Part shown: piece by piece, positions 1 through 64,000 of the stretch
Layout: each line of letters starts with the position of its first letter
How positions within the stretch are numbered: the stretch's first letter is position 1
NCBI RefSeq assembly: GCF_011682175.1
Contig: NZ_WHJG01000002.1
Location: forward strand, 1-64,000
Origin: Massilia frigida
GTDB taxonomy: Bacteria > Pseudomonadota > Gammaproteobacteria > Burkholderiales > Burkholderiaceae_D
DNA length: 64,000 bases
Direction of reading: 5' to 3'
The notes under the pieces: generated by a model
What the model was told of the DNA's origin: nothing
Database searches by the model: none
Seen by the model: only the letters and a program-made list of their open reading frames with translations
Position numbers and translations under genes: made by a program

Positions 1-95
1 GCAAAGGTGTCCATCAATGTTCTCGCCCTCTTGTTGAGGCGCCCGTCGCCAAGATTCAGATCGGCAAATTCGTCGTCCGTCCACCGCTGTGTCAT
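1..95 (-). CDS. Tn5-like (IS4 family) transposase, N-terminal fragment
   Basis: Partial gene: the ATG is at 95-93 and the frame runs off the left edge of the window after 31 codons. The visible residues contain WTDDEFADLNLGDGRLNKRA, which fits the N-terminal DNA-binding domain of Tn5-type transposases (a Trp, then an E-F-x-D-x-x-L-G-D-x-R-x-x-x-R pattern). This domain normally recognises the 19-bp end sequence, and such an end lies about 110 bp upstream. No stop is visible in the fragment, so the element could be intact beyond the window. Function is by family; catalytic DDE residues are not in view. Confidence 0.6.
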   Translation of the reverse strand, partial: MTQRWTDDEFADLNLGDGRLNKRARTLMDTF

Positions 96-222
96 CTTGT
101 CCAAGTGCGCCACCCAAAAGGCAAGAGTAAACGCGATCTTGGCAAAGTTTACAAGCCCCTCTGGCAACTCATTGAATGTAAACGACTTTTTGGAACGCTA
201 CGGACTTATGTATAAGGGCATG
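1..222 (-). mobile_element. End of an IS4-family (IS50 group) insertion sequence, cut by the window edge
   Basis: The element's outer end lies at about position 222. Read inward on the minus strand, 222-204 is CATGCCCTTATACATAAGT, which matches the 19-bp Tn5/IS50 outside end at 14 of 19 positions, including the core CTTATACA-AAGT. A Tn5-type transposase start follows at position 95, at the distance and in the direction expected. The other end and any target duplication partner are outside the window; the 9 bp just outside the end are 223-231. The family call rests on the end sequence and the transposase N-terminus together. Confidence 0.6.
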
Positions 223-320
223 CTTTTACCGATAAAACAGGAGTCCCGTACTACTACTGCAATGTCTACAAGAATTTGGATGATTTGAACGATGAAACGC
301 TGCTCAACTGGTGGGTATGA
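223..320 (+). pseudogene. C-terminal remnant of an unidentified protein beside the IS end
   Basis: A short plus-strand frame immediately outside the IS end reads DKTGVPYYYCNVYKNLDDLN and then ends ELLNWWV-like at a TGA (318-320). The sequence is codon-like, rich in Tyr, Asn and Asp, and ends naturally. It may be the tail of a gene that was interrupted by the insertion sequence. I do not recognise the family. A chance open stretch cannot be excluded because it is under 35 codons. Confidence 0.25.
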
Positions 321-323
321 AAC

Positions 324-1052
324 TCAGGGCATCGGACAGTTTAGTACGGTGCTGACGCTGCGATATCTGCGTTCCACTTTTAAGTTGCCCTTGCGTCTGA
401 TATAGACGTACTGCGCCGCGATTGCCTGGAGTGTGTGACCAGCCACTAATCGATTCAGATGAATTGTCTTTTTCGCAAGACTGACCTGATCTGATCCAAG
501 TGTGTCGCACTCGCGCATCCGCATCGCTGGTTCGAGCGCCAGTACAAAAAAGCATTAACGCATCTGGCGACTCGGACAGGCAAGCAATGATTCGCGCCTC
601 CTCGTCCGCATCCACGCGCCTGTTGCGCTCAATGTCCACTGTTGTTTTGCCACCATTCGCGGCAGCCAGGTCCGCGTCCTCGGCTGTATAGCTTACGAAG
701 CCGCGCTTGAAAAGCCGGGCGGGTTCGCTAGAAGGATCTGCGGATGGCGTCGGCAAACCCAGTCGATACACCTGGCTAACGCGCCGTGTCGGTGCCTGAT
801 TGTGTTCGGAGACAGGTTGTCGATATGCTTCATCCTGCGAATCCACGTTTCGGCCCACTCATAGTTCAGGTCATTGCTATCAACGTCGGCTACGCGTACT
901 CGTATGGTGTCAAGCAACTTCTCCTCGGTGACGAGCACGGACTCATCGTACCTTGTATCGAATTCTTCTCTCGTTGCTTCGGCAGATCGGGCGAGCTGAA
1001 GCGGGTGCTTGCGACCTCCCCGCGGAACGGGCAAGGCGACACAGCTACTCAT
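324..1052 (-). pseudogene. Broken tyrosine recombinase (integrase), left flank of the pig cluster
   Basis: Three pieces in different minus-strand frames together read as one phage-type integrase. The first piece (start ATG about 1052) has the N-terminal core-binding region with LNYEWAETWIRRMK and LSPNTIRHRHGALARCIDWV. The second piece carries KTTVDIERNRRVDADEEARI, the linker seen in proteobacterial integrases. The third (524-324) has the catalytic box-I arginine context MRMREC and DQVSLAKKTIHLNR. Frameshifts lie near 700-720 and near 525-545. The C-terminal half with the H-x-x-R and nucleophilic Tyr is missing. It can no longer encode an active recombinase. It probably belonged to a mobile element that once carried or abutted the pigment cluster. 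Confidence 0.7.
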
Positions 1053-1281
1053 CGGCTCTACACCCCGCTGGATACGCCTGAAGAGCCTGGACGGTGGCAG
1101 GTCCGGTTCAAGCATGGCGCGACAGACGCTCACGCCATCCAGACTCTCGTTGCGCCATGGTTGACGTGGATGCTTGCTGGTTCATGGCTCCCCCGTGTTG
1201 TTGACCGTGAGGAGATTGTGCTGGCCATGCTGGCCGATGAACATCACGCCACGGGCTTAGCGCTTACTGATGGCGGGAGGA

Positions 1282-2415
1282 TCAGACTGTCTCGCCGTGG
1301 GTTTCAATGATGGCGGCAAGCGGCCGACGCAGGCATTCGCCGTGCCGCTGCCTGATCGCACCGAGGCGCGCGAAGAAAACCATGCGCCGGTCGCCGCCGG
1401 CCAGGCGCTGCAATTGGCCGCGCGCCCGGTCGTGCTGCAGCATCACGCTGAGCGGGTGCAGCGCAAGTCCGAGCCGCTGCGCGTTCAGCCATACTTCCAT
1501 CAGGCGCGCGCCGGCCTGGACCATCACCGTCGATGCAAGGTCGTCCGACGGCAGGCTACACAACAGCAGTTGCGCTGAGTCTTTTACCAGCGCCGCCAGT
1601 TGCGCCGCCATGTTATGCGGCACGCGCACGATGCGCAGCACTTGCATGACCTCCGGCGCCAGCACACATTGCATGATGCGCGTACGCAGCGGCGACATCG
1701 GTCCCATCAGGCTATGCAGATAAAAACCGTCCTCGGCCGGCTTGCGCGGATCGAAATGCAGGTAGCGGTAGGTTTCCTTCCATGCGCGGTAGCTGGAAAA
1801 GTCCAGCGCCGCGAATTGCCGTACCAAAGCGGCGGCACGGGCAATGAAGGCCGGGCTGCGTTCCACCCGGATATGCAGTTGGTCCCCGGTCAGCTGTTCC
1901 GGCCAGTGCCGTTCCAGCAATTGCGCGAGCACCATGTCACTGCAACTGCTCTCGGCAAACGGCGCGCGATGAGTACGGCGCTGCCGGACGCTGTCTTGCA
2001 ACCCGGCGAATGCCGTAGCATCTGGAACGCGCTGCGGCTGCACAGCAAGCAACACCAGGCCCCGGCAGCCATGCCCTTGTTCCAGCGATTGCAGGGCCTG
2101 CGTATCGAGCATATCCAGCCAGTGCCAGTTGCAGTGAAAGCCCAGCGCATCGAAGGCCGCGCTCAACAAGCCGAGGAACATGCCGCAACTGAGCTGCATT
2201 TCCAGCGTAAGACTGGGTAATGCTCTCAAGGTACGCTTACGATCGATGCCCAGCAGCAGCAGCTGCCCATGCTCCGGCCAAGCATATGCCGGCAAAAGTT
2301 GCGCCCGCATCCGCCTGTCTTCGATATGCACCAGCTTCCATGGCTGGCAGTTGTGCGACGACGGCGCCTGGCGCGCAATGTCGACTGCTTGTAGCAGGTT
2401 TTCTACAAAGTCCAT
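1282..2415 (-). CDS. pigM: PigM-like oxidoreductase (nitroreductase fold)
   Basis: Last gene of the prodigiosin set, 377 codons, close to the length of Serratia PigM. By family, PigM oxidises the hydroxymethyl bipyrrole HBM to the aldehyde HBC in the bipyrrole branch. The N-terminus (ARQAPSSHNCQPWKLVH) is the FMN-binding Arg-Ser pattern of nitroreductases. The ATG is preceded by AAGGGACG and lies 9 bp after the pigL stop, so the two are probably co-translated. Nothing resembling pigN follows; the sequence passes into a broken integrase. Assignment is from the fold plus the conserved neighbourhood; a generic nitroreductase would be the alternative if context were ignored. Confidence 0.88.
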   Translation of the reverse strand: MDFVENLLQAVDIARQAPSSHNCQPWKLVHIEDRRMRAQLLPAYAWPEHGQLLLLGIDRKRTLRALPSLTLEMQLSCGMFLGLLSAAFDALGFHCNWHWLDMLDTQALQSLEQGHGCRGLVLLAVQPQRVPDATAFAGLQDSVRQRRTHRAPFAESSCSDMVLAQLLERHWPEQLTGDQLHIRVERSPAFIARAAALVRQFAALDFSSYRAWKETYRYLHFDPRKPAEDGFYLHSLMGPMSPLRTRIMQCVLAPEVMQVLRIVRVPHNMAAQLAALVKDSAQLLLCSLPSDDLASTVMVQAGARLMEVWLNAQRLGLALHPLSVMLQHDRARGQLQRLAGGDRRMVFFARLGAIRQRHGECLRRPLAAIIETHGETV

Positions 2416-2424
2416 GAACGTCCC

Positions 2425-3171
2425 TTACCCTTCCCCGTGTGACACGCACTGTCCTACCAGCGCCAGCGCGTAATCGCCGATCAGCCCGCCGTAGCCGCTC
2501 AGCTGCGATCCTTGGCTGCTCGGCAACTGTGCCACCAGGCGCGGCGACACGCACCATGCCAAGCGGCCGTCGCAGCCGGTTGCTTCGAGCTCGAGGTCGG
2601 CAAACCAGCCGAATATGCTTTTCCCGTGTGCCTTCATGAAGGCTTCCTTGAAGGCCCAGACCGCAGTACAGGCGGCATCACCGCCGGCGGCGCTGACGCG
2701 CAATTCATGCGCAGTAAATGCCATCTCGCGTGCTGCATCCGGAAACGGCCTCACACGCTCTATATCGATGCCGACCGGATAAGCACTGGCCGCAGCCACC
2801 GCATATCCTTGCGAATGGCTGATGCTGACATGGGCACCGGCTGTCTCCGGCTGGCCGCGATTGTGTTCGGCACTGCTGTTGCCGATGACCAGCGCATGCA
2901 AGGGCGATTCGGCACCGGCCTGCGCATGCAGATGCTGTAATGCGGCCTTGGCGGCGACACGCCCGGCCATCCATTCGCGGCGCCGCTTGGCCAGCCGCAA
3001 TCCGTGCAGCCGCTCGCGCTCGGTATCGCCAAACATGCGTGCGAGGTAAACATGATCATGTTCGCGCCGCGCTACCGCGTCGACCGACACTGCGCTGACA
3101 ACGCAGTCACCGATGCCCACTGTGCAAGCCGTTTCCGTCTGAGGCAACATGATTGCGGCAATGCCGCTCAT
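2425..3171 (-). CDS. pigL: 4'-phosphopantetheinyl transferase PigL
   Basis: A 248-residue Sfp-type phosphopantetheinyl transferase. It should convert the apo carrier domains of PigG and PigH to the holo form using CoA. Key motifs are visible: SISHS near residues 116-120, the Mg-binding GIDIE (Asp136, Glu138) and WAFKEAFMKAHG (Glu176, Lys180). Start and pigK stop overlap as ATGA (3171-3168), indicating translational coupling. In Serratia pigL occupies the same position. The genome has a separate fatty-acid AcpS at 27.5 kb, so this gene looks dedicated to the pigment pathway. Confidence 0.93.
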   Translation of the reverse strand: MSGIAAIMLPQTETACTVGIGDCVVSAVSVDAVARREHDHVYLARMFGDTERERLHGLRLAKRRREWMAGRVAAKAALQHLHAQAGAESPLHALVIGNSSAEHNRGQPETAGAHVSISHSQGYAVAAASAYPVGIDIERVRPFPDAAREMAFTAHELRVSAAGGDAACTAVWAFKEAFMKAHGKSIFGWFADLELEATGCDGRLAWCVSPRLVAQLPSSQGSQLSGYGGLIGDYALALVGQCVSHGEG

Positions 3172-3488
3172 GCAGGCGCCCGGTAACCGGCGCCGAGCTG
3201 CGTGCCGGCGACTTCCTCCTCCACTTCCGCCATCGTGGAAAAGCCTTCCACCAGCCGCGCGAAGCTCGCGCTGCCCATGTCGCGCTGGAATGCCTCGTCG
3301 CTGCTCACCTTGATTACCTCGATATAGTGGAACGGCGCATCATGCGCGCTACTGACCCGGTACACGGCGAAACTGCGCACACTCGGCAATTCCGGACAGG
3401 TCGCATAGTCGGTGTCCAGTACCCAGTTTTCGAAAGCCTGCGCATGGCCGATGTCAAGCAGGCGGATTTTATGGATGATGGATTGCAT
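3168..3488 (-). CDS. pigK: PigK/HapK-like small protein
   Basis: A 106-residue soluble protein between pigJ and pigL, the place pigK holds in Serratia. Sequence features fit the PigK/HapK family (ferredoxin-like, REDY-type): a compact alpha-beta protein with no membrane segment or signal peptide, and residues such as HYIEVIKVSSDEAFQRDM. Its biochemical role is not settled in the family; a chaperone or assembly role in the bipyrrole branch has been proposed. Shine-Dalgarno GGGAG lies 7 bp before the ATG. The stop overlaps the pigL start. Confidence 0.85.
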   Translation of the reverse strand: MQSIIHKIRLLDIGHAQAFENWVLDTDYATCPELPSVRSFAVYRVSSAHDAPFHYIEVIKVSSDEAFQRDMGSASFARLVEGFSTMAEVEEEVAGTQLGAGYRAPA

Positions 3489-3503
3489 GTGAGACTCCCG
3501 TGG

Positions 3504-6233
3504 TTAGTGAACGCTGCCATCTGCTTGCAGCAGCAGGTGGTAATTGATGCCGCCGGTGCCGAAGGAACTGACCGCCGCGCGCCGGCTGCCGTCGATCGCA
3601 TCCCAGCGCGTGTTGGCGGTCACCAGTTCGGCCGGGATGCCCGCCAGCGGCAACTGCGGATCGATCCGGCGGCGCAGCAGGGTGGCCGGCAGCGCATGCC
3701 GCTGCAAGGCGAGCACCGTTTTCAGCAAGCCGGCGGCGCCAGCGGCGGCGAAGGTATGACCGATGTTGGATTTGACCGAACCGATGCGCAGCGGCACTGC
3801 GCGCGCGCCGCCGTACACGCTGCCGATCGACGTCAGTTCCGCCAGATCGCCCAGGCGCGTGCCGGTACCGTGCGCTTCGACGTACTGCACGGTCGCTGGC
3901 GCATAGCCGGCCTGCGCGAAGGCGCGGCGCATCGCCAGCGCCTGCCCGTCCGGATCGGGCGCGGTCATCGACACTGCATCGGCGGAGCCGCCAACGCCGG
4001 TAATCGTCGCATGAATACGGTCGCCGTCGCGCAGCGCATCGCTGAGCCGCTTGAGCACGAACAGCGCCGCGCCATCGCCCGGCGAGAAGCCGTCGGCATG
4101 CTCGGCAAACGGCGCTATCCTTTGTTGCGACAGCATCATTTGCGACGAACAGAGCACCAGATCGCGCAGGTTGGCCGGCAATTCGACGCCGCCGGCCAGC
4201 ACCAGGTCGTAGCGATGCCGACGCAAGGCCAGCACCGCATTGTTGAACGCTGCCAGTGACGACGCGCAGGCCGCTTCCACCGCGACCGGCATCGCGGCCA
4301 GGCCGAAGCAGGCCGACACCAGTGCCGCACTGCCGCTGGCAAGGTAGCCGTCCAGCGTGAAATGATCGATGCCGTGGTCCGCCGTAGCGGCATCTGGCGC
4401 GCTTCCCAAGGTGCGCGCCAGTTCAGGCGCGTGCAGCCGGCACGCGAGTTCGCGCTCGCGGCCCAGGCTGAGATTGGAGGCGACCATCACCGCGGTGCGG
4501 CCGAGCTTGCCGCGCTTGTGCGCCAGGCCGAAATCGGCCAGGGCTTCGGCGGCGACATGCAGGGTCAGCTTTTGCGCGATATCCAGCCCGGCAGCCCGCT
4601 TCGGGAATATTTTATATGCGGCAAGACCGGCATCGTACTGCTCGCGCTGCTTGAGGTCAGCGCCGTATTCCGCGTAGCTCGACAGCAAACCGGCCTCGCC
4701 TTCGCCAAAATAGGCGGAGCGCGGCAGCACGTTTTCCGGCAGCGGCTGCACTGCATCAAGGCCGTCGAACAGGCGCTGCGCGAAGTCGGCGCTATTGCTG
4801 CAGGGACCGAAGGCACCGCCGATGCCGACGATCGCAATCGGTTCCTGCTGTTCTTGCGCAGGCGGCATAGCGGACGGCAATGCATGACTGGCACTGTCGG
4901 GTGCCGACAGCACTAGATGCCATTGCACGCCGGTCAGGCTGCTGCCAAAGACGCCGGCAAGCTGCGGCGCGTCGCCAGGCCAGGCAATCGCAGCATCGGG
5001 ATACGCCATACCGGCACGCGCATGCAGCGCTGCCGCACTGCGCATCTGCGGCAAGGTTTTTTCGTGCAACGCCAGGCTGCTGCCTGCTACCGCGGCCAGT
5101 GCCGCATTGGCAAAGGTATGACCGAATGTGGCGACACTGGCGCCAACCTGCAGCGGCCGCTGCTTGCCCTGCGCACAGGCATCGCTCAAGACGCTCAACA
5201 ACTGCGGCGCCTGGCTGCCGATGCCGGGCAGCACGCAGTCGATATACTGTTGCGCCGCCGCCGTCACGTCCGCCTGTGCACAAGCTTCATTGATCACATG
5301 GAACGCCGCCGTGCCATCAACTGCATACGCCAAAGCCCCCGGCACGTCCTGCCTTGCCGCACCCATGCCGCGCAGCACGCTGTAGATGCGGTCGTTGTCG
5401 CGTCGCGCATCGGACAAGCGTTTGAGCAGCAGCGCGGTGGCGCCTTCGCCCATGGGCGTGCCTGCTCCGTCCTGCGCAAAAGGGTGGCCGCCGCAGGCGC
5501 CGGTAAAACCCTTTCTTGCCAGTGCCAACGGCGTCAGGAGGCTCTCGATGCGTTGTCCGCTGGCGACGATGACTGCCCTGCTCTGGCCGCTGTGAAGCGA
5601 CAGGCTGGCCGCCTCCAGCAGCGCGTAGCCGGTCGCATCCGCGCATTCCATTGCCTGCACCGGACCACGCAGCGACAGGAAGGATGCAATGCGCGCCGGA
5701 ATGCTGCTTGCCATTTCGCCGACCCGGTCATGCGAGGAGGAACCGAAGCGCTCGCGCAATGTCTCCTTCAGGCGCGAAAATTGATCGGCGCTGCCAGCAA
5801 GTTCATGCGCCAGGCGCACGCCTTCCACCTTCAATGCGTTGGCGATGGTGCTGTCGAAGCCGAAGCAGGTGCCGCACATGACGGCCACCTCATCGCGCGG
5901 CAGATCGCGCTTGTCATACCCGGCATCGCGCACGCACTCGTCCGCCACCTGCAACAGCATCAACATCATGTGCGATACCGATTTGCGGTAGGCCGGCGGA
6001 ATGCGGAAGCGCTTGAAATCGACTTCCATCTCGTCGAAAAAGGCGCCGTGCCATCCTCGCAACTGTTCGCGCACCTTGCCGTCAGTGTCCCAGTAACGTG
6101 CCAGCGGCAGCGGCGCAAAGTGAGACGTCCCCGCCTGCAGCTGGCGCCAGAACGCATCCTTGCCGCGCGCCTGGGGATACAGGCAACCGATGCCGACGAT
6201 CGCGATCGGCTCGAACACCGGCGGCTTATGCAT
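3504..6233 (-). CDS. pigJ: Tandem beta-ketoacyl synthase PigJ
   Basis: About 909 residues with two ketosynthase folds in tandem. It should condense the pyrrolyl group from PigG with malonyl on the PigH carrier. The second KS (from about residue 465) is complete: EAACASSLAA (Cys657), VEAHGTGT (His788) and KSNIGHTF (His826). The first KS (residues 6-450) keeps a Cys in AMECADATG (197) and a GHTF His (372), but the HGTGT box is replaced by VLPGIGS, so it probably acts as a chain-length-factor-like partner. I chose the ATG at 6233, which overlaps the pigI stop by 8 bp; an in-frame ATG 33 bp upstream (6266) would overlap by 41 bp. Confidence 0.92.
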   Translation of the reverse strand: MHKPPVFEPIAIVGIGCLYPQARGKDAFWRQLQAGTSHFAPLPLARYWDTDGKVREQLRGWHGAFFDEMEVDFKRFRIPPAYRKSVSHMMLMLLQVADECVRDAGYDKRDLPRDEVAVMCGTCFGFDSTIANALKVEGVRLAHELAGSADQFSRLKETLRERFGSSSHDRVGEMASSIPARIASFLSLRGPVQAMECADATGYALLEAASLSLHSGQSRAVIVASGQRIESLLTPLALARKGFTGACGGHPFAQDGAGTPMGEGATALLLKRLSDARRDNDRIYSVLRGMGAARQDVPGALAYAVDGTAAFHVINEACAQADVTAAAQQYIDCVLPGIGSQAPQLLSVLSDACAQGKQRPLQVGASVATFGHTFANAALAAVAGSSLALHEKTLPQMRSAAALHARAGMAYPDAAIAWPGDAPQLAGVFGSSLTGVQWHLVLSAPDSASHALPSAMPPAQEQQEPIAIVGIGGAFGPCSNSADFAQRLFDGLDAVQPLPENVLPRSAYFGEGEAGLLSSYAEYGADLKQREQYDAGLAAYKIFPKRAAGLDIAQKLTLHVAAEALADFGLAHKRGKLGRTAVMVASNLSLGRERELACRLHAPELARTLGSAPDAATADHGIDHFTLDGYLASGSAALVSACFGLAAMPVAVEAACASSLAAFNNAVLALRRHRYDLVLAGGVELPANLRDLVLCSSQMMLSQQRIAPFAEHADGFSPGDGAALFVLKRLSDALRDGDRIHATITGVGGSADAVSMTAPDPDGQALAMRRAFAQAGYAPATVQYVEAHGTGTRLGDLAELTSIGSVYGGARAVPLRIGSVKSNIGHTFAAAGAAGLLKTVLALQRHALPATLLRRRIDPQLPLAGIPAELVTANTRWDAIDGSRRAAVSSFGTGGINYHLLLQADGSVH

Positions 6234-7854
6234 CGGCGCTGGCGATGTCGTTGCGCTCGCCCGCATGCGGCATGGCTGCGCTGTCGCTGGTGGGGCGAGT
6301 CAGTTGCTCCAGCGCGCGGTAGTCGATCTTGCCATTCGCATTCTTCGGCAATTCTTCCAGTTGCCGGGCCAGCCTGGGAATCATGTAGCGCGGAAGGCGG
6401 GCGCTGCAGTAGCTCTTGATATCGAGCACGCCAAGTCGTTCGCCGGCATGCCGCAGCGTGTAACAGGCAACGAGGTGTTGCGTATCCCCCGCGCACTGGG
6501 CCACGACCGCGACTTCTGCGATACCCGGCATCGCGCCCAGCACCGCTTCGATTTCGCCCAGCTCGATACGGTTGCCGTTGAGCTTGAGCATGCGGTCCTT
6601 GCGGCCGTGGTAGTACAGCAAGCCGTTCTCGATGCCGACCAAGTCGCCTGTGGCATGCCGCCCGTGCTGGTGGTTGACGTGATTGGCCGCTTCCTGCCGG
6701 CGCCAGTAGCCCGGCGTCACGCACGCGCCAGAAACGACCAGTTCGCCGATCGCATGTTCGCCGCTGACCGGCTTCCCGTCCGCGTCGACAATTTCCGCAA
6801 TCACGCCGGGCAGCGTGCTGCCGATATAGACTGGCTTATCGCGGGCCATGTCAGCGTCGCGCACGTGGTAGTACAAGCAGACGTTGGTCTCGGTCGGGCC
6901 GTACAGGTTATACAGCGCGCATGCCGCAGGCAGGCAGGATTTCAATGCCTGCAGTTGCCGTATCGGGAATACCTCGCCAGCGAACAGCACATGGCGCAAC
7001 GATGCGGCAAGCTCGGATGTCAGCTCGCCGCTGCCAGCGAGCAGCGCGAGTGCCGACGGCACGCTGTACCAGACGCTGACCTTGTGTCGCCGGATGCCGG
7101 CGATCAGTGCCGCCAGATCGCGCTGCTCGTCCTCGCGCACGATCCATACCGCAGCGCCGACTGCGGCAGCGGCGAAGTAATCGAAGGTGCTCAGGTCGAA
7201 ATGAAAACCGGCATGGTTGGCGAAGACGTCGTGCGGCGTCATCTTCAATTCCGCCAGTGCCCAAGCGATGAAACTGTGCAGGTTAGCGTAGCTGATCTGC
7301 ACGCCTTTCGGCACGCCTGTCGAGCCGGAGGTAAACAGGATGGCGGCGAGATCGTCCACAGCGGCGGCGAATGGCGGCGCCAGTTCGACCGACGGCTGTA
7401 TTGCGGCAAGCTTCATGATCGCAGTGTGACCAAGCGGCGCATCATCGCCAGGCACATCATCCACGATCAGCACCAGTTTCAGCGTATCGCACTGCCATCC
7501 GTCCAGCGCACGGAAATGTGCGGCATCCGTGACCAGCACCGTCGGTTCGGCGCTGTCCAGGATTTTCCTTGCGCGTTGCGCCGGCTGCGTGCCGTCCAGC
7601 GGCACATAGACGGCGCCGATTTCCATCGCCGCATAGAGCGACAAGGCATAGTCCCGGCATTTCGGCAGCCAGATGGCGACGCGGTCGCCATGCTGTGTTC
7701 CATGGCGCGCAAAATGGGCAGCGCGCTGGCGCACGGCCTGGTAGAACTGTCTATAACTGATGGCGTCAGGATCAACGAACGCAGGACGATCGGGATGTTG
7801 CTGCGCGGCGCTGCGCAGGTAATCAATGACTGGGGTGAAGGTTGGAGTGCTCAT
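6226..7854 (-). CDS. pigI: L-prolyl-AMP ligase PigI
   Basis: A 542-residue adenylation enzyme of the ANL superfamily. It should activate L-proline as prolyl-AMP and load it on PigG, the first step of the bipyrrole branch. The A3 core LFTSGSTGVPKG is at residues 173-184, the ATP-binding NLYGPTETN follows mid-protein, TGDLVG marks the A7 region, and the C-terminal NANGK lysine is Lys509. There is no fused carrier domain, consistent with the free-standing PigG. A 153-bp gap containing a GC-rich hairpin separates it from pigH, so the pigI-M part might have separate transcript processing. The ATG at 7854 has only a weak ribosome site. Confidence 0.93.
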   Translation of the reverse strand: MSTPTFTPVIDYLRSAAQQHPDRPAFVDPDAISYRQFYQAVRQRAAHFARHGTQHGDRVAIWLPKCRDYALSLYAAMEIGAVYVPLDGTQPAQRARKILDSAEPTVLVTDAAHFRALDGWQCDTLKLVLIVDDVPGDDAPLGHTAIMKLAAIQPSVELAPPFAAAVDDLAAILFTSGSTGVPKGVQISYANLHSFIAWALAELKMTPHDVFANHAGFHFDLSTFDYFAAAAVGAAVWIVREDEQRDLAALIAGIRRHKVSVWYSVPSALALLAGSGELTSELAASLRHVLFAGEVFPIRQLQALKSCLPAACALYNLYGPTETNVCLYYHVRDADMARDKPVYIGSTLPGVIAEIVDADGKPVSGEHAIGELVVSGACVTPGYWRRQEAANHVNHQHGRHATGDLVGIENGLLYYHGRKDRMLKLNGNRIELGEIEAVLGAMPGIAEVAVVAQCAGDTQHLVACYTLRHAGERLGVLDIKSYCSARLPRYMIPRLARQLEELPKNANGKIDYRALEQLTRPTSDSAAMPHAGERNDIASADA

Positions 7855-7958
7855 GTTCTTTTGTTAATTAGATTGAGGTGCTGCACTTCTTTGTAAAAAA
7901 GAGGGTACCCGGTCCTGTGCCGTTCCCGTGCGCGCAGATTGCGATCCGGGATACGGCA

Positions 7959-7982
7959 CCTCCCCCCTTACAGAGGGGGAGG
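7959..7982. repeat. CCTCCCCC/GGGGGAGG hairpin between pigH and pigI
   Basis: An inverted repeat with 8-bp arms (CCTCCCCC and GGGGGAGG) and a short loop lies in the 153-bp space between pigH and pigI. It is not followed by a T run in either direction, so a plain intrinsic terminator is not supported. Similar GC-rich inverted repeats occur at 13882-13902 and 52666-52731. It could be a REP-like element or a transcript-processing or attenuation structure. Confidence 0.45.
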
Positions 7983-8007
7983 AACCGTCAGTCCTTCACC
8001 TGAACAC

Positions 8008-9951
8008 CTATCCCCGCACCTCCACCCCCACCTCCTTGGCCGCATCCACCAGTATCTGCGCCGCCTCATCGAGATCATCGGCCGTGTGCTCGCAGCTCAC
8101 GCTGATGCGCAAACGCGCATCGCCGACAGCGACGCCGGGAAACACCACGGTCTGGCAATACAAGCCGCGTGCACGCGCCGCGCGTCCAAATTCCAGCGTC
8201 TTGCGATCATCGCCGACCACCACCGGGATGATCGCGCTGGCGGAATGCTCAAGGTCGAACCCGGCTTCCAGCAAATGGCCGCGCAAGTGATGGACGTTGC
8301 GCCACAGCTTGCTGATGCGCTGCGGCTCTCGCTCCATCACGTCGATCGCGGCGATCAGGCCGGCCGCGACCGCCGCCGGGATAGTGGCTGCAAACACATA
8401 GGAATGCGAATAGAAACGCAGGTAATCGACCACCTCCTCGTCGCCGCAAACGAAGCCGCCGACGCCAGCCAAGGTCTTGCTCATGGTGCCGACTTCCAGG
8501 TCCACCGCGCCCTTCATGCCGAAATGCTCGGTGGTGCCCGAACCGGTGCGGCCAAGCACACCGGTGGAATGCGCATCGTCAATCAAGACCCGCGCACCGT
8601 ATTGCTTCGCCAGCGCGACCAGGCGCGGCAAGTCGACCACATCGCCGTGCATGCTGAACACGCCGTCGGTGACGATCAGCTTGCCGCCGTCGTGGTCGGC
8701 ATATTTCTGTAGAATATTTTCCAGTCCGTCCAGGTCGTGCGGATAAATCTTGCGCGCTGCGCCGGCCAGCTTGCAGCCGTCCTGGATGCTCATGTGGTTC
8801 AGCGCATCGGTAAAGATCAGATCGTTCTGCCCGGCCAGCGCGGAAATGCAACCCAGGTTGGCGGAATAGCCGGACGGGTAGACGATACATGCCTGCCTGC
8901 CCTTGAGCTTCGCCAGCCGCCGCTCCAGTTCCATGTGCAGCACATTGGTGCCGCCGATCAGGCGGCAACCGGTATTGGTGGCACCGTATTCGCGCACGCC
9001 CTTGACGATCGCCTCGATCACTTCCGGATGATTCGCCAGGCCCAGGTAATTGTTCGACGCAAACATCAGGAATTCCCGGCGCTTGCCGCTGACCTCGTCG
9101 TAGATCACCGCACGGTTGCTGCAGCGCGATTCCAGCGGCATGCCGTACCAGTACAACTGTTCTTGCTGCTTGCGCTGATAGAAGGTATTGAACTCGCGCG
9201 CCTTGTGGAACAGGTCGCGATGCGGGATGTTGACGAAATCCCTCATCGTACGCGCGTCGTCCGCTGCCGGCTCTGCCGCCACGGAAAGCGCACTGGCGTC
9301 AGCATGGCCGAGGTTGTCGATGAACTCCGACCACTTCTTTTCTTCCGTCGCCGACGGCACTGCCATTGCCGGCGCTGCCGGTTCCAGCATGTCCAGGTGC
9401 ACGAGAGGGCGCAGATGCGCGATGACCTGTGCAATGCTGGTCAAGCCTGTGGGAAAAGTGACGGCGGCAATCCCAAGCAACTTGGGAAGCTCGGACAACA
9501 CGGCTGCCTGGGTAACGGAGTCGATGCCGAGATCACTCTCCAGCTCGGCATCCGGCGCGAGGTCGCCCGGCTTGTAACCGGTGTGGCGGCTGTAGGCGGC
9601 GATGACCGCCGTCGTCAGCGCATCGGCTGCGTGCTCCGGCACGCAGGGTCGCTGCGGCAAGGCAAGCGTCTTTCCGTCCTGTTCCAGGCATTGCCCGATA
9701 TGCGCCAGCACCAGCGCAATCGTGCTTGTCTGTTGCGGATTTTGCCGGCTGGGCAGGCCGAGCGCCTTGTAAAGCTCCGCAAGGGTTGTGGCCAGCGTCA
9801 CCGAGTCGATCCCGAGATCGCTCTCGAAATCAGCATCCGGCACGAGGTCGGCGCGTGCGTAGCCGGTGTGGGTTTGGAACATGCCCAGCACATACGCCTG
9901 CAGTCCTGCGTCCGGCGTTGCGATATGGTCGATTACCTGCTCGTTCATCAT
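8008..9951 (-). CDS. pigH: PigH: tandem acyl carrier protein and serine-condensing PLP enzyme
   Basis: A 647-residue protein with two acyl carrier domains (LGIDS serines Ser50 and Ser144) followed by an alpha-oxoamine synthase domain of the KAPA-synthase type. The PLP lysine is Lys491 in GTMSKTLAGVGG, and DDAHSTG at about 457-463 is the cofactor-Asp motif. By family it accepts a malonyl-derived chain from PigJ and performs decarboxylative condensation with L-serine, giving the bipyrrole HBM. The first ATG (9951) overlaps the pigG stop as ATGA and has a GGGGGGAG ribosome site, so I prefer it to upstream in-frame codons. The mid-linker between carrier and synthase domains is Ala/Pro rich. Confidence 0.94.
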   Translation of the reverse strand: MMNEQVIDHIATPDAGLQAYVLGMFQTHTGYARADLVPDADFESDLGIDSVTLATTLAELYKALGLPSRQNPQQTSTIALVLAHIGQCLEQDGKTLALPQRPCVPEHAADALTTAVIAAYSRHTGYKPGDLAPDAELESDLGIDSVTQAAVLSELPKLLGIAAVTFPTGLTSIAQVIAHLRPLVHLDMLEPAAPAMAVPSATEEKKWSEFIDNLGHADASALSVAAEPAADDARTMRDFVNIPHRDLFHKAREFNTFYQRKQQEQLYWYGMPLESRCSNRAVIYDEVSGKRREFLMFASNNYLGLANHPEVIEAIVKGVREYGATNTGCRLIGGTNVLHMELERRLAKLKGRQACIVYPSGYSANLGCISALAGQNDLIFTDALNHMSIQDGCKLAGAARKIYPHDLDGLENILQKYADHDGGKLIVTDGVFSMHGDVVDLPRLVALAKQYGARVLIDDAHSTGVLGRTGSGTTEHFGMKGAVDLEVGTMSKTLAGVGGFVCGDEEVVDYLRFYSHSYVFAATIPAAVAAGLIAAIDVMEREPQRISKLWRNVHHLRGHLLEAGFDLEHSASAIIPVVVGDDRKTLEFGRAARARGLYCQTVVFPGVAVGDARLRISVSCEHTADDLDEAAQILVDAAKEVGVEVRG

Positions 9952-10226
9952 GCTCCCCCCGCTGCCGCTGCCAGTGCCGGCCGGCTTTCGCTTTGCAAGC
10001 GCTCGACCAGATCGAGCATGTGCTGCACCGATTTGAAATTGCTCGGGACCACCTCCTTCAGAGGCACCGTCACGCCGGCTTCCCGCCGCAGCAGGTCGAC
10101 CAGATCGAACAAGGCACTGGAATCGATGATGTTCAATTCCAGCAAGGGCGTGTCCAACGCAAACTGCTGGCACTCGCCGCCGAGGTAGTTCTCCGCGATA
10201 TACGCGAGAAGCTTGTTTCCTAACAT
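9948..10226 (-). CDS. pigG: Peptidyl carrier protein PigG
   Basis: A 92-residue free-standing carrier protein. It holds proline as a thioester while PigA oxidises it to pyrrole-2-carboxyl. The attachment serine is Ser36 in LNIIDSSALF, preceded by the expected Asp. The C-terminus ends in an Ala/Gly tail. The ATG at 10226 is 7 bp after AAGGAGAGG, a strong ribosome site, so the longer open frame upstream is not used. The stop overlaps the pigH start. PigL is the likely modifying enzyme. Confidence 0.92.
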   Translation of the reverse strand: MLGNKLLAYIAENYLGGECQQFALDTPLLELNIIDSSALFDLVDLLRREAGVTVPLKEVVPSNFKSVQHMLDLVERLQSESRPALAAAAGGA

Positions 10227-10272
10227 GGTGTCCTCTCCTTCGATGATGTTTTCAGGTTGCTGACAGGCGCGC

Positions 10273-11295
10273 TCATTTCCGCTTTTCGCCGATGAACAAG
10301 GTGCGCGGCCCCGGTATCGCCTGCACCCTTGCATTGACGAAGCCCGCTTCCGTGAAGCGTTGCAGGTATTGCGCGCAGGTCGATTCGATGCCGCCGTCAG
10401 TGGACACCAGCATGTTGATCGACAGCAGCGACGTGAACAGTGGGCCGCTTTCGTCATCGGCCAACGGTGTCTCGCTGGCGATGAAGGTGCCGCCCGCCGG
10501 CAGCGCCTCGTGGATGTGACGAAGGATCTGCATCTGGATGTCCGGCGCATAGTCGTGCAGCATCCAGCCGAGATGAATCAGGTCGTGTTCCCCCTTGGGG
10601 ATGGTGCCGCTGATGACGTCGCCCGCCACGATCTTGATGCGCTCGGCATAACCATGCTCGGCGATCTTGTCGCGCACGAAGCTGGTCGCCTGCGGCAGTT
10701 CGCAGATGCTCAGGCCAAGCTGTGGATAGCGCGCAGCGACAGCCATCGGCAAGGTGCCGATGCCGCTGCCGATATCCATGAATTTGCTGTAGCCGGAAAA
10801 ATCGAATCCCTGCAGCATGCCCTCGATAAAGGGTTGCGCGAAAATGCCGAGGAATTCCTGGAAATCAACGACATCCTGCGGGTTCTGGTACAGGATGCTG
10901 AACCAGCTGCGCTCATCACCGAAAGCCGCCTGACGCTGATCCTTGTCCTCATGCACCCCTTGCGCCGTATGTGACCACAGCGGATACAGGAAGGTATCGA
11001 TATGGCGGCCGAGCCAGCCCAGCCATTGCGCTGAACCACTCACCATGTAGTCGCGCGCGGCCTTGGTGAGGCTGAAATGATCCTCCTCCTTCGCCAGCAG
11101 GCCGATGGCAGTCAAGGCGATCAGCAGGCGCTTGCCGGATTGCAGCGGAATCTTGCGGTGCTCGCAAATGGCTTCTGCCGTTGCCGGGCCTTGCTCCAGC
11201 GCGTCGAAGACTTTCAGTTCCAGGGCGGCAGTAATCGTCTTGGTCTTGAAAAATCCCATCATCAAGTCAACGATCTGCTCTTTATTCATTTCCAT
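10273..11295 (-). CDS. pigF: O-methyltransferase PigF
   Basis: A 340-residue class-I SAM-dependent O-methyltransferase. By family it methylates the hydroxyl of HBC to give MBC, the methoxy-bipyrrole aldehyde. The layout is typical: an N-terminal winged-helix dimerisation part (residues 1-110), then the SAM-binding DIGSGIGTLP, and the catalytic-region GEHDLIHLGWMLHDY. In Serratia, PigN assists this step; no pigN is seen here. The ATG at 11295 is preceded by GGGAACC; a second ATG two codons on is possible. The gene follows pigE with a 13-bp gap. Confidence 0.92.
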   Translation of the reverse strand: MEMNKEQIVDLMMGFFKTKTITAALELKVFDALEQGPATAEAICEHRKIPLQSGKRLLIALTAIGLLAKEEDHFSLTKAARDYMVSGSAQWLGWLGRHIDTFLYPLWSHTAQGVHEDKDQRQAAFGDERSWFSILYQNPQDVVDFQEFLGIFAQPFIEGMLQGFDFSGYSKFMDIGSGIGTLPMAVAARYPQLGLSICELPQATSFVRDKIAEHGYAERIKIVAGDVISGTIPKGEHDLIHLGWMLHDYAPDIQMQILRHIHEALPAGGTFIASETPLADDESGPLFTSLLSINMLVSTDGGIESTCAQYLQRFTEAGFVNARVQAIPGPRTLFIGEKRK

Positions 11296-11308
11296 GTTTC
11301 GGTTCCCA

Positions 11309-13861
<2,553 letters not shown>

Positions 13862-13881
13862 TTAGCTGCCGTCACACGTTA

Positions 13882-13902
13882 TCCCCTCCTCCTGGCAGGG
13901 GA
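13882..13902. repeat. Small GC-rich hairpin between pigD and pigE
   Basis: TCCCCT and AGGGGA form a 6-bp inverted repeat around a CCTCCTGGC loop in the 112-bp gap between pigD and pigE. It shares the pyrimidine-rich CCTCC core with the hairpin between pigH and pigI. No T run follows. The function is unknown. Confidence 0.35.
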
Positions 13903-13934
13903 AAGCAGCCCGTCCGCGCACGCCTTATCTGTCG

Positions 13935-16376
13935 TCACACGATCAAGGGCACATCTTCCGCCACGGCAGCCGGCTCAATCTGCATCGCATCGCGCTGCCA
14001 TCCGGTCGCCGTCGCCAGGCTGATGCCGTCGCCTTCGTTGTTATGCCCAACCACCACCGAGAACAGATTGATGCGCCCCGGCTTCTGCAGCGCCTCGGCC
14101 AGCATGTCGGCGTCGAAGCTGTCGAGCGTGCGCGCGCAGACCTGCAGACCGCAGATGTCTTCTTCCCAGTCCGCGGACATCAGGTTCACCAGACGCATCT
14201 GGCGCGAAGTGCGGTTGAACAGGATGCGCTCCTGGTAGGTGTTGATCACCGAGTGGCCGCCGTTCATAAAGTAGAAGACGGTGAAGTTCTTGCGCATGCG
14301 GTCCGGATAATTGAGCGCGTTCTCGATAAAGCTCGGCAGAATGTCGGGCACCAGGCCCTTGGCGCCGTCGCCGATGAAGGCGACCACGTTGGTGCCGCTG
14401 GTGTACGCGACGCTCAGCGTGGCCTGCAGCGCATCACCCATCAGCGCCCGTCCGTACCAACCGGAAAAGCCGCGCCGGGTGCGCGCGACATTGCGGATCG
14501 CCGAGATGCCGCAGCGGCCGACGTCGTACAAGCCGGTGTAGTCGTAAGCGCGCTCGACGATCAGCTTTTCCACCAGGTGATTCAGGCGCGCGAAAAAATA
14601 GTTCGGGCTCATCGGTGTCGACGGCAGTTTGCTTGCCACATCCGACGGCGTGTCCGCCACCGACGCCATCAGCCGGCAGCGGCGTTCGCGCAAGGCCGGC
14701 GAGACGTCGAGGTGGCGCTCCACATGGCGCAGGAAGCTACGGTAGTCCATCACCAGCCCATGGTCGGTAAAGGGTGACATGTGGGCGGCGTTGCGGGTCA
14801 GTTGCACGATTCTCAGCTTGCGCATCAGCCGGCCTTCCGAAAACGGCGTACTGACCTGCCCAAGCTTGCTTTTCATGAAGAACAGGCATTGCTGCGACTG
14901 CGGATTGAGCTTGTCCCTGGTATGCAAGTAGTTGTACACGCGCGGACTGTAGCCGTACACTGCCAGCGTGCCGAGGTAATTTGGAATGCGCTTGCCGTCG
15001 CGGTACTTCGGCACCGAACCGGGATGGGTGAGGGAGTCGGTCAGCGCGATGCCGGCACGCTCCGCGATCGACAAGGTCAACGCCAGTTCTTCCTCATCCA
15101 TCGGCCCGCATTGCCACAGCAGCCGTTCCGGCCCTTGGTTGATGATCTTCATCACGTCCTGCAAAACATCCTGCATCGCCTCGTCGGGCGCTGCCGTGCA
15201 CTCCTTGAGCGCAGGTGCAAACAGCGCCGGATCGAGTTCGTCGCCGGCGTCGAGCACTGCCTGCGTCGCCAACAGCACCACCGGCCCCTGCCCTGCGTCG
15301 TACAGCGCCACCGCGCGTCGAAGGTCTTGCGCGATATTGTCGGCGTCTTCCATGTACACATAAGCAATGCCGCGCGCCTGCAGCACCGCACGCGTATCCT
15401 CGTCGCGGGAAATCGTGCCCTGGAACGCAAACCACTGGCTGGCACGGTTTTCCGCGCAGACGATGAAGCCCTTGGCGCGCGCCTCGCGCAGGTTGGCGAG
15501 CGTACCCCGGAATTCGTCGATCATGCCGCTGGTAACGATCACTGCGAACGGCTTCTTGTACAGCTGCCAGTTGGCCAGCGCGCCGCAAGCCAGGCTGTGT
15601 TCGCTCGGTCCACGTAGCACCAGCGCGCCAAGCCGGTTCGCTTCCACGTCAAAATAAGTGATCAGATTCGACACCAGCGAACCGGTGAAGTAAAAACCGA
15701 GCCAGTCACTGCCGGCGCGCGCGGACAGGAAGCCGGTCAGGAAAGCGGCCAGCGTATTCCTGCGCAGGCCGCGTGTGTCGGTCTTGGCGCGGCGATTGAC
15801 ATAACTGTGTTCGAGGAAATCCATCCACAGGCAGAGCAACTGCGTCTGCAGCACTGCCCTGTCGGACGGCAGGATGCATTCGATGTATTCCATCGGCTGG
15901 TAGCGGATGCGGTTCTCTTGCGGCGAGGCGAATACCGCCGTCGAAAACGACGAGCAGAATGCCGGCACCGCCGCCTCCTGCAGGCGCGTGTGGAAGCTGG
16001 CAAGCTGTTCGTCGATTTCTTGCGGGCTGATGCCATCGTACAGCGGATCGGCGTAATCGATGAACAGCATGCCAACCTGGAAGCCGCCCTGCGTGGGCGT
16101 GGCGGTAATCTTGCCGAACGCCGCCTCCAGACTGTCGGCCTGGATCACCTTGATCGCCAGGCGTTCCTGACGCGCGGCGAGGAAGCGCACCGCCTTGTCG
16201 CACGCCTCGCGATATACCGGGTTCGAGACCGACTGCGCTGGTGCATAGTCGATGTCGGCATCAATTTCCACGTGCTGGAATACGTCGCCGCGCACATCGT
16301 TCAACACACTGAAACCGGTTTCAAAGAACTCGCGGCGGCGCGTGACAACAACCACGCCTATAGCCGTCATATCCAT
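13935..16376 (-). CDS. pigD: Thiamine-diphosphate enzyme PigD
   Basis: An 813-residue ThDP-dependent carboligase. By family PigD decarboxylates pyruvate and adds the acetyl unit to 2-octenal, giving 3-acetyloctanal for the MAP branch. The C-terminal ThDP-binding part includes AFIGDGAKGLVPDILPSF and a downstream FYFMNGGHSVINTYQ, the GDG-to-N pattern. The N-terminal part is about 260 residues of less typical sequence, as in PigD proteins. I chose ATG 16376 because AAAGGACAG lies 6 bp upstream; the frame stays open to 16508 but those codons have no ribosome site and run into the pigBC tail. Confidence 0.93.
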   Translation of the reverse strand: MDMTAIGVVVVTRRREFFETGFSVLNDVRGDVFQHVEIDADIDYAPAQSVSNPVYREACDKAVRFLAARQERLAIKVIQADSLEAAFGKITATPTQGGFQVGMLFIDYADPLYDGISPQEIDEQLASFHTRLQEAAVPAFCSSFSTAVFASPQENRIRYQPMEYIECILPSDRAVLQTQLLCLWMDFLEHSYVNRRAKTDTRGLRRNTLAAFLTGFLSARAGSDWLGFYFTGSLVSNLITYFDVEANRLGALVLRGPSEHSLACGALANWQLYKKPFAVIVTSGMIDEFRGTLANLREARAKGFIVCAENRASQWFAFQGTISRDEDTRAVLQARGIAYVYMEDADNIAQDLRRAVALYDAGQGPVVLLATQAVLDAGDELDPALFAPALKECTAAPDEAMQDVLQDVMKIINQGPERLLWQCGPMDEEELALTLSIAERAGIALTDSLTHPGSVPKYRDGKRIPNYLGTLAVYGYSPRVYNYLHTRDKLNPQSQQCLFFMKSKLGQVSTPFSEGRLMRKLRIVQLTRNAAHMSPFTDHGLVMDYRSFLRHVERHLDVSPALRERRCRLMASVADTPSDVASKLPSTPMSPNYFFARLNHLVEKLIVERAYDYTGLYDVGRCGISAIRNVARTRRGFSGWYGRALMGDALQATLSVAYTSGTNVVAFIGDGAKGLVPDILPSFIENALNYPDRMRKNFTVFYFMNGGHSVINTYQERILFNRTSRQMRLVNLMSADWEEDICGLQVCARTLDSFDADMLAEALQKPGRINLFSVVVGHNNEGDGISLATATGWQRDAMQIEPAAVAEDVPLIV

Positions 16377-16428
16377 ATTTCTGTCCTTTAGTGGAAAATT
16401 GAAATCTGCGGAGATCACTACCGAATGT

Positions 16429-19400
16429 TTATGCGCTCGCTCTCTGCTCGACCAGCGCTTGGTCGGTATCGGCAACGCGTTCCTCGATGCGCACCACGCC
16501 GCCGTCACCGTCGAGGTAGATCAGGTCGCCGGTGCGTATGGTCTGGGTCGCCTGCTTCGCATTGACGACCGCCGGAATACCGAACTCGCGCGACACGATG
16601 GAGCTGTGCGACAAGGCCGAGCCGATGTCCGCGACCACCCCGGCCGCCAGCACGAACAGCGGCGTCCACGATGCATCGGTAAAGCGTGCCACCAGAATTT
16701 CGCCCTGGCGGAATTCGCCCACCTGGCGATTGAGGTCGGTGATCACGCGGGCGCGCCCCACCGCCACGCCGGGGCTGGCGCCGAGGCCATGCAGCAGGTC
16801 GCCCTGCGCCGCGTCCAGCAACGCCTGATCGTCGAGGCGCGGCACATGGCCGCCGATCAGCGCCATTGGCGGTTCCTGCAGGCGCTCGTTGAGCAGATGC
16901 TGCTGGCGGTTGCGCGCAATCAGTTGCGGAGCAAATGCCTGCTGCGCCGTTTTGCGCCCGGCCACGTAATCGCGCAATTCGTTGAAATCGATGTACGCCA
17001 GGTCCTGTATGCCACACACACCCTCCGCCGCGACGCGGCGCAGCACCTCGACGATGATTTTGCGGTAGAACCAGGTCTCGGCGATGTAGGTCGGACGCGT
17101 CGCTTCGCGCCGTTCCGCCATCTTCGCGTAGGCGGCGATCACGAAGCGGAATGTCATCCTTGCCTTGAGCGGCAGTTTGTCCAGCAATTGCCGCGTGTCT
17201 TCTTCGCGCGCCTTGTCGATCGTCGCCAGGCGCGATTCAAGCTGCACATCGCTGCTCAGGTACAGACGGATGATTTGCAACAGATAGGTCGGATCGTCGT
17301 TCCAGCGCGGAATGCTCAGTTCGAATTCCTGGCGGCCACGCGAACCGAACTCCGCGAGGAAGGCGCCGAAATGCTCGTCCCAGAAACGGCGCCCCTCTGC
17401 ATGCTGCTGCAAGCTATCCGCCAACTGCGCCAGCGGCGTCTCCAGGAACAGGGTGCGCAGCACCGGCAAGCGCTCGACGTGCGCTGCCAGTTCGCACACG
17501 CCACGCGTCACCTCGATGGTACGCAGGCTGTTCATCGATGCCTTGATGCGGTTCTGCAGCCCTTTGCCTTCGTTCCCCAGCCACTTCTCGCACAGCTCCG
17601 CCAGCGCATCGTACAGCGCGAACGATTGCAGGAAGAACGGCATGTAGGCCGCGCAGGATGCGAGGAAGTAGCGGTCGATGCGCTGCAGTTCGGCATCGAG
17701 CTGCGGCAGGCTCATCTTCTCGAGATCCAGCTTGCCGAAGCGCTCAGTTTCGCGCTGGCGCAAGGCGATCATCTTGTTCACCGTGCCGCCGGCAGTGGCC
17801 AAATTATGTACCTGGCATACCATCCAGTAGAGGCTGCTCTTGAAGAATTGGAACCCGGACACCGGTTCGCCGTAGGGATTTTTGTAGTGCGTGAAGTCGA
17901 CGTCGGCTGTCGCGTAGCGCCGCGTGAACTTCATCGGCTCGTGCGTGGGAGGGCATTGCGTCAGCAGCCGCGCCGATGCGGAAATGTTCAGGTACACATG
18001 CCCCTGCAGGTAGCCGACGTAATACTGCGAGCTGCCGATGTCGAGCAAGCCCATGGTCTTCACAGCCGGGCCGTGCACGTGGTGCTGGTAGAAGCGGGTG
18101 AAGGACAGTCCGAGCGGCGTCATCAGCCCGGTCAGGATTTCGCCGGTGTCCATGCGCGAAAACATCGTGTTGTCGCGCACCTGCTGACTGGTTTCCTGCG
18201 CGTCGCCGTACTGCTTGCCGGCGCTGGAAGCAGTCACCGTGATCGGCCGCGCCTGCAGTATCCAGATACTGTCATCCTTCAGTGCCCATTCGATATCCAG
18301 TTCGCAGCCGTAATGGCGGCGAATCCGTGCGGCACAGGCCGCCAGTTCGGATGCCTGCATATCGCTCAGGCTCGGCTGATCAACGAATGGCGGCGCTACC
18401 TCCTGCATCGCGACGCCATCGGCAGTGCGCGCACACATCACCGGCTTGGCCCGGATAATTCGCTCGATCAGCGCATGACTGTCGCTGTCCACCACATAGG
18501 TATCGGTGCTCGCCTGGCCCGACACCACGCCCTCGCCCAATCCCCAGCAAGATTCGATCACCGTGCGCCCGGCATCGCCGCTGATCGGGTCGGCGGTGAA
18601 CAGCACGCCGGCAGCATCGGCAACGATCATCTGCTGGATCACCACCGCGATGCCGCCGTCGGCCCGCTTGCTTCCCTGATAGGCAAGCGCGCGTTCGTTC
18701 CACAGCGACGCCCAGCAACGCTTGACGCAATCGAGCAGCGCGCTCTCGCCCTCCACGTGCAGGAAGGTGTCGTACTGGCCTGCAAATGATTGTGCATCGC
18801 CGTCTTCATTGACGGCGGAAGATCGCACCGCGACCCGGCCGCTACCGAGTTCGCGATAGGCGGCGACGATCGCCTCCTGCAGCGCGGGCGGCAACGGCGC
18901 TTGCGCAATGCGTGCGCGGATCTCGGCGCAGCTGTCGCGGTCGACCTTGTCCATGCCGTCGATCCAGGCCGCCAATCCGGATGCCTGCAAAAAATCATGA
19001 CAGGCATCGACCGTCACGCAATAGGCGCGTGGCACCGGGAAGCCGGCGCCGATCAAGGTATTGAGCGAGTTAGCCTTGCCGCCGAAACGCTGCACGCCGG
19101 CCGCAGGGTTGCCGGCAATTTCCATCACATGCAGGCCGGAAGGCAGTGCTTGCGCCACCATCGTCCCGGCCGCCGTGCGCTGCAGGTATGTCTGCGCCTG
19201 TTGTGCCGCAGCGAACCCTGCGCTCACTGCGCTCTCCAGGTTGCCGATGCCGACGCTGTCCTGGTTCGCAAAGGAAACCCCACCCACCGGCTGCGACGCC
19301 TGCACAAACAAGTCGGCTTTCATTTGCCCGCGCGAAGCGACCACCAAGGCCCGCGGCCAGCGCCAGATCCGGATGTCTTCCACCTCGTCAGAGGATAGTC

Positions 19401-20805
19401 CCTTCGCCTGCAGCATTTCCGACACTTCTTGCAAGGTCGCCTGCTGCAGCTGCGCAAACTCTGTCTTGCCGAGTTTGCCCTGGTTGAGCCGATCCGCCAC
19501 CGGCTTCAGCAAGGTCAGCACACCGGCTTTCTTGCCGTCGTCGCGGTCCAGCCAGTTGGCGACCACGCACACGCTGCTGCGGCACCAAGCCAGCGGCGCA
19601 GCGGCGGCGGTATCTCCTTCGATCACATAGCCGCCGAAGTATTCAGTCCAGGCAGGGTTGCGCAGGTAGACGTTGGCGATGCAGTAGTCGCGGTGCTCGA
19701 TCTCACGTATCGCCTGCTGCTGCTGCGCCGGCAAACCGGAGACCGCATCCAGTGCTGCATGCTTGGGCGCGGCCCACACCACCGCGCCGGCGCTGACCTC
19801 GCTCTGCACGCCGCCACGTTCAAAGGTGATGCGGTAACGTTCGCCATCACGCGCAACCGTCTGCACGCGCGCACCGGTTGCAATACGGCAGTTGCCACGC
19901 TCGCGCAACGCCGCCTGCAGACGTTCGCTGAGATAACCGTTCCCGCCGGGGAAGGTCACCAGCGTGCCATACAAGTAGCCGACCAGGAAGTGCAGCCCGA
20001 CATAGGCGGACACATCCGCCACCGACAGACATTCCACTTTCAGGGTCGTCTCGACCGCATCGCGCACCAGCGGGCCGAACTTCACATCCGGCACCAGCGC
20101 CGTTGGCAGCCGCGCACGCACTTTCTCATCGAACAATAGTTCGGCCAGCGAGATCGAGTCGAACTGTTCCATCTCCTCGCGCGTCCAGCCGCATCCGGCT
20201 TGCCACGGTAGCGCCGGATACTTGCCGCCATCCTTGCGGAAGCGCTGCAGGTAGGCATATAGTTCCGCAAACACCGGATCGCCCAGCTTCTTCGGCGCCG
20301 CGATGAATTTCTTGCCGCGCAATGCGGCGCCGAGCAGGTTGCATGTCAGTCCATACATCGCCGGGTTCAGCAACTCCTTCGGCTGCTTCAGCAGCCCCAG
20401 TGTGACCTCCCCCAGACCGCGCAGCAGATGGTGTGTGTTGAACAGCACGAATTGACTGTCGCCGGTGGAGCGCCATGCATTGGACAAGCCGAGCCCGCTC
20501 AGCAATTGCGCCGTGTCCGAACCGGGCACCGGCTCCTGGAAGCAGCTGCCTGCTGTGGCGAAGCGTAGTTCACCGCGCTGCCCGCTGCGCGCCGCGCCGC
20601 CCACCGTGCTCTCCCGCTCCAGCACCAGCACGCGATGGCCAGCAAGCTTCCAGGCTGCCGCGAGGCCGGACAGCCCGCCGCCGACCACCACCACGTCGCA
20701 AGCGCCGGCCGGGTCGCCTTCCCCTGCACCGCGATCGTCCGCAACGGGAATGGCCGCTGCACCTGTTTCATAATCCTTGCTGGGGAATTTTTTCTGCGTT
20801 GTCAT
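16429..20805 (-). CDS. pigBC: Fused PigB-PigC: MAP-forming flavin oxidase joined to the prodigiosin-condensing enzyme
   Basis: One uninterrupted frame of 1458 residues. Residues 37 to about 540 are a FAD amine-oxidase-like domain (VVVGGGLSGLAAAWKL at 39-54, Glu63 for ribose binding), matching PigB, which oxidises H2MAP to MAP. From about Met549 the protein becomes PigC, the ATP-dependent MBC+MAP condensing enzyme: FGGKANSLNTLIGAGFPVP and VAVRSSAVNEDGDAQSFAG of the ATP-grasp part, LQARPIT at its end, a large central domain, and a C-terminal swivel domain with LSHSSIVSREFGIP (catalytic His1400). In Serratia these are two genes. The predicted N-terminal membrane segments of Serratia PigB are not seen. 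The ribosome site AGAGGCAG precedes the ATG. The junction is clean, with no frameshift. Confidence 0.9.
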   Translation of the reverse strand: MTTQKKFPSKDYETGAAAIPVADDRGAGEGDPAGACDVVVVGGGLSGLAAAWKLAGHRVLVLERESTVGGAARSGQRGELRFATAGSCFQEPVPGSDTAQLLSGLGLSNAWRSTGDSQFVLFNTHHLLRGLGEVTLGLLKQPKELLNPAMYGLTCNLLGAALRGKKFIAAPKKLGDPVFAELYAYLQRFRKDGGKYPALPWQAGCGWTREEMEQFDSISLAELLFDEKVRARLPTALVPDVKFGPLVRDAVETTLKVECLSVADVSAYVGLHFLVGYLYGTLVTFPGGNGYLSERLQAALRERGNCRIATGARVQTVARDGERYRITFERGGVQSEVSAGAVVWAAPKHAALDAVSGLPAQQQQAIREIEHRDYCIANVYLRNPAWTEYFGGYVIEGDTAAAAPLAWCRSSVCVVANWLDRDDGKKAGVLTLLKPVADRLNQGKLGKTEFAQLQQATLQEVSEMLQAKGLSSDEVEDIRIWRWPRALVVASRGQMKADLFVQASQPVGGVSFANQDSVGIGNLESAVSAGFAAAQQAQTYLQRTAAGTMVAQALPSGLHVMEIAGNPAAGVQRFGGKANSLNTLIGAGFPVPRAYCVTVDACHDFLQASGLAAWIDGMDKVDRDSCAEIRARIAQAPLPPALQEAIVAAYRELGSGRVAVRSSAVNEDGDAQSFAGQYDTFLHVEGESALLDCVKRCWASLWNERALAYQGSKRADGGIAVVIQQMIVADAAGVLFTADPISGDAGRTVIESCWGLGEGVVSGQASTDTYVVDSDSHALIERIIRAKPVMCARTADGVAMQEVAPPFVDQPSLSDMQASELAACAARIRRHYGCELDIEWALKDDSIWILQARPITVTASSAGKQYGDAQETSQQVRDNTMFSRMDTGEILTGLMTPLGLSFTRFYQHHVHGPAVKTMGLLDIGSSQYYVGYLQGHVYLNISASARLLTQCPPTHEPMKFTRRYATADVDFTHYKNPYGEPVSGFQFFKSSLYWMVCQVHNLATAGGTVNKMIALRQRETERFGKLDLEKMSLPQLDAELQRIDRYFLASCAAYMPFFLQSFALYDALAELCEKWLGNEGKGLQNRIKASMNSLRTIEVTRGVCELAAHVERLPVLRTLFLETPLAQLADSLQQHAEGRRFWDEHFGAFLAEFGSRGRQEFELSIPRWNDDPTYLLQIIRLYLSSDVQLESRLATIDKAREEDTRQLLDKLPLKARMTFRFVIAAYAKMAERREATRPTYIAETWFYRKIIVEVLRRVAAEGVCGIQDLAYIDFNELRDYVAGRKTAQQAFAPQLIARNRQQHLLNERLQEPPMALIGGHVPRLDDQALLDAAQGDLLHGLGASPGVAVGRARVITDLNRQVGEFRQGEILVARFTDASWTPLFVLAAGVVADIGSALSHSSIVSREFGIPAVVNAKQATQTIRTGDLIYLDGDGGVVRIEERVADTDQALVEQRASA

Positions 20806-20933
20806 TTTCTGCCTCTATCTTTTCCTGGGTTGAACAGCTGCCTTCAAACAGCCAGCTTTGCAAGACCGTTGGACACAACTAGCCACGGACAAGCCATGTT
20901 GTCCGGCGCGTATGCGAAACCGAATGATTCGGG

Positions 20934-22082
20934 CTAACGCAGCCCCATGTGCCGTGCGATGAACTCGCGCTGTATTTCATTGGTGCCGGAGAAGATGCGC
21001 GCCGGCAGTGCATCGAGCAGCAAGCGATCGATGCCGGTCTCGCTGCAGACACCGGCGCCACCAAAGATCTGTACCGCGTCCAGCCCGCATTGCACCGCGC
21101 ACTCGGACACCCACAGCTTGCTTTGTGCGATCGCCTCTTCATGCGGCAGGCCCTGATCGTAGAGCCAGCCGGCGCGGTACAGCAGCAGGCGCGATGTTTC
21201 CAGGCGCAGCTTGAAGTCGACCAGCCGGTCCGACACCGCCTGGTTGTGTCCGATCGGACGGCCGAACTGCTTGCGTTCGCGCGCATGCGTGACGCATTGC
21301 TCAAGCACGCGCTCCATCGCGCCGACATAGGCGGCAAACAGGCAGCCGCGCTCCCAGATCATGGAGTCATGGAAGATGCTCGCGCCCGCGCCTTCCTCGC
21401 CCACGCGCGCCCATGCGGGTACTCTGCAGTCGTCCAGATGGACGCTGCCCCAGGGCGAGGTGCACAGGCCCGACTTGCGCTCACCGGTAGTGACTGTGAG
21501 GCCATGCGTTGCGCGCGGGATCAAAAAGGCGCTGATGCCGAAATAGGATTGGTGCGCATCGGTCTTCGCATACAGCAGGAAGACATCGGCCACCGGCGCA
21601 TTGGTGACGAAACATTTTTCGCCGTTGAGGATGTAGTGCTCGCCGTCGCGCCGCGCGCTGCTGCGCATGGCGAATGCGTCGGAACCGGAGCCGGGCTCGG
21701 TGATCGCATTGGCGGCAATCAGGCTGCCTTTCGCCATGCCAGACAGGTAGCGCTCGTGCAGCTCGCGCGAACCATGGCGCCACAGCGGCACAGCGCAAGC
21801 GAACATGTGTGCACACAAGGAGAACACCAGCCCCATGTCGACGCAACCTCGGCCGAGCGCCTCCACCGCGAGCATGGTATCGAGCGCACCGAAGCCGGAA
21901 CCGCCCCACTCTTCAGGCAAGGGCAAACCGGCCAGGCCGATCTCTGACGCCTGCGTCCACTTGTTGCGGTCGAAATGGGAAGACGCGATGCGTTCGCTGG
22001 CCGAGGCGGACAACACGTCGCGGGCAAAACGATGGATGTGTGAAACAGTTTCTTGCTGCTCGCTGCTGAGACGAAAATCCAT
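20934..22082 (-). CDS. pigA: L-prolyl-carrier dehydrogenase PigA (acyl-CoA dehydrogenase family)
   Basis: A 382-residue flavoprotein, very close to PigA length. It should oxidise prolyl-S-PigG to pyrrolyl-2-carboxyl-S-PigG by two two-electron steps. Acyl-CoA dehydrogenase features include ITEPGSGSDA, GEKCFVTNAPVADV, a C-terminal VQIFGGAGVCSETGIDRL and the closing IFSGTNEIQREFIARHMGL. It is the first gene of the cluster, as in Serratia. I chose ATG 22082 because AGAGGGCAGG sits just upstream; the frame is open to 22124 with only a GTG. A 128-bp gap separates it from pigBC. Confidence 0.92.
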   Translation of the reverse strand: MDFRLSSEQQETVSHIHRFARDVLSASASERIASSHFDRNKWTQASEIGLAGLPLPEEWGGSGFGALDTMLAVEALGRGCVDMGLVFSLCAHMFACAVPLWRHGSRELHERYLSGMAKGSLIAANAITEPGSGSDAFAMRSSARRDGEHYILNGEKCFVTNAPVADVFLLYAKTDAHQSYFGISAFLIPRATHGLTVTTGERKSGLCTSPWGSVHLDDCRVPAWARVGEEGAGASIFHDSMIWERGCLFAAYVGAMERVLEQCVTHARERKQFGRPIGHNQAVSDRLVDFKLRLETSRLLLYRAGWLYDQGLPHEEAIAQSKLWVSECAVQCGLDAVQIFGGAGVCSETGIDRLLLDALPARIFSGTNEIQREFIARHMGLR

Positions 22083-22700
22083 GCACCTGCCCTCTATTTG
22101 GTGCAGCGGCAGTAGCGGCTGCACATGTTTTTACTGGAAGTTCCCTTGGCAATACATCATCACGCCTGCACGATCCGTACCGCTACAATTGCACTGCACT
22201 ACTGTCTAACAGCCTGTTCGAGATCTTTTAACCTAGAAACGGCAGTTGACCGCTCAATTTCGAAGCGCTTCCACCTGGAGCTCCGCATGAGCATTGACTT
22301 TCGCTGCTTCGATACCGTTCACCAGTTGGGTGAGAGCGCTACAGGGTCGATTGCACACTTTTTCGGCTCCCTGGCGGCGTTGTTCGTCGTAGCAGAACGG
22401 GCCACGCAAACGAGGCGCAACGCCGTAGCGCGCCCATCAGGTTAAATTCCACCTCTTTACGGTGATTCCGGCGCCGCACTTCAGTTAAATTAAATATTAA
22501 AAAATACATGTATTCCAGAACGTTGAACATTAATCATGTTGAATTCAAATGTCTAGTTACGGTGCATATTTCAAGTCGATTCCGACATTTTTCGGCCTAC
22601 CTGGAGGCTAAGCAGGCTAAGCGGGCTAAGCGTTCAAAGCCCAGCGGGCGGGGAAATTTGGTCGCAATTTTACCGGTTCAACATGTCGGTATATGTATCG
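22083..22700 (-). promoter_or_regulatory. Upstream region of the pig cluster (no gene seen)
   Basis: About 620 bp before pigA hold no supportable gene. The part from 22440 to 22570 is clearly more AT-rich than the surroundings (for example TTAAATTAAATATTAAAAAA), so it may carry the cluster promoter or be foreign sequence. I could not find a convincing minus-35/minus-10 pair with proper spacing in front of pigA. Short open frames on both strands have no recognisable product. The region should contain the regulation of the whole 21-kb operon, since no pig regulator gene is visible nearby. Confidence 0.35.
22606..22632. repeat. Three tandem copies of a 10-bp unit upstream of pigA
   Basis: GGCTAAGCAGGCTAAGCGGG and continuing: the unit GGCTAAGC(A/G)(G) occurs three times in a row. 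It lies about 530 bp before the pigA start, at the edge of the AT-rich stretch. It could be a regulator-binding array or a junction scar. Confidence 0.4.
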
Positions 22701-22990
22701 GAACAGGACGGTTGACGCGTTTCAGTACGGAATCCATAGGCACTGCTGCCCGCGCCACTCGGCACCTGCAGGATGCGGCGTTCGGCGCCGCGGCCAGCAT
22801 CATCGGCGCGGCAACGTTGACCGACACGGCCTGCGCCACCGCCAGCCGATCCTGCTGGTGCAGCGCCCCGACCGCTTCCACCACGCCCGCATTGTTAATC
22901 AACAGCACGCGGGTACAGCCGCCGCGGTCATGCCGTAGCGCGTCACCGGCCAGCCAGCGTGCCAGCGCCCCGGTGCCGGCAAGATCGGTG
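22700..22990 (-). pseudogene. Remnant of a short-chain dehydrogenase/reductase gene
   Basis: On the minus strand the middle of an SDR of the sepiapterin-reductase type is readable: GALARWLAGDALRH, then RVLLINNAGVVEAVGALHQQ and VAQAVSVNVAAPMMLAA. Shifting frame gives ERRILQVPSGAGSSAYGF, which corresponds to the following strand with the catalytic Ser region. The N-terminal Gly-rich cofactor loop and the Tyr-x-x-x-Lys part are missing. The gene is therefore truncated at both ends and frameshifted. It is sandwiched between the pigment cluster and a broken recombinase, suggesting deletion or insertion events at this boundary. Confidence 0.6.
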
Positions 22991-23179
22991 TCTGGGCCAT
23001 GGCCTGCGCCACAGCGTCGAAGACGGCATGAAATTGTGCGCCCATCCTGGCGCGGGACTCGCGCCGGCCAAGCTCGGCAACGATGAAGTCGAACAGATCT
23101 TTCCGCAGCTCCAGGTTGGGACCGGCCAATGCCAGGACGTCGTGGGCGAGCCATGTGGTAAGCGTTCGGATGTCGCCGG

Positions 23180-23977
23180 CAAGCGCATGCGCCTTCATTT
23201 CCAGGTCTGCCTCGGCGTAAATGTTTGTCGTATCCAGCGGCACATGTCCCAGCCAGGCCCGGATCGTGTTGATGTCGACGCCAGCGCGCAGCAAGTGAAT
23301 GGCCGTCATGTGGCGCACCAAGTGCGGGCTGACGCGCTTATCCTTCATCGTAGGGATTGATGTTGCAGCGAGTGCGCCATAGTGCGTGACGATGCGATGT
23401 ATACCGAAACGTGTCATCGGCTCACTTGTACGACCAAGGAACACGCTCGCCGCGCTGCAAACGTCCAATAGTCAGCTTCGCAACTTCGTCGGCACGAGCG
23501 CCGCTGTTGTAGAGGAACAGGAGCAAGGCATAGTCACGTGCGCCCATGACGGTCCGGCGCTGCCAGCAATGCGTCCATCTCCGATTTCTCGAGATGGCCG
23601 ACCATGGTCTTGGCCGTTTTCTTGAACGGGATTGATCGCACCTCGCTGCACCATGACAGATGAAGCGGCGAATGCATGCCGATGAAGCGTGCCAGCGAGT
23701 GGATCGCGCTCAGCCGCAGATTGCGGGTGGCGCCGCTGCAATGCCGATCATGTTCGATATGGTCCAGAAACCGGCGAACGATGGCTGGAGAGATATCCCC
23801 AACCGTCATCCGGTCGATTGCGAGGCCACCGATCTTGGCCGCGAACGGCAGCAGCAATATCAACGTGTCGCGGTAGCTGACCTGGGTGTTAAGTGAGAAG
23901 TTACCTTCCGCCACCATATGCTCGAGCAGAAAGCGCCGTATCCATGGGCCAAGCAGGTTCCGGTCATTCATGATCAT
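23180..23977 (-). pseudogene. Broken tyrosine recombinase (XerD-like), right flank of the pig cluster
   Basis: The N-terminal part (ATG 23977 to a stop at 23534) reads RNLLGPWIRRFLLEHMVAEG and SLNTQVSYRDTLILLLPFAA. A shifted frame then gives DYALLLFLYNSGARADEVAK, the box-I arginine region, ending at a stop near 23430. A further frame carries SPHLVRHMTAIHLLRAGVDI and TIRAWLGHVPLDTTNIYAEA, with the H-x-x-R, the second His and the nucleophilic Tyr. About 30 residues normally between box I and the C-terminal part are missing. After the Tyr region the frame continues into about 60 unassigned residues. This gene is dead in its current form. Confidence 0.75.
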
Positions 23978-24124
23978 CTCCGCACTGTGCGGGGGAGGTG
24001 GGGAATTTTTCCATCGTTTCGGTTAGCCAGCGCATGGGATCGATGCAGATGTCACCGCAGTGGCCGGGGCGGACATTGCCATTGCCGCGATCCGATGCAG
24101 CGACATGAAAACAAAAACCTGGAC

Positions 24125-24156
24125 AAAAAAATAGCCCACGTCGCGGTGGGCTATTT
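24125..24156 (-). terminator. Intrinsic terminator after the tRNA array
   Basis: On the minus strand, AAATAGCCCAC and GTGGGCTATTT form a stem around a short CGCGAC loop, followed directly by a T run. It sits 15 bp past the encoded CCA of tRNA-Cys and would end the tRNA transcript. Confidence 0.8.
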
Positions 24157-24170
24157 ATTAACACATGTTC

Positions 24171-24244
24171 TGGAGGCGAGGACGGGAATCGAACCCGTCT
24201 AAACGGCTTTGCAGGCCGCTGCATAACCTCTTTGCTACCTCGCC
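24171..24244 (-). tRNA. tRNA-Cys(GCA)
   Basis: The minus strand starts GGCGAGGTAGC and ends GCCTCCA. The 7-bp acceptor stem GGCGAGG pairs with CCTCGCC. The anticodon loop is CTGCAAA (GCA, cysteine), and the T arm has GGGTTCGATTCCC. The CCA end is encoded. Length is 74 with CCA. It is the last gene of the array, with its 3' end facing the accessory island. Confidence 0.93.
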
Positions 24245-24308
24245 AGAGACTTGCTGCGCCACCCTCTTGAGGGTGACAAAAAAGGAAGCGATGCTTCCCT
24301 TTGAATTC

Positions 24309-24384
24309 TGGAGCGGGAGAAGAGTCTCGAACTCTCGACCTCAACCTTGGCAAGGTTGCGCTCTACCAACTGAGCTACTCCCGC
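24309..24384 (-). tRNA. tRNA-Gly(GCC), copy 1
   Basis: The minus strand starts GCGGGAGTAGCTCAGTTGG. The anticodon loop is TTGCCAA (GCC), the T arm has the GTTCGA core, and CCA is encoded. Acceptor stem GCGGGAG pairs with CTCCCGC. 76 nt with CCA. Identical to the three other copies upstream in transcription order. Confidence 0.93.
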
Positions 24385-24438
24385 ATTGGAGTCCTGCATA
24401 TTACCCGTTACTGCCACTTGCAAGCAAATCCAGAAAAC

Positions 24439-24514
24439 TGGAGCGGGAGAAGAGTCTCGAACTCTCGACCTCAACCTTGGCAAGGTTGCGCTCTACCAAC
24501 TGAGCTACTCCCGC
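24439..24514 (-). tRNA. tRNA-Gly(GCC), copy 2
   Basis: Same 76-nt sequence as copy 1, with anticodon GCC and encoded CCA. The spacers between copies 1, 2 and 3 share similar stretches (CCAGAAA-CTGGAG before each, ATTGGAGTCCTGCAT after two of them), pointing to recent tandem duplication. Confidence 0.93.
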
Positions 24515-24567
24515 ATTGGAGTCCTGCATTCTACTACTTACCGCCACTTAAAGCCAGATCCAGAAAC

Positions 24568-24643
24568 TGGAGCGGGAGAAGAGTCTCGAACTCTCGACCT
24601 CAACCTTGGCAAGGTTGCGCTCTACCAACTGAGCTACTCCCGC
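24568..24643 (-). tRNA. tRNA-Gly(GCC), copy 3
   Basis: Same 76-nt sequence as the other copies, anticodon GCC, CCA encoded. Confidence 0.93.
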
Positions 24644-24720
24644 ATTTTTTCAAGACAATGATTATCGCAGAAACCAGGCAACATTTCAAGGGCAACCTGA
24701 CGACGTTTTCTCCAAGTATC

Positions 24721-24796
24721 TGGAGCGGGAGAAGAGTCTCGAACTCTCGACCTCAACCTTGGCAAGGTTGCGCTCTACCAACTGAGCTACTCCCGC
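24721..24796 (-). tRNA. tRNA-Gly(GCC), copy 4
   Basis: Same 76-nt sequence, anticodon GCC, CCA encoded. It is the copy nearest to pgsA and therefore first in transcription order. Its flanks differ from those of copies 1-3. Confidence 0.93.
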
Positions 24797-24872
24797 TTTG
24801 TTACAACATCGTCACAACAGGGCGGCATTATAGAGGATCTGGACAGGCTGTCAAGGCTGGATCGGTTTTACT

Positions 24873-25460
24873 TCATCCATCCATCATGCCGCCCTTTTCC
24901 TTGATCAGCGGCCAGGCCAGGCGCATGTAGTAAAACATCGACCAGACGGTCAGCACGGCGGCCAGGTACATCAGATATTCGCCGAGGCGCTGGGTGTCGA
25001 CGACGCGAAACAGCATGTCGTGCCACAGCAGCAGCGGAATGGCGGTCATCTGGGCCGCGGTCTTGATCTTGCCGATCGAGCTGACCGCCACCGAACGCGA
25101 TGCGCCGATCTGCGCCATCCATTCGCGCAGCGCCGAAATGGCGATCTCGCGGCCGATGATGATGAAGGCGATGAAGTGTTCGACCCGGTCCAGGTGCACC
25201 AGTACCAGCAGCGCGCCGGCCACCATCAGCTTGTCGGCCACCGGATCGAGGAAGGCGCCGAAGGCCGAAGTCTGGTTCCAGCGCCGCGCCAGGAAGCCGT
25301 CGAACCAGTCGGTGACGGCGGCGACCACGAACACCAGGGTCGCCGCCGTATCCTGGTCGGAGCGCGGCAGCCAGTGGGCCGGCAAGTAGTACACGCCCAC
25401 AACGAGGGGAATCAGGGCTACACGTAACCAGGTCAGGAGAATCGGGATATTAAAGGGCAT
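24873..25460 (-). CDS. pgsA: CDP-diacylglycerol-glycerol-3-phosphate 3-phosphatidyltransferase
   Basis: A 195-residue inner-membrane enzyme of the CDP-alcohol phosphatidyltransferase family. It makes phosphatidylglycerophosphate, the committed step to phosphatidylglycerol. The signature D-x2-D-G-x2-A-R-x8-G-x3-D-x3-D is present as [11 protein letters not shown] and [10 protein letters not shown]. Several hydrophobic segments are evident (for example LVFVVAAV and HFIAFIIIG). The tRNA array follows downstream on the same strand, a common arrangement in this group. Confidence 0.95.
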
Positions 25461-25581
25461 AGAGGCGGGCGCACTGGTTAAGCGTTGATAGATGCTTGCG
25501 CCGCTAGTCTACCTTGCTAATGATCTTTTAACCAGTTTGGACCGTGCGCACCGATGCCGGCGCACGGCCGCTCAATGACGC

Positions 25582-27471
25582 TCAGTGCAGCTGCTTGTAA
25601 ATCTCTTCGGCCAGCTGGGTCGAAATGCCTTCCACCGACATCAGGTCTTCGACGCTGGCGTCGACCACGCCACGCAGGCCGCCAAAGCGCGCCAGCAGCT
25701 TCTGGCGGCGCTTGGCGCCAATACCCTCGATCTCTTCCAGGCGCGAGGTCTGGCGCGTCTTGGCGCGCTTGGCGCGCATGCCGGTGATCGCAAAGCGGTG
25801 CGCCTCGTCGCGGATCAGGGCGACCAGCATCAGCGCGGCCGATTCCTTGCCCAGTTCCTGAGAGGCGCGCCCGTCGACGAACATCAGGGTCTCCAGGCCG
25901 ACCCGGCGCCCTTCCCCCTTGGCCACGCCAACGATCAGCGAGATATCCAGGCCAAGTTCGGCGAACACCTGGCGCGCCATTTCGATCTGGCCCTTGCCGC
26001 CGTCGATCAGCACCACGTCGGGCATGATGCCGTCGCCATTGGCGACCTTTTCGTAACGGCGCATCAGCACCTGGCGCATGGCCGCGTAATCGTCGCCCGG
26101 CGTGATGCCGTTGATGTTGTAGCGCCGGTATTCGCCGTTCTGCATGGCGTGGTGATGGAACACCACGCACGAGGCCTGGGTCGCCTCGCCCTGCGTGTGG
26201 CTGATGTCGAAGCACTCGATGCGCAGCGCATCGAGATCGGTCGCGTCGAGCGCGAGCGCCTCGGCCAGCGCGCGCGTGCGCGATTGCTGCGAGCCCTGTT
26301 CGGACAGCAGGCGCGCCAGCGAAATCTCGGCGCCCTTGTGCGCCATTTCCAGCCACTGGCGGCGCTGCCCCTGCGGCTGGAAGATCAGGTTGATGCGGTG
26401 CCCGCACTGCTCGGTGAGCGCCACCATCAGGGCCGGCTGGTCGAATTCGATATTCAGGATCAGCACCCCGGGGATGAATTTTTCGCTGTAGTGCTGCGCC
26501 AGGAAAGCGGCCAGCACTTCGACTTCGATCGAGCCTTCGGCAATCGCGGCGGCGTCGCTGACCTGGGTCGGAAAGTAGGCGCGGTCGCCCAGGTGGCGCC
26601 CGCCGCGCACCATCGCCAGGTTGACGCAGGCGCGCCCGCCCTGCACCACCACGGCGATGATGTCGACGTCGGCGTCGCCGCCGGTTTCCATGCTTTGCTG
26701 GTGCAGCACGCGCGCCAGCGACTGGATCTGGTTGCGCACGGCGGCGGCCTGCTCGAATTTGAGTTCGCCCGCGAACGCGTGCATCTTCGCTTCCAGGTCG
26801 GCCATCACTTCGCTCTGGCGCCCGCGCAAAAAGCGGGCGGCATTGTCGACGTCGATCTTGTAGTCGTCGCGCGTGATCAGGTCCACGCAGGGACCGCTGC
26901 AGCGGCCGATCTGGTGCAGCAGGCAGGGGCGCGTGCGGTTCGAGAACACGCTGTCCTCGCAGGTGCGCAGCATGAACACCTTCTGCAGGATCTGCATCGA
27001 TTCCTTGACCGCCCACGCGCTCGGGAACGGCCCGAAATACTGGCTCTTCTTGTCGACCGCGCCGCGATAGTAGGCCATGCGCGGCACGTCCTGGCCGCTG
27101 ATCTTCAGATAGGGGTACGATTTATCGTCGCGGAACAGGATGTTAAAACGCGGCTTGAGCGTCTTGATCAGGTTATTTTCGAGGATCAGCGCCTCGGCCT
27201 CGCTGTGCGTGACGGTCGTTTCCAGGCGCGCGATGCGCTCGACCATCATGGCGATGCGGGGGCTCGACAGGTTCTTCTGGAAGTAGCTCGACACGCGCTT
27301 CTTGAGGTCGCGCGCCTTGCCCACGTACAGGACCGCATCGACGGCGTCGAAATAGCGGTACACGCCCGGCAGGTTGGGCAGCTTGGCGACAGTGGCGAGC
27401 ACCTGTTCGCGCGCGGCGACGGCGGCGCCAGGATCTGCATCGGGGCTTGCGTTGGAAATCACATCGGTCAT
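25582..27471 (-). CDS. uvrC: Excinuclease ABC subunit C
   Basis: A 629-residue nuclease subunit of nucleotide excision repair. The GIY-YIG domain begins near residue 30 ([20 protein letters not shown]). A four-cysteine element follows ([19 protein letters not shown]). A UVR segment, the RNase-H-like C-terminal nuclease ([17 protein letters not shown]) and a terminal helix-hairpin-helix complete the protein. I prefer ATG 27471; the frame is open seven codons further to a TTG with no better ribosome site. It is followed by pgsA after 120 bp. Confidence 0.95.
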
Positions 27472-27497
27472 TGCAGCATCAATCCGGGTCAATTAAA

Positions 27498-27890
27498 TCA
27501 GGCTTGCCGGGTAACGATCACGAAGGCGACGCCGTATTCGGCTTCGTCGCTCACCGTCACCTGGGCAGTGAGCCCATTTTGCCGCATAAAGGCGTCGAGC
27601 GCGCCACTGCACACCATGACGGGCTGGCCGGCCGGCGTGTTGAGCATCTGCGCGCTGCGCCAGGCCATCGGCGCGCGCAGGCCCAGGCCGATCGCTTTCG
27701 AGAACGCTTCCTTGGCCGCGAAGCGGGTGGCCAGGTAGCGCACCCCGCGCACCGCATTCTGCGCGCGGCGCTGGCGAAATACCGCCAGTTCATCCTCGCC
27801 CAGGATCTTGGTGGCGAAGCGCTCGCTGCGCGCCAGCGCCGCCTCGATGCGCGCGACCTGCACGATGTCGGTGCCGATCCCGTAGATCAT
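27498..27890 (-). CDS. acpS: Holo-acyl-carrier-protein synthase
   Basis: A 130-residue trimeric-type phosphopantetheinyl transferase that activates the fatty-acid Acp[14 protein letters not shown] holds the Mg-binding Asp, and [14 protein letters not shown] the Glu and Lys. It follows pdxJ with a 16-bp gap, the usual beta/gammaproteobacterial order. It is distinct from the Sfp-type PigL at 2.4 kb. Confidence 0.95.
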
Positions 27891-27906
27891 CGGCGCGGCG
27901 CGGGGC

Positions 27907-28662
27907 TTATGCCGCCAGGCGCGCGGCGACCATGATGGCCTTCATCTCGCGCACCGCGTTTTCGAAGCCGGCAAACAGCGCATGCGACACGATCGCGTGG
28001 CCGATATTGAGTTCGCCGATATCGGCGATGGCCGCGATGGCCTGCACGTTCTGGTAGTGCAGGCCGTGGCCGGCGTTGACCTTCAGCCCGCGCGAGACGC
28101 CGAAGCGGGCCCCACGCCGGATGCGCTCCAGTTCGTGCGCCAGTTCGCCCTGGCCTGCCTCGGCGTAGCGTCCAGTGTGCAGTTCGATCACCGGCACACC
28201 CATGTCGGCGGCCGCGCCAATCTGCGCTTCGTCGGCGTCGATAAACAGGCTGACGCGAATGCCCTCGCCTTGCAGCTGTTTGACGGCCGCTTCGACTTGC
28301 CGGTAGTAGCGGATCACATCGAGGCCGCCTTCGGTGGTCACTTCCTCGCGCCGCTCGGGCACCAGGCACACATCCTGCGGGCGCACGGAACAGGCGAAAT
28401 CGATCATCTCGCGCGTCACGGCCGCTTCCAGGTTCATGCGCGTCATCAGCTGCGGGCGCAGCGCGATCACATCGGCATCCTTGATATGGCGCCGGTCTTC
28501 GCGCAGGTGCAGGGTGATCACGTCGGCGCCGGCCTGCTCGGCCAGCATGGCCGCGCGCAGCGGGTCCGGATAGACGGTGCCGCGCGCATTGCGCAAGGTC
28601 GCCACATGGTCGATGTTCACGCCCAGGTCGATGACCGGGCCATTCGGTTGGAGGAAGCTCAT
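27907..28662 (-). CDS. pdxJ: Pyridoxine 5'-phosphate synthase
   Basis: A 251-residue TIM-barrel enzyme that makes PNP from 1-deoxyxylulose 5-phosphate and 3-amino-2-oxopropyl phosphate. Recognisable family segments are [28 protein letters not shown] and [12 protein letters not shown], including the catalytic His and Glu. Length is normal. It sits between recO and acpS on the same strand. Confidence 0.95.
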
Positions 28663-28696
28663 GATGGTTGCTCGGTTGCTTGGTTGGGTGATGAAT

Positions 28697-29500
28697 CTAT
28701 AACTGCATCAGGTCGATCAGGATCTGGCGCGTGTTCAGGGGTGATCCGCCCAGCTGGTGGGCCAGCAGGAAGCGCATCAGCACCTTGCTCTGCGCCTGCG
28801 TGACAGGGTCGCTGTAATCTTCGCGCTCCATGTCGATCAGCGTCTTGCCGCTCACCGCCGGCCAGCTGTCCGATTCGCGTGCCAGGCGCGCGCCGCGCTC
28901 GGGATCGACCACGTACTCGCCATCCGGTTCGACTTGCGCGCGCGTGCTGGTGCAGCGCGTCAGGTCGGCGGCCACGCCTGTCTCTTTAAGTAAGGCCCGT
29001 TCGAATTTTCGCAAGACGATCGTCGCCGGTTCGTTGTGGGCCAGCTGGTTCAGGGTCGAGACGTAGTGGTCGAACAGGGCTGGATGCGGGTCGTCGCGCG
29101 CGATCAGCTTGACCAGCAGTTCGTTGAGGTAAAAGCCGCACAGCAGCGCGGTCTTCTCCAGAGGGAGCATGCCGCCCACCCACTCGGCGTCGATCAGGGT
29201 GCGCAGTTCGGACTTGCCGCTCCAGGCCGCTTGCAGCGGCTGGAAGGTTTGCAGCACGCCGCGCAGTTTCGACAGCGGCCGCTTGGCGCCCTTGGCGACC
29301 AGGCCCACGCGGCCGAAGTCGCGCGTGAACATGTCGACGATCAGGCTGGTTTCCTTGTAGGGATAACTGTGCAGCACGAACGATGGCTGGCCGCCGACCC
29401 GCTCGCCGCGCTGGGGAACGCGCCGCCTGGCAGGCGCCGGCTGTGGCGGCGCCGCACTCGCCGCTACGGCGACGGTCAGGTCGGCGTCGTTGGTGGGCAT
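28697..29500 (-). CDS. recO: DNA repair protein RecO
   Basis: A 267-residue RecFOR-pathway protein that helps load RecA on SSB-coated DNA. The N-terminal OB fold is marked by [20 protein letters not shown] and [10 protein letters not shown], then the helical core with [15 protein letters not shown]. The first 30 residues are an Ala/Pro-rich, basic extension that looks unstructured. It starts 24 bp after the era stop. Confidence 0.93.
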
Positions 29501-29524
29501 GCGGGTGGCGGGGCTGCTCCGCGC

Positions 29525-30423
<899 letters not shown>

Positions 30424-30427
<4 letters not shown>

Positions 30428-31266
30428 GCTGATTTCGTTTCTGGATGCGGGTGTTGAGGGGTTTTGGCGTCGACCGGCAGCGTGCTGTCGTCGTCGGCGT
30501 CGGGCTCGGCGTCGCTCTGGATGGTGGCGATGCCGGCCAGTTTGAGCTGGGCGGCGCGCGGCTTGGCCTTGCGGCCGGCCGGCGGGGTTTTCAGCAAGGC
30601 TTGCTCGGCCACTTCGAGCGCGAGCTTGGCGGCGGCCTGTTCGCCGGCGCGGCGGCTGCCGCCACGGCCGTAGACCTGGATGCCGAGCTTGGGCACCAGG
30701 CATTCGATCTCGAATTCCTGGCTGTGCGCGGCGCCATGGGTGGCCACCACGTTATAGGTCGGCAGCGAGATTTTTTTACTTTGCAAGAATTCCTGGAGCA
30801 AGGTCTTGGCATCCTTGCCGAGCGTGCGCGGGTCGACCGAGTCGAGAATCGGGATATAGAAGGCGCGGATCACGTCGCGCGCGGCATTGAAGCCGGCGTC
30901 GAGGAAAATCGCGCCCAGCAGCGCTTCGAGGGTGTCGGCCAGGATCGAGGGCCGGCGAAAGCCGCCGGACTTGAGCTCGCCCTCGCCCAGGCGCAGGAAT
31001 TGCGACAATTCCAGCTTCTGGGCGATTTCGTAGAGCGATTGCTGCTTGACCAGGTTGGCGCGCAGGCGCGACAGGTCGCCTTCGTCGATGGCGCTGAAGC
31101 GCTCGTACAGCACCGACGCCACCACACAGTTCAGGATCGAATCGCCGAGGAATTCCAGGCGCTCATTATGCAAACTGCTGTGGCTGCGGTGCGTCAAGGC
31201 TTGCTGCAACAGGCCAGCATCCTGGAACGTATATCCTAAGCGCGTTTGCAATAACTGAAGATTCAT
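30424..31266 (-). CDS. rnc: Ribonuclease III
   Basis: A 280-residue double-strand-specific RNase that processes rRNA and regulatory RNAs. The signature [15 protein letters not shown] is near residue 37; the second acidic site is [17 protein letters not shown] dsRNA-binding domain covers about residues 155-225. The last 50 residues are an additional low-complexity tail ([12 protein letters not shown], then many Asp residues), longer than in E. coli RNase III. The stop overlaps the era start. Confidence 0.95.
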
Positions 31267-31292
31267 GTGTCGGACTTCTTGGTTGGACTGCC

Positions 31293-31700
31293 TTAACGGA
31301 TGGGTTCGGCTGGTTTTTCAGGAATCTTGCCGCTCGGATCGGTGGTGCCGGCGTAATCGATCAGCAGGGTGACATTGGTGATCAGCGGGATGCGCGCGGT
31401 GTAGGCAAACGCGACCTGGGTCTCGCCGGTATCCTTGGTGATGATCAGGTCGGTACCTTTGATGGATTCGATGCGGTTGATGTTGGCATGCTTGTCGAAG
31501 GAAAGCTGGATATCGCGCACCGTCCCCTCGACCTTCTTGGCCGAGACGATGCCGGCCTGGACCGCGCGGTATTCCAGAAAGGTCGGGAAGACTTTCATGG
31601 CAAACATGGCAATAAAAGTAATGATTGCCAGCAAAAAAATCAGGCCCGACAAGGAGACACCCTGCTGTTTCGCCAGATTGACCGGTTTCGATCCGTACAT
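31293..31700 (-). CDS. DUF4845 membrane protein
   Basis: A 135-residue protein with one N-terminal membrane helix ([18 protein letters not shown]) and a periplasmic part. The small pseudopilin-like shape and position between lepB and rnc match the DUF4845 family found here in many betaproteobacteria. The function is not established. It lies 17 bp after lepB and 26 bp before rnc and is probably co-transcribed with them. Confidence 0.85.
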
Positions 31701-31717
31701 AGTAAATCCCTTTGACG

Positions 31718-32628
31718 TTAGTGAATGCTGCCGATGCGGCCAAGACTGCCCAGGTTCATCCAGACAAAAAACGCCTTGCCCACGATATTCTTATTCGGGA
31801 CGAAGCCCCAATAACGGCTGTCGGAGCTATTGTCCCGATTATCGCCCATCATAAAGTAATTGCCGGGAGGTACGATACAAGTAAATTTATCGACGGTATA
31901 GGTGCAACCTTCCCGGTTCGGGAAGTTCTTGACCTGGTCCAGGTTGTAGACAGCCTTGCCGTCATCGTTGAGGATGCGGTGCTGCACGCCGGTCAGGTCT
32001 TCCGTGTATTGCTTATGGTACACGGGCGACTCGTCGTCGAGAAATTCGGGGAGCGCCGTGTACTTCAGTTCCTGGCCATTCACGGTCAGGCGCTTGTTTT
32101 CATAGATGATTTTATCACCGGGAATGCCGACCACCCGTTTGATGTAATCCTGCGACATATCGTCGGGATACTTGAACACCATCACGTCGCCGCGCTGGGG
32201 ATCGTTGACATCGATGATTTTCTGGTTCAGCACCGGCAGGCGGATGCCGTAGGTGAACTTGTTTACCAGGATCAGGTCGCCGATGACCAGGGTCGGCACC
32301 ATCGAACCCGAGGGAATCTTGAACGGCTCGTACAGGAAGGAGCGCAGGATGAACACCAGCGCGATCACCGGGAAAAAGCTGCCCGAGTATTCGATCCAGG
32401 TCGGCTGGCGCAGGATGGCCGCTTCGATCGACTGGCGGCTGGTGCTGTCGACCTTGATGCCTTCGGCGCTCAGCTTGGCATTGCGCGCGTCGAAGGCGGC
32501 CAGGGCCGCATCGGCCGCGGCACGCCGCTGGCGCGCGAAGTGAAACACATCCAGGCACCAGACGATGCCCGTGATCACCATCAATACGAACAGGATCAGT
32601 GCAAAATTCCCTAAGATAAACTGCAGGT

Positions 32629-32632
<4 letters not shown>
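31718..32632 (-). CDS. lepB: Signal peptidase I
   Basis: A 304-residue leader peptidase that removes signal peptides at the periplasmic face of the inner membrane. It has an N-terminal membrane helix ([15 protein letters not shown]), a cytoplasmic stretch, then a second hydrophobic region. The catalytic Ser is in [10 protein letters not shown] and the Lys in [12 protein letters not shown]; box E is [11 protein letters not shown]. The start overlaps the lepA stop by 4 bp (32632-32629). Confidence 0.96.
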
Positions 32633-34422
<1,790 letters not shown>

Positions 34423-34480
34423 TAATGCAATTCAAAACCAAGTAGGGAAGGACGACATTCGGGATGGTCGCGCGCTCTTT

Positions 34481-34558
34481 GCTGCACCAGCTTGCTGCAC
34501 CAGCTTGCTGCACCAGCTTGCTGCACCAGCTTGCTGCACCAGCTTGCTGTGCCGGCTT
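34481..34558. repeat. 13-bp tandem repeat upstream of lepA
   Basis: Six head-to-tail copies of GCTGCACCAGCTT; the first five are perfect and the sixth has two or three changes. The array lies 59 bp before the lepA ATG, in the leader or promoter region. Each unit contains a short CAGC/GCTG-type inverted repeat. Such a short perfect array is likely to vary in copy number by slippage. Confidence 0.9.
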
Positions 34559-34586
34559 GCCGTAGTGGACGACGCCGCCCCATACG

Positions 34587-34630
34587 AAAAAAGCGCTCCG
34601 TGGGGGGCATGGCTATCCCCAGGCGAGCGC
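34587..34630 (-). terminator. Intrinsic terminator after the grx-like gene
   Basis: On the minus strand, GCGCTCGCCTGGGG pairs with CCCCACGGAGCGC around a GATAGCCATG-type loop, and a run of six T follows. It would end the transcript that carries mucD and the glutaredoxin-like gene before lepA. Confidence 0.7.
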
Positions 34631-34744
34631 CTTATCAAGCGAGAGAAGCTGTCAAGCTCAGGACAGAAGCTATTTCCGACCCCCGCATTTTACCGGATTT
34701 CAGGGTAGAAAGCCGGTCTATTGCCGAATTCCGTGTAAACATTG

Positions 34745-35005
34745 TTAAATCAACACAGGCGATGCCGCCAGGTAGGCGCGCACGGCCGCCTCGTCGAGGA
34801 AGTAGTGGCACAGCTCGGGGGCGGCCGGGTCGCCGAACAGGACCGGCACCAGTTCGTCGAAGCGCTCGACCAGGGCCGGGTCGGCATCGACGTCGATCAC
34901 CTCGACGGCGAAGCGCAGGGTGTCGGTTTGCAGGGCGTTGAGGGCGTCGAGCAGGTCGTCGCACAGGTGGCAGTAACTGCGGGAATACAGGGTGAATCGA
35001 ATCAT
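34745..35005 (-). CDS. Glutaredoxin-family protein
   Basis: An 86-residue thioredoxin-fold protein with a CHLC dithiol motif at residues 12-15, in the context LYSRSYCHLCDDLLDALNAL. It fits the glutaredoxin-like family (DUF836) often found beside lepA in betaproteobacteria. It lacks a signal peptide and should be cytoplasmic. The partner is unknown. It lies 73 bp after mucD and ends just before the terminator at 34587-34630. Confidence 0.8.
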   Translation of the reverse strand: MIRFTLYSRSYCHLCDDLLDALNALQTDTLRFAVEVIDVDADPALVERFDELVPVLFGDPAAPELCHYFLDEAAVRAYLAASPVLI

Positions 35006-35078
35006 GGCATCGCGTTGTTAAAAAGGAAAAACCGGCGGCCAGGGGGCGCCGGCGGGCATGGGCGTTCCAGGGCGTCCC

Positions 35079-36539
35079 TCAGGTCTTGGGATGGATCACC
35101 ACGTACTGGGTGGCATCGTCGCGCCGTACCAGCACCACGGCATTTTTCTTGGTGTCGAGCCGGCCGACCAGGGCATTGAACTGTTTCGCATCCTTGACTT
35201 CGACATTGTTCAGTTGCAGGATCAGGTCGCCCGGGCGCAGGCCGGCGCGCGCCGCCAACGCTTCGCTGGCATCGACCAGCACGCCGGCGTCGATCTGCAA
35301 TTCCTTGCGCTGCGCCTCGCTCAGGTCCGACACGTGCAGGCCCAGCGCGTTCGCGGGCTGGTTCGGGGCCGGCTTTTTGGGGCCGGGCTTGCGCGCGGCC
35401 TTGTCGTCGTCGAGGGTGACGATGCCCACCGTGATCTCTTTTTGCCGGCCCTGGCGCCAGACCGTCACGACAGCCTTGCTGCCCACGGCCGTGGCGCCCA
35501 CCAGGCGCGGCAAATCGCCGCTGCGATCGATTTCCTGGCCGTTGAACTTGAGGATGATGTCGCCGACCTTGATCCCATCCTTGTCGGCCGGACCGCCCGC
35601 CTCCACCCGCACCACTTCGACCCCGCGCGCCTTGTCCAGGCCCAGCGCCTCGGCCACCTCCCTGGTGAGTTCATCGATCTCGACGCCCAGGCGCCCGCGC
35701 GTGACCTTGCCGCTTTTCTTGAGCTGGTCGGCCACGCGCATGACTTCATCGATCGGCACGGCAAAGGAAATGCCGTTATAGCCACCGGACAAGGTGGCGA
35801 TCTGGGAGTTGATGCCGATCACCTCCCCGCGCATATTGATCAGGGGGCCGCCCGAGTTGCCGGGATTGACCGCCACATCGCTCTGGATCAGCGGCAGGTA
35901 ATCGCCGGTATCGCGCGACTTGGCCGAAATGATGCCGGCCGTGACGGTATTGTTCAAATTAAACGGCGAGCCGATCGCGATCACCCATTCGCCGACGCGG
36001 ATCTTGCCGGAGTCACCGATGGTCAGGCTGGGCAGTTGCTGGGCGTCGAGCTTGAGCAGGGCCACGTCGGAACGCTTGTCGGAGCCGAGTACCCTGGCCT
36101 TGAATTCGCGCCGGTCGGTCAGGGTGACCAGCACTTCGTCGGCACCGTCGACCACATGGGCGTTGGTGAGCACATAGCCGTCGGCCGACATGAGAAAGCC
36201 GGAACCGACGCCGCGCTGCACTTCATCTTCCTGGGACGGGGCCGGCAGCGGCGGCTGGGGCGCGCGCCGCCCGCGCGGGTCCTGGGCGCCATGGTAGCGG
36301 CGCAGCAGGTCGAGCAATTCATCCTCGGTCGGGGCGCGCTCGCCGGGCTTGAGTTTTTCGGTGGTGCGGATGTCGACCACCGCCGGCCCCACCTTGTCGA
36401 TCAGGTCGGTGAAATCGGGCAAGCCAGTCACCAGCGGCACCCCCACCGGGGCGGCGCCGCCAGCCTGCGGGACGGCGCCCAGGGCGGCAGCGGCGATGAA
36501 CAAAGCGGAGAAGAGCTTGCTGCCAGCGGAAAGTGTCAT
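35079..36539 (-). CDS. mucD: Periplasmic serine protease of the DegP/MucD family
   Basis: A 486-residue Do-type protease. It has an N-terminal signal peptide (FSALFIAAAALGAVPQAGGA), a trypsin-like domain with the triad His in LTNAHVVDGA, Asp in RSDVALLK and Ser in NPGNSGGPL, and two PDZ domains. It degrades or refolds damaged envelope proteins. The position after rpoE and rseA is that of mucD. The gap to rseA (298 bp) is filled by tandem repeats where rseB would be expected. Confidence 0.93.
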   Translation of the reverse strand: MTLSAGSKLFSALFIAAAALGAVPQAGGAAPVGVPLVTGLPDFTDLIDKVGPAVVDIRTTEKLKPGERAPTEDELLDLLRRYHGAQDPRGRRAPQPPLPAPSQEDEVQRGVGSGFLMSADGYVLTNAHVVDGADEVLVTLTDRREFKARVLGSDKRSDVALLKLDAQQLPSLTIGDSGKIRVGEWVIAIGSPFNLNNTVTAGIISAKSRDTGDYLPLIQSDVAVNPGNSGGPLINMRGEVIGINSQIATLSGGYNGISFAVPIDEVMRVADQLKKSGKVTRGRLGVEIDELTREVAEALGLDKARGVEVVRVEAGGPADKDGIKVGDIILKFNGQEIDRSGDLPRLVGATAVGSKAVVTVWRQGRQKEITVGIVTLDDDKAARKPGPKKPAPNQPANALGLHVSDLSEAQRKELQIDAGVLVDASEALAARAGLRPGDLILQLNNVEVKDAKQFNALVGRLDTKKNAVVLVRRDDATQYVVIHPKT

Positions 36540-36690
36540 GGTGGTCGGATAGGGGGAATCGGATAAAGATTGACGTTATGGTAAGCCAAAACGCCAACCT
36601 TGTCGCGGCGGGTGTCGGCCGCCGGTCCGCCGCCGCGTGGTTTGCCTGAAAACGCCGCCGTGGGGCCAGGTCTCGACCGAAACGCCATGG

Positions 36691-36774
36691 CGGGCGCCGT
36701 AGCGGACGCCGTAGCGGGCGCCGTAGCGGACGCCGTAGCGGGCGCCGTAGCGGACGCCGTAGCGGACGCCGCTT
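36691..36774. repeat. 12-bp tandem repeat between rseA and mucD
   Basis: Seven units of 12 bp, alternating CGGGCGCCGTAG and CGGACGCCGTAG so that the array is really a 24-bp dimer repeated three times plus one. The last unit ends differently (CGCTT). It lies in the 298-bp space between the rseA stop and the mucD start. Confidence 0.9.
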
Positions 36775-36837
36775 GCGGCGCCATCGGCCGGCGCGGGCGG
36801 CATGCAAGGCAAGGCTGGCCGGGTTGCTGCGATAGAA

Positions 36838-37437
36838 TCAGGACACCGAGGCGATGGCCGGCTTGGCCGCGCTGACCGCCTTGGGATCGGCCATGCCATC
36901 GGCCATGCCATCGGCCATGCCATCGGCCATGCCATCGGCCATGCCATCGGCCATGCCATCGGCCGCGCCATCGGCCTTGGCATCCCGAGTGGCGCTCACA
37001 CCGTCTGGCTGCGGTTCGGTGATGGCCTCGCTCACCGGTTCCGCGACAGCGATCGCGTCCGGGGCATCGGGGGCGTCGCTGCCGCTCACGGGGATGGCGG
37101 CATCGGCCACCGCCGCCTCGCTGATGCCGGTCACCGGCCCGGCCGCACCGGCGGCCACGGCGGGCGGTGCGCGCCGCGCCAGGGCCGCGCTCGATGCGCG
37201 CAGCACGCGCTTGCCGGGCGGCGGCTCGGCTGCCAGGCGCGCCGCCAGTTTGCTGGCGAAGTCCCCGGACAAGGCGGGCCCGCCCGGATCGCGCATGGCG
37301 TCTCGGATGCGGTGGTAAAGGTCCCACGCGTGCTGGCCCTCGACCGAATGCAGGGCCGCGTCAGGCAAGGTGGACGGCGACAGTTCGTGGTCGCTGAACG
37401 CCGAGATCTGCTCCCGGACTTTTTTCGGGGTGTCCAT
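36838..37437 (-). CDS. rseA: RseA-like anti-sigma-E factor with an aberrant C-terminus
   Basis: About 199 residues. The N-terminal 65 residues fit the cytoplasmic sigma-E-binding domain (REQISAFSDHELSPSTLPDA, HAWDLYHRIRDAMRD). Normal RseA then has a membrane helix and a periplasmic part that binds RseB. Here the next stretch is Ala/Pro/Asp-rich with charged residues and no helix hydrophobic enough to span the membrane. The C-terminus is a six-fold GMAD repeat followed by a short tail. I chose ATG 37437 (GGA 8 bp upstream); 37449 is possible. The protein may be a soluble or degenerate anti-sigma factor. Confidence 0.75.
   Translation of the reverse strand: MDTPKKVREQISAFSDHELSPSTLPDAALHSVEGQHAWDLYHRIRDAMRDPGGPALSGDFASKLAARLAAEPPPGKRVLRASSAALARRAPPAVAAGAAGPVTGISEAAVADAAIPVSGSDAPDAPDAIAVAEPVSEAITEPQPDGVSATRDAKADGAADGMADGMADGMADGMADGMADGMADPKAVSAAKPAIASVS
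36889..36984. repeat. 12-bp tandem repeat inside the 3' end of rseA
   Basis: Six perfect copies of GGCCATGCCATC (36889-36960) followed by two diverged ones. On the coding strand each unit is four codons giving Asp-Gly-Met-Ala, so copy-number change keeps the frame. It lies about 115 bp from the separate 12-bp array at 36691-36774. Confidence 0.92.
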
Positions 37438-37500
37438 CAGTATTTCCATCACTGTTGAGTGTGACCAAAAGTTAACCGATTAGAGCGATCATCGCTACGT

Positions 37501-38103
37501 TTAACGTCGTTTGTCAACCGGCATGTCGAGTAAAGGCCTCAACTTTTCCGCAATCACTTCGCGCGCCCGGAAAATCCGGCTACGCACCGTGCCGATGGGA
37601 CATGACATGACTTCCGCTATTTCCTCGTAGCTCAACCCTTCAATTTCGCGCAGGACAATCGCATTCCGCAATTCGTGCGGCAGCGCCTCCATCGCGGCAT
37701 TGACCGTATAAGCGATCTGCTTGCTTGCCAACACCGATTCCGGGGTGTTGATGTCACGCAAGCTGTCCGCATCGTCAAACGCTTCGGCGCGCTCCGCATC
37801 CGACTCGGTCGACGTCGGTGCGCGCCTGCCCTGGGTGACGAGAAAATTCTTCGCCGTATTGATTCCGATCCTGTACAGCCAGGTATAGAAAGCGGAATCC
37901 CCCCTGAAATGCCGCAAGGCCCGATACGCCTTGATGAATGTTTCCTGTACCACGTCCTCGGCCTCGGCCGGATCATGCACCAGGCGCGACACAAGCCGCA
38001 TCAGCCTGCGCTGATATTTGCTGACCAGCAGGTCGAACGCCTGCCTGTCGCCAGCCTGGACGCGCTCAACCAGCAGTTGATCACACTCGCGTTCTGTCGT
38101 CAC
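37501..38103 (-). CDS. rpoE: ECF sigma factor RpoE (sigma-E)
   Basis: A 200-residue group-4 sigma factor for envelope stress. Region 2 has EDVVQETFIKAYRALRHFRG and YTWLYRIGINTAKNFL; region 4 has LPHELRNAIVLREIEGLSYE and GTVRSRIFRAREVI. I chose GTG 38103, preceded by AGAGGGCAGG, over a GTG 39 bp upstream, because the shorter protein starts like other RpoE proteins. A sigma-E promoter lies 44 bp upstream. rseA follows after a 63-bp gap. Confidence 0.93.
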   Translation of the reverse strand: MTTERECDQLLVERVQAGDRQAFDLLVSKYQRRLMRLVSRLVHDPAEAEDVVQETFIKAYRALRHFRGDSAFYTWLYRIGINTAKNFLVTQGRRAPTSTESDAERAEAFDDADSLRDINTPESVLASKQIAYTVNAAMEALPHELRNAIVLREIEGLSYEEIAEVMSCPIGTVRSRIFRAREVIAEKLRPLLDMPVDKRR

Positions 38104-38146
38104 TGACCCTGCCCTCTTGGCTGCAGCAGCGGCCCGTCCCACTGTC

Positions 38147-38174
38147 TATAGAGTTGGCCGCTTGCAATAAGTTC
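38147..38174 (-). promoter_or_regulatory. Sigma-E type promoter of rpoE
   Basis: On the minus strand GAACTT (38174-38169) and TCTATA (38152-38147) are separated by exactly 16 bp. This fits the sigma-E consensus GAACTT-N16-TCtga. Transcription would start around 38140, about 40 nt before the rpoE GTG, and would give positive autoregulation. The minus-35 box overlaps the last codon of the upstream gene. Confidence 0.7.
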
Positions 38175-38670
38175 AAAGTATTTTGTTATTTCCGACAAAT
38201 TTATTGTCCCGCCCGGCAATGGCCCTGAGGGCCACCGACAACATCCGGAATTGCTCGCGGGCCAAACTGTCCGGCCAGATGAGCAGCACACTGACGAGCT
38301 TGCCACCGGGTGAGCCCAGCAGCAGGAGCAGGCTGTGCGGCCAGAGAGTCGATCCGGGAAGCAATTGCAGCACATCCGCCCGGGCCGGTACTGCGCCCAA
38401 GCTCTGTTGTACCGTCAGGCGAATCTCGCCGAGTCCAGAAATATCAATCCTGCGCCGCATTTCCCCCTGTGCCGATGCCCTGCATGCAAGCATTGCTGCC
38501 AAGGCGCAAGCCCCAGCGCACAATGCCGGCAAAACGCTGGCCGCGCCAATGCCCGCTGCCCAGCGCCAGACGAGCGCAAGAGCAACGGCCAGATTGAGCG
38601 CGGCATAGCCCAGCAAAACCAGACGCAAGGAACGCGACGGCCTGATGCAGGCGGAAACCGCAATCGACAT
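38173..38670 (-). CDS. YgfX-like membrane protein
   Basis: A protein of about 165 residues. Two hydrophobic helices occur near the N-terminus (RLVLLGYAALNLAVALALVW and ASVLPALCAGACALAAMLAC), then a soluble domain with SLLLLLGSPGGKLVSVLLIW. Topology and size resemble the YgfX/CptA-like family. Its place between fabF and rpoE is common for uncharacterised proteins in this group. I chose ATG 38670, since the sequence MSIAVSACIRPSRSLRL looks like a natural start; the frame is open to a GTG at 38766. Role unknown. Confidence 0.55.
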   Translation of the reverse strand: MSIAVSACIRPSRSLRLVLLGYAALNLAVALALVWRWAAGIGAASVLPALCAGACALAAMLACRASAQGEMRRRIDISGLGEIRLTVQQSLGAVPARADVLQLLPGSTLWPHSLLLLLGSPGGKLVSVLLIWPDSLAREQFRMLSVALRAIAGRDNKFVGNNKIL

Positions 38671-38850
38671 AATCAGTAGGAAAGGTGCTGCGGGGCGCCA
38701 GTGCGTGATGGTGCACTGGGCAAATCGGACCCCGGCGAGAGCCGCCGGCGTTTCATCGACGCCCACACTTGAGACAAGTGCGGACGCCGAAAGTTCATGC
38801 TACGACGCGAAAATTTTCCTGCGCGTCATTGCACCAAGGATTTTCCTGGC

Positions 38851-40098
38851 TCAGGCCTTGCCGAAAACCAAGGTACCGTTGGTGCCGCCGAAGCCGAACG
38901 AGTTCTTCACCGCGATGTCGATCTTCATTTCGCGCGCCGTGTTGGCGCAGAAGTCCAGGTCGCAAGCGGGATCCTGGTTGAAGAGGTTGATCGTCGGCGG
39001 CGAGATCTGGTGATGCATCGCCAGCACCGTGAACACCGCTTCCAGGCCGCCGGCGCCGCCCAGCAGGTGGCCGGTCATCGACTTGGTCGAGTTCACCACC
39101 AGCTTGCCGGCGTGCGCGCCGAAGGTCTTTTTCAGCCCCTGCACTTCGGCCACGTCGCCCTGCGGGGTCGAGGTGCCGTGCGCGTTGACATAATTGACCT
39201 GGTCGGCATTGATGCCGGCATTGCTCAGGGCCGACTGCATGCAGCGGCTGGCGCCACTGCCGTCTTCGACCGGTGACGTCATGTGGTAGGCGTCGGCACT
39301 CATGCCGAAGCCCAGCAGTTCGGCGTAGATTTTCGCGCCGCGCGCCTTGGCGTGCTCGTACTCTTCGAGCACCATCACGCCGGCACCTTCGCCCAGCACG
39401 AAGCCGTCGCGGTCGCGCTCCCAGGGACGCGAGGCGGTGGCCGGATCGTCGTTGCGCGAGGATAGCGCGCGTGCCGAGGCGAAACCGCCCAGGCCCAGCG
39501 GCGAAATGGTCGCTTCGGCACCGCCGGCAATCATCACGTCGGCATCGCCGTACTCGATCAGGCGGCCAGCCGCGCCGATGCTGTGCAGGCCGGTGGTGCA
39601 GGCCGTCACGATGGCCAGGTTCGGACCGCGCAAGCCGTACTTGATCGACAGGTTGCCCGAAATCATGTTAATGATCGAGGCCGGTACGAAAAAGGGCGAA
39701 ATGCGGCGCGGGCCGCGCTTGGCGTAATCTTCCTTGGTGTCTTCGATCAGCGGCAAGCCGCCGATGCCGGAACCGATGATGACCCCGATGCGCTCGGCAT
39801 TTTCTTCGGTGACGACCAGTCCGCAATCCTGCATTGCCTGGATACCCGCCGCCATGCCGTAATGGATAAACGTATCCATGTGGCGTGCATCCTTGGCAGG
39901 GATGTAATCCTCGATATTGAAACCCTTGACTTCGCCCGCGAAGTGGGTCGAAAAAGGCTGCGCATCAAACCTGGTGATGTTGGCAATGCCCGACTTGCCG
40001 GCCAGTGCCGCGCTCCACGTCTCGGCAACCGTGTTGCCGATTGGTGAAACGCAGCCCAGCCCGGTGATGACGACACGACGATTTCGTGAACGGCTCAA
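38851..40098 (-). CDS. fabF: 3-oxoacyl-ACP synthase II
   Basis: A 415-residue elongating ketosynthase of fatty-acid synthesis. The active Cys is in [12 protein letters not shown] and the two His are in [11 protein letters not shown] and [11 protein letters not shown]. Length and the closing [13 protein letters not shown] are typical. It follows acpP by 27 bp in the fab cluster. Confidence 0.96.
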
Positions 40099-40125
40099 GC
40101 GATTCTCCCGAGAAAATTGTAAAAC

Positions 40126-40365
40126 TTAGGCCTTGACGTGCGCCGTAGCGTAGTCGATTGCCTGTTTCACGGTGGTGATCTTTTCAGCTTGTTCGTCAGG
40201 GATTTCCATTTCGAATTCGTCTTCCAGTGCCATCACCAGTTCGACGGTGTCGAGGGAATCCGCACCGAGGTCGTCAACGAACGAAGATTCGATTTTGATG
40301 TCTACTTCTGCAACGCCCAGTTGCTCAGCGACGATTTTTTTAACGCGTTGTTCGATATCCGACAT
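40126..40365 (-). CDS. acpP: Acyl carrier protein
   Basis: A 79-residue acidic carrier protein. The phosphopantetheine serine lies in [12 protein letters not shown]. It serves the fatty-acid enzymes encoded around it and is the substrate of AcpS. There is a 177-bp gap on its upstream side (fabG), which may carry its own promoter. Confidence 0.97.
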
Positions 40366-40542
40366 GTTATGGCTCCATTGTGTGTGTTACGGAAAGTGCG
40401 CGCATTTTATCAGGTTTGCGCGGTGAAAAACTAATTTCGGTGTCTGCCGCAAATTCCACCGAACGTACTGCTAAATGACGAGAATTTCCTTTATCTGATC
40501 CGTGCGCAGGGCCGCAAATGGGATCAGGCAAAGCACTCCACA

Positions 40543-41280
40543 TCAATTCATATACATTCCGCCGTTCACGTGCAGGGTCGTGCCCGTGATATACGCCGCT
40601 TGCGGTCCGGCCAGGAAGGCGACGGCGTGGGCGATGTCTTCCGGCGCGCCCAGGCGCCCCAGCGGAATCTGGGTCAGCAAGCCAGTGTGCTGCTCGGCAC
40701 TCAAGGCCTTGGTCATATCGGTATCGATAAAGCCGGGCGCAATACAGTTGACCGTGATGTTGCGGCTGCCGATTTCACGCGCCAGCGCCCGGCTCATGCC
40801 GGCCACGCCGGCCTTGGCCGCCGCGTAATTCATCTGCCCCGCATTGCCGGCCGAACCGACCACCGAGGTGATGTTAATAATACGCCCATGCTTGGCTTTC
40901 ATCATGCCGCGCAGGACCGCGCGCGACAGGCGCCCGACCGCCGTCAGGTTGGTGGCGATGACACTGTCCCATTCCTCGTCTTTCATGCGCATGGCCAGCT
41001 GGTCTTGGGTGATGCCGGCATTGTTGACCAGGATCGACAGGCTGCCGAAACCCTTTTGCACCTCGTCCACGACGGCGGCGCAGGCGGCGGCATCGGTCAC
41101 GTTCAGGACCGCGCCCTTGCCGCCGAATTCGGCGAGATAGGCGGAAATGGCTTGCGCGCCACTCTCGGTGGTGGCGGTGCCAACCACTTTCGCGCCCTGG
41201 CGGGCCAGTTCGAGTGCGATGGCCTTGCCGATGCCGCGCGACGCGCCCGTGACCAGGGCGATTTGATTTTCCAGTTTCAT
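40543..41280 (-). CDS. fabG: 3-oxoacyl-ACP reductase
   Basis: A 245-residue SDR reductase that uses NADPH for the first reduction of the elongation cycle. The cofactor loop is TGASRGIGKAIA, NNAG is in ILVNNAGITQDQ, and the catalytic Ser-Tyr-Lys set includes MNYAAAKAGV. It lies 55 bp after fabD. Confidence 0.96.
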   Translation of the reverse strand: MKLENQIALVTGASRGIGKAIALELARQGAKVVGTATTESGAQAISAYLAEFGGKGAVLNVTDAAACAAVVDEVQKGFGSLSILVNNAGITQDQLAMRMKDEEWDSVIATNLTAVGRLSRAVLRGMMKAKHGRIINITSVVGSAGNAGQMNYAAAKAGVAGMSRALAREIGSRNITVNCIAPGFIDTDMTKALSAEQHTGLLTQIPLGRLGAPEDIAHAVAFLAGPQAAYITGTTLHVNGGMYMN

Positions 41281-41335
41281 TGCTGTCCTTTTGTTCTGAT
41301 GTTCTGCGATGCCCTGCGATACTGCACCAACTTGA

Positions 41336-42283
41336 TCAAGCCTGATTGAGGCTGCTCAATACGCGCTCCAGCGAAGCCTGATCCACCAGCGCCTCGCCCA
41401 CCAGTTGCGCATCGATGCGCTTGGCCATGCCGATCAGCACCTTGCTCGGCGCCGATTCGATTACCTGGGTGACGCCCTCGGCAGCCATTTTCTGCATGGT
41501 TTCGACCCAGCGCACCGCACCGGCGGCCTGGCGCACCAGCGCATCCTTGATCGCTTCGGGATCGTTCAGGATAGCCACGTCGACGTTGTTGATCAAGTCG
41601 ATCCGCGGCGCCGCAAACGGCACATCCTTCAGATACGCGCGCAGGCGGTCCGACGCTGGTTTGAGCAGCGAGGAGTGGAACGGGGCCGACACCGCCAGTT
41701 TCATGGCGCGCTTGGCGCCCTTGGCCTTGGCCAGTTCGCAGGCGCGCTCGACGGCGCCATTGTGGCCGGCGATCACGATCTGGGTCAGTTCGTTGAAGTT
41801 CACCGCCTCGACCACTTCAGCCGGATTGGCGGCAGCTGCTTCGGCGCAAATCGCGCGCACCTCGCCGGCCGGCAGGCCGAGAATGACGGCCATGCCGCCC
41901 TGCCCGACCGGCACCGCTTCCTGCATGGCCTGGGCCCGGAAACGCACCAGCGGCACCGCATCCTTGAAGGCGATCACGCCGGCCGCCACCAGGGCCGAAT
42001 ACTCGCCCACGCTGTGGCCGGCCACGACCGACGGCACGGCGCCGCCGGCCGCGATCCAGGCGCGGTACACGGCCACCGAGGCGGTCAGCATGACGGGCTG
42101 GGTATTGGTGGTCAGGTCCAGCTCTTCCTTGGGACCGTCGGCAATCAGCTTGCCCAGGTCGAAGCCGAGCGCTTGGTTGGCTTCGGCAATGGTTTGCGCG
42201 ACCACCGGGTTGCCGGCGAAGCCGGACAGCATGCCGATGGCCTGCGAACCCTGGCCGGGAAATACGAACGCGAATTTACTCAT
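41336..42283 (-). CDS. fabD: Malonyl-CoA:ACP transacylase
   Basis: A 315-residue transacylase that loads malonyl onto AcpP. The nucleophile elbow is VAGHSVGEYSAL and the oxyanion-side segment is FPGQGSQAIGM near the start. The ATG at 42283 has a good AGGAGG site 9-10 bp upstream; the open frame to 42346 is not supported. It could also supply malonyl groups for the pigment pathway, since the pig cluster has no malonyl transferase (inference). Confidence 0.95.
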   Translation of the reverse strand: MSKFAFVFPGQGSQAIGMLSGFAGNPVVAQTIAEANQALGFDLGKLIADGPKEELDLTTNTQPVMLTASVAVYRAWIAAGGAVPSVVAGHSVGEYSALVAAGVIAFKDAVPLVRFRAQAMQEAVPVGQGGMAVILGLPAGEVRAICAEAAAANPAEVVEAVNFNELTQIVIAGHNGAVERACELAKAKGAKRAMKLAVSAPFHSSLLKPASDRLRAYLKDVPFAAPRIDLINNVDVAILNDPEAIKDALVRQAAGAVRWVETMQKMAAEGVTQVIESAPSKVLIGMAKRIDAQLVGEALVDQASLERVLSSLNQA

Positions 42284-42384
42284 GGAATGATGTCCTCCTG
42301 TTTTGTTTTTTATGGCGTCATCCGCACCAAGGACTGGTGCGGGCAAGAATGAAAGAAACGGCGAAGGAACTGGCGCCGGCGGCG

Positions 42385-42455
42385 CTCCCGGGCGTTCCCG
42401 CGCCGGGCGCCGCCGCGCGGGACGCCACCGCGCCGGGCGCCGCCACGCCGGAACC
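42385..42455. repeat. GC-rich direct repeats between fabH and fabD
   Basis: Two nearly identical stretches, each starting CGCGCCGGGCGCCGCC, occur about 29-30 bp apart, with a shorter diverged third at the left. The stretch is over 85 percent G+C and falls in the 174-bp gap between the fabH stop and the fabD start. It could form strong secondary structure. Confidence 0.55.
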
Positions 42456-42457
42456 CA

Positions 42458-43444
42458 TCACATGCGCACCAGCACGGCGCCCCAGGTGAAGCCGCCGCCG
42501 ACGCCTTCCATCATGACATTGGCGCCGGCCTTGATGCGGCCGTCGCGCACGGCGATGTCGAGCGCCAGCGGGATCGAGGCGGCCGAGGTGTTGCCATGCT
42601 GGTCGACCGTGACCACCATTTTATCGAGCGGCAAGCCCAGCTTTTTCGCCGTGCTTTTCATGATGCGGATATTCGCCTGGTGCGGCACCAGCCAGTCGAC
42701 CTGGCCGGCCGTCATCTGCGCGTGTTCGAGCACCTCGTTGGCGACCTGTTCCAGGACGGTGACGGCCAGCTTGAAGACCGCCGGGCCATCCATGTACAAA
42801 AAGCCGCTGCCGGCGATCGCGCCGCCGGCCAGGGTGCCCGGCACGCTCAGGATATCCGAATAGCGCCCGTCGGCGTGCAGCTTGGTGGACAGGATGCCCG
42901 GCTGGTCCGACGCGCTCAGGACAATGGCACCGGCGCCGTCGCCGAACAGCACGCAGGTGGTGCGGTCGTTGAAATCGAGAATGCGCGAAAAGACTTCGGC
43001 GCCGATCACCAGCACGGTCTTGTGCGCACCCGACTTGATGAAGGCGTCCGCCACCGAGACCGCATACACGAAGCCGCTGCAGACGGCTTGCACGTCGAAG
43101 GCGGCGCTGTTGTTATGCATGCCGAGCTTGCGCTGGACGATGCAGGCGGTGCTGGGAAAGCTGCCATGGAAATCGGGGGTCGAGCTGGCCACGATGACGA
43201 GGTCGATTTCCTCGGCATGCTTGCCGGCCATCTCGAGCGCCTTGATGGCGGCCGCCACGGCCAGGTCCGAGGACAGCTCGTCCGGCGCTGCGTAATGCCG
43301 GTTCGAAATGCCGCTGCGGGAGACGATCCACTCGTCCGAGGTTTCGATGCCCTTGGCCGCCAGTTGCTCGGTCAGGTCGCCGTTGGAGACGCGCTTGGCC
43401 GGCAGATAGCTGCCGGTGCCGATAATTTTGCTGTACAAGGTCAT
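42458..43444 (-). CDS. fabH: 3-oxoacyl-ACP synthase III
   Basis: A 328-residue initiating ketosynthase that condenses acetyl-CoA with malonyl-ACP. The catalytic Cys is in [15 protein letters not shown], the His in [11 protein letters not shown], and Asn in [11 protein letters not shown]. It follows plsX by 11 bp. Confidence 0.96.
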
Positions 43445-43455
43445 TGCTAGCCGTC

Positions 43456-44517
43456 CTACGAGTGGGTTATTCCTGGCACTTCCGGGTCAGGCGTGCGGGG
43501 CATCAATTCGGTGATCATGGCCGAGAGCTGCTCCTGCACATTGTATTTTGCCGCGTCGAAGGCGCGTTTGATCGCCCACTCATACGAGTACGCATCGGCG
43601 CCGCCGTGGCTCTTGAACACCAGGCCGCGCAAACCGAGCAGGCTGGCGCCGTTGTAGCGCGATGGATTGAAACGGTTGGAAAATTTCTTCAGGGCGCCGC
43701 GCCCGATGATGGCCCCGAGCATGGTCAGCGGATTGCGCTTGAACTCGGTGGTCAGGGCATCCTTGACGAAGCGGCCCAGTCCCTCGGCCGCCTTGAGCGT
43801 GACGTTGCCGACGAAGCCGTCGCACACCACGATATCGGTGGTGCCCTTGAAGATATCGTTGCCTTCGACGTTGCCGTAGAAATTCAGGGAGCCGCGCTCG
43901 TGGTCTTCGCGCAGCAGCTTGGCGGTGGCCTTGACCACTTCATTGCCCTTGATTTCCTCGGTACCGACATTGAGCAAGCCGATGGTGGGACGCTTGATGC
44001 CTTCCATGGCCGACACCAGCACCGAGCCCATGATGGCGAACTGGTGCAGGTGATGCGGCTCGCAGTCGACGTTCGCGCCCAGGTCCAGCATATAGGTCGG
44101 GCCGTCTTTCTGGTTGGGAAGGATCGAGCAAATGGCGGGACGGTCGACCCCGGCCATGGTCTTGAGCACATAGCGCGAGACCGCCATCAGGGCGCCGGTA
44201 TTGCCGGCCGACACACAGGCCTGGGCCTTGCCGTCCTTGACCAGCTCGATCGCCACGCGCATCGACGAATCCTTCTTGCGGCGCAGGGCGATTTCGATGG
44301 GATCGTCCATCGTCACCACTTCGGACGCATGCAGGATGGACAGGCGCGGATGGCTGTCGGCTTTGTGTCTTTTAAGTTCTGCGCGCAACTCGTCCTGCAA
44401 GCCGACCAGAATCATTTCTGCTTCGGGTTCGCTGTTGAGGAAAGAGAGTGCTGCGGGGATAGTAACTGAGGGGCCATGATCGCCGCCCATGCAGTCAATG
44501 GAAATTTTAATTGTCAT
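43456..44517 (-). CDS. plsX: Phosphate acyltransferase PlsX
   Basis: A 353-residue enzyme that converts acyl-ACP to acyl-phosphate for phospholipid synthesis. The N-terminus [18 protein letters not shown] and the segment [17 protein letters not shown] are characteristic. It is placed between rpmF and fabH, as in most proteobacteria. The last residues extend slightly past the family core. Confidence 0.95.
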
Positions 44518-44650
44518 TTTGTGGATTCGTACCGCGACTCAACAGCGTGTGGCGGCAGGATGCGATCTGGAAGTGGGCGAGCGCCAAGCAGAGTCTGCGT
44601 AATTCGAAATGACGGTGTGCAAAGGTGGTTTGCAGCCGGTGACAAAGAAA

Positions 44651-44690
44651 AAGCGGTGCGACGCACAAAAAAGTCGTTGCACCGCTTTCA
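44651..44690 (-). terminator. Hairpin after rpmF
   Basis: On the minus strand AAAGCGGTGC and its complement GCACCGCTTT (with CGAC/GTCG inside) form a long stem, ending in a TTTTTC tail. It lies just after the rpmF stop and could partly terminate or attenuate transcription into plsX. Confidence 0.55.
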
Positions 44691-44713
44691 TCTTACTCAA
44701 ACTAAAACGTCGA

Positions 44714-44896
44714 TTACTCGTCGTTTTTGGTTTTGAGAACTTTGCGACCACGGTAAAAGCCGTTAGGGCTGATGTGGTGACGCAGGTGCGTTTCACCGGT
44801 GGTTGGCTCGATACCCAGTTGTGGCGCGACCAGGAAGTCGTGCGAACGGTGCATACCGCGCTTCGAAGGGGATTTCTTGTTTTGCTGAACTGCCAT
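44714..44896 (-). CDS. rpmF: 50S ribosomal protein L32
   Basis: A 60-residue basic ribosomal protein with the typical start [20 protein letters not shown]. It has no zinc-binding cysteines. Ribosome site TAGGAG is 7 bp before the ATG. yceD precedes it by 211 bp and plsX follows, the conserved order. Confidence 0.96.
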
Positions 44897-45107
44897 GATG
44901 ACTCCTAATACATAAGTTCTAAAATTCTAACACAATCGATCAGCAAATACATGCGAATCGAGTATCCCAGCGGCAAAACTCTTTGCCGACATGTTTAACG
45001 CCGTCCTACCTTTACTACCAATGCCATACTCGACCACAACACGCGTTTGACACGTTCATTACACTTGCTTGTTCTGTATTTCAACCTTGCCGTGCGTCGC
45101 AGCGCGA

Positions 45108-45605
45108 CTACTCGGGCTTGAGGTTCTTAAGTTCCGCAAACGGCGAGGGCTGGTCGGACTTGGCCGCGTCGAGCAGCTTATTGTCCGGACACACCTCGTG
45201 CTTGGGCACTTGCGGCAGGGCCAGCAAGGCCTCGTCCTCGAACAGGTCGCGCACATCGCATTCGCGGCTGCCGACGATGACGTCGATGCTCTCGTCGTTC
45301 AGTATTTCCTCGATCTCGTCCGCATGCTCGTCATCCTTGCCGAGCATCAGCACGGTAGACGAATCCATCTCGTAAGCGTACGGGACCAGGCAACGCTGGC
45401 ATACCAGCTGGACCGTGCCGGAGACCGACAAGGTCAGTTGCGGATAGCCCATCTTGCTGGTCGACCCATCGATGGTCCAGGCGATCTGGCCCGACTGGTC
45501 GGCACAATCCTTGTTCAACCGGCTCATTTCAGCGACAGGCGTGACGCCTTCGCGATGGCCGTTGCTTCGACAAAACTCAAAAGCGTCGATGACAAAAGCA
45601 CTCAT
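45108..45605 (-). CDS. yceD: DUF177 protein (YceD family)
   Basis: A 165-residue acidic protein. The two-cysteine motif VCQRCLVPY is at about residues 68-76, and a DVRDLFEDEALLALP segment follows, both typical of YceD. The family is linked to 23S rRNA accumulation and is always next to rpmF. A divergent start of maf lies 181 bp away on the plus strand. Confidence 0.93.
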   Translation of the reverse strand: MSAFVIDAFEFCRSNGHREGVTPVAEMSRLNKDCADQSGQIAWTIDGSTSKMGYPQLTLSVSGTVQLVCQRCLVPYAYEMDSSTVLMLGKDDEHADEIEEILNDESIDVIVGSRECDVRDLFEDEALLALPQVPKHEVCPDNKLLDAAKSDQPSPFAELKNLKPE

Positions 45606-45786
45606 TGCAGAAATTTTCCCCGGAAAACCTGCGATAATAACAGGCTTCTCGTTGTGGAGTCAAAGACTTAGCGCGATTATTTGGGCATGGCCCCCGCGCG
45701 CTGTTGCTGGCGCGATCACGCCGTGCCCGCCAGATGAATCCCGCTGCGCCCACCAAGAGGGCCAGCCAACCAGACCAAAGTACGAC

Positions 45787-46389
45787 ATGATACCAACTTC
45801 CACCGCCCCGCGGCTAATTCTTGCATCGGGTTCCGCTTACCGGCGCGAATTGCTCGAGCGCCTGCGCCTGCCGTTCGAGGTGCTGGTGCCCGATATCGAT
45901 GAAACGGCGCTGCCCGGGGAACTGCCCGAGACGACCGCGCTGCGCCTGGCGCGCGCCAAGGCCCAAGCGGTGGCGGCGCGCGCGCCGGGCAGCGTCGTCA
46001 TCGGTTCCGACCAGGTGGCCACGCTCGACGGCCAGCAGATCGGCAAGCCCGGCAACCACGCCAATGCCCTGGCCCAATTGCAGACGATGCGCGGGCGGCG
46101 CGTGGTGTTCCACACGGCGCTGTGCCTGTGGGATGGGCGCAGCGGCACGTCTCAGCTTGAAAATGTGCAGACCTTCGTCACCGTGCGCAACCTGCCCGAC
46201 GCCGAACTCGACGCTTACCTGCGCATCGAACAGCCCTACGATTGCGCCGGCAGCGCCAAGAACGAAGCGCTCGGCATCGCCATCTTGGAACGCATCGACA
46301 GCACCGACCCAACCGCCCTCACCGGCCTGCCCCTGATCGCCCTGACTGGCATGCTGCGCCAGGCCGGTTTTACCTTCTTTCAACAGTGA
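45787..46389 (+). CDS. maf: Maf-family nucleoside triphosphate pyrophosphatase
   Basis: About 200 residues. The start ILASGSAYRRELLERL and VVIGSDQVATLDGQ are the Maf signature with the catalytic Asp. By similarity it belongs to the YceF-like subgroup that hydrolyses modified or methylated nucleotides. I chose ATG 45787; the frame is open further upstream but those codons overlap the divergent promoter region. The next gene starts 5 bp after the stop. Confidence 0.92.
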   Translation: MIPTSTAPRLILASGSAYRRELLERLRLPFEVLVPDIDETALPGELPETTALRLARAKAQAVAARAPGSVVIGSDQVATLDGQQIGKPGNHANALAQLQTMRGRRVVFHTALCLWDGRSGTSQLENVQTFVTVRNLPDAELDAYLRIEQPYDCAGSAKNEALGIAILERIDSTDPTALTGLPLIALTGMLRQAGFTFFQQ

Positions 46390-46394
46390 GTACC

Positions 46395-47141
46395 ATGCCC
46401 GGCATTTTATATTTGATCCCCAACACCCTCGGCGCGGCCGACCCGGCCAGCGACGCCCTCGCGCACATCATTCCCGAGCAAGTTCAGGCGCTGACCGCGC
46501 GGCTCGACTATTTTGTCGCCGAAAATGCCAAGACCGCGCGCGGCTTCCTGAAACTGATTGCCGTACGCCATCCCCTAGCCAAGCCGCTACAGGAAATCGA
46601 AATTGCCGAACTGAACGTGAACACCCCGGCGCAAGCACTGGCGGGCTTGCTGGAACCCCTGCTGGCCGGTCGTGATTGCGGGCTGGTGTCGGAAGCGGGC
46701 GTGCCGGCGGTGGCCGATCCCGGCGCCGACCTGGTGCGCCTGGCGCACGAGCGCGGCATCCAGGTGCGCCCGCTGGTCGGGCCATCGTCGCTGCTGCTGG
46801 CCGTGATGGCGAGTGGCTTGAACGGCCAGAGCTTCGCCTTCAACGGTTATCTGCCGACCGACGCGGCCTTGCGCACCAAGCGCATCAAGGAACTGGAAAC
46901 GCGTTCGCGCGCCGAAAAGCAAACCCAGCTGCTGATCGAAACACCCTACCGCAACGGCGCCATGCTCGAAGCCCTGGTCGGCGCCTGCCAGCCGGGTACG
47001 CTGATCTGCGTTGCAACCGACCTGAGCCTGCCGACAGAATCGATCCGCACCTTGAACGGGGGCAAATGGAAGTCGCTGCTGGCGGCCGGCAAGGCGCCCG
47101 ACTTCCACAAGAAGCCGACCGTGTTCCTGCTACTGGCGTAA
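46395..47141 (+). CDS. SAM-dependent methyltransferase, tetrapyrrole-methylase (RsmI-like) family
   Basis: About 248 residues. It starts MPGILYLIPNTLGAADPASD and contains GLVSEAGVPAVADPGADLV and GPSSLLLAVMASGLNGQSFA, the family's SAM-binding loops. It is shorter than RsmI (16S rRNA C1402 methylase) and differs at the N-terminus, so it is probably a paralogue with an unknown substrate. It lies 5 bp after maf and is likely co-transcribed with it. Confidence 0.82.
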   Translation: MPGILYLIPNTLGAADPASDALAHIIPEQVQALTARLDYFVAENAKTARGFLKLIAVRHPLAKPLQEIEIAELNVNTPAQALAGLLEPLLAGRDCGLVSEAGVPAVADPGADLVRLAHERGIQVRPLVGPSSLLLAVMASGLNGQSFAFNGYLPTDAALRTKRIKELETRSRAEKQTQLLIETPYRNGAMLEALVGACQPGTLICVATDLSLPTESIRTLNGGKWKSLLAAGKAPDFHKKPTVFLLLA

Positions 47142-47350
47142 GCTGCCAGCGAGGCGATGGCCGGTCATCGCGCTTCCCACTGGAGCGAGAAATCCGGCAA
47201 GACAGGACAACGCTGTTCCGCTGTCGGCAGTGGCACCGCCATCACCGAGATCCTGGCGTAAATTGTTTTGCCGGCCGGGGCCCGCTTTACATTGCATGGG
47301 GCCAAGTTTTGTGTTTTCATGCTTGTGTTATCCAACACACAAGGTTGCCC

Positions 47351-47809
47351 ATGAAACGCTCTTTAATGTTTCTTTTGATCGCGCTATCGCCACTGGTGGC
47401 ACAGGCAGCCGATGCCAGCGATACGCAGTTGATCGAACGCGCGGTACGCGACTATATAGAGTCGCAACACACGACCGATCCGGCACGCATGGAACGCGGC
47501 GTTGACCCCCAGCTCGCCAAGCGCACGTATTGGCAGGCGGCCGACGGCACCGAATTCATCATGAAAACCGACTTTGACACCATGGTCAAGGTTGCCAGGA
47601 CCTACAACAAGGACGGCACGAAATTCCCGGCAAAGCCACGGGTGGACATCAAGATCCTCGATGTCGACCAGCGCGTGGCAACCGTCAAGCTGACCGCCGA
47701 CGAGTGGATTGACTATATGCACCTGTATAAGAACCAGCGCAGCGAGTGGAAGATCATCAATGTACTTTGGCAGTACCATGACACGGCACGCCAAGTCAGC
47801 AAAAAATAA
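47351..47809 (+). CDS. Secreted NTF2-like/lumazine-binding-fold protein
   Basis: A 152-residue protein with a clear signal peptide (RSLMFLLIALSPLVAQAADA, cut after the second AxA). The mature part resembles the SnoaL/NTF2 or putative lumazine-binding group: an N-terminal helix IERAVRDYIES, then strands VDIKILDVDQRVATVKLTA, ending EWKIINVLWQYH. Such proteins often act in the periplasm with unknown ligands. No operon partner. Confidence 0.7.
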   Translation: MKRSLMFLLIALSPLVAQAADASDTQLIERAVRDYIESQHTTDPARMERGVDPQLAKRTYWQAADGTEFIMKTDFDTMVKVARTYNKDGTKFPAKPRVDIKILDVDQRVATVKLTADEWIDYMHLYKNQRSEWKIINVLWQYHDTARQVSKK

Positions 47810-47921
47810 ATTTGTTGTTCGCGTGCTTGTGAGACACGATCCCCGTCCCGTTTTCGGAAGCTGCCGGACAGTTGTCAATACCACCGTGCCGGCGCGCGGG
47901 CACTGCCCAACGATCGGGCTT

Positions 47922-48959
47922 CTAAGGAAGAGGATCGGTGTTGGCCGTATTGGAGTGCAGCATCGCTTTGATGCGCCGGATATGGATGTTCGATTGCTCC
48001 ACCCGCTCGACATAGGATGGACTGGCGCTGCCTTCCGCGCCCATCCTGACGAGCAGATTCTTGTTCTCTTCGAACATGCGCAGGGCTACCCAGAGGGTTT
48101 CCTCCATCTTCGCCGTCTGCTCCGCCAGCAGCGTTGCCGCCGTGTACGCGTGACCGGTATGGCAACGGAAGCGTACATGGTTTCCAATCTTCATTTGCCA
48201 CAACACGCCGCCGCATCCGGGACAGTTGAACGGCACCTGCGCACCAAGGAACTCGACCGATTCCAGGTCGCTCAACACGCGCTGGGCAATCTTTGCCTCA
48301 ACGGCGATATCGTCAGGAACAGGGATGCGTGCTGCGCGCTCGGGAACCGCAAGCCGTGTCAGCAGGCTGCCCATCGACGCCAGCGGCACGCAGTGATCGA
48401 CCTTGACATGATTGAGCACGTTTTGCGGCATATCCGGATACGCGGCGTCGGCCGGATCCTGGACGATGCAGATGCCACCGCAACGTCGGATCACCTCCAT
48501 GCCCGACGTGCCATCGTCGAGATAGCCGGTGAGGATGACACCGATGACCCGGTTCCCGAATTCAACGGCGGCGGAACGGAACAGGGGATCGATCGCGGGC
48601 CGCGCCCGGTTTTCGCGCGCGCCCTTGGTCACCAGGGTTTTGCCTTGCGAGATCATCAGATGGTGATCCGGCTGCGCCAGATAAATACAAGCACTCTTGA
48701 TGACTCCGTGCTGTACCGCTTGTTTGCAGGGCAAATTTCCCTTGTCGGCAAGCACCTGCAGCATCGCTTCGTTCGAGCTTGTCGCCGCCATGTGATGGAC
48801 GATCAGAATCGCGGCGGGGAAATCCGCCGGCAGTTGCGCAACGAGGGCGCTCAGCGCACTTTGTCCGCCGGCGGAGGTACCGATCACGATGACCGGGAAG
48901 TCGCTCCGTCGCGTCGCAGAATCCGCGTTCGACGTCTTTTTCGTGGATGTTGCCGTCAT
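47922..48959 (-). CDS. Stand-alone CheB-type methylesterase with a C-terminal zinc-ribbon-like segment
   Basis: About 345 residues. The CheB catalytic domain is present without a receiver domain: IGTSAGGQSALSAL (Ser), LIVHHMA (His) and GVILTGYLDDGTSGM (Asp). CheB normally demethylates chemoreceptors. The C-terminal 110 residues carry CPGCGG and CHTGHAYT, a probable zinc-binding pattern seen in CheB-like proteins of this kind. ATG 48959 is preceded by CAGGAA at 7 bp. No chemotaxis genes lie next to it. Confidence 0.8.
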   Translation of the reverse strand: MTATSTKKTSNADSATRRSDFPVIVIGTSAGGQSALSALVAQLPADFPAAILIVHHMAATSSNEAMLQVLADKGNLPCKQAVQHGVIKSACIYLAQPDHHLMISQGKTLVTKGARENRARPAIDPLFRSAAVEFGNRVIGVILTGYLDDGTSGMEVIRRCGGICIVQDPADAAYPDMPQNVLNHVKVDHCVPLASMGSLLTRLAVPERAARIPVPDDIAVEAKIAQRVLSDLESVEFLGAQVPFNCPGCGGVLWQMKIGNHVRFRCHTGHAYTAATLLAEQTAKMEETLWVALRMFEENKNLLVRMGAEGSASPSYVERVEQSNIHIRRIKAMLHSNTANTDPLP

Positions 48960-49271
48960 CAGAATTCCTGTGATTTGCCTATGCAGGGTGCCGTCCGGAA
49001 TGATGCCATACAAGACGCGCCGGCAGCGCGCAAGAGCGCGGTGATGGAGAGGCCGGTGACGAGGTCATCGTTTCCGTCGCCCTATCGTGACGATCGCCCC
49101 AGCGATCGGATCGCGGCCAAGCAGCGGCAAGATCGCCATGCCAAGGCCATGCATGCCGGCTTCTGTTTCCACACGAGAAAACGCGCCGCACGCCCCGATT
49201 GTCAGCACGCGGGCGCGGTGCTATCCTGCACCAGCCTTGCCATCCGCCCCACTCGCAGAGGAAATGCCCGC
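48960..49271. other. Divergent intergenic space, no gene seen
   Basis: 312 bp between the CheB-like gene (minus) and the DUF6445 gene (plus). Both promoters should be here. One plus-strand frame stays open through the whole stretch into the next gene, but its residues are Arg-rich and lack a start signal, which is typical of GC-rich shadow frames. I see no repeat or RNA. Confidence 0.4.
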
Positions 49272-49955
49272 ATGCTCCGACTATCCCAGTCCGCCCCGCT
49301 GAAACTGCCCACGCTGACGTATCGCAGGCCGCAGGAAGGGCGCGATTACTGGGTGCAAGATGATTTTTTACCGGATGCACTGGCCATTTCGCAGCGCTGC
49401 TACGGCCAGACCGAGTGGCAGCTGGGCGCGCCGCACCGCGCCGAACCCTGGCCTGGCATGCGCAGCCCGAACGCGCTCACGCCGGACGAAATGGCGTATG
49501 TCGAAGCATGGGTTAAAAAGGTCACCGGCGCCAAACGCCTGTGGCAAGAGTCGACCCCCGAGGGCAGTACGCTGAACCATAATCACGTGCAACTGGTGGG
49601 CATGGACGAGTCCGCAGCGCGCCCGCATACCGATTCACGCAAGCTGTGCCGCTACGCCTGCGTGATCTACCTCACGCCCGACCCCGACCCCACCTGCGGC
49701 ACCTCATTTTTTCGCCTGCGTTATCCGAACGGTTCGCTCGGTGGCAATATCTGCAGCCCGCCGCACGCCAACCTGCGCGAAGCGCTGGGCGTGAAAGCCT
49801 TGCCGCCGGATGCCTGGCAGGAAGAAATCCGTATCGAAAACCGCTTCAACCGCATCCTGCTGTACCGGGGCAACCTGGTGCATTCGGCCACCGGTTATTT
49901 CGGCTTCGAGCAGGCCGACAGACGCATGACGATCGTGTTTTTCTGGATGGCGTAG
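49272..49955 (+). CDS. DUF6445-like, 2-oxoglutarate/Fe(II) oxygenase-type protein
   Basis: About 227 residues. The pattern PHTDS (residues about 117-121) and, near the C-terminus, RILLYRGNLVHSATG gives the H-x-D...H iron-binding triad of the double-stranded beta-helix oxygenases. DUF6445 proteins share this shape. The substrate is unknown. ATG 49272 lies after AGAGGAAATG. The stop is 13 bp from the end of the convergent EAL-HDOD gene. Confidence 0.65.
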   Translation: MLRLSQSAPLKLPTLTYRRPQEGRDYWVQDDFLPDALAISQRCYGQTEWQLGAPHRAEPWPGMRSPNALTPDEMAYVEAWVKKVTGAKRLWQESTPEGSTLNHNHVQLVGMDESAARPHTDSRKLCRYACVIYLTPDPDPTCGTSFFRLRYPNGSLGGNICSPPHANLREALGVKALPPDAWQEEIRIENRFNRILLYRGNLVHSATGYFGFEQADRRMTIVFFWMA

Positions 49956-49968
49956 GGGCCGCACCCGC

Positions 49969-51219
49969 TCAGGCCACCAGCTCGTTCACCCAGCCGAAGG
50001 CGTCCATCTCGATCTCGCGCATGGCCTTGGCACTGAGGCCGAGGGCCTTGAGCGACCTGGCCAGTTCCGGGCCGCGCCTGGGGTTTTCCAGCAGCTCGAC
50101 CACGCGCAGCATGTCGCCCAGCACGCCTTCGCGCTCCAGCAGGGCGGCCCGCACTTCGTCGGCCACCACCACGGTCCCGAGAACATCCTGCGTCGACATC
50201 GAAAACAGCGCATCCATCAGCGACATGATGCCCACCGTAAAACCGGTCTCGGCGCTGGCGCCCTGCACTTTCTGCGTCATCAACTCCATCAGCTTGCCGC
50301 GCGTGGTGGCCATCTGCAGCAGCGGCGAATTCAATTCGACCGCCGCCCCCGGCTTGGCGTACAGCAGGATTTGCAGCCAGCGCTGCAATTGCTGGCGTCC
50401 CAGCACGTACAGCGCCTCGGTCAGCGAATCGATGCGTTCGCGCACGCCGGCCGCCGGCGTGTTGACCAGCCGCAGCAGGTTCAGGCTGATCAGGGGATCG
50501 CGCTTGACCGCGCGCTCGATCTCGGCATTGTCGGCGTCCGAATTGATCAGGTCGAGCAGGCGCAGGATGACCAGTTCCGAGGGCGCGATTTTCTTGCCGC
50601 TCAAAATCGCCGGGCGCGCGAAATAATAGCCCTGGAAAAACTCGAAGCCGAGCGCCATGCAGGCCTCGAATTCCTCGACCGTCTCGACCTTTTCGGCCAG
50701 CAGCTTCTTGTTGCGTCCGTCCAGGGCCGCCACCAGCGCCGGCAAGTCGCCCGCCGGCACGGCCTGCACATCGATCTTGATGATGTCGACCAGGTCGAGC
50801 AGCTTGCGCACGTCCTCCGACTGGTCGATGACATCGTCGAGGGCGAACTTGAAGCCGAACTCCTTCAGTTCGCGCACGCGCGCGATCACGGCCGGCGTGG
50901 CCTGCACGGTTTCCAGGATTTCGAGAATCACCTTGTCGTGCGGCAGGAAGCGCACGAAGTCGCTCATGAGGACGATTTCGTCGACATTCACGAACGCCAG
51001 GCGCTCGCCGACCACCTTGGCCATGCCGAGCTGGGACGCGTGCGAGATCACCGCCGCCGTGGCGGCAGCGTGATCGGTCACATTCGCGTCGCCACCCCCT
51101 GCGCTGCGAAACAAGAGTTCAAAGGCAACCAGTCGCTGGTTGCGTCCGAGAATAGGCTGGCGTGCGAGGAAAAAATCGTCGGATGGCAGCGCCAGCTCGG
51201 CCACGGTATCAATAGGCAT
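49969..51219 (-). CDS. EAL-HDOD (YuxH-type) signalling protein
   Basis: A 416-residue cytoplasmic protein. Residues about 15-210 are an EAL-like domain (FFLARQPILGRNQRLVAFEL, VILEILETV, FKFALDDVID), and residues about 215-405 a HDOD domain. The EAL motif itself is altered (FELLFR) and the DDFG loop is DDVID, so c-di-GMP hydrolysis is unlikely. YuxH-type proteins act in motility or type IV pilus regulation in related bacteria. Confidence 0.85.
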   Translation of the reverse strand: MPIDTVAELALPSDDFFLARQPILGRNQRLVAFELLFRSAGGGDANVTDHAAATAAVISHASQLGMAKVVGERLAFVNVDEIVLMSDFVRFLPHDKVILEILETVQATPAVIARVRELKEFGFKFALDDVIDQSEDVRKLLDLVDIIKIDVQAVPAGDLPALVAALDGRNKKLLAEKVETVEEFEACMALGFEFFQGYYFARPAILSGKKIAPSELVILRLLDLINSDADNAEIERAVKRDPLISLNLLRLVNTPAAGVRERIDSLTEALYVLGRQQLQRWLQILLYAKPGAAVELNSPLLQMATTRGKLMELMTQKVQGASAETGFTVGIMSLMDALFSMSTQDVLGTVVVADEVRAALLEREGVLGDMLRVVELLENPRRGPELARSLKALGLSAKAMREIEMDAFGWVNELVA

Positions 51220-51286
51220 GGGAAATCCGGAAATCAGGGGCGCCGGCTGCGGCGCCTCCTGCGATGACTATACTACGGCGCCACGC

Positions 51287-52582
51287 CTAGGGACGGCGCG
51301 GGCCGCTGTTGCGCGGGCCGGTGGGACGGGCGCTGGACCCGCCTTCGGTGGGACGGCCGCTCTTGCCGGCAGCGCCGGTGGGACGAGCGCTCTTGCCGGC
51401 CACGCCGGTGGCAGCGCCGGCAGGACGGCCGCTCTTGCCGGCCACGCCGGTGGCAGCGCCGGCAGGACGGCCGCTCTTGCCGGCCAGGCCGACGGCAGAG
51501 CCGGCCGAACCTGCGCCAGGGCGCTTGACGGCCGGCGCACGCGGGGCGCCGCCAGCCTGGCCGGGCGTGCCGGCTGGCGCTTGCCCGGGCAGGCGCAGGC
51601 TGCCGGTACCGGCGGTCGGGCTGGCCTTGCGGGCGTTACCGACCGGCATGCGCACAGCCCCGTTGGCGCCGGTGCGGGCGCTGGCGGTACCGGTCACCTG
51701 GGTGCCTTTTTCGATCACGTAGGTGGCGTCGGCATTCTTGCCCAGCACTTGCACCAGGTAAGGCATGACCTGGCGCAAGGTCGGCTCCAGGGTGTACGGC
51801 GGGTTGATGATGAACATGCCGCTGCTGTGCAGGCCGAAGCCATCCGGACCCGGGGTGGTGATGGTCAGGGTGACGTTCAGCCATTCCTTGGCCGCCAGGC
51901 GCTTGAGCTTGTCGGCGAACTGGCGCGATTCCATGCGCTGCAGCACCGGATACCAGATCGCGTAAATGCCGGACGGGAAGCGCACCAGCGCATCGTCGAG
52001 CGCGTCGCGCACCTTGCGGTAATCCTGCTTGTCTTCGTACGGCGGGTCGATCAGGACCAGCGCGCGGCGCGATGGCGGCGGCAGCAGGGTCTTGAGGGCG
52101 TGAAAACCGTCGCCGCGTTCGATCAGCACACGGCGGCCGCGCGCGCTCGGGCGCTCACCCTGCGCTGCCGCGTGCGCTTCGACCTTGCGGAAATTATCGG
52201 CCAGGATCTTGCTGTCGGCCGGATGCAGCTCGAACAGGCGCAGCTTGTCGTGCTCGCGCATGACCTTGTCGGCGCAGTACGGCGAACCCGGGTAATAGCG
52301 CATCTTGCCGCTCGGATTGAGTTCCTTGATCAGCTTGACGTAGTCGGCCAGTGGCTTGGGCAAGTCATTGCGCTCCCACAGCGGGCCGATGCCGGTTTCG
52401 TATTCGGCGTTCTTGGACGCGTAACCGCCATCGAGCGCATACACGCCGGCACCGGAGTGGGTGTCGATATAGGTGTAGGCCGTGTCTTTCTGATTCATGT
52501 ACTCGTGCAGCTGAATCTGCACGAAATGCTTCAGGACGTCGGCGTGATTACCCGCGTGAAAGGCGTGGCGGTAGCTCAACAT
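51287..52582 (-). CDS. rlmJ: 23S rRNA (adenine2030-N6)-methyltransferase with an added repeat-rich tail
   Basis: 431 residues against about 280 for E. coli RlmJ. The first 285 residues are RlmJ: MLSYRHAFHAGNHADVLKH at the start, IDTHSGAGVY for SAM binding and the catalytic LIDPPYED. The last about 145 residues are Gly/Ala/Pro/Arg-rich with two perfect AGKSGRPAGAATGV repeats and further variants, basic and probably disordered. Such a tail could help RNA binding. ATG 52582 fits the RlmJ start; the frame is open 231 bp further but is unlikely to be translated. Confidence 0.92.
   Translation of the reverse strand: MLSYRHAFHAGNHADVLKHFVQIQLHEYMNQKDTAYTYIDTHSGAGVYALDGGYASKNAEYETGIGPLWERNDLPKPLADYVKLIKELNPSGKMRYYPGSPYCADKVMREHDKLRLFELHPADSKILADNFRKVEAHAAAQGERPSARGRRVLIERGDGFHALKTLLPPPSRRALVLIDPPYEDKQDYRKVRDALDDALVRFPSGIYAIWYPVLQRMESRQFADKLKRLAAKEWLNVTLTITTPGPDGFGLHSSGMFIINPPYTLEPTLRQVMPYLVQVLGKNADATYVIEKGTQVTGTASARTGANGAVRMPVGNARKASPTAGTGSLRLPGQAPAGTPGQAGGAPRAPAVKRPGAGSAGSAVGLAGKSGRPAGAATGVAGKSGRPAGAATGVAGKSARPTGAAGKSGRPTEGGSSARPTGPRNSGPRRP
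51345..51495. repeat. 42-bp in-frame repeats at the 3' end of rlmJ
   Basis: Two near-perfect 42-bp copies encode 14 residues each (AGKSGRPAGAATGV), flanked by shorter variants (AGKSARPTGA, AGKSGRPTEGG). Multiples of three keep the frame. Confidence 0.85.
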
Positions 52583-52665
52583 AGCTTGGGTATTCCATAA
52601 AAAAGGGGGATCTGAGCCGCCATTATCCTCTATAAAGACGGTTCGGACGCAAAAAGCGCGTAAAT

Positions 52666-52731
52666 GCACAACGCCCTCCCCCTTGGCCGCGCACCCTGGA
52701 CCAGGGGCGGACAAGGGGGAAGGCGCTGTGC
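52666..52731. terminator. Long imperfect hairpin between aceA and rlmJ
   Basis: The arms GCACAACGCCCTCCCCCTTG (52666-52685) and CAAGGGGGAAGGCGCTGTGC (52712-52731) pair with three mismatches, and CCCTGG/CCAGGG forms an inner stem. It lies 89 bp past the aceA stop. No strong T run follows, so it could be a terminator, an mRNA stabiliser or a REP-like element. Confidence 0.6.
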
Positions 52732-52819
52732 GTTTCCACCCGTGGGGGCGCGGGATGGCCCGTCTCCAGGCCATCCCGCTGGCGGCGCCCCTTGTGGAAG
52801 CGCCGCGGATCAATAGCGT

Positions 52820-54118
52820 TTAAGCTACTTTCTTTTCGTCGAAGAATTGTTCATCTTCGGTCGAACCATGCAGCGCGGTGGTCGAGCTCTGGTTTTGCTG
52901 GATGGTCTGGGTGACGGCGTCAAAATAGCCGGTACCGACTTCGCGCTGGTGCTTGACGGCCGTGAAGCCCTTGTCGGCGGCGGCGAATTCGGCTTCCTGC
53001 AGTTCCACGAAGGCCGACATCTGACGGCGCGCATAGCCGTGCGCCAGGTTGAACATGCCGTAGTTCAGGGCATGGAAGCCGGCCAGGGTGATGAACTGGA
53101 ACTTGTAACCCATGGCGCCGAGTTCTTTCTGGAACTTGGCAATGGTGGCATCGTCCAGGTTCTTTTTCCAGTTGAACGATGGCGAGCAGTTGTAAGCGAG
53201 CATCTTGCCTGGGAACTTGGCGTGCACGGCGTCGGCGAACTGCTTGGCGAAGGCCAGGTCCGGCTTGCCGGTTTCGCACCAGACCAGGTCGGCGAACGGC
53301 GCGTAGGCGATGGCGCGCGAAATGGCTTGCTCGATGCCCGGACGGACTTTGTAGAAGCCTTCGACGGTGCGCTCGCCGGTGCAGAATTCGCGGTCGTTAT
53401 CATCCACGTCGGACGTCAGCAGGTCGGCCGCTTCGGCGTCGGTACGGGCGATCACCAGGGTCGAGGTGCCCATCACGTCGGCCGCCAGGCGCGCTGCGGT
53501 CAGCTTTTCGACCGCTTCACGGGTTGGCACCAGCACTTTGCCGCCCATGTGGCCGCATTTCTTGACCGACGCCAGCTGATCTTCGAAGTGAACGCCGGCG
53601 GCGCCCGCGTCGATCATCGACTTCATCAGTTCGTAGGCGTTCAGGACGCCGCCGAAACCGGCTTCCGCATCGGCGATGATCGGTGCGAAGTAATCGATGT
53701 CATCCTTGCCTTCGGACCACTGGATCTGGTCGGCGCGCTGGAAGGTGTTGTTGATGCGGCGCACGACCAGCGGCACCGAGTTGGCCGGATACAGCGATTG
53801 GTCGGGGTACATTTCGCCAGCGACGTTGGCGTCGCCTGCGACTTGCCAGCCGGACAGGTAGATGGCTTTCAGGCCAGCCTTGACCTGCTGCATGGCCTGG
53901 TTGCCGGTCATGGCGCCGAGCGCATTGACGAAAGGCTCGTTATTCACCAAATCCCACAATTTTTCCGCGCCGCGCTTGGCCAGGGTGTGCTCGATCTTGA
54001 GCGAGCCGCGCAGACGCACCACGTCGGCTGCGGTGTAGTTACGTACAACGCCCTTCCAGCGAGGGTTGGTGTCCCAATCTTTTTGCAGGTCTGCTACTTG
54101 CTGTTCACGAGTTGCCAT
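52820..54118 (-). CDS. aceA: Isocitrate lyase
   Basis: A 432-residue glyoxylate-shunt enzyme that splits isocitrate to glyoxylate and succinate. The catalytic Cys motif [10 protein letters not shown] is intact, and [20 protein letters not shown] and [13 protein letters not shown] are family segments. It allows growth on acetate or fatty acids. The gene stands alone with a long, AT-rich upstream region that should hold its promoter. Confidence 0.97.
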
Positions 54119-54662
54119 GGTGTTCTCCTAATTGAAGCCGAGTTAAGAAACGAAATGCCTTAGACAAATCATAGACCGTTTTGCGCGCTGCAACAACACT
54201 CTTATATAAGACATATAACTAAATTAAATTCGCTTTAAATCAACAACTTGAAAATCAAATCCCGCGATGCGAAATGAAATTTCTCTAAATGGAAGCGGCC
54301 GGGCGCGCTTTATTGCGGCACCGTTTTGCATTGTGAAATGGCATGCGCGCCTGATGAAATCGCCGGGCCACGGACCGCCCGCGATGGGCGCACCCCAGGC
54401 GACGCGCTAGGCGACGCGCTAGGCGGCGCGCTAGGCGACGCGCCAGGCGACGCCCGCGACGGGTTTCCACGACGACAACAATAGGGCGCCAGAGTGTTGC
54501 AGCGAAGACACACGCACGGGCAATTCTCACGAAAAACAACGAGAATCCGCCTAAAACACATGCCTTTCGTAAAGCCCGGTATAATAATGTGCTTACGGGC
54601 AACCCTGCATCACTGCTGTCGTAATCCGCCCCCACCTCTCCCAACAGATTGCGGCGCGGGCC
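54119..54662. other. Long intergenic region upstream of aceA
   Basis: 544 bp. The first about 150 bp next to aceA are AT-rich (ATATAAGACATATAACTAAATT and similar pieces) and probably carry the aceA promoter. A 12-bp tandem repeat lies at 54399-54454. Further right is a TATAAT (54580-54585) in the correct orientation for the plus-strand genes, but I found no well-spaced minus-35 box. No gene is supported. Confidence 0.45.
54399..54454. repeat. 12-bp tandem repeat upstream of aceA
   Basis: Four to five copies of GCGACGCGCTAG: two perfect, then GCGGCGCGCTAG, GCGACGCGCCAG and a partial GCGACGCC. The same unit length (12 bp) appears at 36691 and 36889 with different sequences. Confidence 0.85.
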
Positions 54663-54860
54663 ATGACAGACAGTGCAATCCTACCAACCAACACCTCCGA
54701 AATATCGATCTCGCCGCACGGCAGAACGAGCGAGATGGTTGCCAAATATGAAAAGTCCGGCGCCCTGTTGAGTGCCGGCCCAGCCATCGGTATCTTGATG
54801 TCCGATGCGCTGGACGATCTGCCACGTCAAGCAGACCTACATTACGAATGCACCTCATGA
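54663..54860 (+). CDS. Small ORF coupled to the Cache-HAMP gene
   Basis: 65 codons starting MTDSAILPTNTSEISI. It has no membrane helix or known motif that I can identify. Support comes from the join with the next gene: its TGA (54858-54860) overlaps an ATG (54857-54859) as ATGA, the hallmark of translational coupling. The ribosome site is weak. A TATAAT at 54580-54585 is suitably placed as a minus-10 box. It may be a genuine small protein or a leader peptide; I cannot assign a function. Confidence 0.4.
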   Translation: MTDSAILPTNTSEISISPHGRTSEMVAKYEKSGALLSAGPAIGILMSDALDDLPRQADLHYECTS

Positions 54861-55933
54861 ACTCAAAATTTAATCTTAATATTTTCCACAAAGTACTCAT
54901 TACCTTGCTCGCGGTCACGCTCATTCCGCTTTGCACCTTGTGGTACATGAGCAACCGCGCGGCGCAGCGCGAGTTGACCGAGAATGTGTCGACCAACCTG
55001 GTCTCGACCATGAACACGGTCGCCACCGGCATCAACGCCTGGGATGACACCAACCTGCGCGCGATGACCCAGACCACCCGTCTGAAAGACATGATCTCGA
55101 TGAAGGCCGAGCTGCAAAATCCGATCCTGGCCACCACCGGCGCGACCTACGAATGGTCGTACCTGATGTTTACGATCTTGCCGGACGGCACCAACGTCGG
55201 CCGCAATGACGGCGGCGCCCTGACCCCGTACGGCGACCGCGGCTACTTCCAGCAAGTGATCAAGGGCCAGCCAGTGGGCCGCCAGGTCGTGATCGGCAAA
55301 ACCAGCGGCAAGCCGGCGCTGATCCTGGCCACCCCGATCCGCAACGCCGACGCCTCCCTGGTCGGCGTGCTGGCCATGTCGATGTACCTGACCGACATTT
55401 CCAAGATCGTGACCGATACCCGCATCGGCGACACCGGCCGCGCCATCCTGCTCGACGCCAGCCACAAGGTGATCGCCCATGGCGATGCCTCCAAGGTGCG
55501 TACCGCGCTGCAAGATTTCAAAGCCTACCCGGCACTCACGGTGACCGGCATCGCCGATGCCCCGACCGTATACACCACGGAAGACCGCAAAGTGATCGGT
55601 TTCATGCGCAAACTGCCACAGGGCTGGACTTTGCTGATCGAACAAGATTACGATGAAGCATTCGCAACAATGAACAAGATGGAACGCGAAGCGCGCATCC
55701 TGATCGCCGTCACCATGGCGCTGGTCATCGGCGTGGCGATTTTCCTCGGCAAGGCACTGACCAGCCCGATCAACGAACTGACCGCGATTGCCCGTCAGCT
55801 CAGCAACGGCGAACTGCAAGTCAATATCCCGCAAACGGCCCGCGGCGATGAAATCGGCTCGCTGGCCCGTGCCATTGATCGTCTCGGCGTCAGCATCCAG
55901 CTGGCAATGGATCGCCTGCGTAAGAAGGTTTGA
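54857..55933 (+). CDS. Membrane sensor with dCache and HAMP domains but no output domain
   Basis: 358 residues from ATG 54857 (54848 is also possible). It has an N-terminal membrane helix (KVLITLLAVTLIPLCTLWYM), a large periplasmic dCache ligand-binding part with [20 protein letters not shown] and VGVLAMSMYLTDIS, a second helix (ILIAVTMALVIGVAIFLG), and a HAMP domain (SPINELTAIARQLSNGELQV). It then ends; no kinase, GGDEF or chemoreceptor tail. It likely signals by contact with another protein. The next gene starts 21 bp later. Confidence 0.85.
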   Translation: MNSKFNLNIFHKVLITLLAVTLIPLCTLWYMSNRAAQRELTENVSTNLVSTMNTVATGINAWDDTNLRAMTQTTRLKDMISMKAELQNPILATTGATYEWSYLMFTILPDGTNVGRNDGGALTPYGDRGYFQQVIKGQPVGRQVVIGKTSGKPALILATPIRNADASLVGVLAMSMYLTDISKIVTDTRIGDTGRAILLDASHKVIAHGDASKVRTALQDFKAYPALTVTGIADAPTVYTTEDRKVIGFMRKLPQGWTLLIEQDYDEAFATMNKMEREARILIAVTMALVIGVAIFLGKALTSPINELTAIARQLSNGELQVNIPQTARGDEIGSLARAIDRLGVSIQLAMDRLRKKV

Positions 55934-55954
55934 TACGGATGAGGGGTTACTAAT

Positions 55955-56545
55955 ATGTCACAGTCGGATTTCATTCCGTTTATCGATGTGGTCGACCAGA
56001 TCGCCAGCTTTTGCTCGCAACGGGTCACCGGGACGGCGTTGCTGATCAGCGACGACAACCGCATGGCCCAGGTCCACCTGCAAGGCGGCAAGATCGTCTT
56101 CATCCTGTGCCGCGGCCGCCGCGGCCGCGATGGGCTGGCGATCATGCGCACCATGCAGAATGCGCGCCTGACCCTGGACAAGGCCGGCATCGTCAATGCT
56201 GACGGACTGGACTGGCCGACCGAGATCGTGCTGGGCTACCTCGACGGCACCCTGGACGACTTGCCTGGCAGCGGCGTACTGGGCGGTGCAGCAGCGCGCC
56301 CTGCCGCCGCCGCGCCGCGTCCTGCCGCCACGCCCGGCCTCACGGCCGACATCAAGACCACCTTGCAAAAGTGCCTGGTGAAGTATGTCGGACCGATGGC
56401 CGAAATCGTCTGCAGCGACCATTTCGATGGCGCCACCGATGTGCGCGCCGTGGTCATGGCCCTGTCCAAGGAAATTCCGAACGAGGACCAGGCCGCCAAG
56501 TTCAAGATCGACGTCGCCAAGGCGCTCGACATGCCCGCGTTCTAA
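55955..56545 (+). CDS. DUF4388-like protein, partner of the Cache-HAMP sensor
   Basis: 196 residues. The N-terminal 100 residues fit the DUF4388/PATAN-like group (GTALLISDDNRMAQVHLQGG, KIVFILCRGRRGRDGL), and a Pro/Ala-rich linker leads to a C-terminal domain with LQKCLVKYVGPMAEIVCSDH, similar to the DUF8082-type segment found in signalling proteins. It lies 21 bp after the sensor gene. The pair may form a signalling module. No catalytic motif is seen. Confidence 0.6.
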   Translation: MSQSDFIPFIDVVDQIASFCSQRVTGTALLISDDNRMAQVHLQGGKIVFILCRGRRGRDGLAIMRTMQNARLTLDKAGIVNADGLDWPTEIVLGYLDGTLDDLPGSGVLGGAAARPAAAAPRPAATPGLTADIKTTLQKCLVKYVGPMAEIVCSDHFDGATDVRAVVMALSKEIPNEDQAAKFKIDVAKALDMPAF

Positions 56546-56611
56546 GCAACACTGCGCGCGGCGGCCAAGCCGCCGCGCGCAGTGTTGTTGCGCTCCTCCT
56601 TCGCGCCCGCC

Positions 56612-57106
56612 TCAGGCCAGCTTCTGCTGCGCCACCACGATGCCATCGGCATCGGCATACAACCAATCCCCCGGCTGCACCGCCACCCCGCTGACGCAGA
56701 TGCGCACATTGCGTTCGCCCGCGCCCAGCTTGCTGCTTTTGCGCGGATGGGTACCGAGCGCGCGCACGCCGATGGCGCAGGCATTGATTTCGTCACTGTC
56801 GCGCACGCAGCCATCGACCACGATCCCGCTCCAGCCATTGTTCTGCGCCAGCAGCGCCAGTTGGCCGCCGACCAGCGCGCGCCGCAGGCTGGCGCCGCCA
56901 TCGATGACCAGCACATTGCCATTGCCCGGCGCTTCGAGGGTGGCGCGCACCAGGGCATTGTCTTCGAACACCTTGAGGGTGGTGACGCTGCCGCAAAAGC
57001 GCAGCTGCCGCCCGTAATGCGTAAACAGGGGCGGCAGCACGGCCAGGCGGCCGTCTTCCAGCAGTTCGGGGTGGTCGTCGCACAGGTCGGTGGTGGCAAA
57101 GCTCAT
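56612..57106 (-). CDS. rraA: RraA-family protein
   Basis: 164 residues. The sequence TDLCDDHPELLEDGRLAVLP near the start, VLVIDGGASLRRALVGGQLA, and GIVVDGCVRDSDEINA with the G-x-x-R-D pattern are typical of RraA, which inhibits RNase E or acts as a 4-hydroxy-4-methyl-2-oxoglutarate/oxaloacetate aldolase. ATG 57106 is consistent with family N-termini; the upstream open frame is not. The sequence alone does not choose between the two functions. Confidence 0.9.
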   Translation of the reverse strand: MSFATTDLCDDHPELLEDGRLAVLPPLFTHYGRQLRFCGSVTTLKVFEDNALVRATLEAPGNGNVLVIDGGASLRRALVGGQLALLAQNNGWSGIVVDGCVRDSDEINACAIGVRALGTHPRKSSKLGAGERNVRICVSGVAVQPGDWLYADADGIVVAQQKLA

Positions 57107-57326
57107 GTCGGTTCGCTCGCAAAAGAGTGGAAATGAGAATGATTTTAAGCCATCGGCGCGCCACGCTCCCCTGCCGTGGCTCCGACCGTGGCGGCGGCGT
57201 TCCGGTTCCCGTCCCGGCAAGGCATTCGCGGCGCGCGTGATGTGCCACAAGCGCGCTGCAAACAGGACAGATGGGCAAGCGCCGCGGCGCGATAATCGAC
57301 CCCTCTTTCTCGACAAGGGGGCATGC

Positions 57327-58286
57327 ATGCTCAGCACGCTGTCACAGTTCCGGCGCCTGTGGGACATCGTCACCGCCATCGCCAAATTGCCGCACGCCCA
57401 ACTGCAGTTCGACCCGGCCCTGGCGCCCGCCGAGGTGAGCGCCGCCTACCGCAACTTCACACGGCGCCACCCGCGCTACCGCATCATCGGCCACAAGACC
57501 ATTGGCGCGGCCCTGGTCGACATCGACCAGTTCGCCACGCCCGAGGAATACCGCGCATCGATCGGCGAACGCAACTGGGGCGGCCATTTCGCGCGCCGCG
57601 CCCAGGCGCGCGGCTACCGCTTCGCCAGCATCGAGCGCAACCGCTACGCCGACGATATCCATGCCATCAACCAGTCGATGCCCGAGCGCCAGGGCCGGCC
57701 CATGGCCGCCAGCTACCAGGACCGCAGCGCGCATTACACCGACCACGCGCACTACCGCTATTACGGCGTGCTCGACAAGTCCGGCAAGCTGATGGCGTAT
57801 TGCGAACTGGGTATCTACGGCAATTTTGCGCTGTTCTCGCGCCTGCTCGGCTACCGCAACAATGACGGCATCATGCACTTCATGATCGTCGAAATCGTCA
57901 GCATGCTGATCGCCGAACGCGGCCTGCGCTATGCCATGTACGACACCTGGTTCGGCGCGTCCGAAGGCTTGCGGCGCTTCAAGACCATCCTCGGCTTCAA
58001 GCCGTACCGGGTGCGCTACGCCCTGCTTCCGGCCGAGCGCCTGTACCCGGCAGGCTCAGGCCTGCTTGAGCTGCGGCGCGCGGCTGCTGCCGCCGACGGT
58101 CAGGGCGGTCCCGATCGCCAGCACCTGGAACAGGGCGATGCAGCCGAATACCCAGGCCGGGTGGCCGCCATCCATCATGGTGCCGAACAGGAGCGGGCCG
58201 AGCGCCAGGCCACTGTCGAGGCCCGAATACACGATGCCGAACACGCGTCCGGTCGAGTTCTTCGGCGCCGCGGCGCGGATCAGTAA
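57327..58286 (+). CDS. GNAT-like acetyltransferase-type protein with a read-on tail
   Basis: 320 codons. The first about 240 residues form a plausible alpha-beta protein with acetyltransferase-like segments (YYGVLDKSGKLMAYCELGIY, IVEIVSMLIAERGLRYAMYD, FKTILGFKPYRVRYALL). The family is uncertain. The last about 77 codons overlap the 3' end of the convergent MFS gene and look like its antisense, with no conserved character, so the original stop may have been lost. ATG 57327 has AAGGGGG 7 bp upstream. Confidence 0.6.
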   Translation: MLSTLSQFRRLWDIVTAIAKLPHAQLQFDPALAPAEVSAAYRNFTRRHPRYRIIGHKTIGAALVDIDQFATPEEYRASIGERNWGGHFARRAQARGYRFASIERNRYADDIHAINQSMPERQGRPMAASYQDRSAHYTDHAHYRYYGVLDKSGKLMAYCELGIYGNFALFSRLLGYRNNDGIMHFMIVEIVSMLIAERGLRYAMYDTWFGASEGLRRFKTILGFKPYRVRYALLPAERLYPAGSGLLELRRAAAAADGQGGPDRQHLEQGDAAEYPGRVAAIHHGAEQERAERQATVEARIHDAEHASGRVLRRRGADQ

Positions 58287-59264
58287 ATCGCGCGAGGGAC
58301 CGGCGACGCCGGCCGCCAGGCCGATGCCGCCCATCAGCACCACCGCCATCCAGCCCGGCACCACGGCCGCGCCGACCAGCAGCGCCATCAGCGCGGCGCA
58401 GATGAAGGACAGGGCGATCGTGCGGTCGTGGCGCTGGGCGCGCGCGGCCAGGAAGCCGCCCAGCACCATGCCGCCGGCCGAGGCCAGCATGTAGGCGGTG
58501 TAAGCGGTGGTGGCCGATGCCAGCGAAATGCCGTACAGCGCTACCAGGCTGGCCGAGGAAAAGCTCTGGATGCCGCCCAACGCGATGGCGGTCAGGAAAA
58601 AGAAGCCAAAGCTCATCCAGACAGCCGGCAGCTTCATGAAGGCGAACGAACTATCCTGCGCCACCCCGGCCGCCTGCACCGGAGCCGGATCGGCATGCAG
58701 ATGGGCGCGCTGGGCGAACAGCAGCGCCAGCGTGGCGAAGGGAATGGCGGACGCGGACAGCAGCGCCACGCGCCAGCCGGCCAGCGCGGCGATGCCGGCC
58801 AAAAACGCGGGCGCAGCCGCCCAGCCCAGGTTGCCGCTGATGCCGTGCAGCGAAAAGGCGTGGGCGATGCGGGCGCGGCTGACGCGCTGGTTCAGCAAGG
58901 TATAGTCGGCCGGATGGAATACGGCATTGCCCAGGCCGGCCAGCATGGAACCGGCCGCCAGCATGGCATAGGTGTGCGCGCCGGCCAGCACCAGGGCCGC
59001 CGTGCCGAGCAGCGCCAGCCCGCAAAACAGGACCCGGCGCGCGCCGACCCGGTCCACCACGAAGCCGGACAAGGCCTGGCCGACGCCGGAGACGACGAAG
59101 AACATGGTCATCAGCAAGCCGAGCTGGGCGTACGACAGATCGAAGGCGGGTTTCAGCCACGGAAACAGGGCCGCCAGGATCAGGTGATAAAAGTGCGATA
59201 CGCCGTGAGCCAGGGAAACAAGTCCGATGACGCGCGCATCCTCGCGCAGGGTAGGTGTGTTCAT
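58056..59264 (-). CDS. MFS transporter, fosmidomycin-resistance (Fsr-like) type
   Basis: About 402 residues with roughly 12 membrane helices. The loop 2-3 segment GFVVDRVGARRVLFCGLALL is the MFS motif A. GHSISGNLGW-like HGISGNLGWAAAPAFLAG and the general layout resemble fosmidomycin-resistance exporters. The substrate is unknown. ATG 59264 has AAGGA 7 bp upstream. The AraC-type gene starts divergently 95 bp away and may regulate it. The last 231 bp overlap the convergent acetyltransferase-like gene. Confidence 0.8.
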   Translation of the reverse strand: MNTPTLREDARVIGLVSLAHGVSHFYHLILAALFPWLKPAFDLSYAQLGLLMTMFFVVSGVGQALSGFVVDRVGARRVLFCGLALLGTAALVLAGAHTYAMLAAGSMLAGLGNAVFHPADYTLLNQRVSRARIAHAFSLHGISGNLGWAAAPAFLAGIAALAGWRVALLSASAIPFATLALLFAQRAHLHADPAPVQAAGVAQDSSFAFMKLPAVWMSFGFFFLTAIALGGIQSFSSASLVALYGISLASATTAYTAYMLASAGGMVLGGFLAARAQRHDRTIALSFICAALMALLVGAAVVPGWMAVVLMGGIGLAAGVAGPSRDLLIRAAAPKNSTGRVFGIVYSGLDSGLALGPLLFGTMMDGGHPAWVFGCIALFQVLAIGTALTVGGSSRAPQLKQA

Positions 59265-59359
59265 GAAGCATCCTTGAATGAGCGAACCCCAGTGTAAGTA
59301 AAAAACCATCGACAGTTTTGAGACAGGAAGCCATACTTTGTCGCAAATCCGCCAATCGC

Positions 59360-60157
59360 ATGCGCATGACCCTGACCATCCTGACCCATACCCGCTGGCA
59401 GCCGGCCGGACTCGAACCGACGCCGGCGCGCCCGGTGCGCGCCCTGGCCCGCGACCTCGACGTCACCCAGTGGCTGGCCCCGCACCAGCATCGCTGGGGC
59501 CAGCTGACCTTCGCCCTGAGCGGGGTGCTGCGCGTGACCACGCCCGGCAGCAGCTGGATCGTGCCGCCGCTGCGCGCGATCTGGATTGCGCCCAATGTGG
59601 AGCACGCCATCCACGTGCTCGAAACGGCGCGCCTGCGCCCGCTCTGCATCCTGGCCGCGCGCGCGCCGTTCGAGGGCGACGAATGCCGGGTGCTGACCGT
59701 GTCGGTGCTGCTGCGCGAGCTGATCATCGCGCTCGGGCAGGCCGGCCCGGGGCCGCGCGAGCACTTGCTGGCCGAGCTGATCCTCGACGAATTGCCCGGC
59801 TCGGCCACCCGTCCCATGCGCGTGCCCCTGCCCCGGGACAAACGCCTGGGCGCCCTGTGCACGGCCCTGATCGAGGACCCGTCCTGCCAGCTGACCCTGG
59901 GCCAGTGGGCGGCCCAGGTCGGCGCCTCCGAGCGCACCCTGACCCGCCTGTTCGAGCGCGAACTGGGGATGCGCTTCGGCCACTGGCGCCAGCAAGTGCG
60001 CCTGGCCCACGCCGCGCCCCTGATCGCGCGCGGCATGCCGCTCTCGCAGGTGGCCGGGGAACTTGGCTACGCCAGCCAGTCGGCCTTTTCGGCGATGTTC
60101 AAGAAAACCTTCGGCAGCTCGCCGACCGCTTTTTTTGCCGACGATAAGCCGCGCTGA
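59360..60157 (+). CDS. AraC-family transcription regulator
   Basis: About 265 residues. The N-terminal 150 residues form a cupin-like sensing domain (LAPHQHRWGQLTFALSGVLR, WIAPNVEHAIHVLE). The C-terminal AraC DNA-binding domain has two helix-turn-helix units: LTLGQWAAQVGASERTLTRL and MPLSQVAGELGYASQSAFSA, ending FKKTFGSSPTAFF. It is divergent from the MFS gene and is a likely regulator of it. ATG 59360 or 59366 are both possible. Confidence 0.88.
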   Translation: MRMTLTILTHTRWQPAGLEPTPARPVRALARDLDVTQWLAPHQHRWGQLTFALSGVLRVTTPGSSWIVPPLRAIWIAPNVEHAIHVLETARLRPLCILAARAPFEGDECRVLTVSVLLRELIIALGQAGPGPREHLLAELILDELPGSATRPMRVPLPRDKRLGALCTALIEDPSCQLTLGQWAAQVGASERTLTRLFERELGMRFGHWRQQVRLAHAAPLIARGMPLSQVAGELGYASQSAFSAMFKKTFGSSPTAFFADDKPR

Positions 60158-60247
60158 ACGGCGCCGTGACAAATAGTGTATTTCTGATCAGTATTAAGCA
60201 CGTATAGTGGGCGCTTCCCTGTCGTCCCCAATTTTAGGAGTTCTCTG

Positions 60248-61513
60248 GTGGTTTTACTTATCGGTTTTGCGCTGCTCGTCTGCCTGGTCGTCCTGTTCTA
60301 CCGCGTGACGGATGCGCCGAAAGAGCCTGCGGCCGGCACCGCGAGCGCCGCCGGCTCGGCCAACCTGTCCGGCATCGGGGTGGCGTACATCTCGAACGGC
60401 AAGCTGTTCTACCAGCCCGACGGCGGCGCGCTGCGCCAGTTGCACAGCCCCTACATCCAGGAGATCGAAGACCGCCTGGCGCGCAGCAACGAGCGCAATT
60501 CGTGGAAGAAAAACACCAGCTTCGAAGTGGGCGCCTACGGCCAGATGAAGCAGTTCGGCGACGCCGCCAATGGCATCCGCTATACCTCGGCCCAGTTCGA
60601 CCAGCATCAGGCCATCCTGTATTTCCTGAGCGACGCGGGCATCGGCGGCCTGTTTTCCCTCAACCTGGAGACGGGCGTGGAAACGCGCATCGTGCACCGC
60701 CAGCATCTCGATTTGAGCGACCTGAACCTGAACCGCGACACCGGCAAGCTGGTCTGCACCTCCTCGTCCAAGGACAGCATCACCAATATTGCCACGCTCG
60801 ACGTGCAGGGCAACAAGCTGCGCGAGCTGACCGGCGGCGACACGGCCGATTCGGCGCCGGCCTGGTGCGACGAAGACACCATCGTCTACCAGTCGGCCGG
60901 ACTGGCGCGCGACGGCCAGGGCATGATCGTTGCGCTCGGCCACAGCACCATCCAGAAGCTGGACCTGCGCTCGGGCAAGCTGGACACGGTACTGGACGAC
61001 GCCAACACCGACTTCCTGCATCCGCGCGTAACAAGCACGGGCGAACTGCTGTTCATCCGCCGTCCGTACGAAGTGTCGCAATACAGCAGCGGCAATATCT
61101 TGCTCGATACCGTACTGTTCCCGTTCCGCCTGCTGCGCGCGGTGTTCCACTACCTGAATTTCTTCTCGATCATGTACAGCCGCAAGCCGCTCACCGGCGC
61201 CAGCGGACCAGCGGCCCAGGCCGACGTGAAGGCCATCATCCTCAAGGGCAAGCGCATCGATGCCGAGAAAGCCCTGCGCAGCGAAAACATGGTGGCCGGC
61301 GTGCCCTCGCTGGTGCCGGCCAGCTGGCAACTGGTACAGCGCAGCCGCTCGGGCGATGATCGCGTGCTGGCAAGCAATGTGGCGTCCTACGACATCACGC
61401 CGGCCGGGCAAATTCTCTACTCGAACGGACGCGGCGTGTTCCTGCTGGGCGATGACGGACGCTCGACCCTGGTGCTCAAAGGCGACCTGGTGGGCGACAT
61501 CATCGCGCGTTGA
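60248..61513 (+). CDS. Membrane-anchored beta-propeller-type protein (TolB/WD40-like repeats)
   Basis: 421 residues starting at GTG 60248 with an AGGAG site. An N-terminal helix (LLIGFALLVCLVVLFY) anchors it; the rest is periplasmic. Repeated blade-like segments occur (AILYFLSDAGIGGLFSLNLE, TGKLVCTSSSKDSITNIATL, DSAPAWCDEDTIVYQS), like TolB-type propellers. No enzyme motif is seen. Function unknown. Confidence 0.6.
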   Translation: MVLLIGFALLVCLVVLFYRVTDAPKEPAAGTASAAGSANLSGIGVAYISNGKLFYQPDGGALRQLHSPYIQEIEDRLARSNERNSWKKNTSFEVGAYGQMKQFGDAANGIRYTSAQFDQHQAILYFLSDAGIGGLFSLNLETGVETRIVHRQHLDLSDLNLNRDTGKLVCTSSSKDSITNIATLDVQGNKLRELTGGDTADSAPAWCDEDTIVYQSAGLARDGQGMIVALGHSTIQKLDLRSGKLDTVLDDANTDFLHPRVTSTGELLFIRRPYEVSQYSSGNILLDTVLFPFRLLRAVFHYLNFFSIMYSRKPLTGASGPAAQADVKAIILKGKRIDAEKALRSENMVAGVPSLVPASWQLVQRSRSGDDRVLASNVASYDITPAGQILYSNGRGVFLLGDDGRSTLVLKGDLVGDIIAR

Positions 61514-61579
61514 GCCGGGCCGCCGGCGAACGCAGCGCCGGTTTCCGGCAGCTGACAAAGCTGCTCAAGTCGGCGCCAG

Positions 61580-62548
61580 TCACGCGAGCTTGCGCGCCGC
61601 AATCGCCAGGTAGCGCGGGTCGCCATAGACAAGCGACTCGCACCAGGCCGAATAACACAGCTTGATGACGTGCGCATCGGTGGCCCGCGCAGCTTGCGCC
61701 ATGCAGGCTTGCCAGTCAATTCCCGCAGCGGGCGCGGGCGTGCCCCCAGGTGCAGGTTCGACTGTCAGGCTCGCGACTACCACCGCTTCCCACAGATAGC
61801 GCAGCGCCTGCCGTGGGTCGCCCGCGTACGGCGCCACTACCCGGAAAGCATGGCAAGCCGTGACAGTGTGCAAGAGCGTGAAATCTTCCTGCGCATGGTA
61901 GGCGCCAAGCGCAAACTGCGCCACCTGGCGCAGGTCGAGCGTGGCCGGCTGGATCGCCGTGCCGGCCATGGCAGGATGGCGTGCCGCCTGGCGCATGTGG
62001 TCGATGATGATGCCATCCCACGGCGCATGGCCTGCCACCGCACGGGCCAGGCGCGCCGCGATGGCGGCCGGCGCCTCGTCCACCTCGTCCGGCGCCAGAT
62101 CCAGGGTCACGTATTCCATGACCCAGTAGGCCAGCGCGGCGCACGTTTCGTCCAGGTCACCGGCATCGATGGCATACGCAAGCCGGATCAGGCAATGAAA
62201 CGCCGACGCCGACACGCCCGGCAACAGCCGTGGCACCCAGCCGCGCAATACGGCGTCGAGCCCGGCGCGACGCACGCTCTCCTGGAAAAAGCGCTCGAGG
62301 CCGCCGGCGTTGCGTCCCTTGCCCAGCCACGCAAGCGCATCCGCCACCGCGCCGATATCGCCATCCTGCGCTTCCAGGCGGCGCGCATTGACGTCAAACG
62401 CGCGTTGCATGGCGTCGGCCGGCGCGCCCATGCGGTCGAGCGCGATCAGCGTCATCGGCAAATGATTGGCGAGCCGCTCGCCATACAGCGGCCCGTAGCG
62501 CCGGCTGTGCGCCAGCAAGTTGCGGCAAGTATCCGACAATGTCGCCAT
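61580..62548 (-). CDS. Questin-oxidase-like (DUF4243) protein
   Basis: About 322 residues, all-helical. Segments such as HLPMTLIALDRMGAPADAMQ near the N-terminus, DFTLLHTVTACHAFRV and the closing HVIKLCYSAWCESLVYGDPR match the questin oxidase family, best known from a fungal Baeyer-Villiger-type enzyme. The role in bacteria is not known. ATG 62548 fits; the frame upstream is open but has no start signal. Confidence 0.7.
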   Translation of the reverse strand: MATLSDTCRNLLAHSRRYGPLYGERLANHLPMTLIALDRMGAPADAMQRAFDVNARRLEAQDGDIGAVADALAWLGKGRNAGGLERFFQESVRRAGLDAVLRGWVPRLLPGVSASAFHCLIRLAYAIDAGDLDETCAALAYWVMEYVTLDLAPDEVDEAPAAIAARLARAVAGHAPWDGIIIDHMRQAARHPAMAGTAIQPATLDLRQVAQFALGAYHAQEDFTLLHTVTACHAFRVVAPYAGDPRQALRYLWEAVVVASLTVEPAPGGTPAPAAGIDWQACMAQAARATDAHVIKLCYSAWCESLVYGDPRYLAIAARKLA

Positions 62549-62730
62549 GCAGGTTCTCCACGTGATCCACCAGCCCGACAGACTACCACCGGCCGCGATC
62601 GCGCGCACGCCATGAAAGCGCCCTGATCTCCCGCGCCGCATCGCCTGCTGGCGATCAATCCCGCGCAGCGGCAGCGATGCAAACTCGACAGGCCAGGGGC
62701 GCCGGCCCCACTCTTTCAAAGAGGAAATCC

Positions 62731-64000
62731 ATGGTCACACGTAAAAAAAGCGGACCGTCCACCGACGGCGCAGGCTCCATCTTCAGCACCGTCGCGGGTC
62801 CCTCGGACCCGACCCTGCCCGGCAGCCTGGGCAGCACCAATCCCACTGCGGAGCGCTTGCTCGACAAAGCCGGCGGCGACGCGGACCTGGCCGACGAGCA
62901 GCCCTTCAACGCCACCAAACCGCTCGAACACGGCGCTGCGGCGCGCACGCCCCACACCGGCGAAGCGTATGCGGCGTCGACCCCGCTGGCCACGGCCAGC
63001 ACCAGCACCGACAACGTCGCCTCGCCCAAGGTCGGCGCCGGCACCCCGCATCTGGGCGACAACGCCCTGAACAGTTCGCTAGACCGGGTGCGCGCCGACG
63101 ATACCGAACAGCGCCTGACCACCAACCAGGCCGTTCCGGTGTCGAGCAACCAGGACGCGCTCAAGATCGGCCTGCGCGGCCCGATCGCGCTGGAAGACTT
63201 CGTCATGCGCGAAAAAATCACCCACTTCGACCACGAGCGCATCCCGGAACGGGTGGTGCACGCGCGCGGTTCTGCCGCGCACGGCTACTTCGAATCCTAC
63301 CAGGACCTGTGCCAGCTCTCGCGCGCCGCCCCCTTCGCCCATGCGGGCAAGCGTACCCCGGTGTTCGTGCGTTTCTCCACCGCCACCGGCGAGCGCGGCT
63401 CGCCCGACACGGCACGCGACGTGCGCGGCTTTGCCGTCAAGTTCTACACCGACGAAGGCAACTGGGACCTGGTGGCCAACAACATCCCCGTGTTCTTCAT
63501 CCAGGACCCGATGAAGTTCCCCGACGTGGCCCACGCCATCAAGCCCGAACCGCACCACGGCATGCCGCAAGCGTCCAGCGCGCACGACACCTTCTGGGAT
63601 TTCGCCTCGCTCAGCCCCGAAATCACCCACATGCTCATGTGGATCATGTCCGACCGCGCCATCCCGCGCAGCTACCGCATGATGCAAGGCTTCGGCGTGC
63701 ACACCTTCAAGCTCATCAACGCCAAGGGCGACGTACGCCTGTGCAAATTCCACTGGACCCCGCTGCAGGGCACCCACTCACTGGTGTGGGACGAGGCGTT
63801 CAAGCTGCGCGGCGTCGATGCCGACTACCACCGGCGCGACCTGTGGCAAGCCATCGAGGCCGGCAACTTTCCCGAGTACGAACTGGGCCTGCAAGTGTTC
63901 ACCGAAGAGGAAGCCGCCACCTTCCCCTTCGACATCCTCGACCCGACCAAGCTGATCCCCGAGGAATTGATCCCGCTGTTCCCGGTTGGCAAACTGGTCC
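62731..64000 (+). CDS. katE: Large-subunit catalase (KatE, clade II), 5' part
   Basis: Partial: runs off the right edge after 423 codons. ATG 62731 follows AAAGAGGA. The first about 120 residues are the extended N-terminal arm of large catalases. The core begins with [20 protein letters not shown] (catalytic His), and [20 protein letters not shown] and [11 protein letters not shown] (distal Asn) follow. It removes hydrogen peroxide using heme. The heme-ligand Tyr region and flavodoxin-like C-terminal domain lie beyond the window. Confidence 0.93.

Follow-up and report, generated by a model that had tools for sequence, protein, structure and literature searches.

The window, a 64,000-nucleotide stretch of the Massilia frigida contig NZ_WHJG01000002.1, encodes a single protein in which a PigB-type FAD oxidase is followed by a complete PigC ligase, and judging by its sequence this protein is likely bifunctional. 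Prodigiosin is a red antibiotic, and PigB and PigC are the last two enzymes of its synthesis. At a probability of roughly 80%, we consider the product to be a bifunctional enzyme of prodigiosin synthesis whose gene arose by a one-time fusion of an adjacent pair, with loss of the DUF6041 membrane partner and horizontal spread of the cluster in Oxalobacteraceae. The gene is accompanied by three equivalogs that score over their cut-offs (pigA, pigD, and pigE), which identifies the region as a pig gene cluster. Its features are as follows.

1282..2415, minus strand: nitroreductase-family protein, putative PigM (Pfam Nitroreductase; two gamma pig clusters have genes of 28-31% identity)
2425..3171, minus strand: 4'-phosphopantetheinyl transferase, putative PigL (Pfam ACPS, 4PPT_N)
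3504..6266, minus strand: pigJ-type protein with two ketosynthase stretches (Pfam ketoacyl-synt x2; NF053555 489 bits, below the cut-off of 900)
6226..7854, minus strand: putative pigI-type adenylating enzyme (Pfam AMP-binding)
8008..10173, minus strand: putative pigH-type carrier-domain/aminotransferase protein, start uncertain (Pfam PP-binding, Aminotran_1_2)
10273..11295, minus strand: putative pigF-type O-methyltransferase (Pfam Methyltransf_2; position after pigE)
11309..13822, minus strand: pigE (NF053554 1421 bits, over the cut-off of 850)
13935..16376, minus strand: pigD, start at 16376 (NF053552 1370 bits, over the cut-off of 950)
16429..20805, minus strand: pigBC fusion gene, 1458 aa, 158.9 kDa calculated (single open frame; equal length and frame in 5 relatives)
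16480..19131, minus strand: PigC prodigiosin ligase domain, residues 559-1442, with ATP-grasp, middle region, and swivelling His domain (NF052631 over cut-off)
16606..16608, minus strand: His1400 codon, motif LSHSSIVSREFGIP (LSHS in 14/14 aligned PigC sequences)
19138..19185, minus strand: linker, residues 541-556 (from the alignment; sequence variable, length fixed in 6 genes)
19189..20697, minus strand: PigB-type FAD dihydropyrrole oxidase domain, residues 37-539, with VVGGGLSG at 40-47 and Glu63 (NCBIfam NF053556 624 bits; 14-sequence alignment)
20806..20933, minus strand: 128-nt gap between pigA and pigBC, where a separate DUF6041 gene sits in 4/5 unfused genomes examined
20934..22082, minus strand: pigA, prolyl-carrier dehydrogenase (NF053553 686 bits, over the cut-off of 500)

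The first-pass annotation had proposed that pigB and pigC are fused here, within a prodigiosin cluster, without stating the strand. Read on the plus strand, 16429-20805 contains stops; its reverse complement is one 1458-aa frame with 0 internal stops. This frame holds, in order, the oxidase (approximately residues 37-540), a linker of approximately 16 residues, and the complete PigC (559-1442), and a search for other carriers recovered a fusion of 1458 codons in five further Oxalobacteraceae genomes, all of which bears out the proposal. Because two near-full-length family matches share one frame and five relatives have the same number of codons, chance can be excluded. A search of the window's genome found no second full PigB-PigC match.

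The oxidase part aligns end to end to NF053556 (PigB; residues 4-539 to profile 128-657 of 659) and retains the FAD-binding motif and the acidic ribose residue; Pfam places Amino_oxidase at 45-536, and families defined by the FAD/NAD motif start at residue 37. Its 624 bits do not reach the cut-off of 850, and most of the shortfall comes from the missing membrane domain, which occupies profile positions 1-127. The PigB proteins of Methylocystis (540 bits) and Spartinivicinus (581 bits) also score below 850, and that of Pseudoalteromonas scores above it (1156 bits). All 14 aligned sequences have the GxGxxG motif, and all have an acidic residue where the window protein has Glu63; we estimate that this position corresponds to Asp69 of HapB from Hahella chejuensis. 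Excerpts of PMC7065143 report that Asp69 is essential and that HapB, which has no membrane segments, is active in solution and oxidises H2MAP to MAP with FAD. By hydropathy there are 0 transmembrane-like segments in the oxidase part of the window protein, as had been claimed, and the only stretch of the full sequence to exceed the threshold, 718-736, falls within the ATP-binding domain of PigC. The fused enzyme had been expected to be soluble for this reason. The oxidase does lack membrane segments, but this lack is not a consequence of fusion, because HapB and the PigB proteins of Zooshikella, Spartinivicinus, and Methylocystis are short yet encoded by separate genes.

The match to NF052631 (PigC) reaches 1487 bits and covers the whole profile (1-883 of 883; cut-off 1300), and the same profile gave weak matches in 14/14 control genomes, with 0 over the cut-off. 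Against NF052632, the profile of the PigC-type undecylprodigiosin ligase RedH of Streptomyces, the protein scores 994 bits, below the cut-off of 1350. Pfam assigns PPDK_N to 572-870 and PEP-utilizers to 1366-1436. The RSSA, QARP[IV]T, and LSHS blocks are kept in all 14 aligned sequences (the window protein and 13 others), the ATP-grasp residues are present, and residue 1400 is the motif histidine (LSHSS), in agreement with the earlier description of a full ATP-grasp/swivel PigC carrying His1400. Mean dN/dS across the six fused genes is 0.43 for the oxidase, 0.27 for PigC, and about 1.6 for the linker, the last over 16 codons only. A clean join near Met549 had also been described; the join is indeed clean, but Met549 is no ancestral PigC start, as residue 549 is Thr in Massilia rubra and native PigC N-termini mostly align at about residue 553.

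To place the fusion in context we surveyed samples drawn at several taxonomic levels; those of family and order come from larger groups, so all distribution counts are sample counts. PigC exceeded its cut-off in six of the 392 Oxalobacteraceae genomes sampled and was fused in 6/6, consistent with the guess that the fusion is common in pigment clusters of this family. All six fused genes have 1458 codons, and the genome of one relative is a single contig of 6.26 Mb. Outside Oxalobacteraceae, pigB and pigC are separate and adjacent in 5/5 genomes and in 6/6 plasmid records (2 Methylocystis, 3 Thioclava, 1 Pseudoalteromonas; 4 inspected and 2 judged from feature names only). The class and phylum samples had one positive each (1/369 and 1/398), in both cases the window's own genome, beyond which no PigB was found at E<=1e-40. 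For Serratia and Vibrio, separate pigB and pigC genes are known from the literature. A single tblastn match over 1-1447 at first made the genes of Zooshikella harenae appear fused, but reading the frame led to its rejection: pigB ends at a stop after 552 residues, followed by a spacer of 26 codons with two further stops and then by pigC in the same frame.

The six fused sequences are monophyletic in both the PigB tree (96/93) and the PigC tree (100/100). Between the window and two other genera, DNA identity of pigA, pigBC, pigD, and pigE is 96-98%, compared with 79-89% over the aligned parts of uvrC, pgsA, pdxJ, recO, era, and rnc. From one genus to another the housekeeping genes thus differ much more than the pig genes do, which shows horizontal spread, and the single clade of fused sequences points to one event. 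We propose that an adjacent pigB-pigC pair lost the pigB stop and spacer once, that the founding lineage also lost the membrane partner of PigB, and that the cluster then moved by horizontal transfer within Oxalobacteraceae.

In Serratia sp. ATCC 39006, according to the literature, the same two reactions are carried out by a PigB oxidase with DUF6041 fused N-terminally and a separate PigC. Pseudoalteromonas shares the two reactions and the gene order A-B-C-D-E with the window, but its PigB likewise carries an N-terminal DUF6041 and its PigC is separate. The relatives examined have DUF6041 either as a separate gene or fused to PigB, and it was detected over the cut-off of 27 bits in 5/5 gamma genomes but in 0/6 fused genomes, the window's included, where the best sub-threshold match was 12.8 bits (14 control genomes: 0 over the cut-off, 3 below it). 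The single-contig genome gives the firmest case for this absence, the other five fused assemblies being drafts. Hahella resembles the window in having an active FAD oxidase without a membrane domain and a PigC homologue, HapC, in the cluster; unlike in the window, HapB and HapC are separate proteins and the membrane domain has its own gene, HCH_06023 (PMC7065143, excerpts). The same excerpts describe Serratia PigB without its membrane domain as inactive, and it is therefore not certain that an oxidase with no DUF6041 at all would function. Speculatively, and with the odds against it, the PigC domain may have taken over from DUF6041 as the physical partner that holds the oxidase in place and in an active state. 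On that view a DUF6041-oxidase fusion, three separate genes, and an oxidase-PigC fusion that has lost DUF6041 would be alternative ways of keeping one terminal DUF6041-PigB-PigC complex together, and the fused enzyme would be membrane-free and pass MAP directly to the ligase. As it is precisely the genomes with the fusion that lack DUF6041, the role of the membrane subunit becomes directly testable.

A PigB-PigC fusion is itself not new in print. The first-pass annotation had taken the arrangement to be undescribed, but a 'pigCB fusion' of Janthinobacterium lividum appears in one sentence of PMC10187637, with Schloss et al. 2010 as its source. That sentence, the sole mention found in our literature search, places such a fusion in the prodigiosin cluster of another member of this family; in the window the oxidase comes first and the ligase second. 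Elsewhere, 'fused' appears once in PMC8557933, for a PCR step; excerpts of PMC6127377 and PMC5754502 hold no discussion of a fusion; and in the main text of PMC10213415, which concerns prodigiosin in Massilia frigida, 'pigB' occurs 0 times and the sole 'fus' match is a species name in the references. The combination of fusion with DUF6041 loss was not found in the papers searched.

Excerpts of PMC10213415 report that LC-MS showed prodigiosin in M. frigida DJPM01 and that the single genes of its cluster share 93.6-100% identity with their counterparts in four Antarctic Massilia. We suggest that the N-terminal FAD domain converts H2MAP and O2 to MAP, the reaction reported for HapB and PigB, and that the C-terminal PigC domain condenses MAP with MBC to prodigiosin using ATP and a swivelling histidine domain, a mechanism to which the PEP-synthase-like architecture points. 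The product would be single and uncleaved. We favour the view that the fusion would serve to hold the two enzymes together at 1:1, replacing a membrane-anchored complex, and we hypothesise direct channelling of MAP between the domains. In the excerpted text of PMC10187637, three P. putida strains with PigC but without PigB showed no noteworthy conversion of fed MAP, and adding PigB yielded prodigiosin in 2/3; its authors describe PigB as essential under those conditions and raise, as speculation, a membrane complex of PigN/F, PigB, and PigC. The fusion offers evidence from nature of PigB and PigC acting together, which a 2023 paper only inferred from co-expression, and one bifunctional, apparently membrane-free enzyme would be handy for prodigiosin analogues.

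The strongest alternative, to which we give somewhat less than even odds, is a passive, accidental stop loss that brought no channelling or kinetic benefit, the two domains acting independently on a free MAP pool. The linker is short and unconserved, and little beyond the stop, tail, and spacer was lost at the junction. One event was carried by a mobile cluster, so persistence of the fusion does not prove selection. In other bacteria prodigiosin is made by a PigB and a PigC that are separate. Work cited in PMC10187637 (excerpts) found that PigC acts in vitro without further proteins, so the mechanism does not demand a fusion. Against an accident, frame and length are kept in 6/6 genes at a mean dS of about 0.08, DUF6041 is absent from exactly the fused genomes, and PigC depended on PigB in the P. 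putida experiments. A passive stop loss is compatible with bifunctionality and denies only the advantage.

It is improbable that the gene yields two products, one being either the full-length protein or the oxidase and the other a PigC made from an internal start or by linker proteolysis. Met561 is common to all six genes and near the native PigC start, but no GGAG, AGGA, or GAGG lies within 20 nt 5' of ATG549 or ATG561 in the window, and synonymous change shows no marked dip at residues 541-570 (0.042, against 0.058 overall and 0-0.179 in other 30-codon blocks). An internal PigC start at either codon was rejected for want of a Shine-Dalgarno-like motif and because Met549 is not conserved. Lastly, the chance that two genes were wrongly joined in assembly or sequencing is negligible. 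The draft of the window's genome has 255 contigs, but this reading was rejected because five independent genomes, one of them the single-contig assembly, carry the identical architecture with their own substitutions. An AlphaFold model of residues 1-1200, built from a 7-row alignment, was of unusably low confidence, with a mean pLDDT of 42 and a pTM of 0.33.

The first-pass annotation had proposed from sequence that pigB and pigC are joined in one open frame, and translation together with profile searches bore this out, recovering both parts of the protein in the following arrangement:

16429-20805, minus strand: pigBC, a single frame of 1458 residues with zero internal stops
Residues 45-536: flavin amine-oxidase domain (Pfam), with FAD-motif families starting at residue 37
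Residues 572-870: PEP-synthase-like ATP-binding domain, after the oxidase (Pfam)
Residues 1366-1436: swivelling domain, also after the oxidase (Pfam)

The plus-strand reading of the same interval is interrupted by stops. The C-terminal part was identified as PigC (NCBIfam; 1487 bits, above the cut-off of 1300), and the N-terminal part matched the PigB profile at 624 bits, below the cut-off of 850 because the alignment starts only at profile position 128 of 659. Elsewhere in the window's genome, nothing matched the fusion in full.

Genome searches recovered the same fusion in five further Oxalobacteraceae genomes. Five related loci were detected in a contig search of other genomes, and in four of these (Massilia rubra, M. 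aquatica, M. mucilaginosa, and Rugamonas rubra) the gene is again a single frame of 1458 residues; the locus of Zooshikella harenae was ruled out as a fifth fusion, its genes being separate. Among 392 sampled genomes of the window's family, six had PigC above the cut-off, in every case inside a 1461-residue open frame. Weak PigC matches occurred in 390 of the 392 family genomes and in 14 of 14 controls because ordinary PEP synthases produce them, and therefore only matches above the cut-off are informative. The fused set comprises the four named species, G237 (one contig, from a third genus), and the genome of the window, giving six distinct genes of 1458 codons each across three genera. The fusion is true and conserved, and the earlier guess that it is common in Oxalobacteraceae pigment clusters proved correct for the clusters sampled, where it is the ordinary state (6/6 with PigC above the cut-off). 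The six pigBC genes share 94-98% DNA identity, as high as or above their protein identity (92-98%), and the gene-wide mean dN/dS of 0.34 indicates much amino-acid change relative to scant synonymous change.

Outside the family, the two parts were found as separate genes throughout (5/5 genomes, 6/6 plasmid records). In the order of Zooshikella, PigB matches at E<=1e-40 were present in five of 341 genomes, Z. harenae included, and in none of 14 controls; oxidase and pigC genes are separate in all five. When 72,556 plasmid records were searched at the protein level, six had both parts (two Methylocystis, three Thioclava, and one Pseudoalteromonas). In each record the match covers two annotated genes, and four of the six records were inspected directly. 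In wider samples of the class (1/369) and phylum (1/398), the window itself was the sole match.

Alignment with unfused relatives placed the end of PigB homology near residue 540 and the start of most native PigC N-termini near residue 553, which suggests that little was lost at the join beyond the last residues of PigB, its stop, and the spacer. Residues 541-556 are the fastest-changing stretch (mean dN/dS about 1.6, over 16 codons only); the oxidase averages 0.43 and PigC 0.27. M. rubra has Thr in place of Met549, and no Shine-Dalgarno-like motif occurs in the window within 20 nt upstream of ATG549 or ATG561.

The six fused proteins are monophyletic in both domain trees (96/93 for PigB, 100/100 for PigC), in which the tree program warned of long branches elsewhere, chiefly in Thioclava. 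DNA identity between the window and the two other genera is about 96-98% for pigA, pigBC, pigD, and pigE; for six housekeeping genes in the same genera it is 79-89% over aligned parts. These values suggest that the cluster moved horizontally, in which case the six fusions most likely reflect one fusion event rather than six. In the window, the pig cluster adjoins an array of tRNA genes, four for tRNA-Gly and one for tRNA-Cys. In M. aquatica and M. mucilaginosa the uvrC-pgsA-tRNA region and the pig cluster lie on different contigs, so this tRNA site may harbour the cluster as an island. The region beside the cluster with integrase-like frames and the tRNA array spans 22899-23977 and 24171-24796; two frames at 22899-23977 match the N-terminal and the C-terminal portion, respectively, of a phage-type integrase (Phage_int_SAM_1, Phage_integrase). 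At the far cluster end, frames at 304-1133 resemble a tyrosine recombinase by eye, with no Pfam match for 693-1133, and may mark the other island boundary.

A second pattern concerns the membrane partner of PigB. In four of five unfused genomes (two Zooshikella-like genomes, G464, and Spartinivicinus), a small hydrophobic gene lies between pigA and pigB, and in the fifth, G406, as in Pseudoalteromonas, the same domain is joined to the front of the oxidase. This domain is Pfam DUF6041 and evidently corresponds to two features described in PMC7065143, the membrane domain at the N-terminus of Serratia PigB and Hahella HCH_06023. It is also a separate gene directly before the oxidase in both Methylocystis records and the inspected Thioclava record. 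DUF6041 scored above cut-off in 5/5 gamma genomes versus 0/6 fused genomes, where the best sub-threshold match, at 12.8 bits, fell short of the cut-off of 27 (controls: 3/14 sub-threshold, 0/14 above); the first domain of the PigB profile likewise had no match in the fused six at E<=1, and the pigA-pigBC gap in the window is only 128 nt. The oxidase is thus fused to DUF6041, beside DUF6041, or fused to PigC without DUF6041. No genome examined carries both fusions, and the two types form separate clades. Upstream of the pigBC ATG (20806-20835), PigB profile matches in the fused six extend some codons through an in-frame TAG, reaching profile position 119 in the window and 110 in two other fused genomes. 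These codons are closely alike across the six, and the match could be either a chance extension or a remnant of a lost DUF6041 end.

The ligase reaction of PigC has been established by others. That of the oxidase, involving FAD, O2, and H2O2, was established for HapB (PMC7065143). The fused gene is likely functional, given that prodigiosin is made by a Massilia frigida strain whose cluster closely resembles this one (PMC10213415). In three P. putida strains with PigC but without PigB, fed MAP was not noteworthily converted, and adding PigB gave product in two of the three; the authors speculate on a membrane-associated complex, and state that in vitro PigC works without further proteins (PMC10187637). 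The fusion agrees with the idea of such a complex; channelling of MAP is a hypothesis. Since Serratia PigB is inactive without its membrane domain (PMC7065143) and fused oxidases occur in genomes without detected DUF6041, a clear question is whether PigC acts as its replacement. The first-pass doubt that the arrangement had been described did not hold, as PMC10187637 mentions a "pigCB fusion" in a relative, Janthinobacterium lividum. A link between the fusion and DUF6041 absence was not found in the literature searched, and it is this pattern, not the fusion itself, that was not found there.

Transcription proceeds from pigA through pigBC, pigD, pigE, and pigF/H/I/J-type genes to a phosphopantetheinyl transferase and a nitroreductase-family gene. 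The PigJ-type protein (3504-6266; 920 aa) has two ketosynthase stretches and scores 489 bits against the PigJ equivalog cut-off of 900, making it divergent from the model. Three other Oxalobacteraceae genomes, G302 (locus L055, 1920-16588), G240 (L019), and G111 (L020, L056), encode paired PigC-like proteins about 4.7 kb apart, one of each pair giving a full-length PigC profile match at a low score (288-296 bits); the G302 pair neighbours a class-III aminotransferase, a phosphatidylserine-decarboxylase-like protein, an AurF-type oxygenase, and a reductase.
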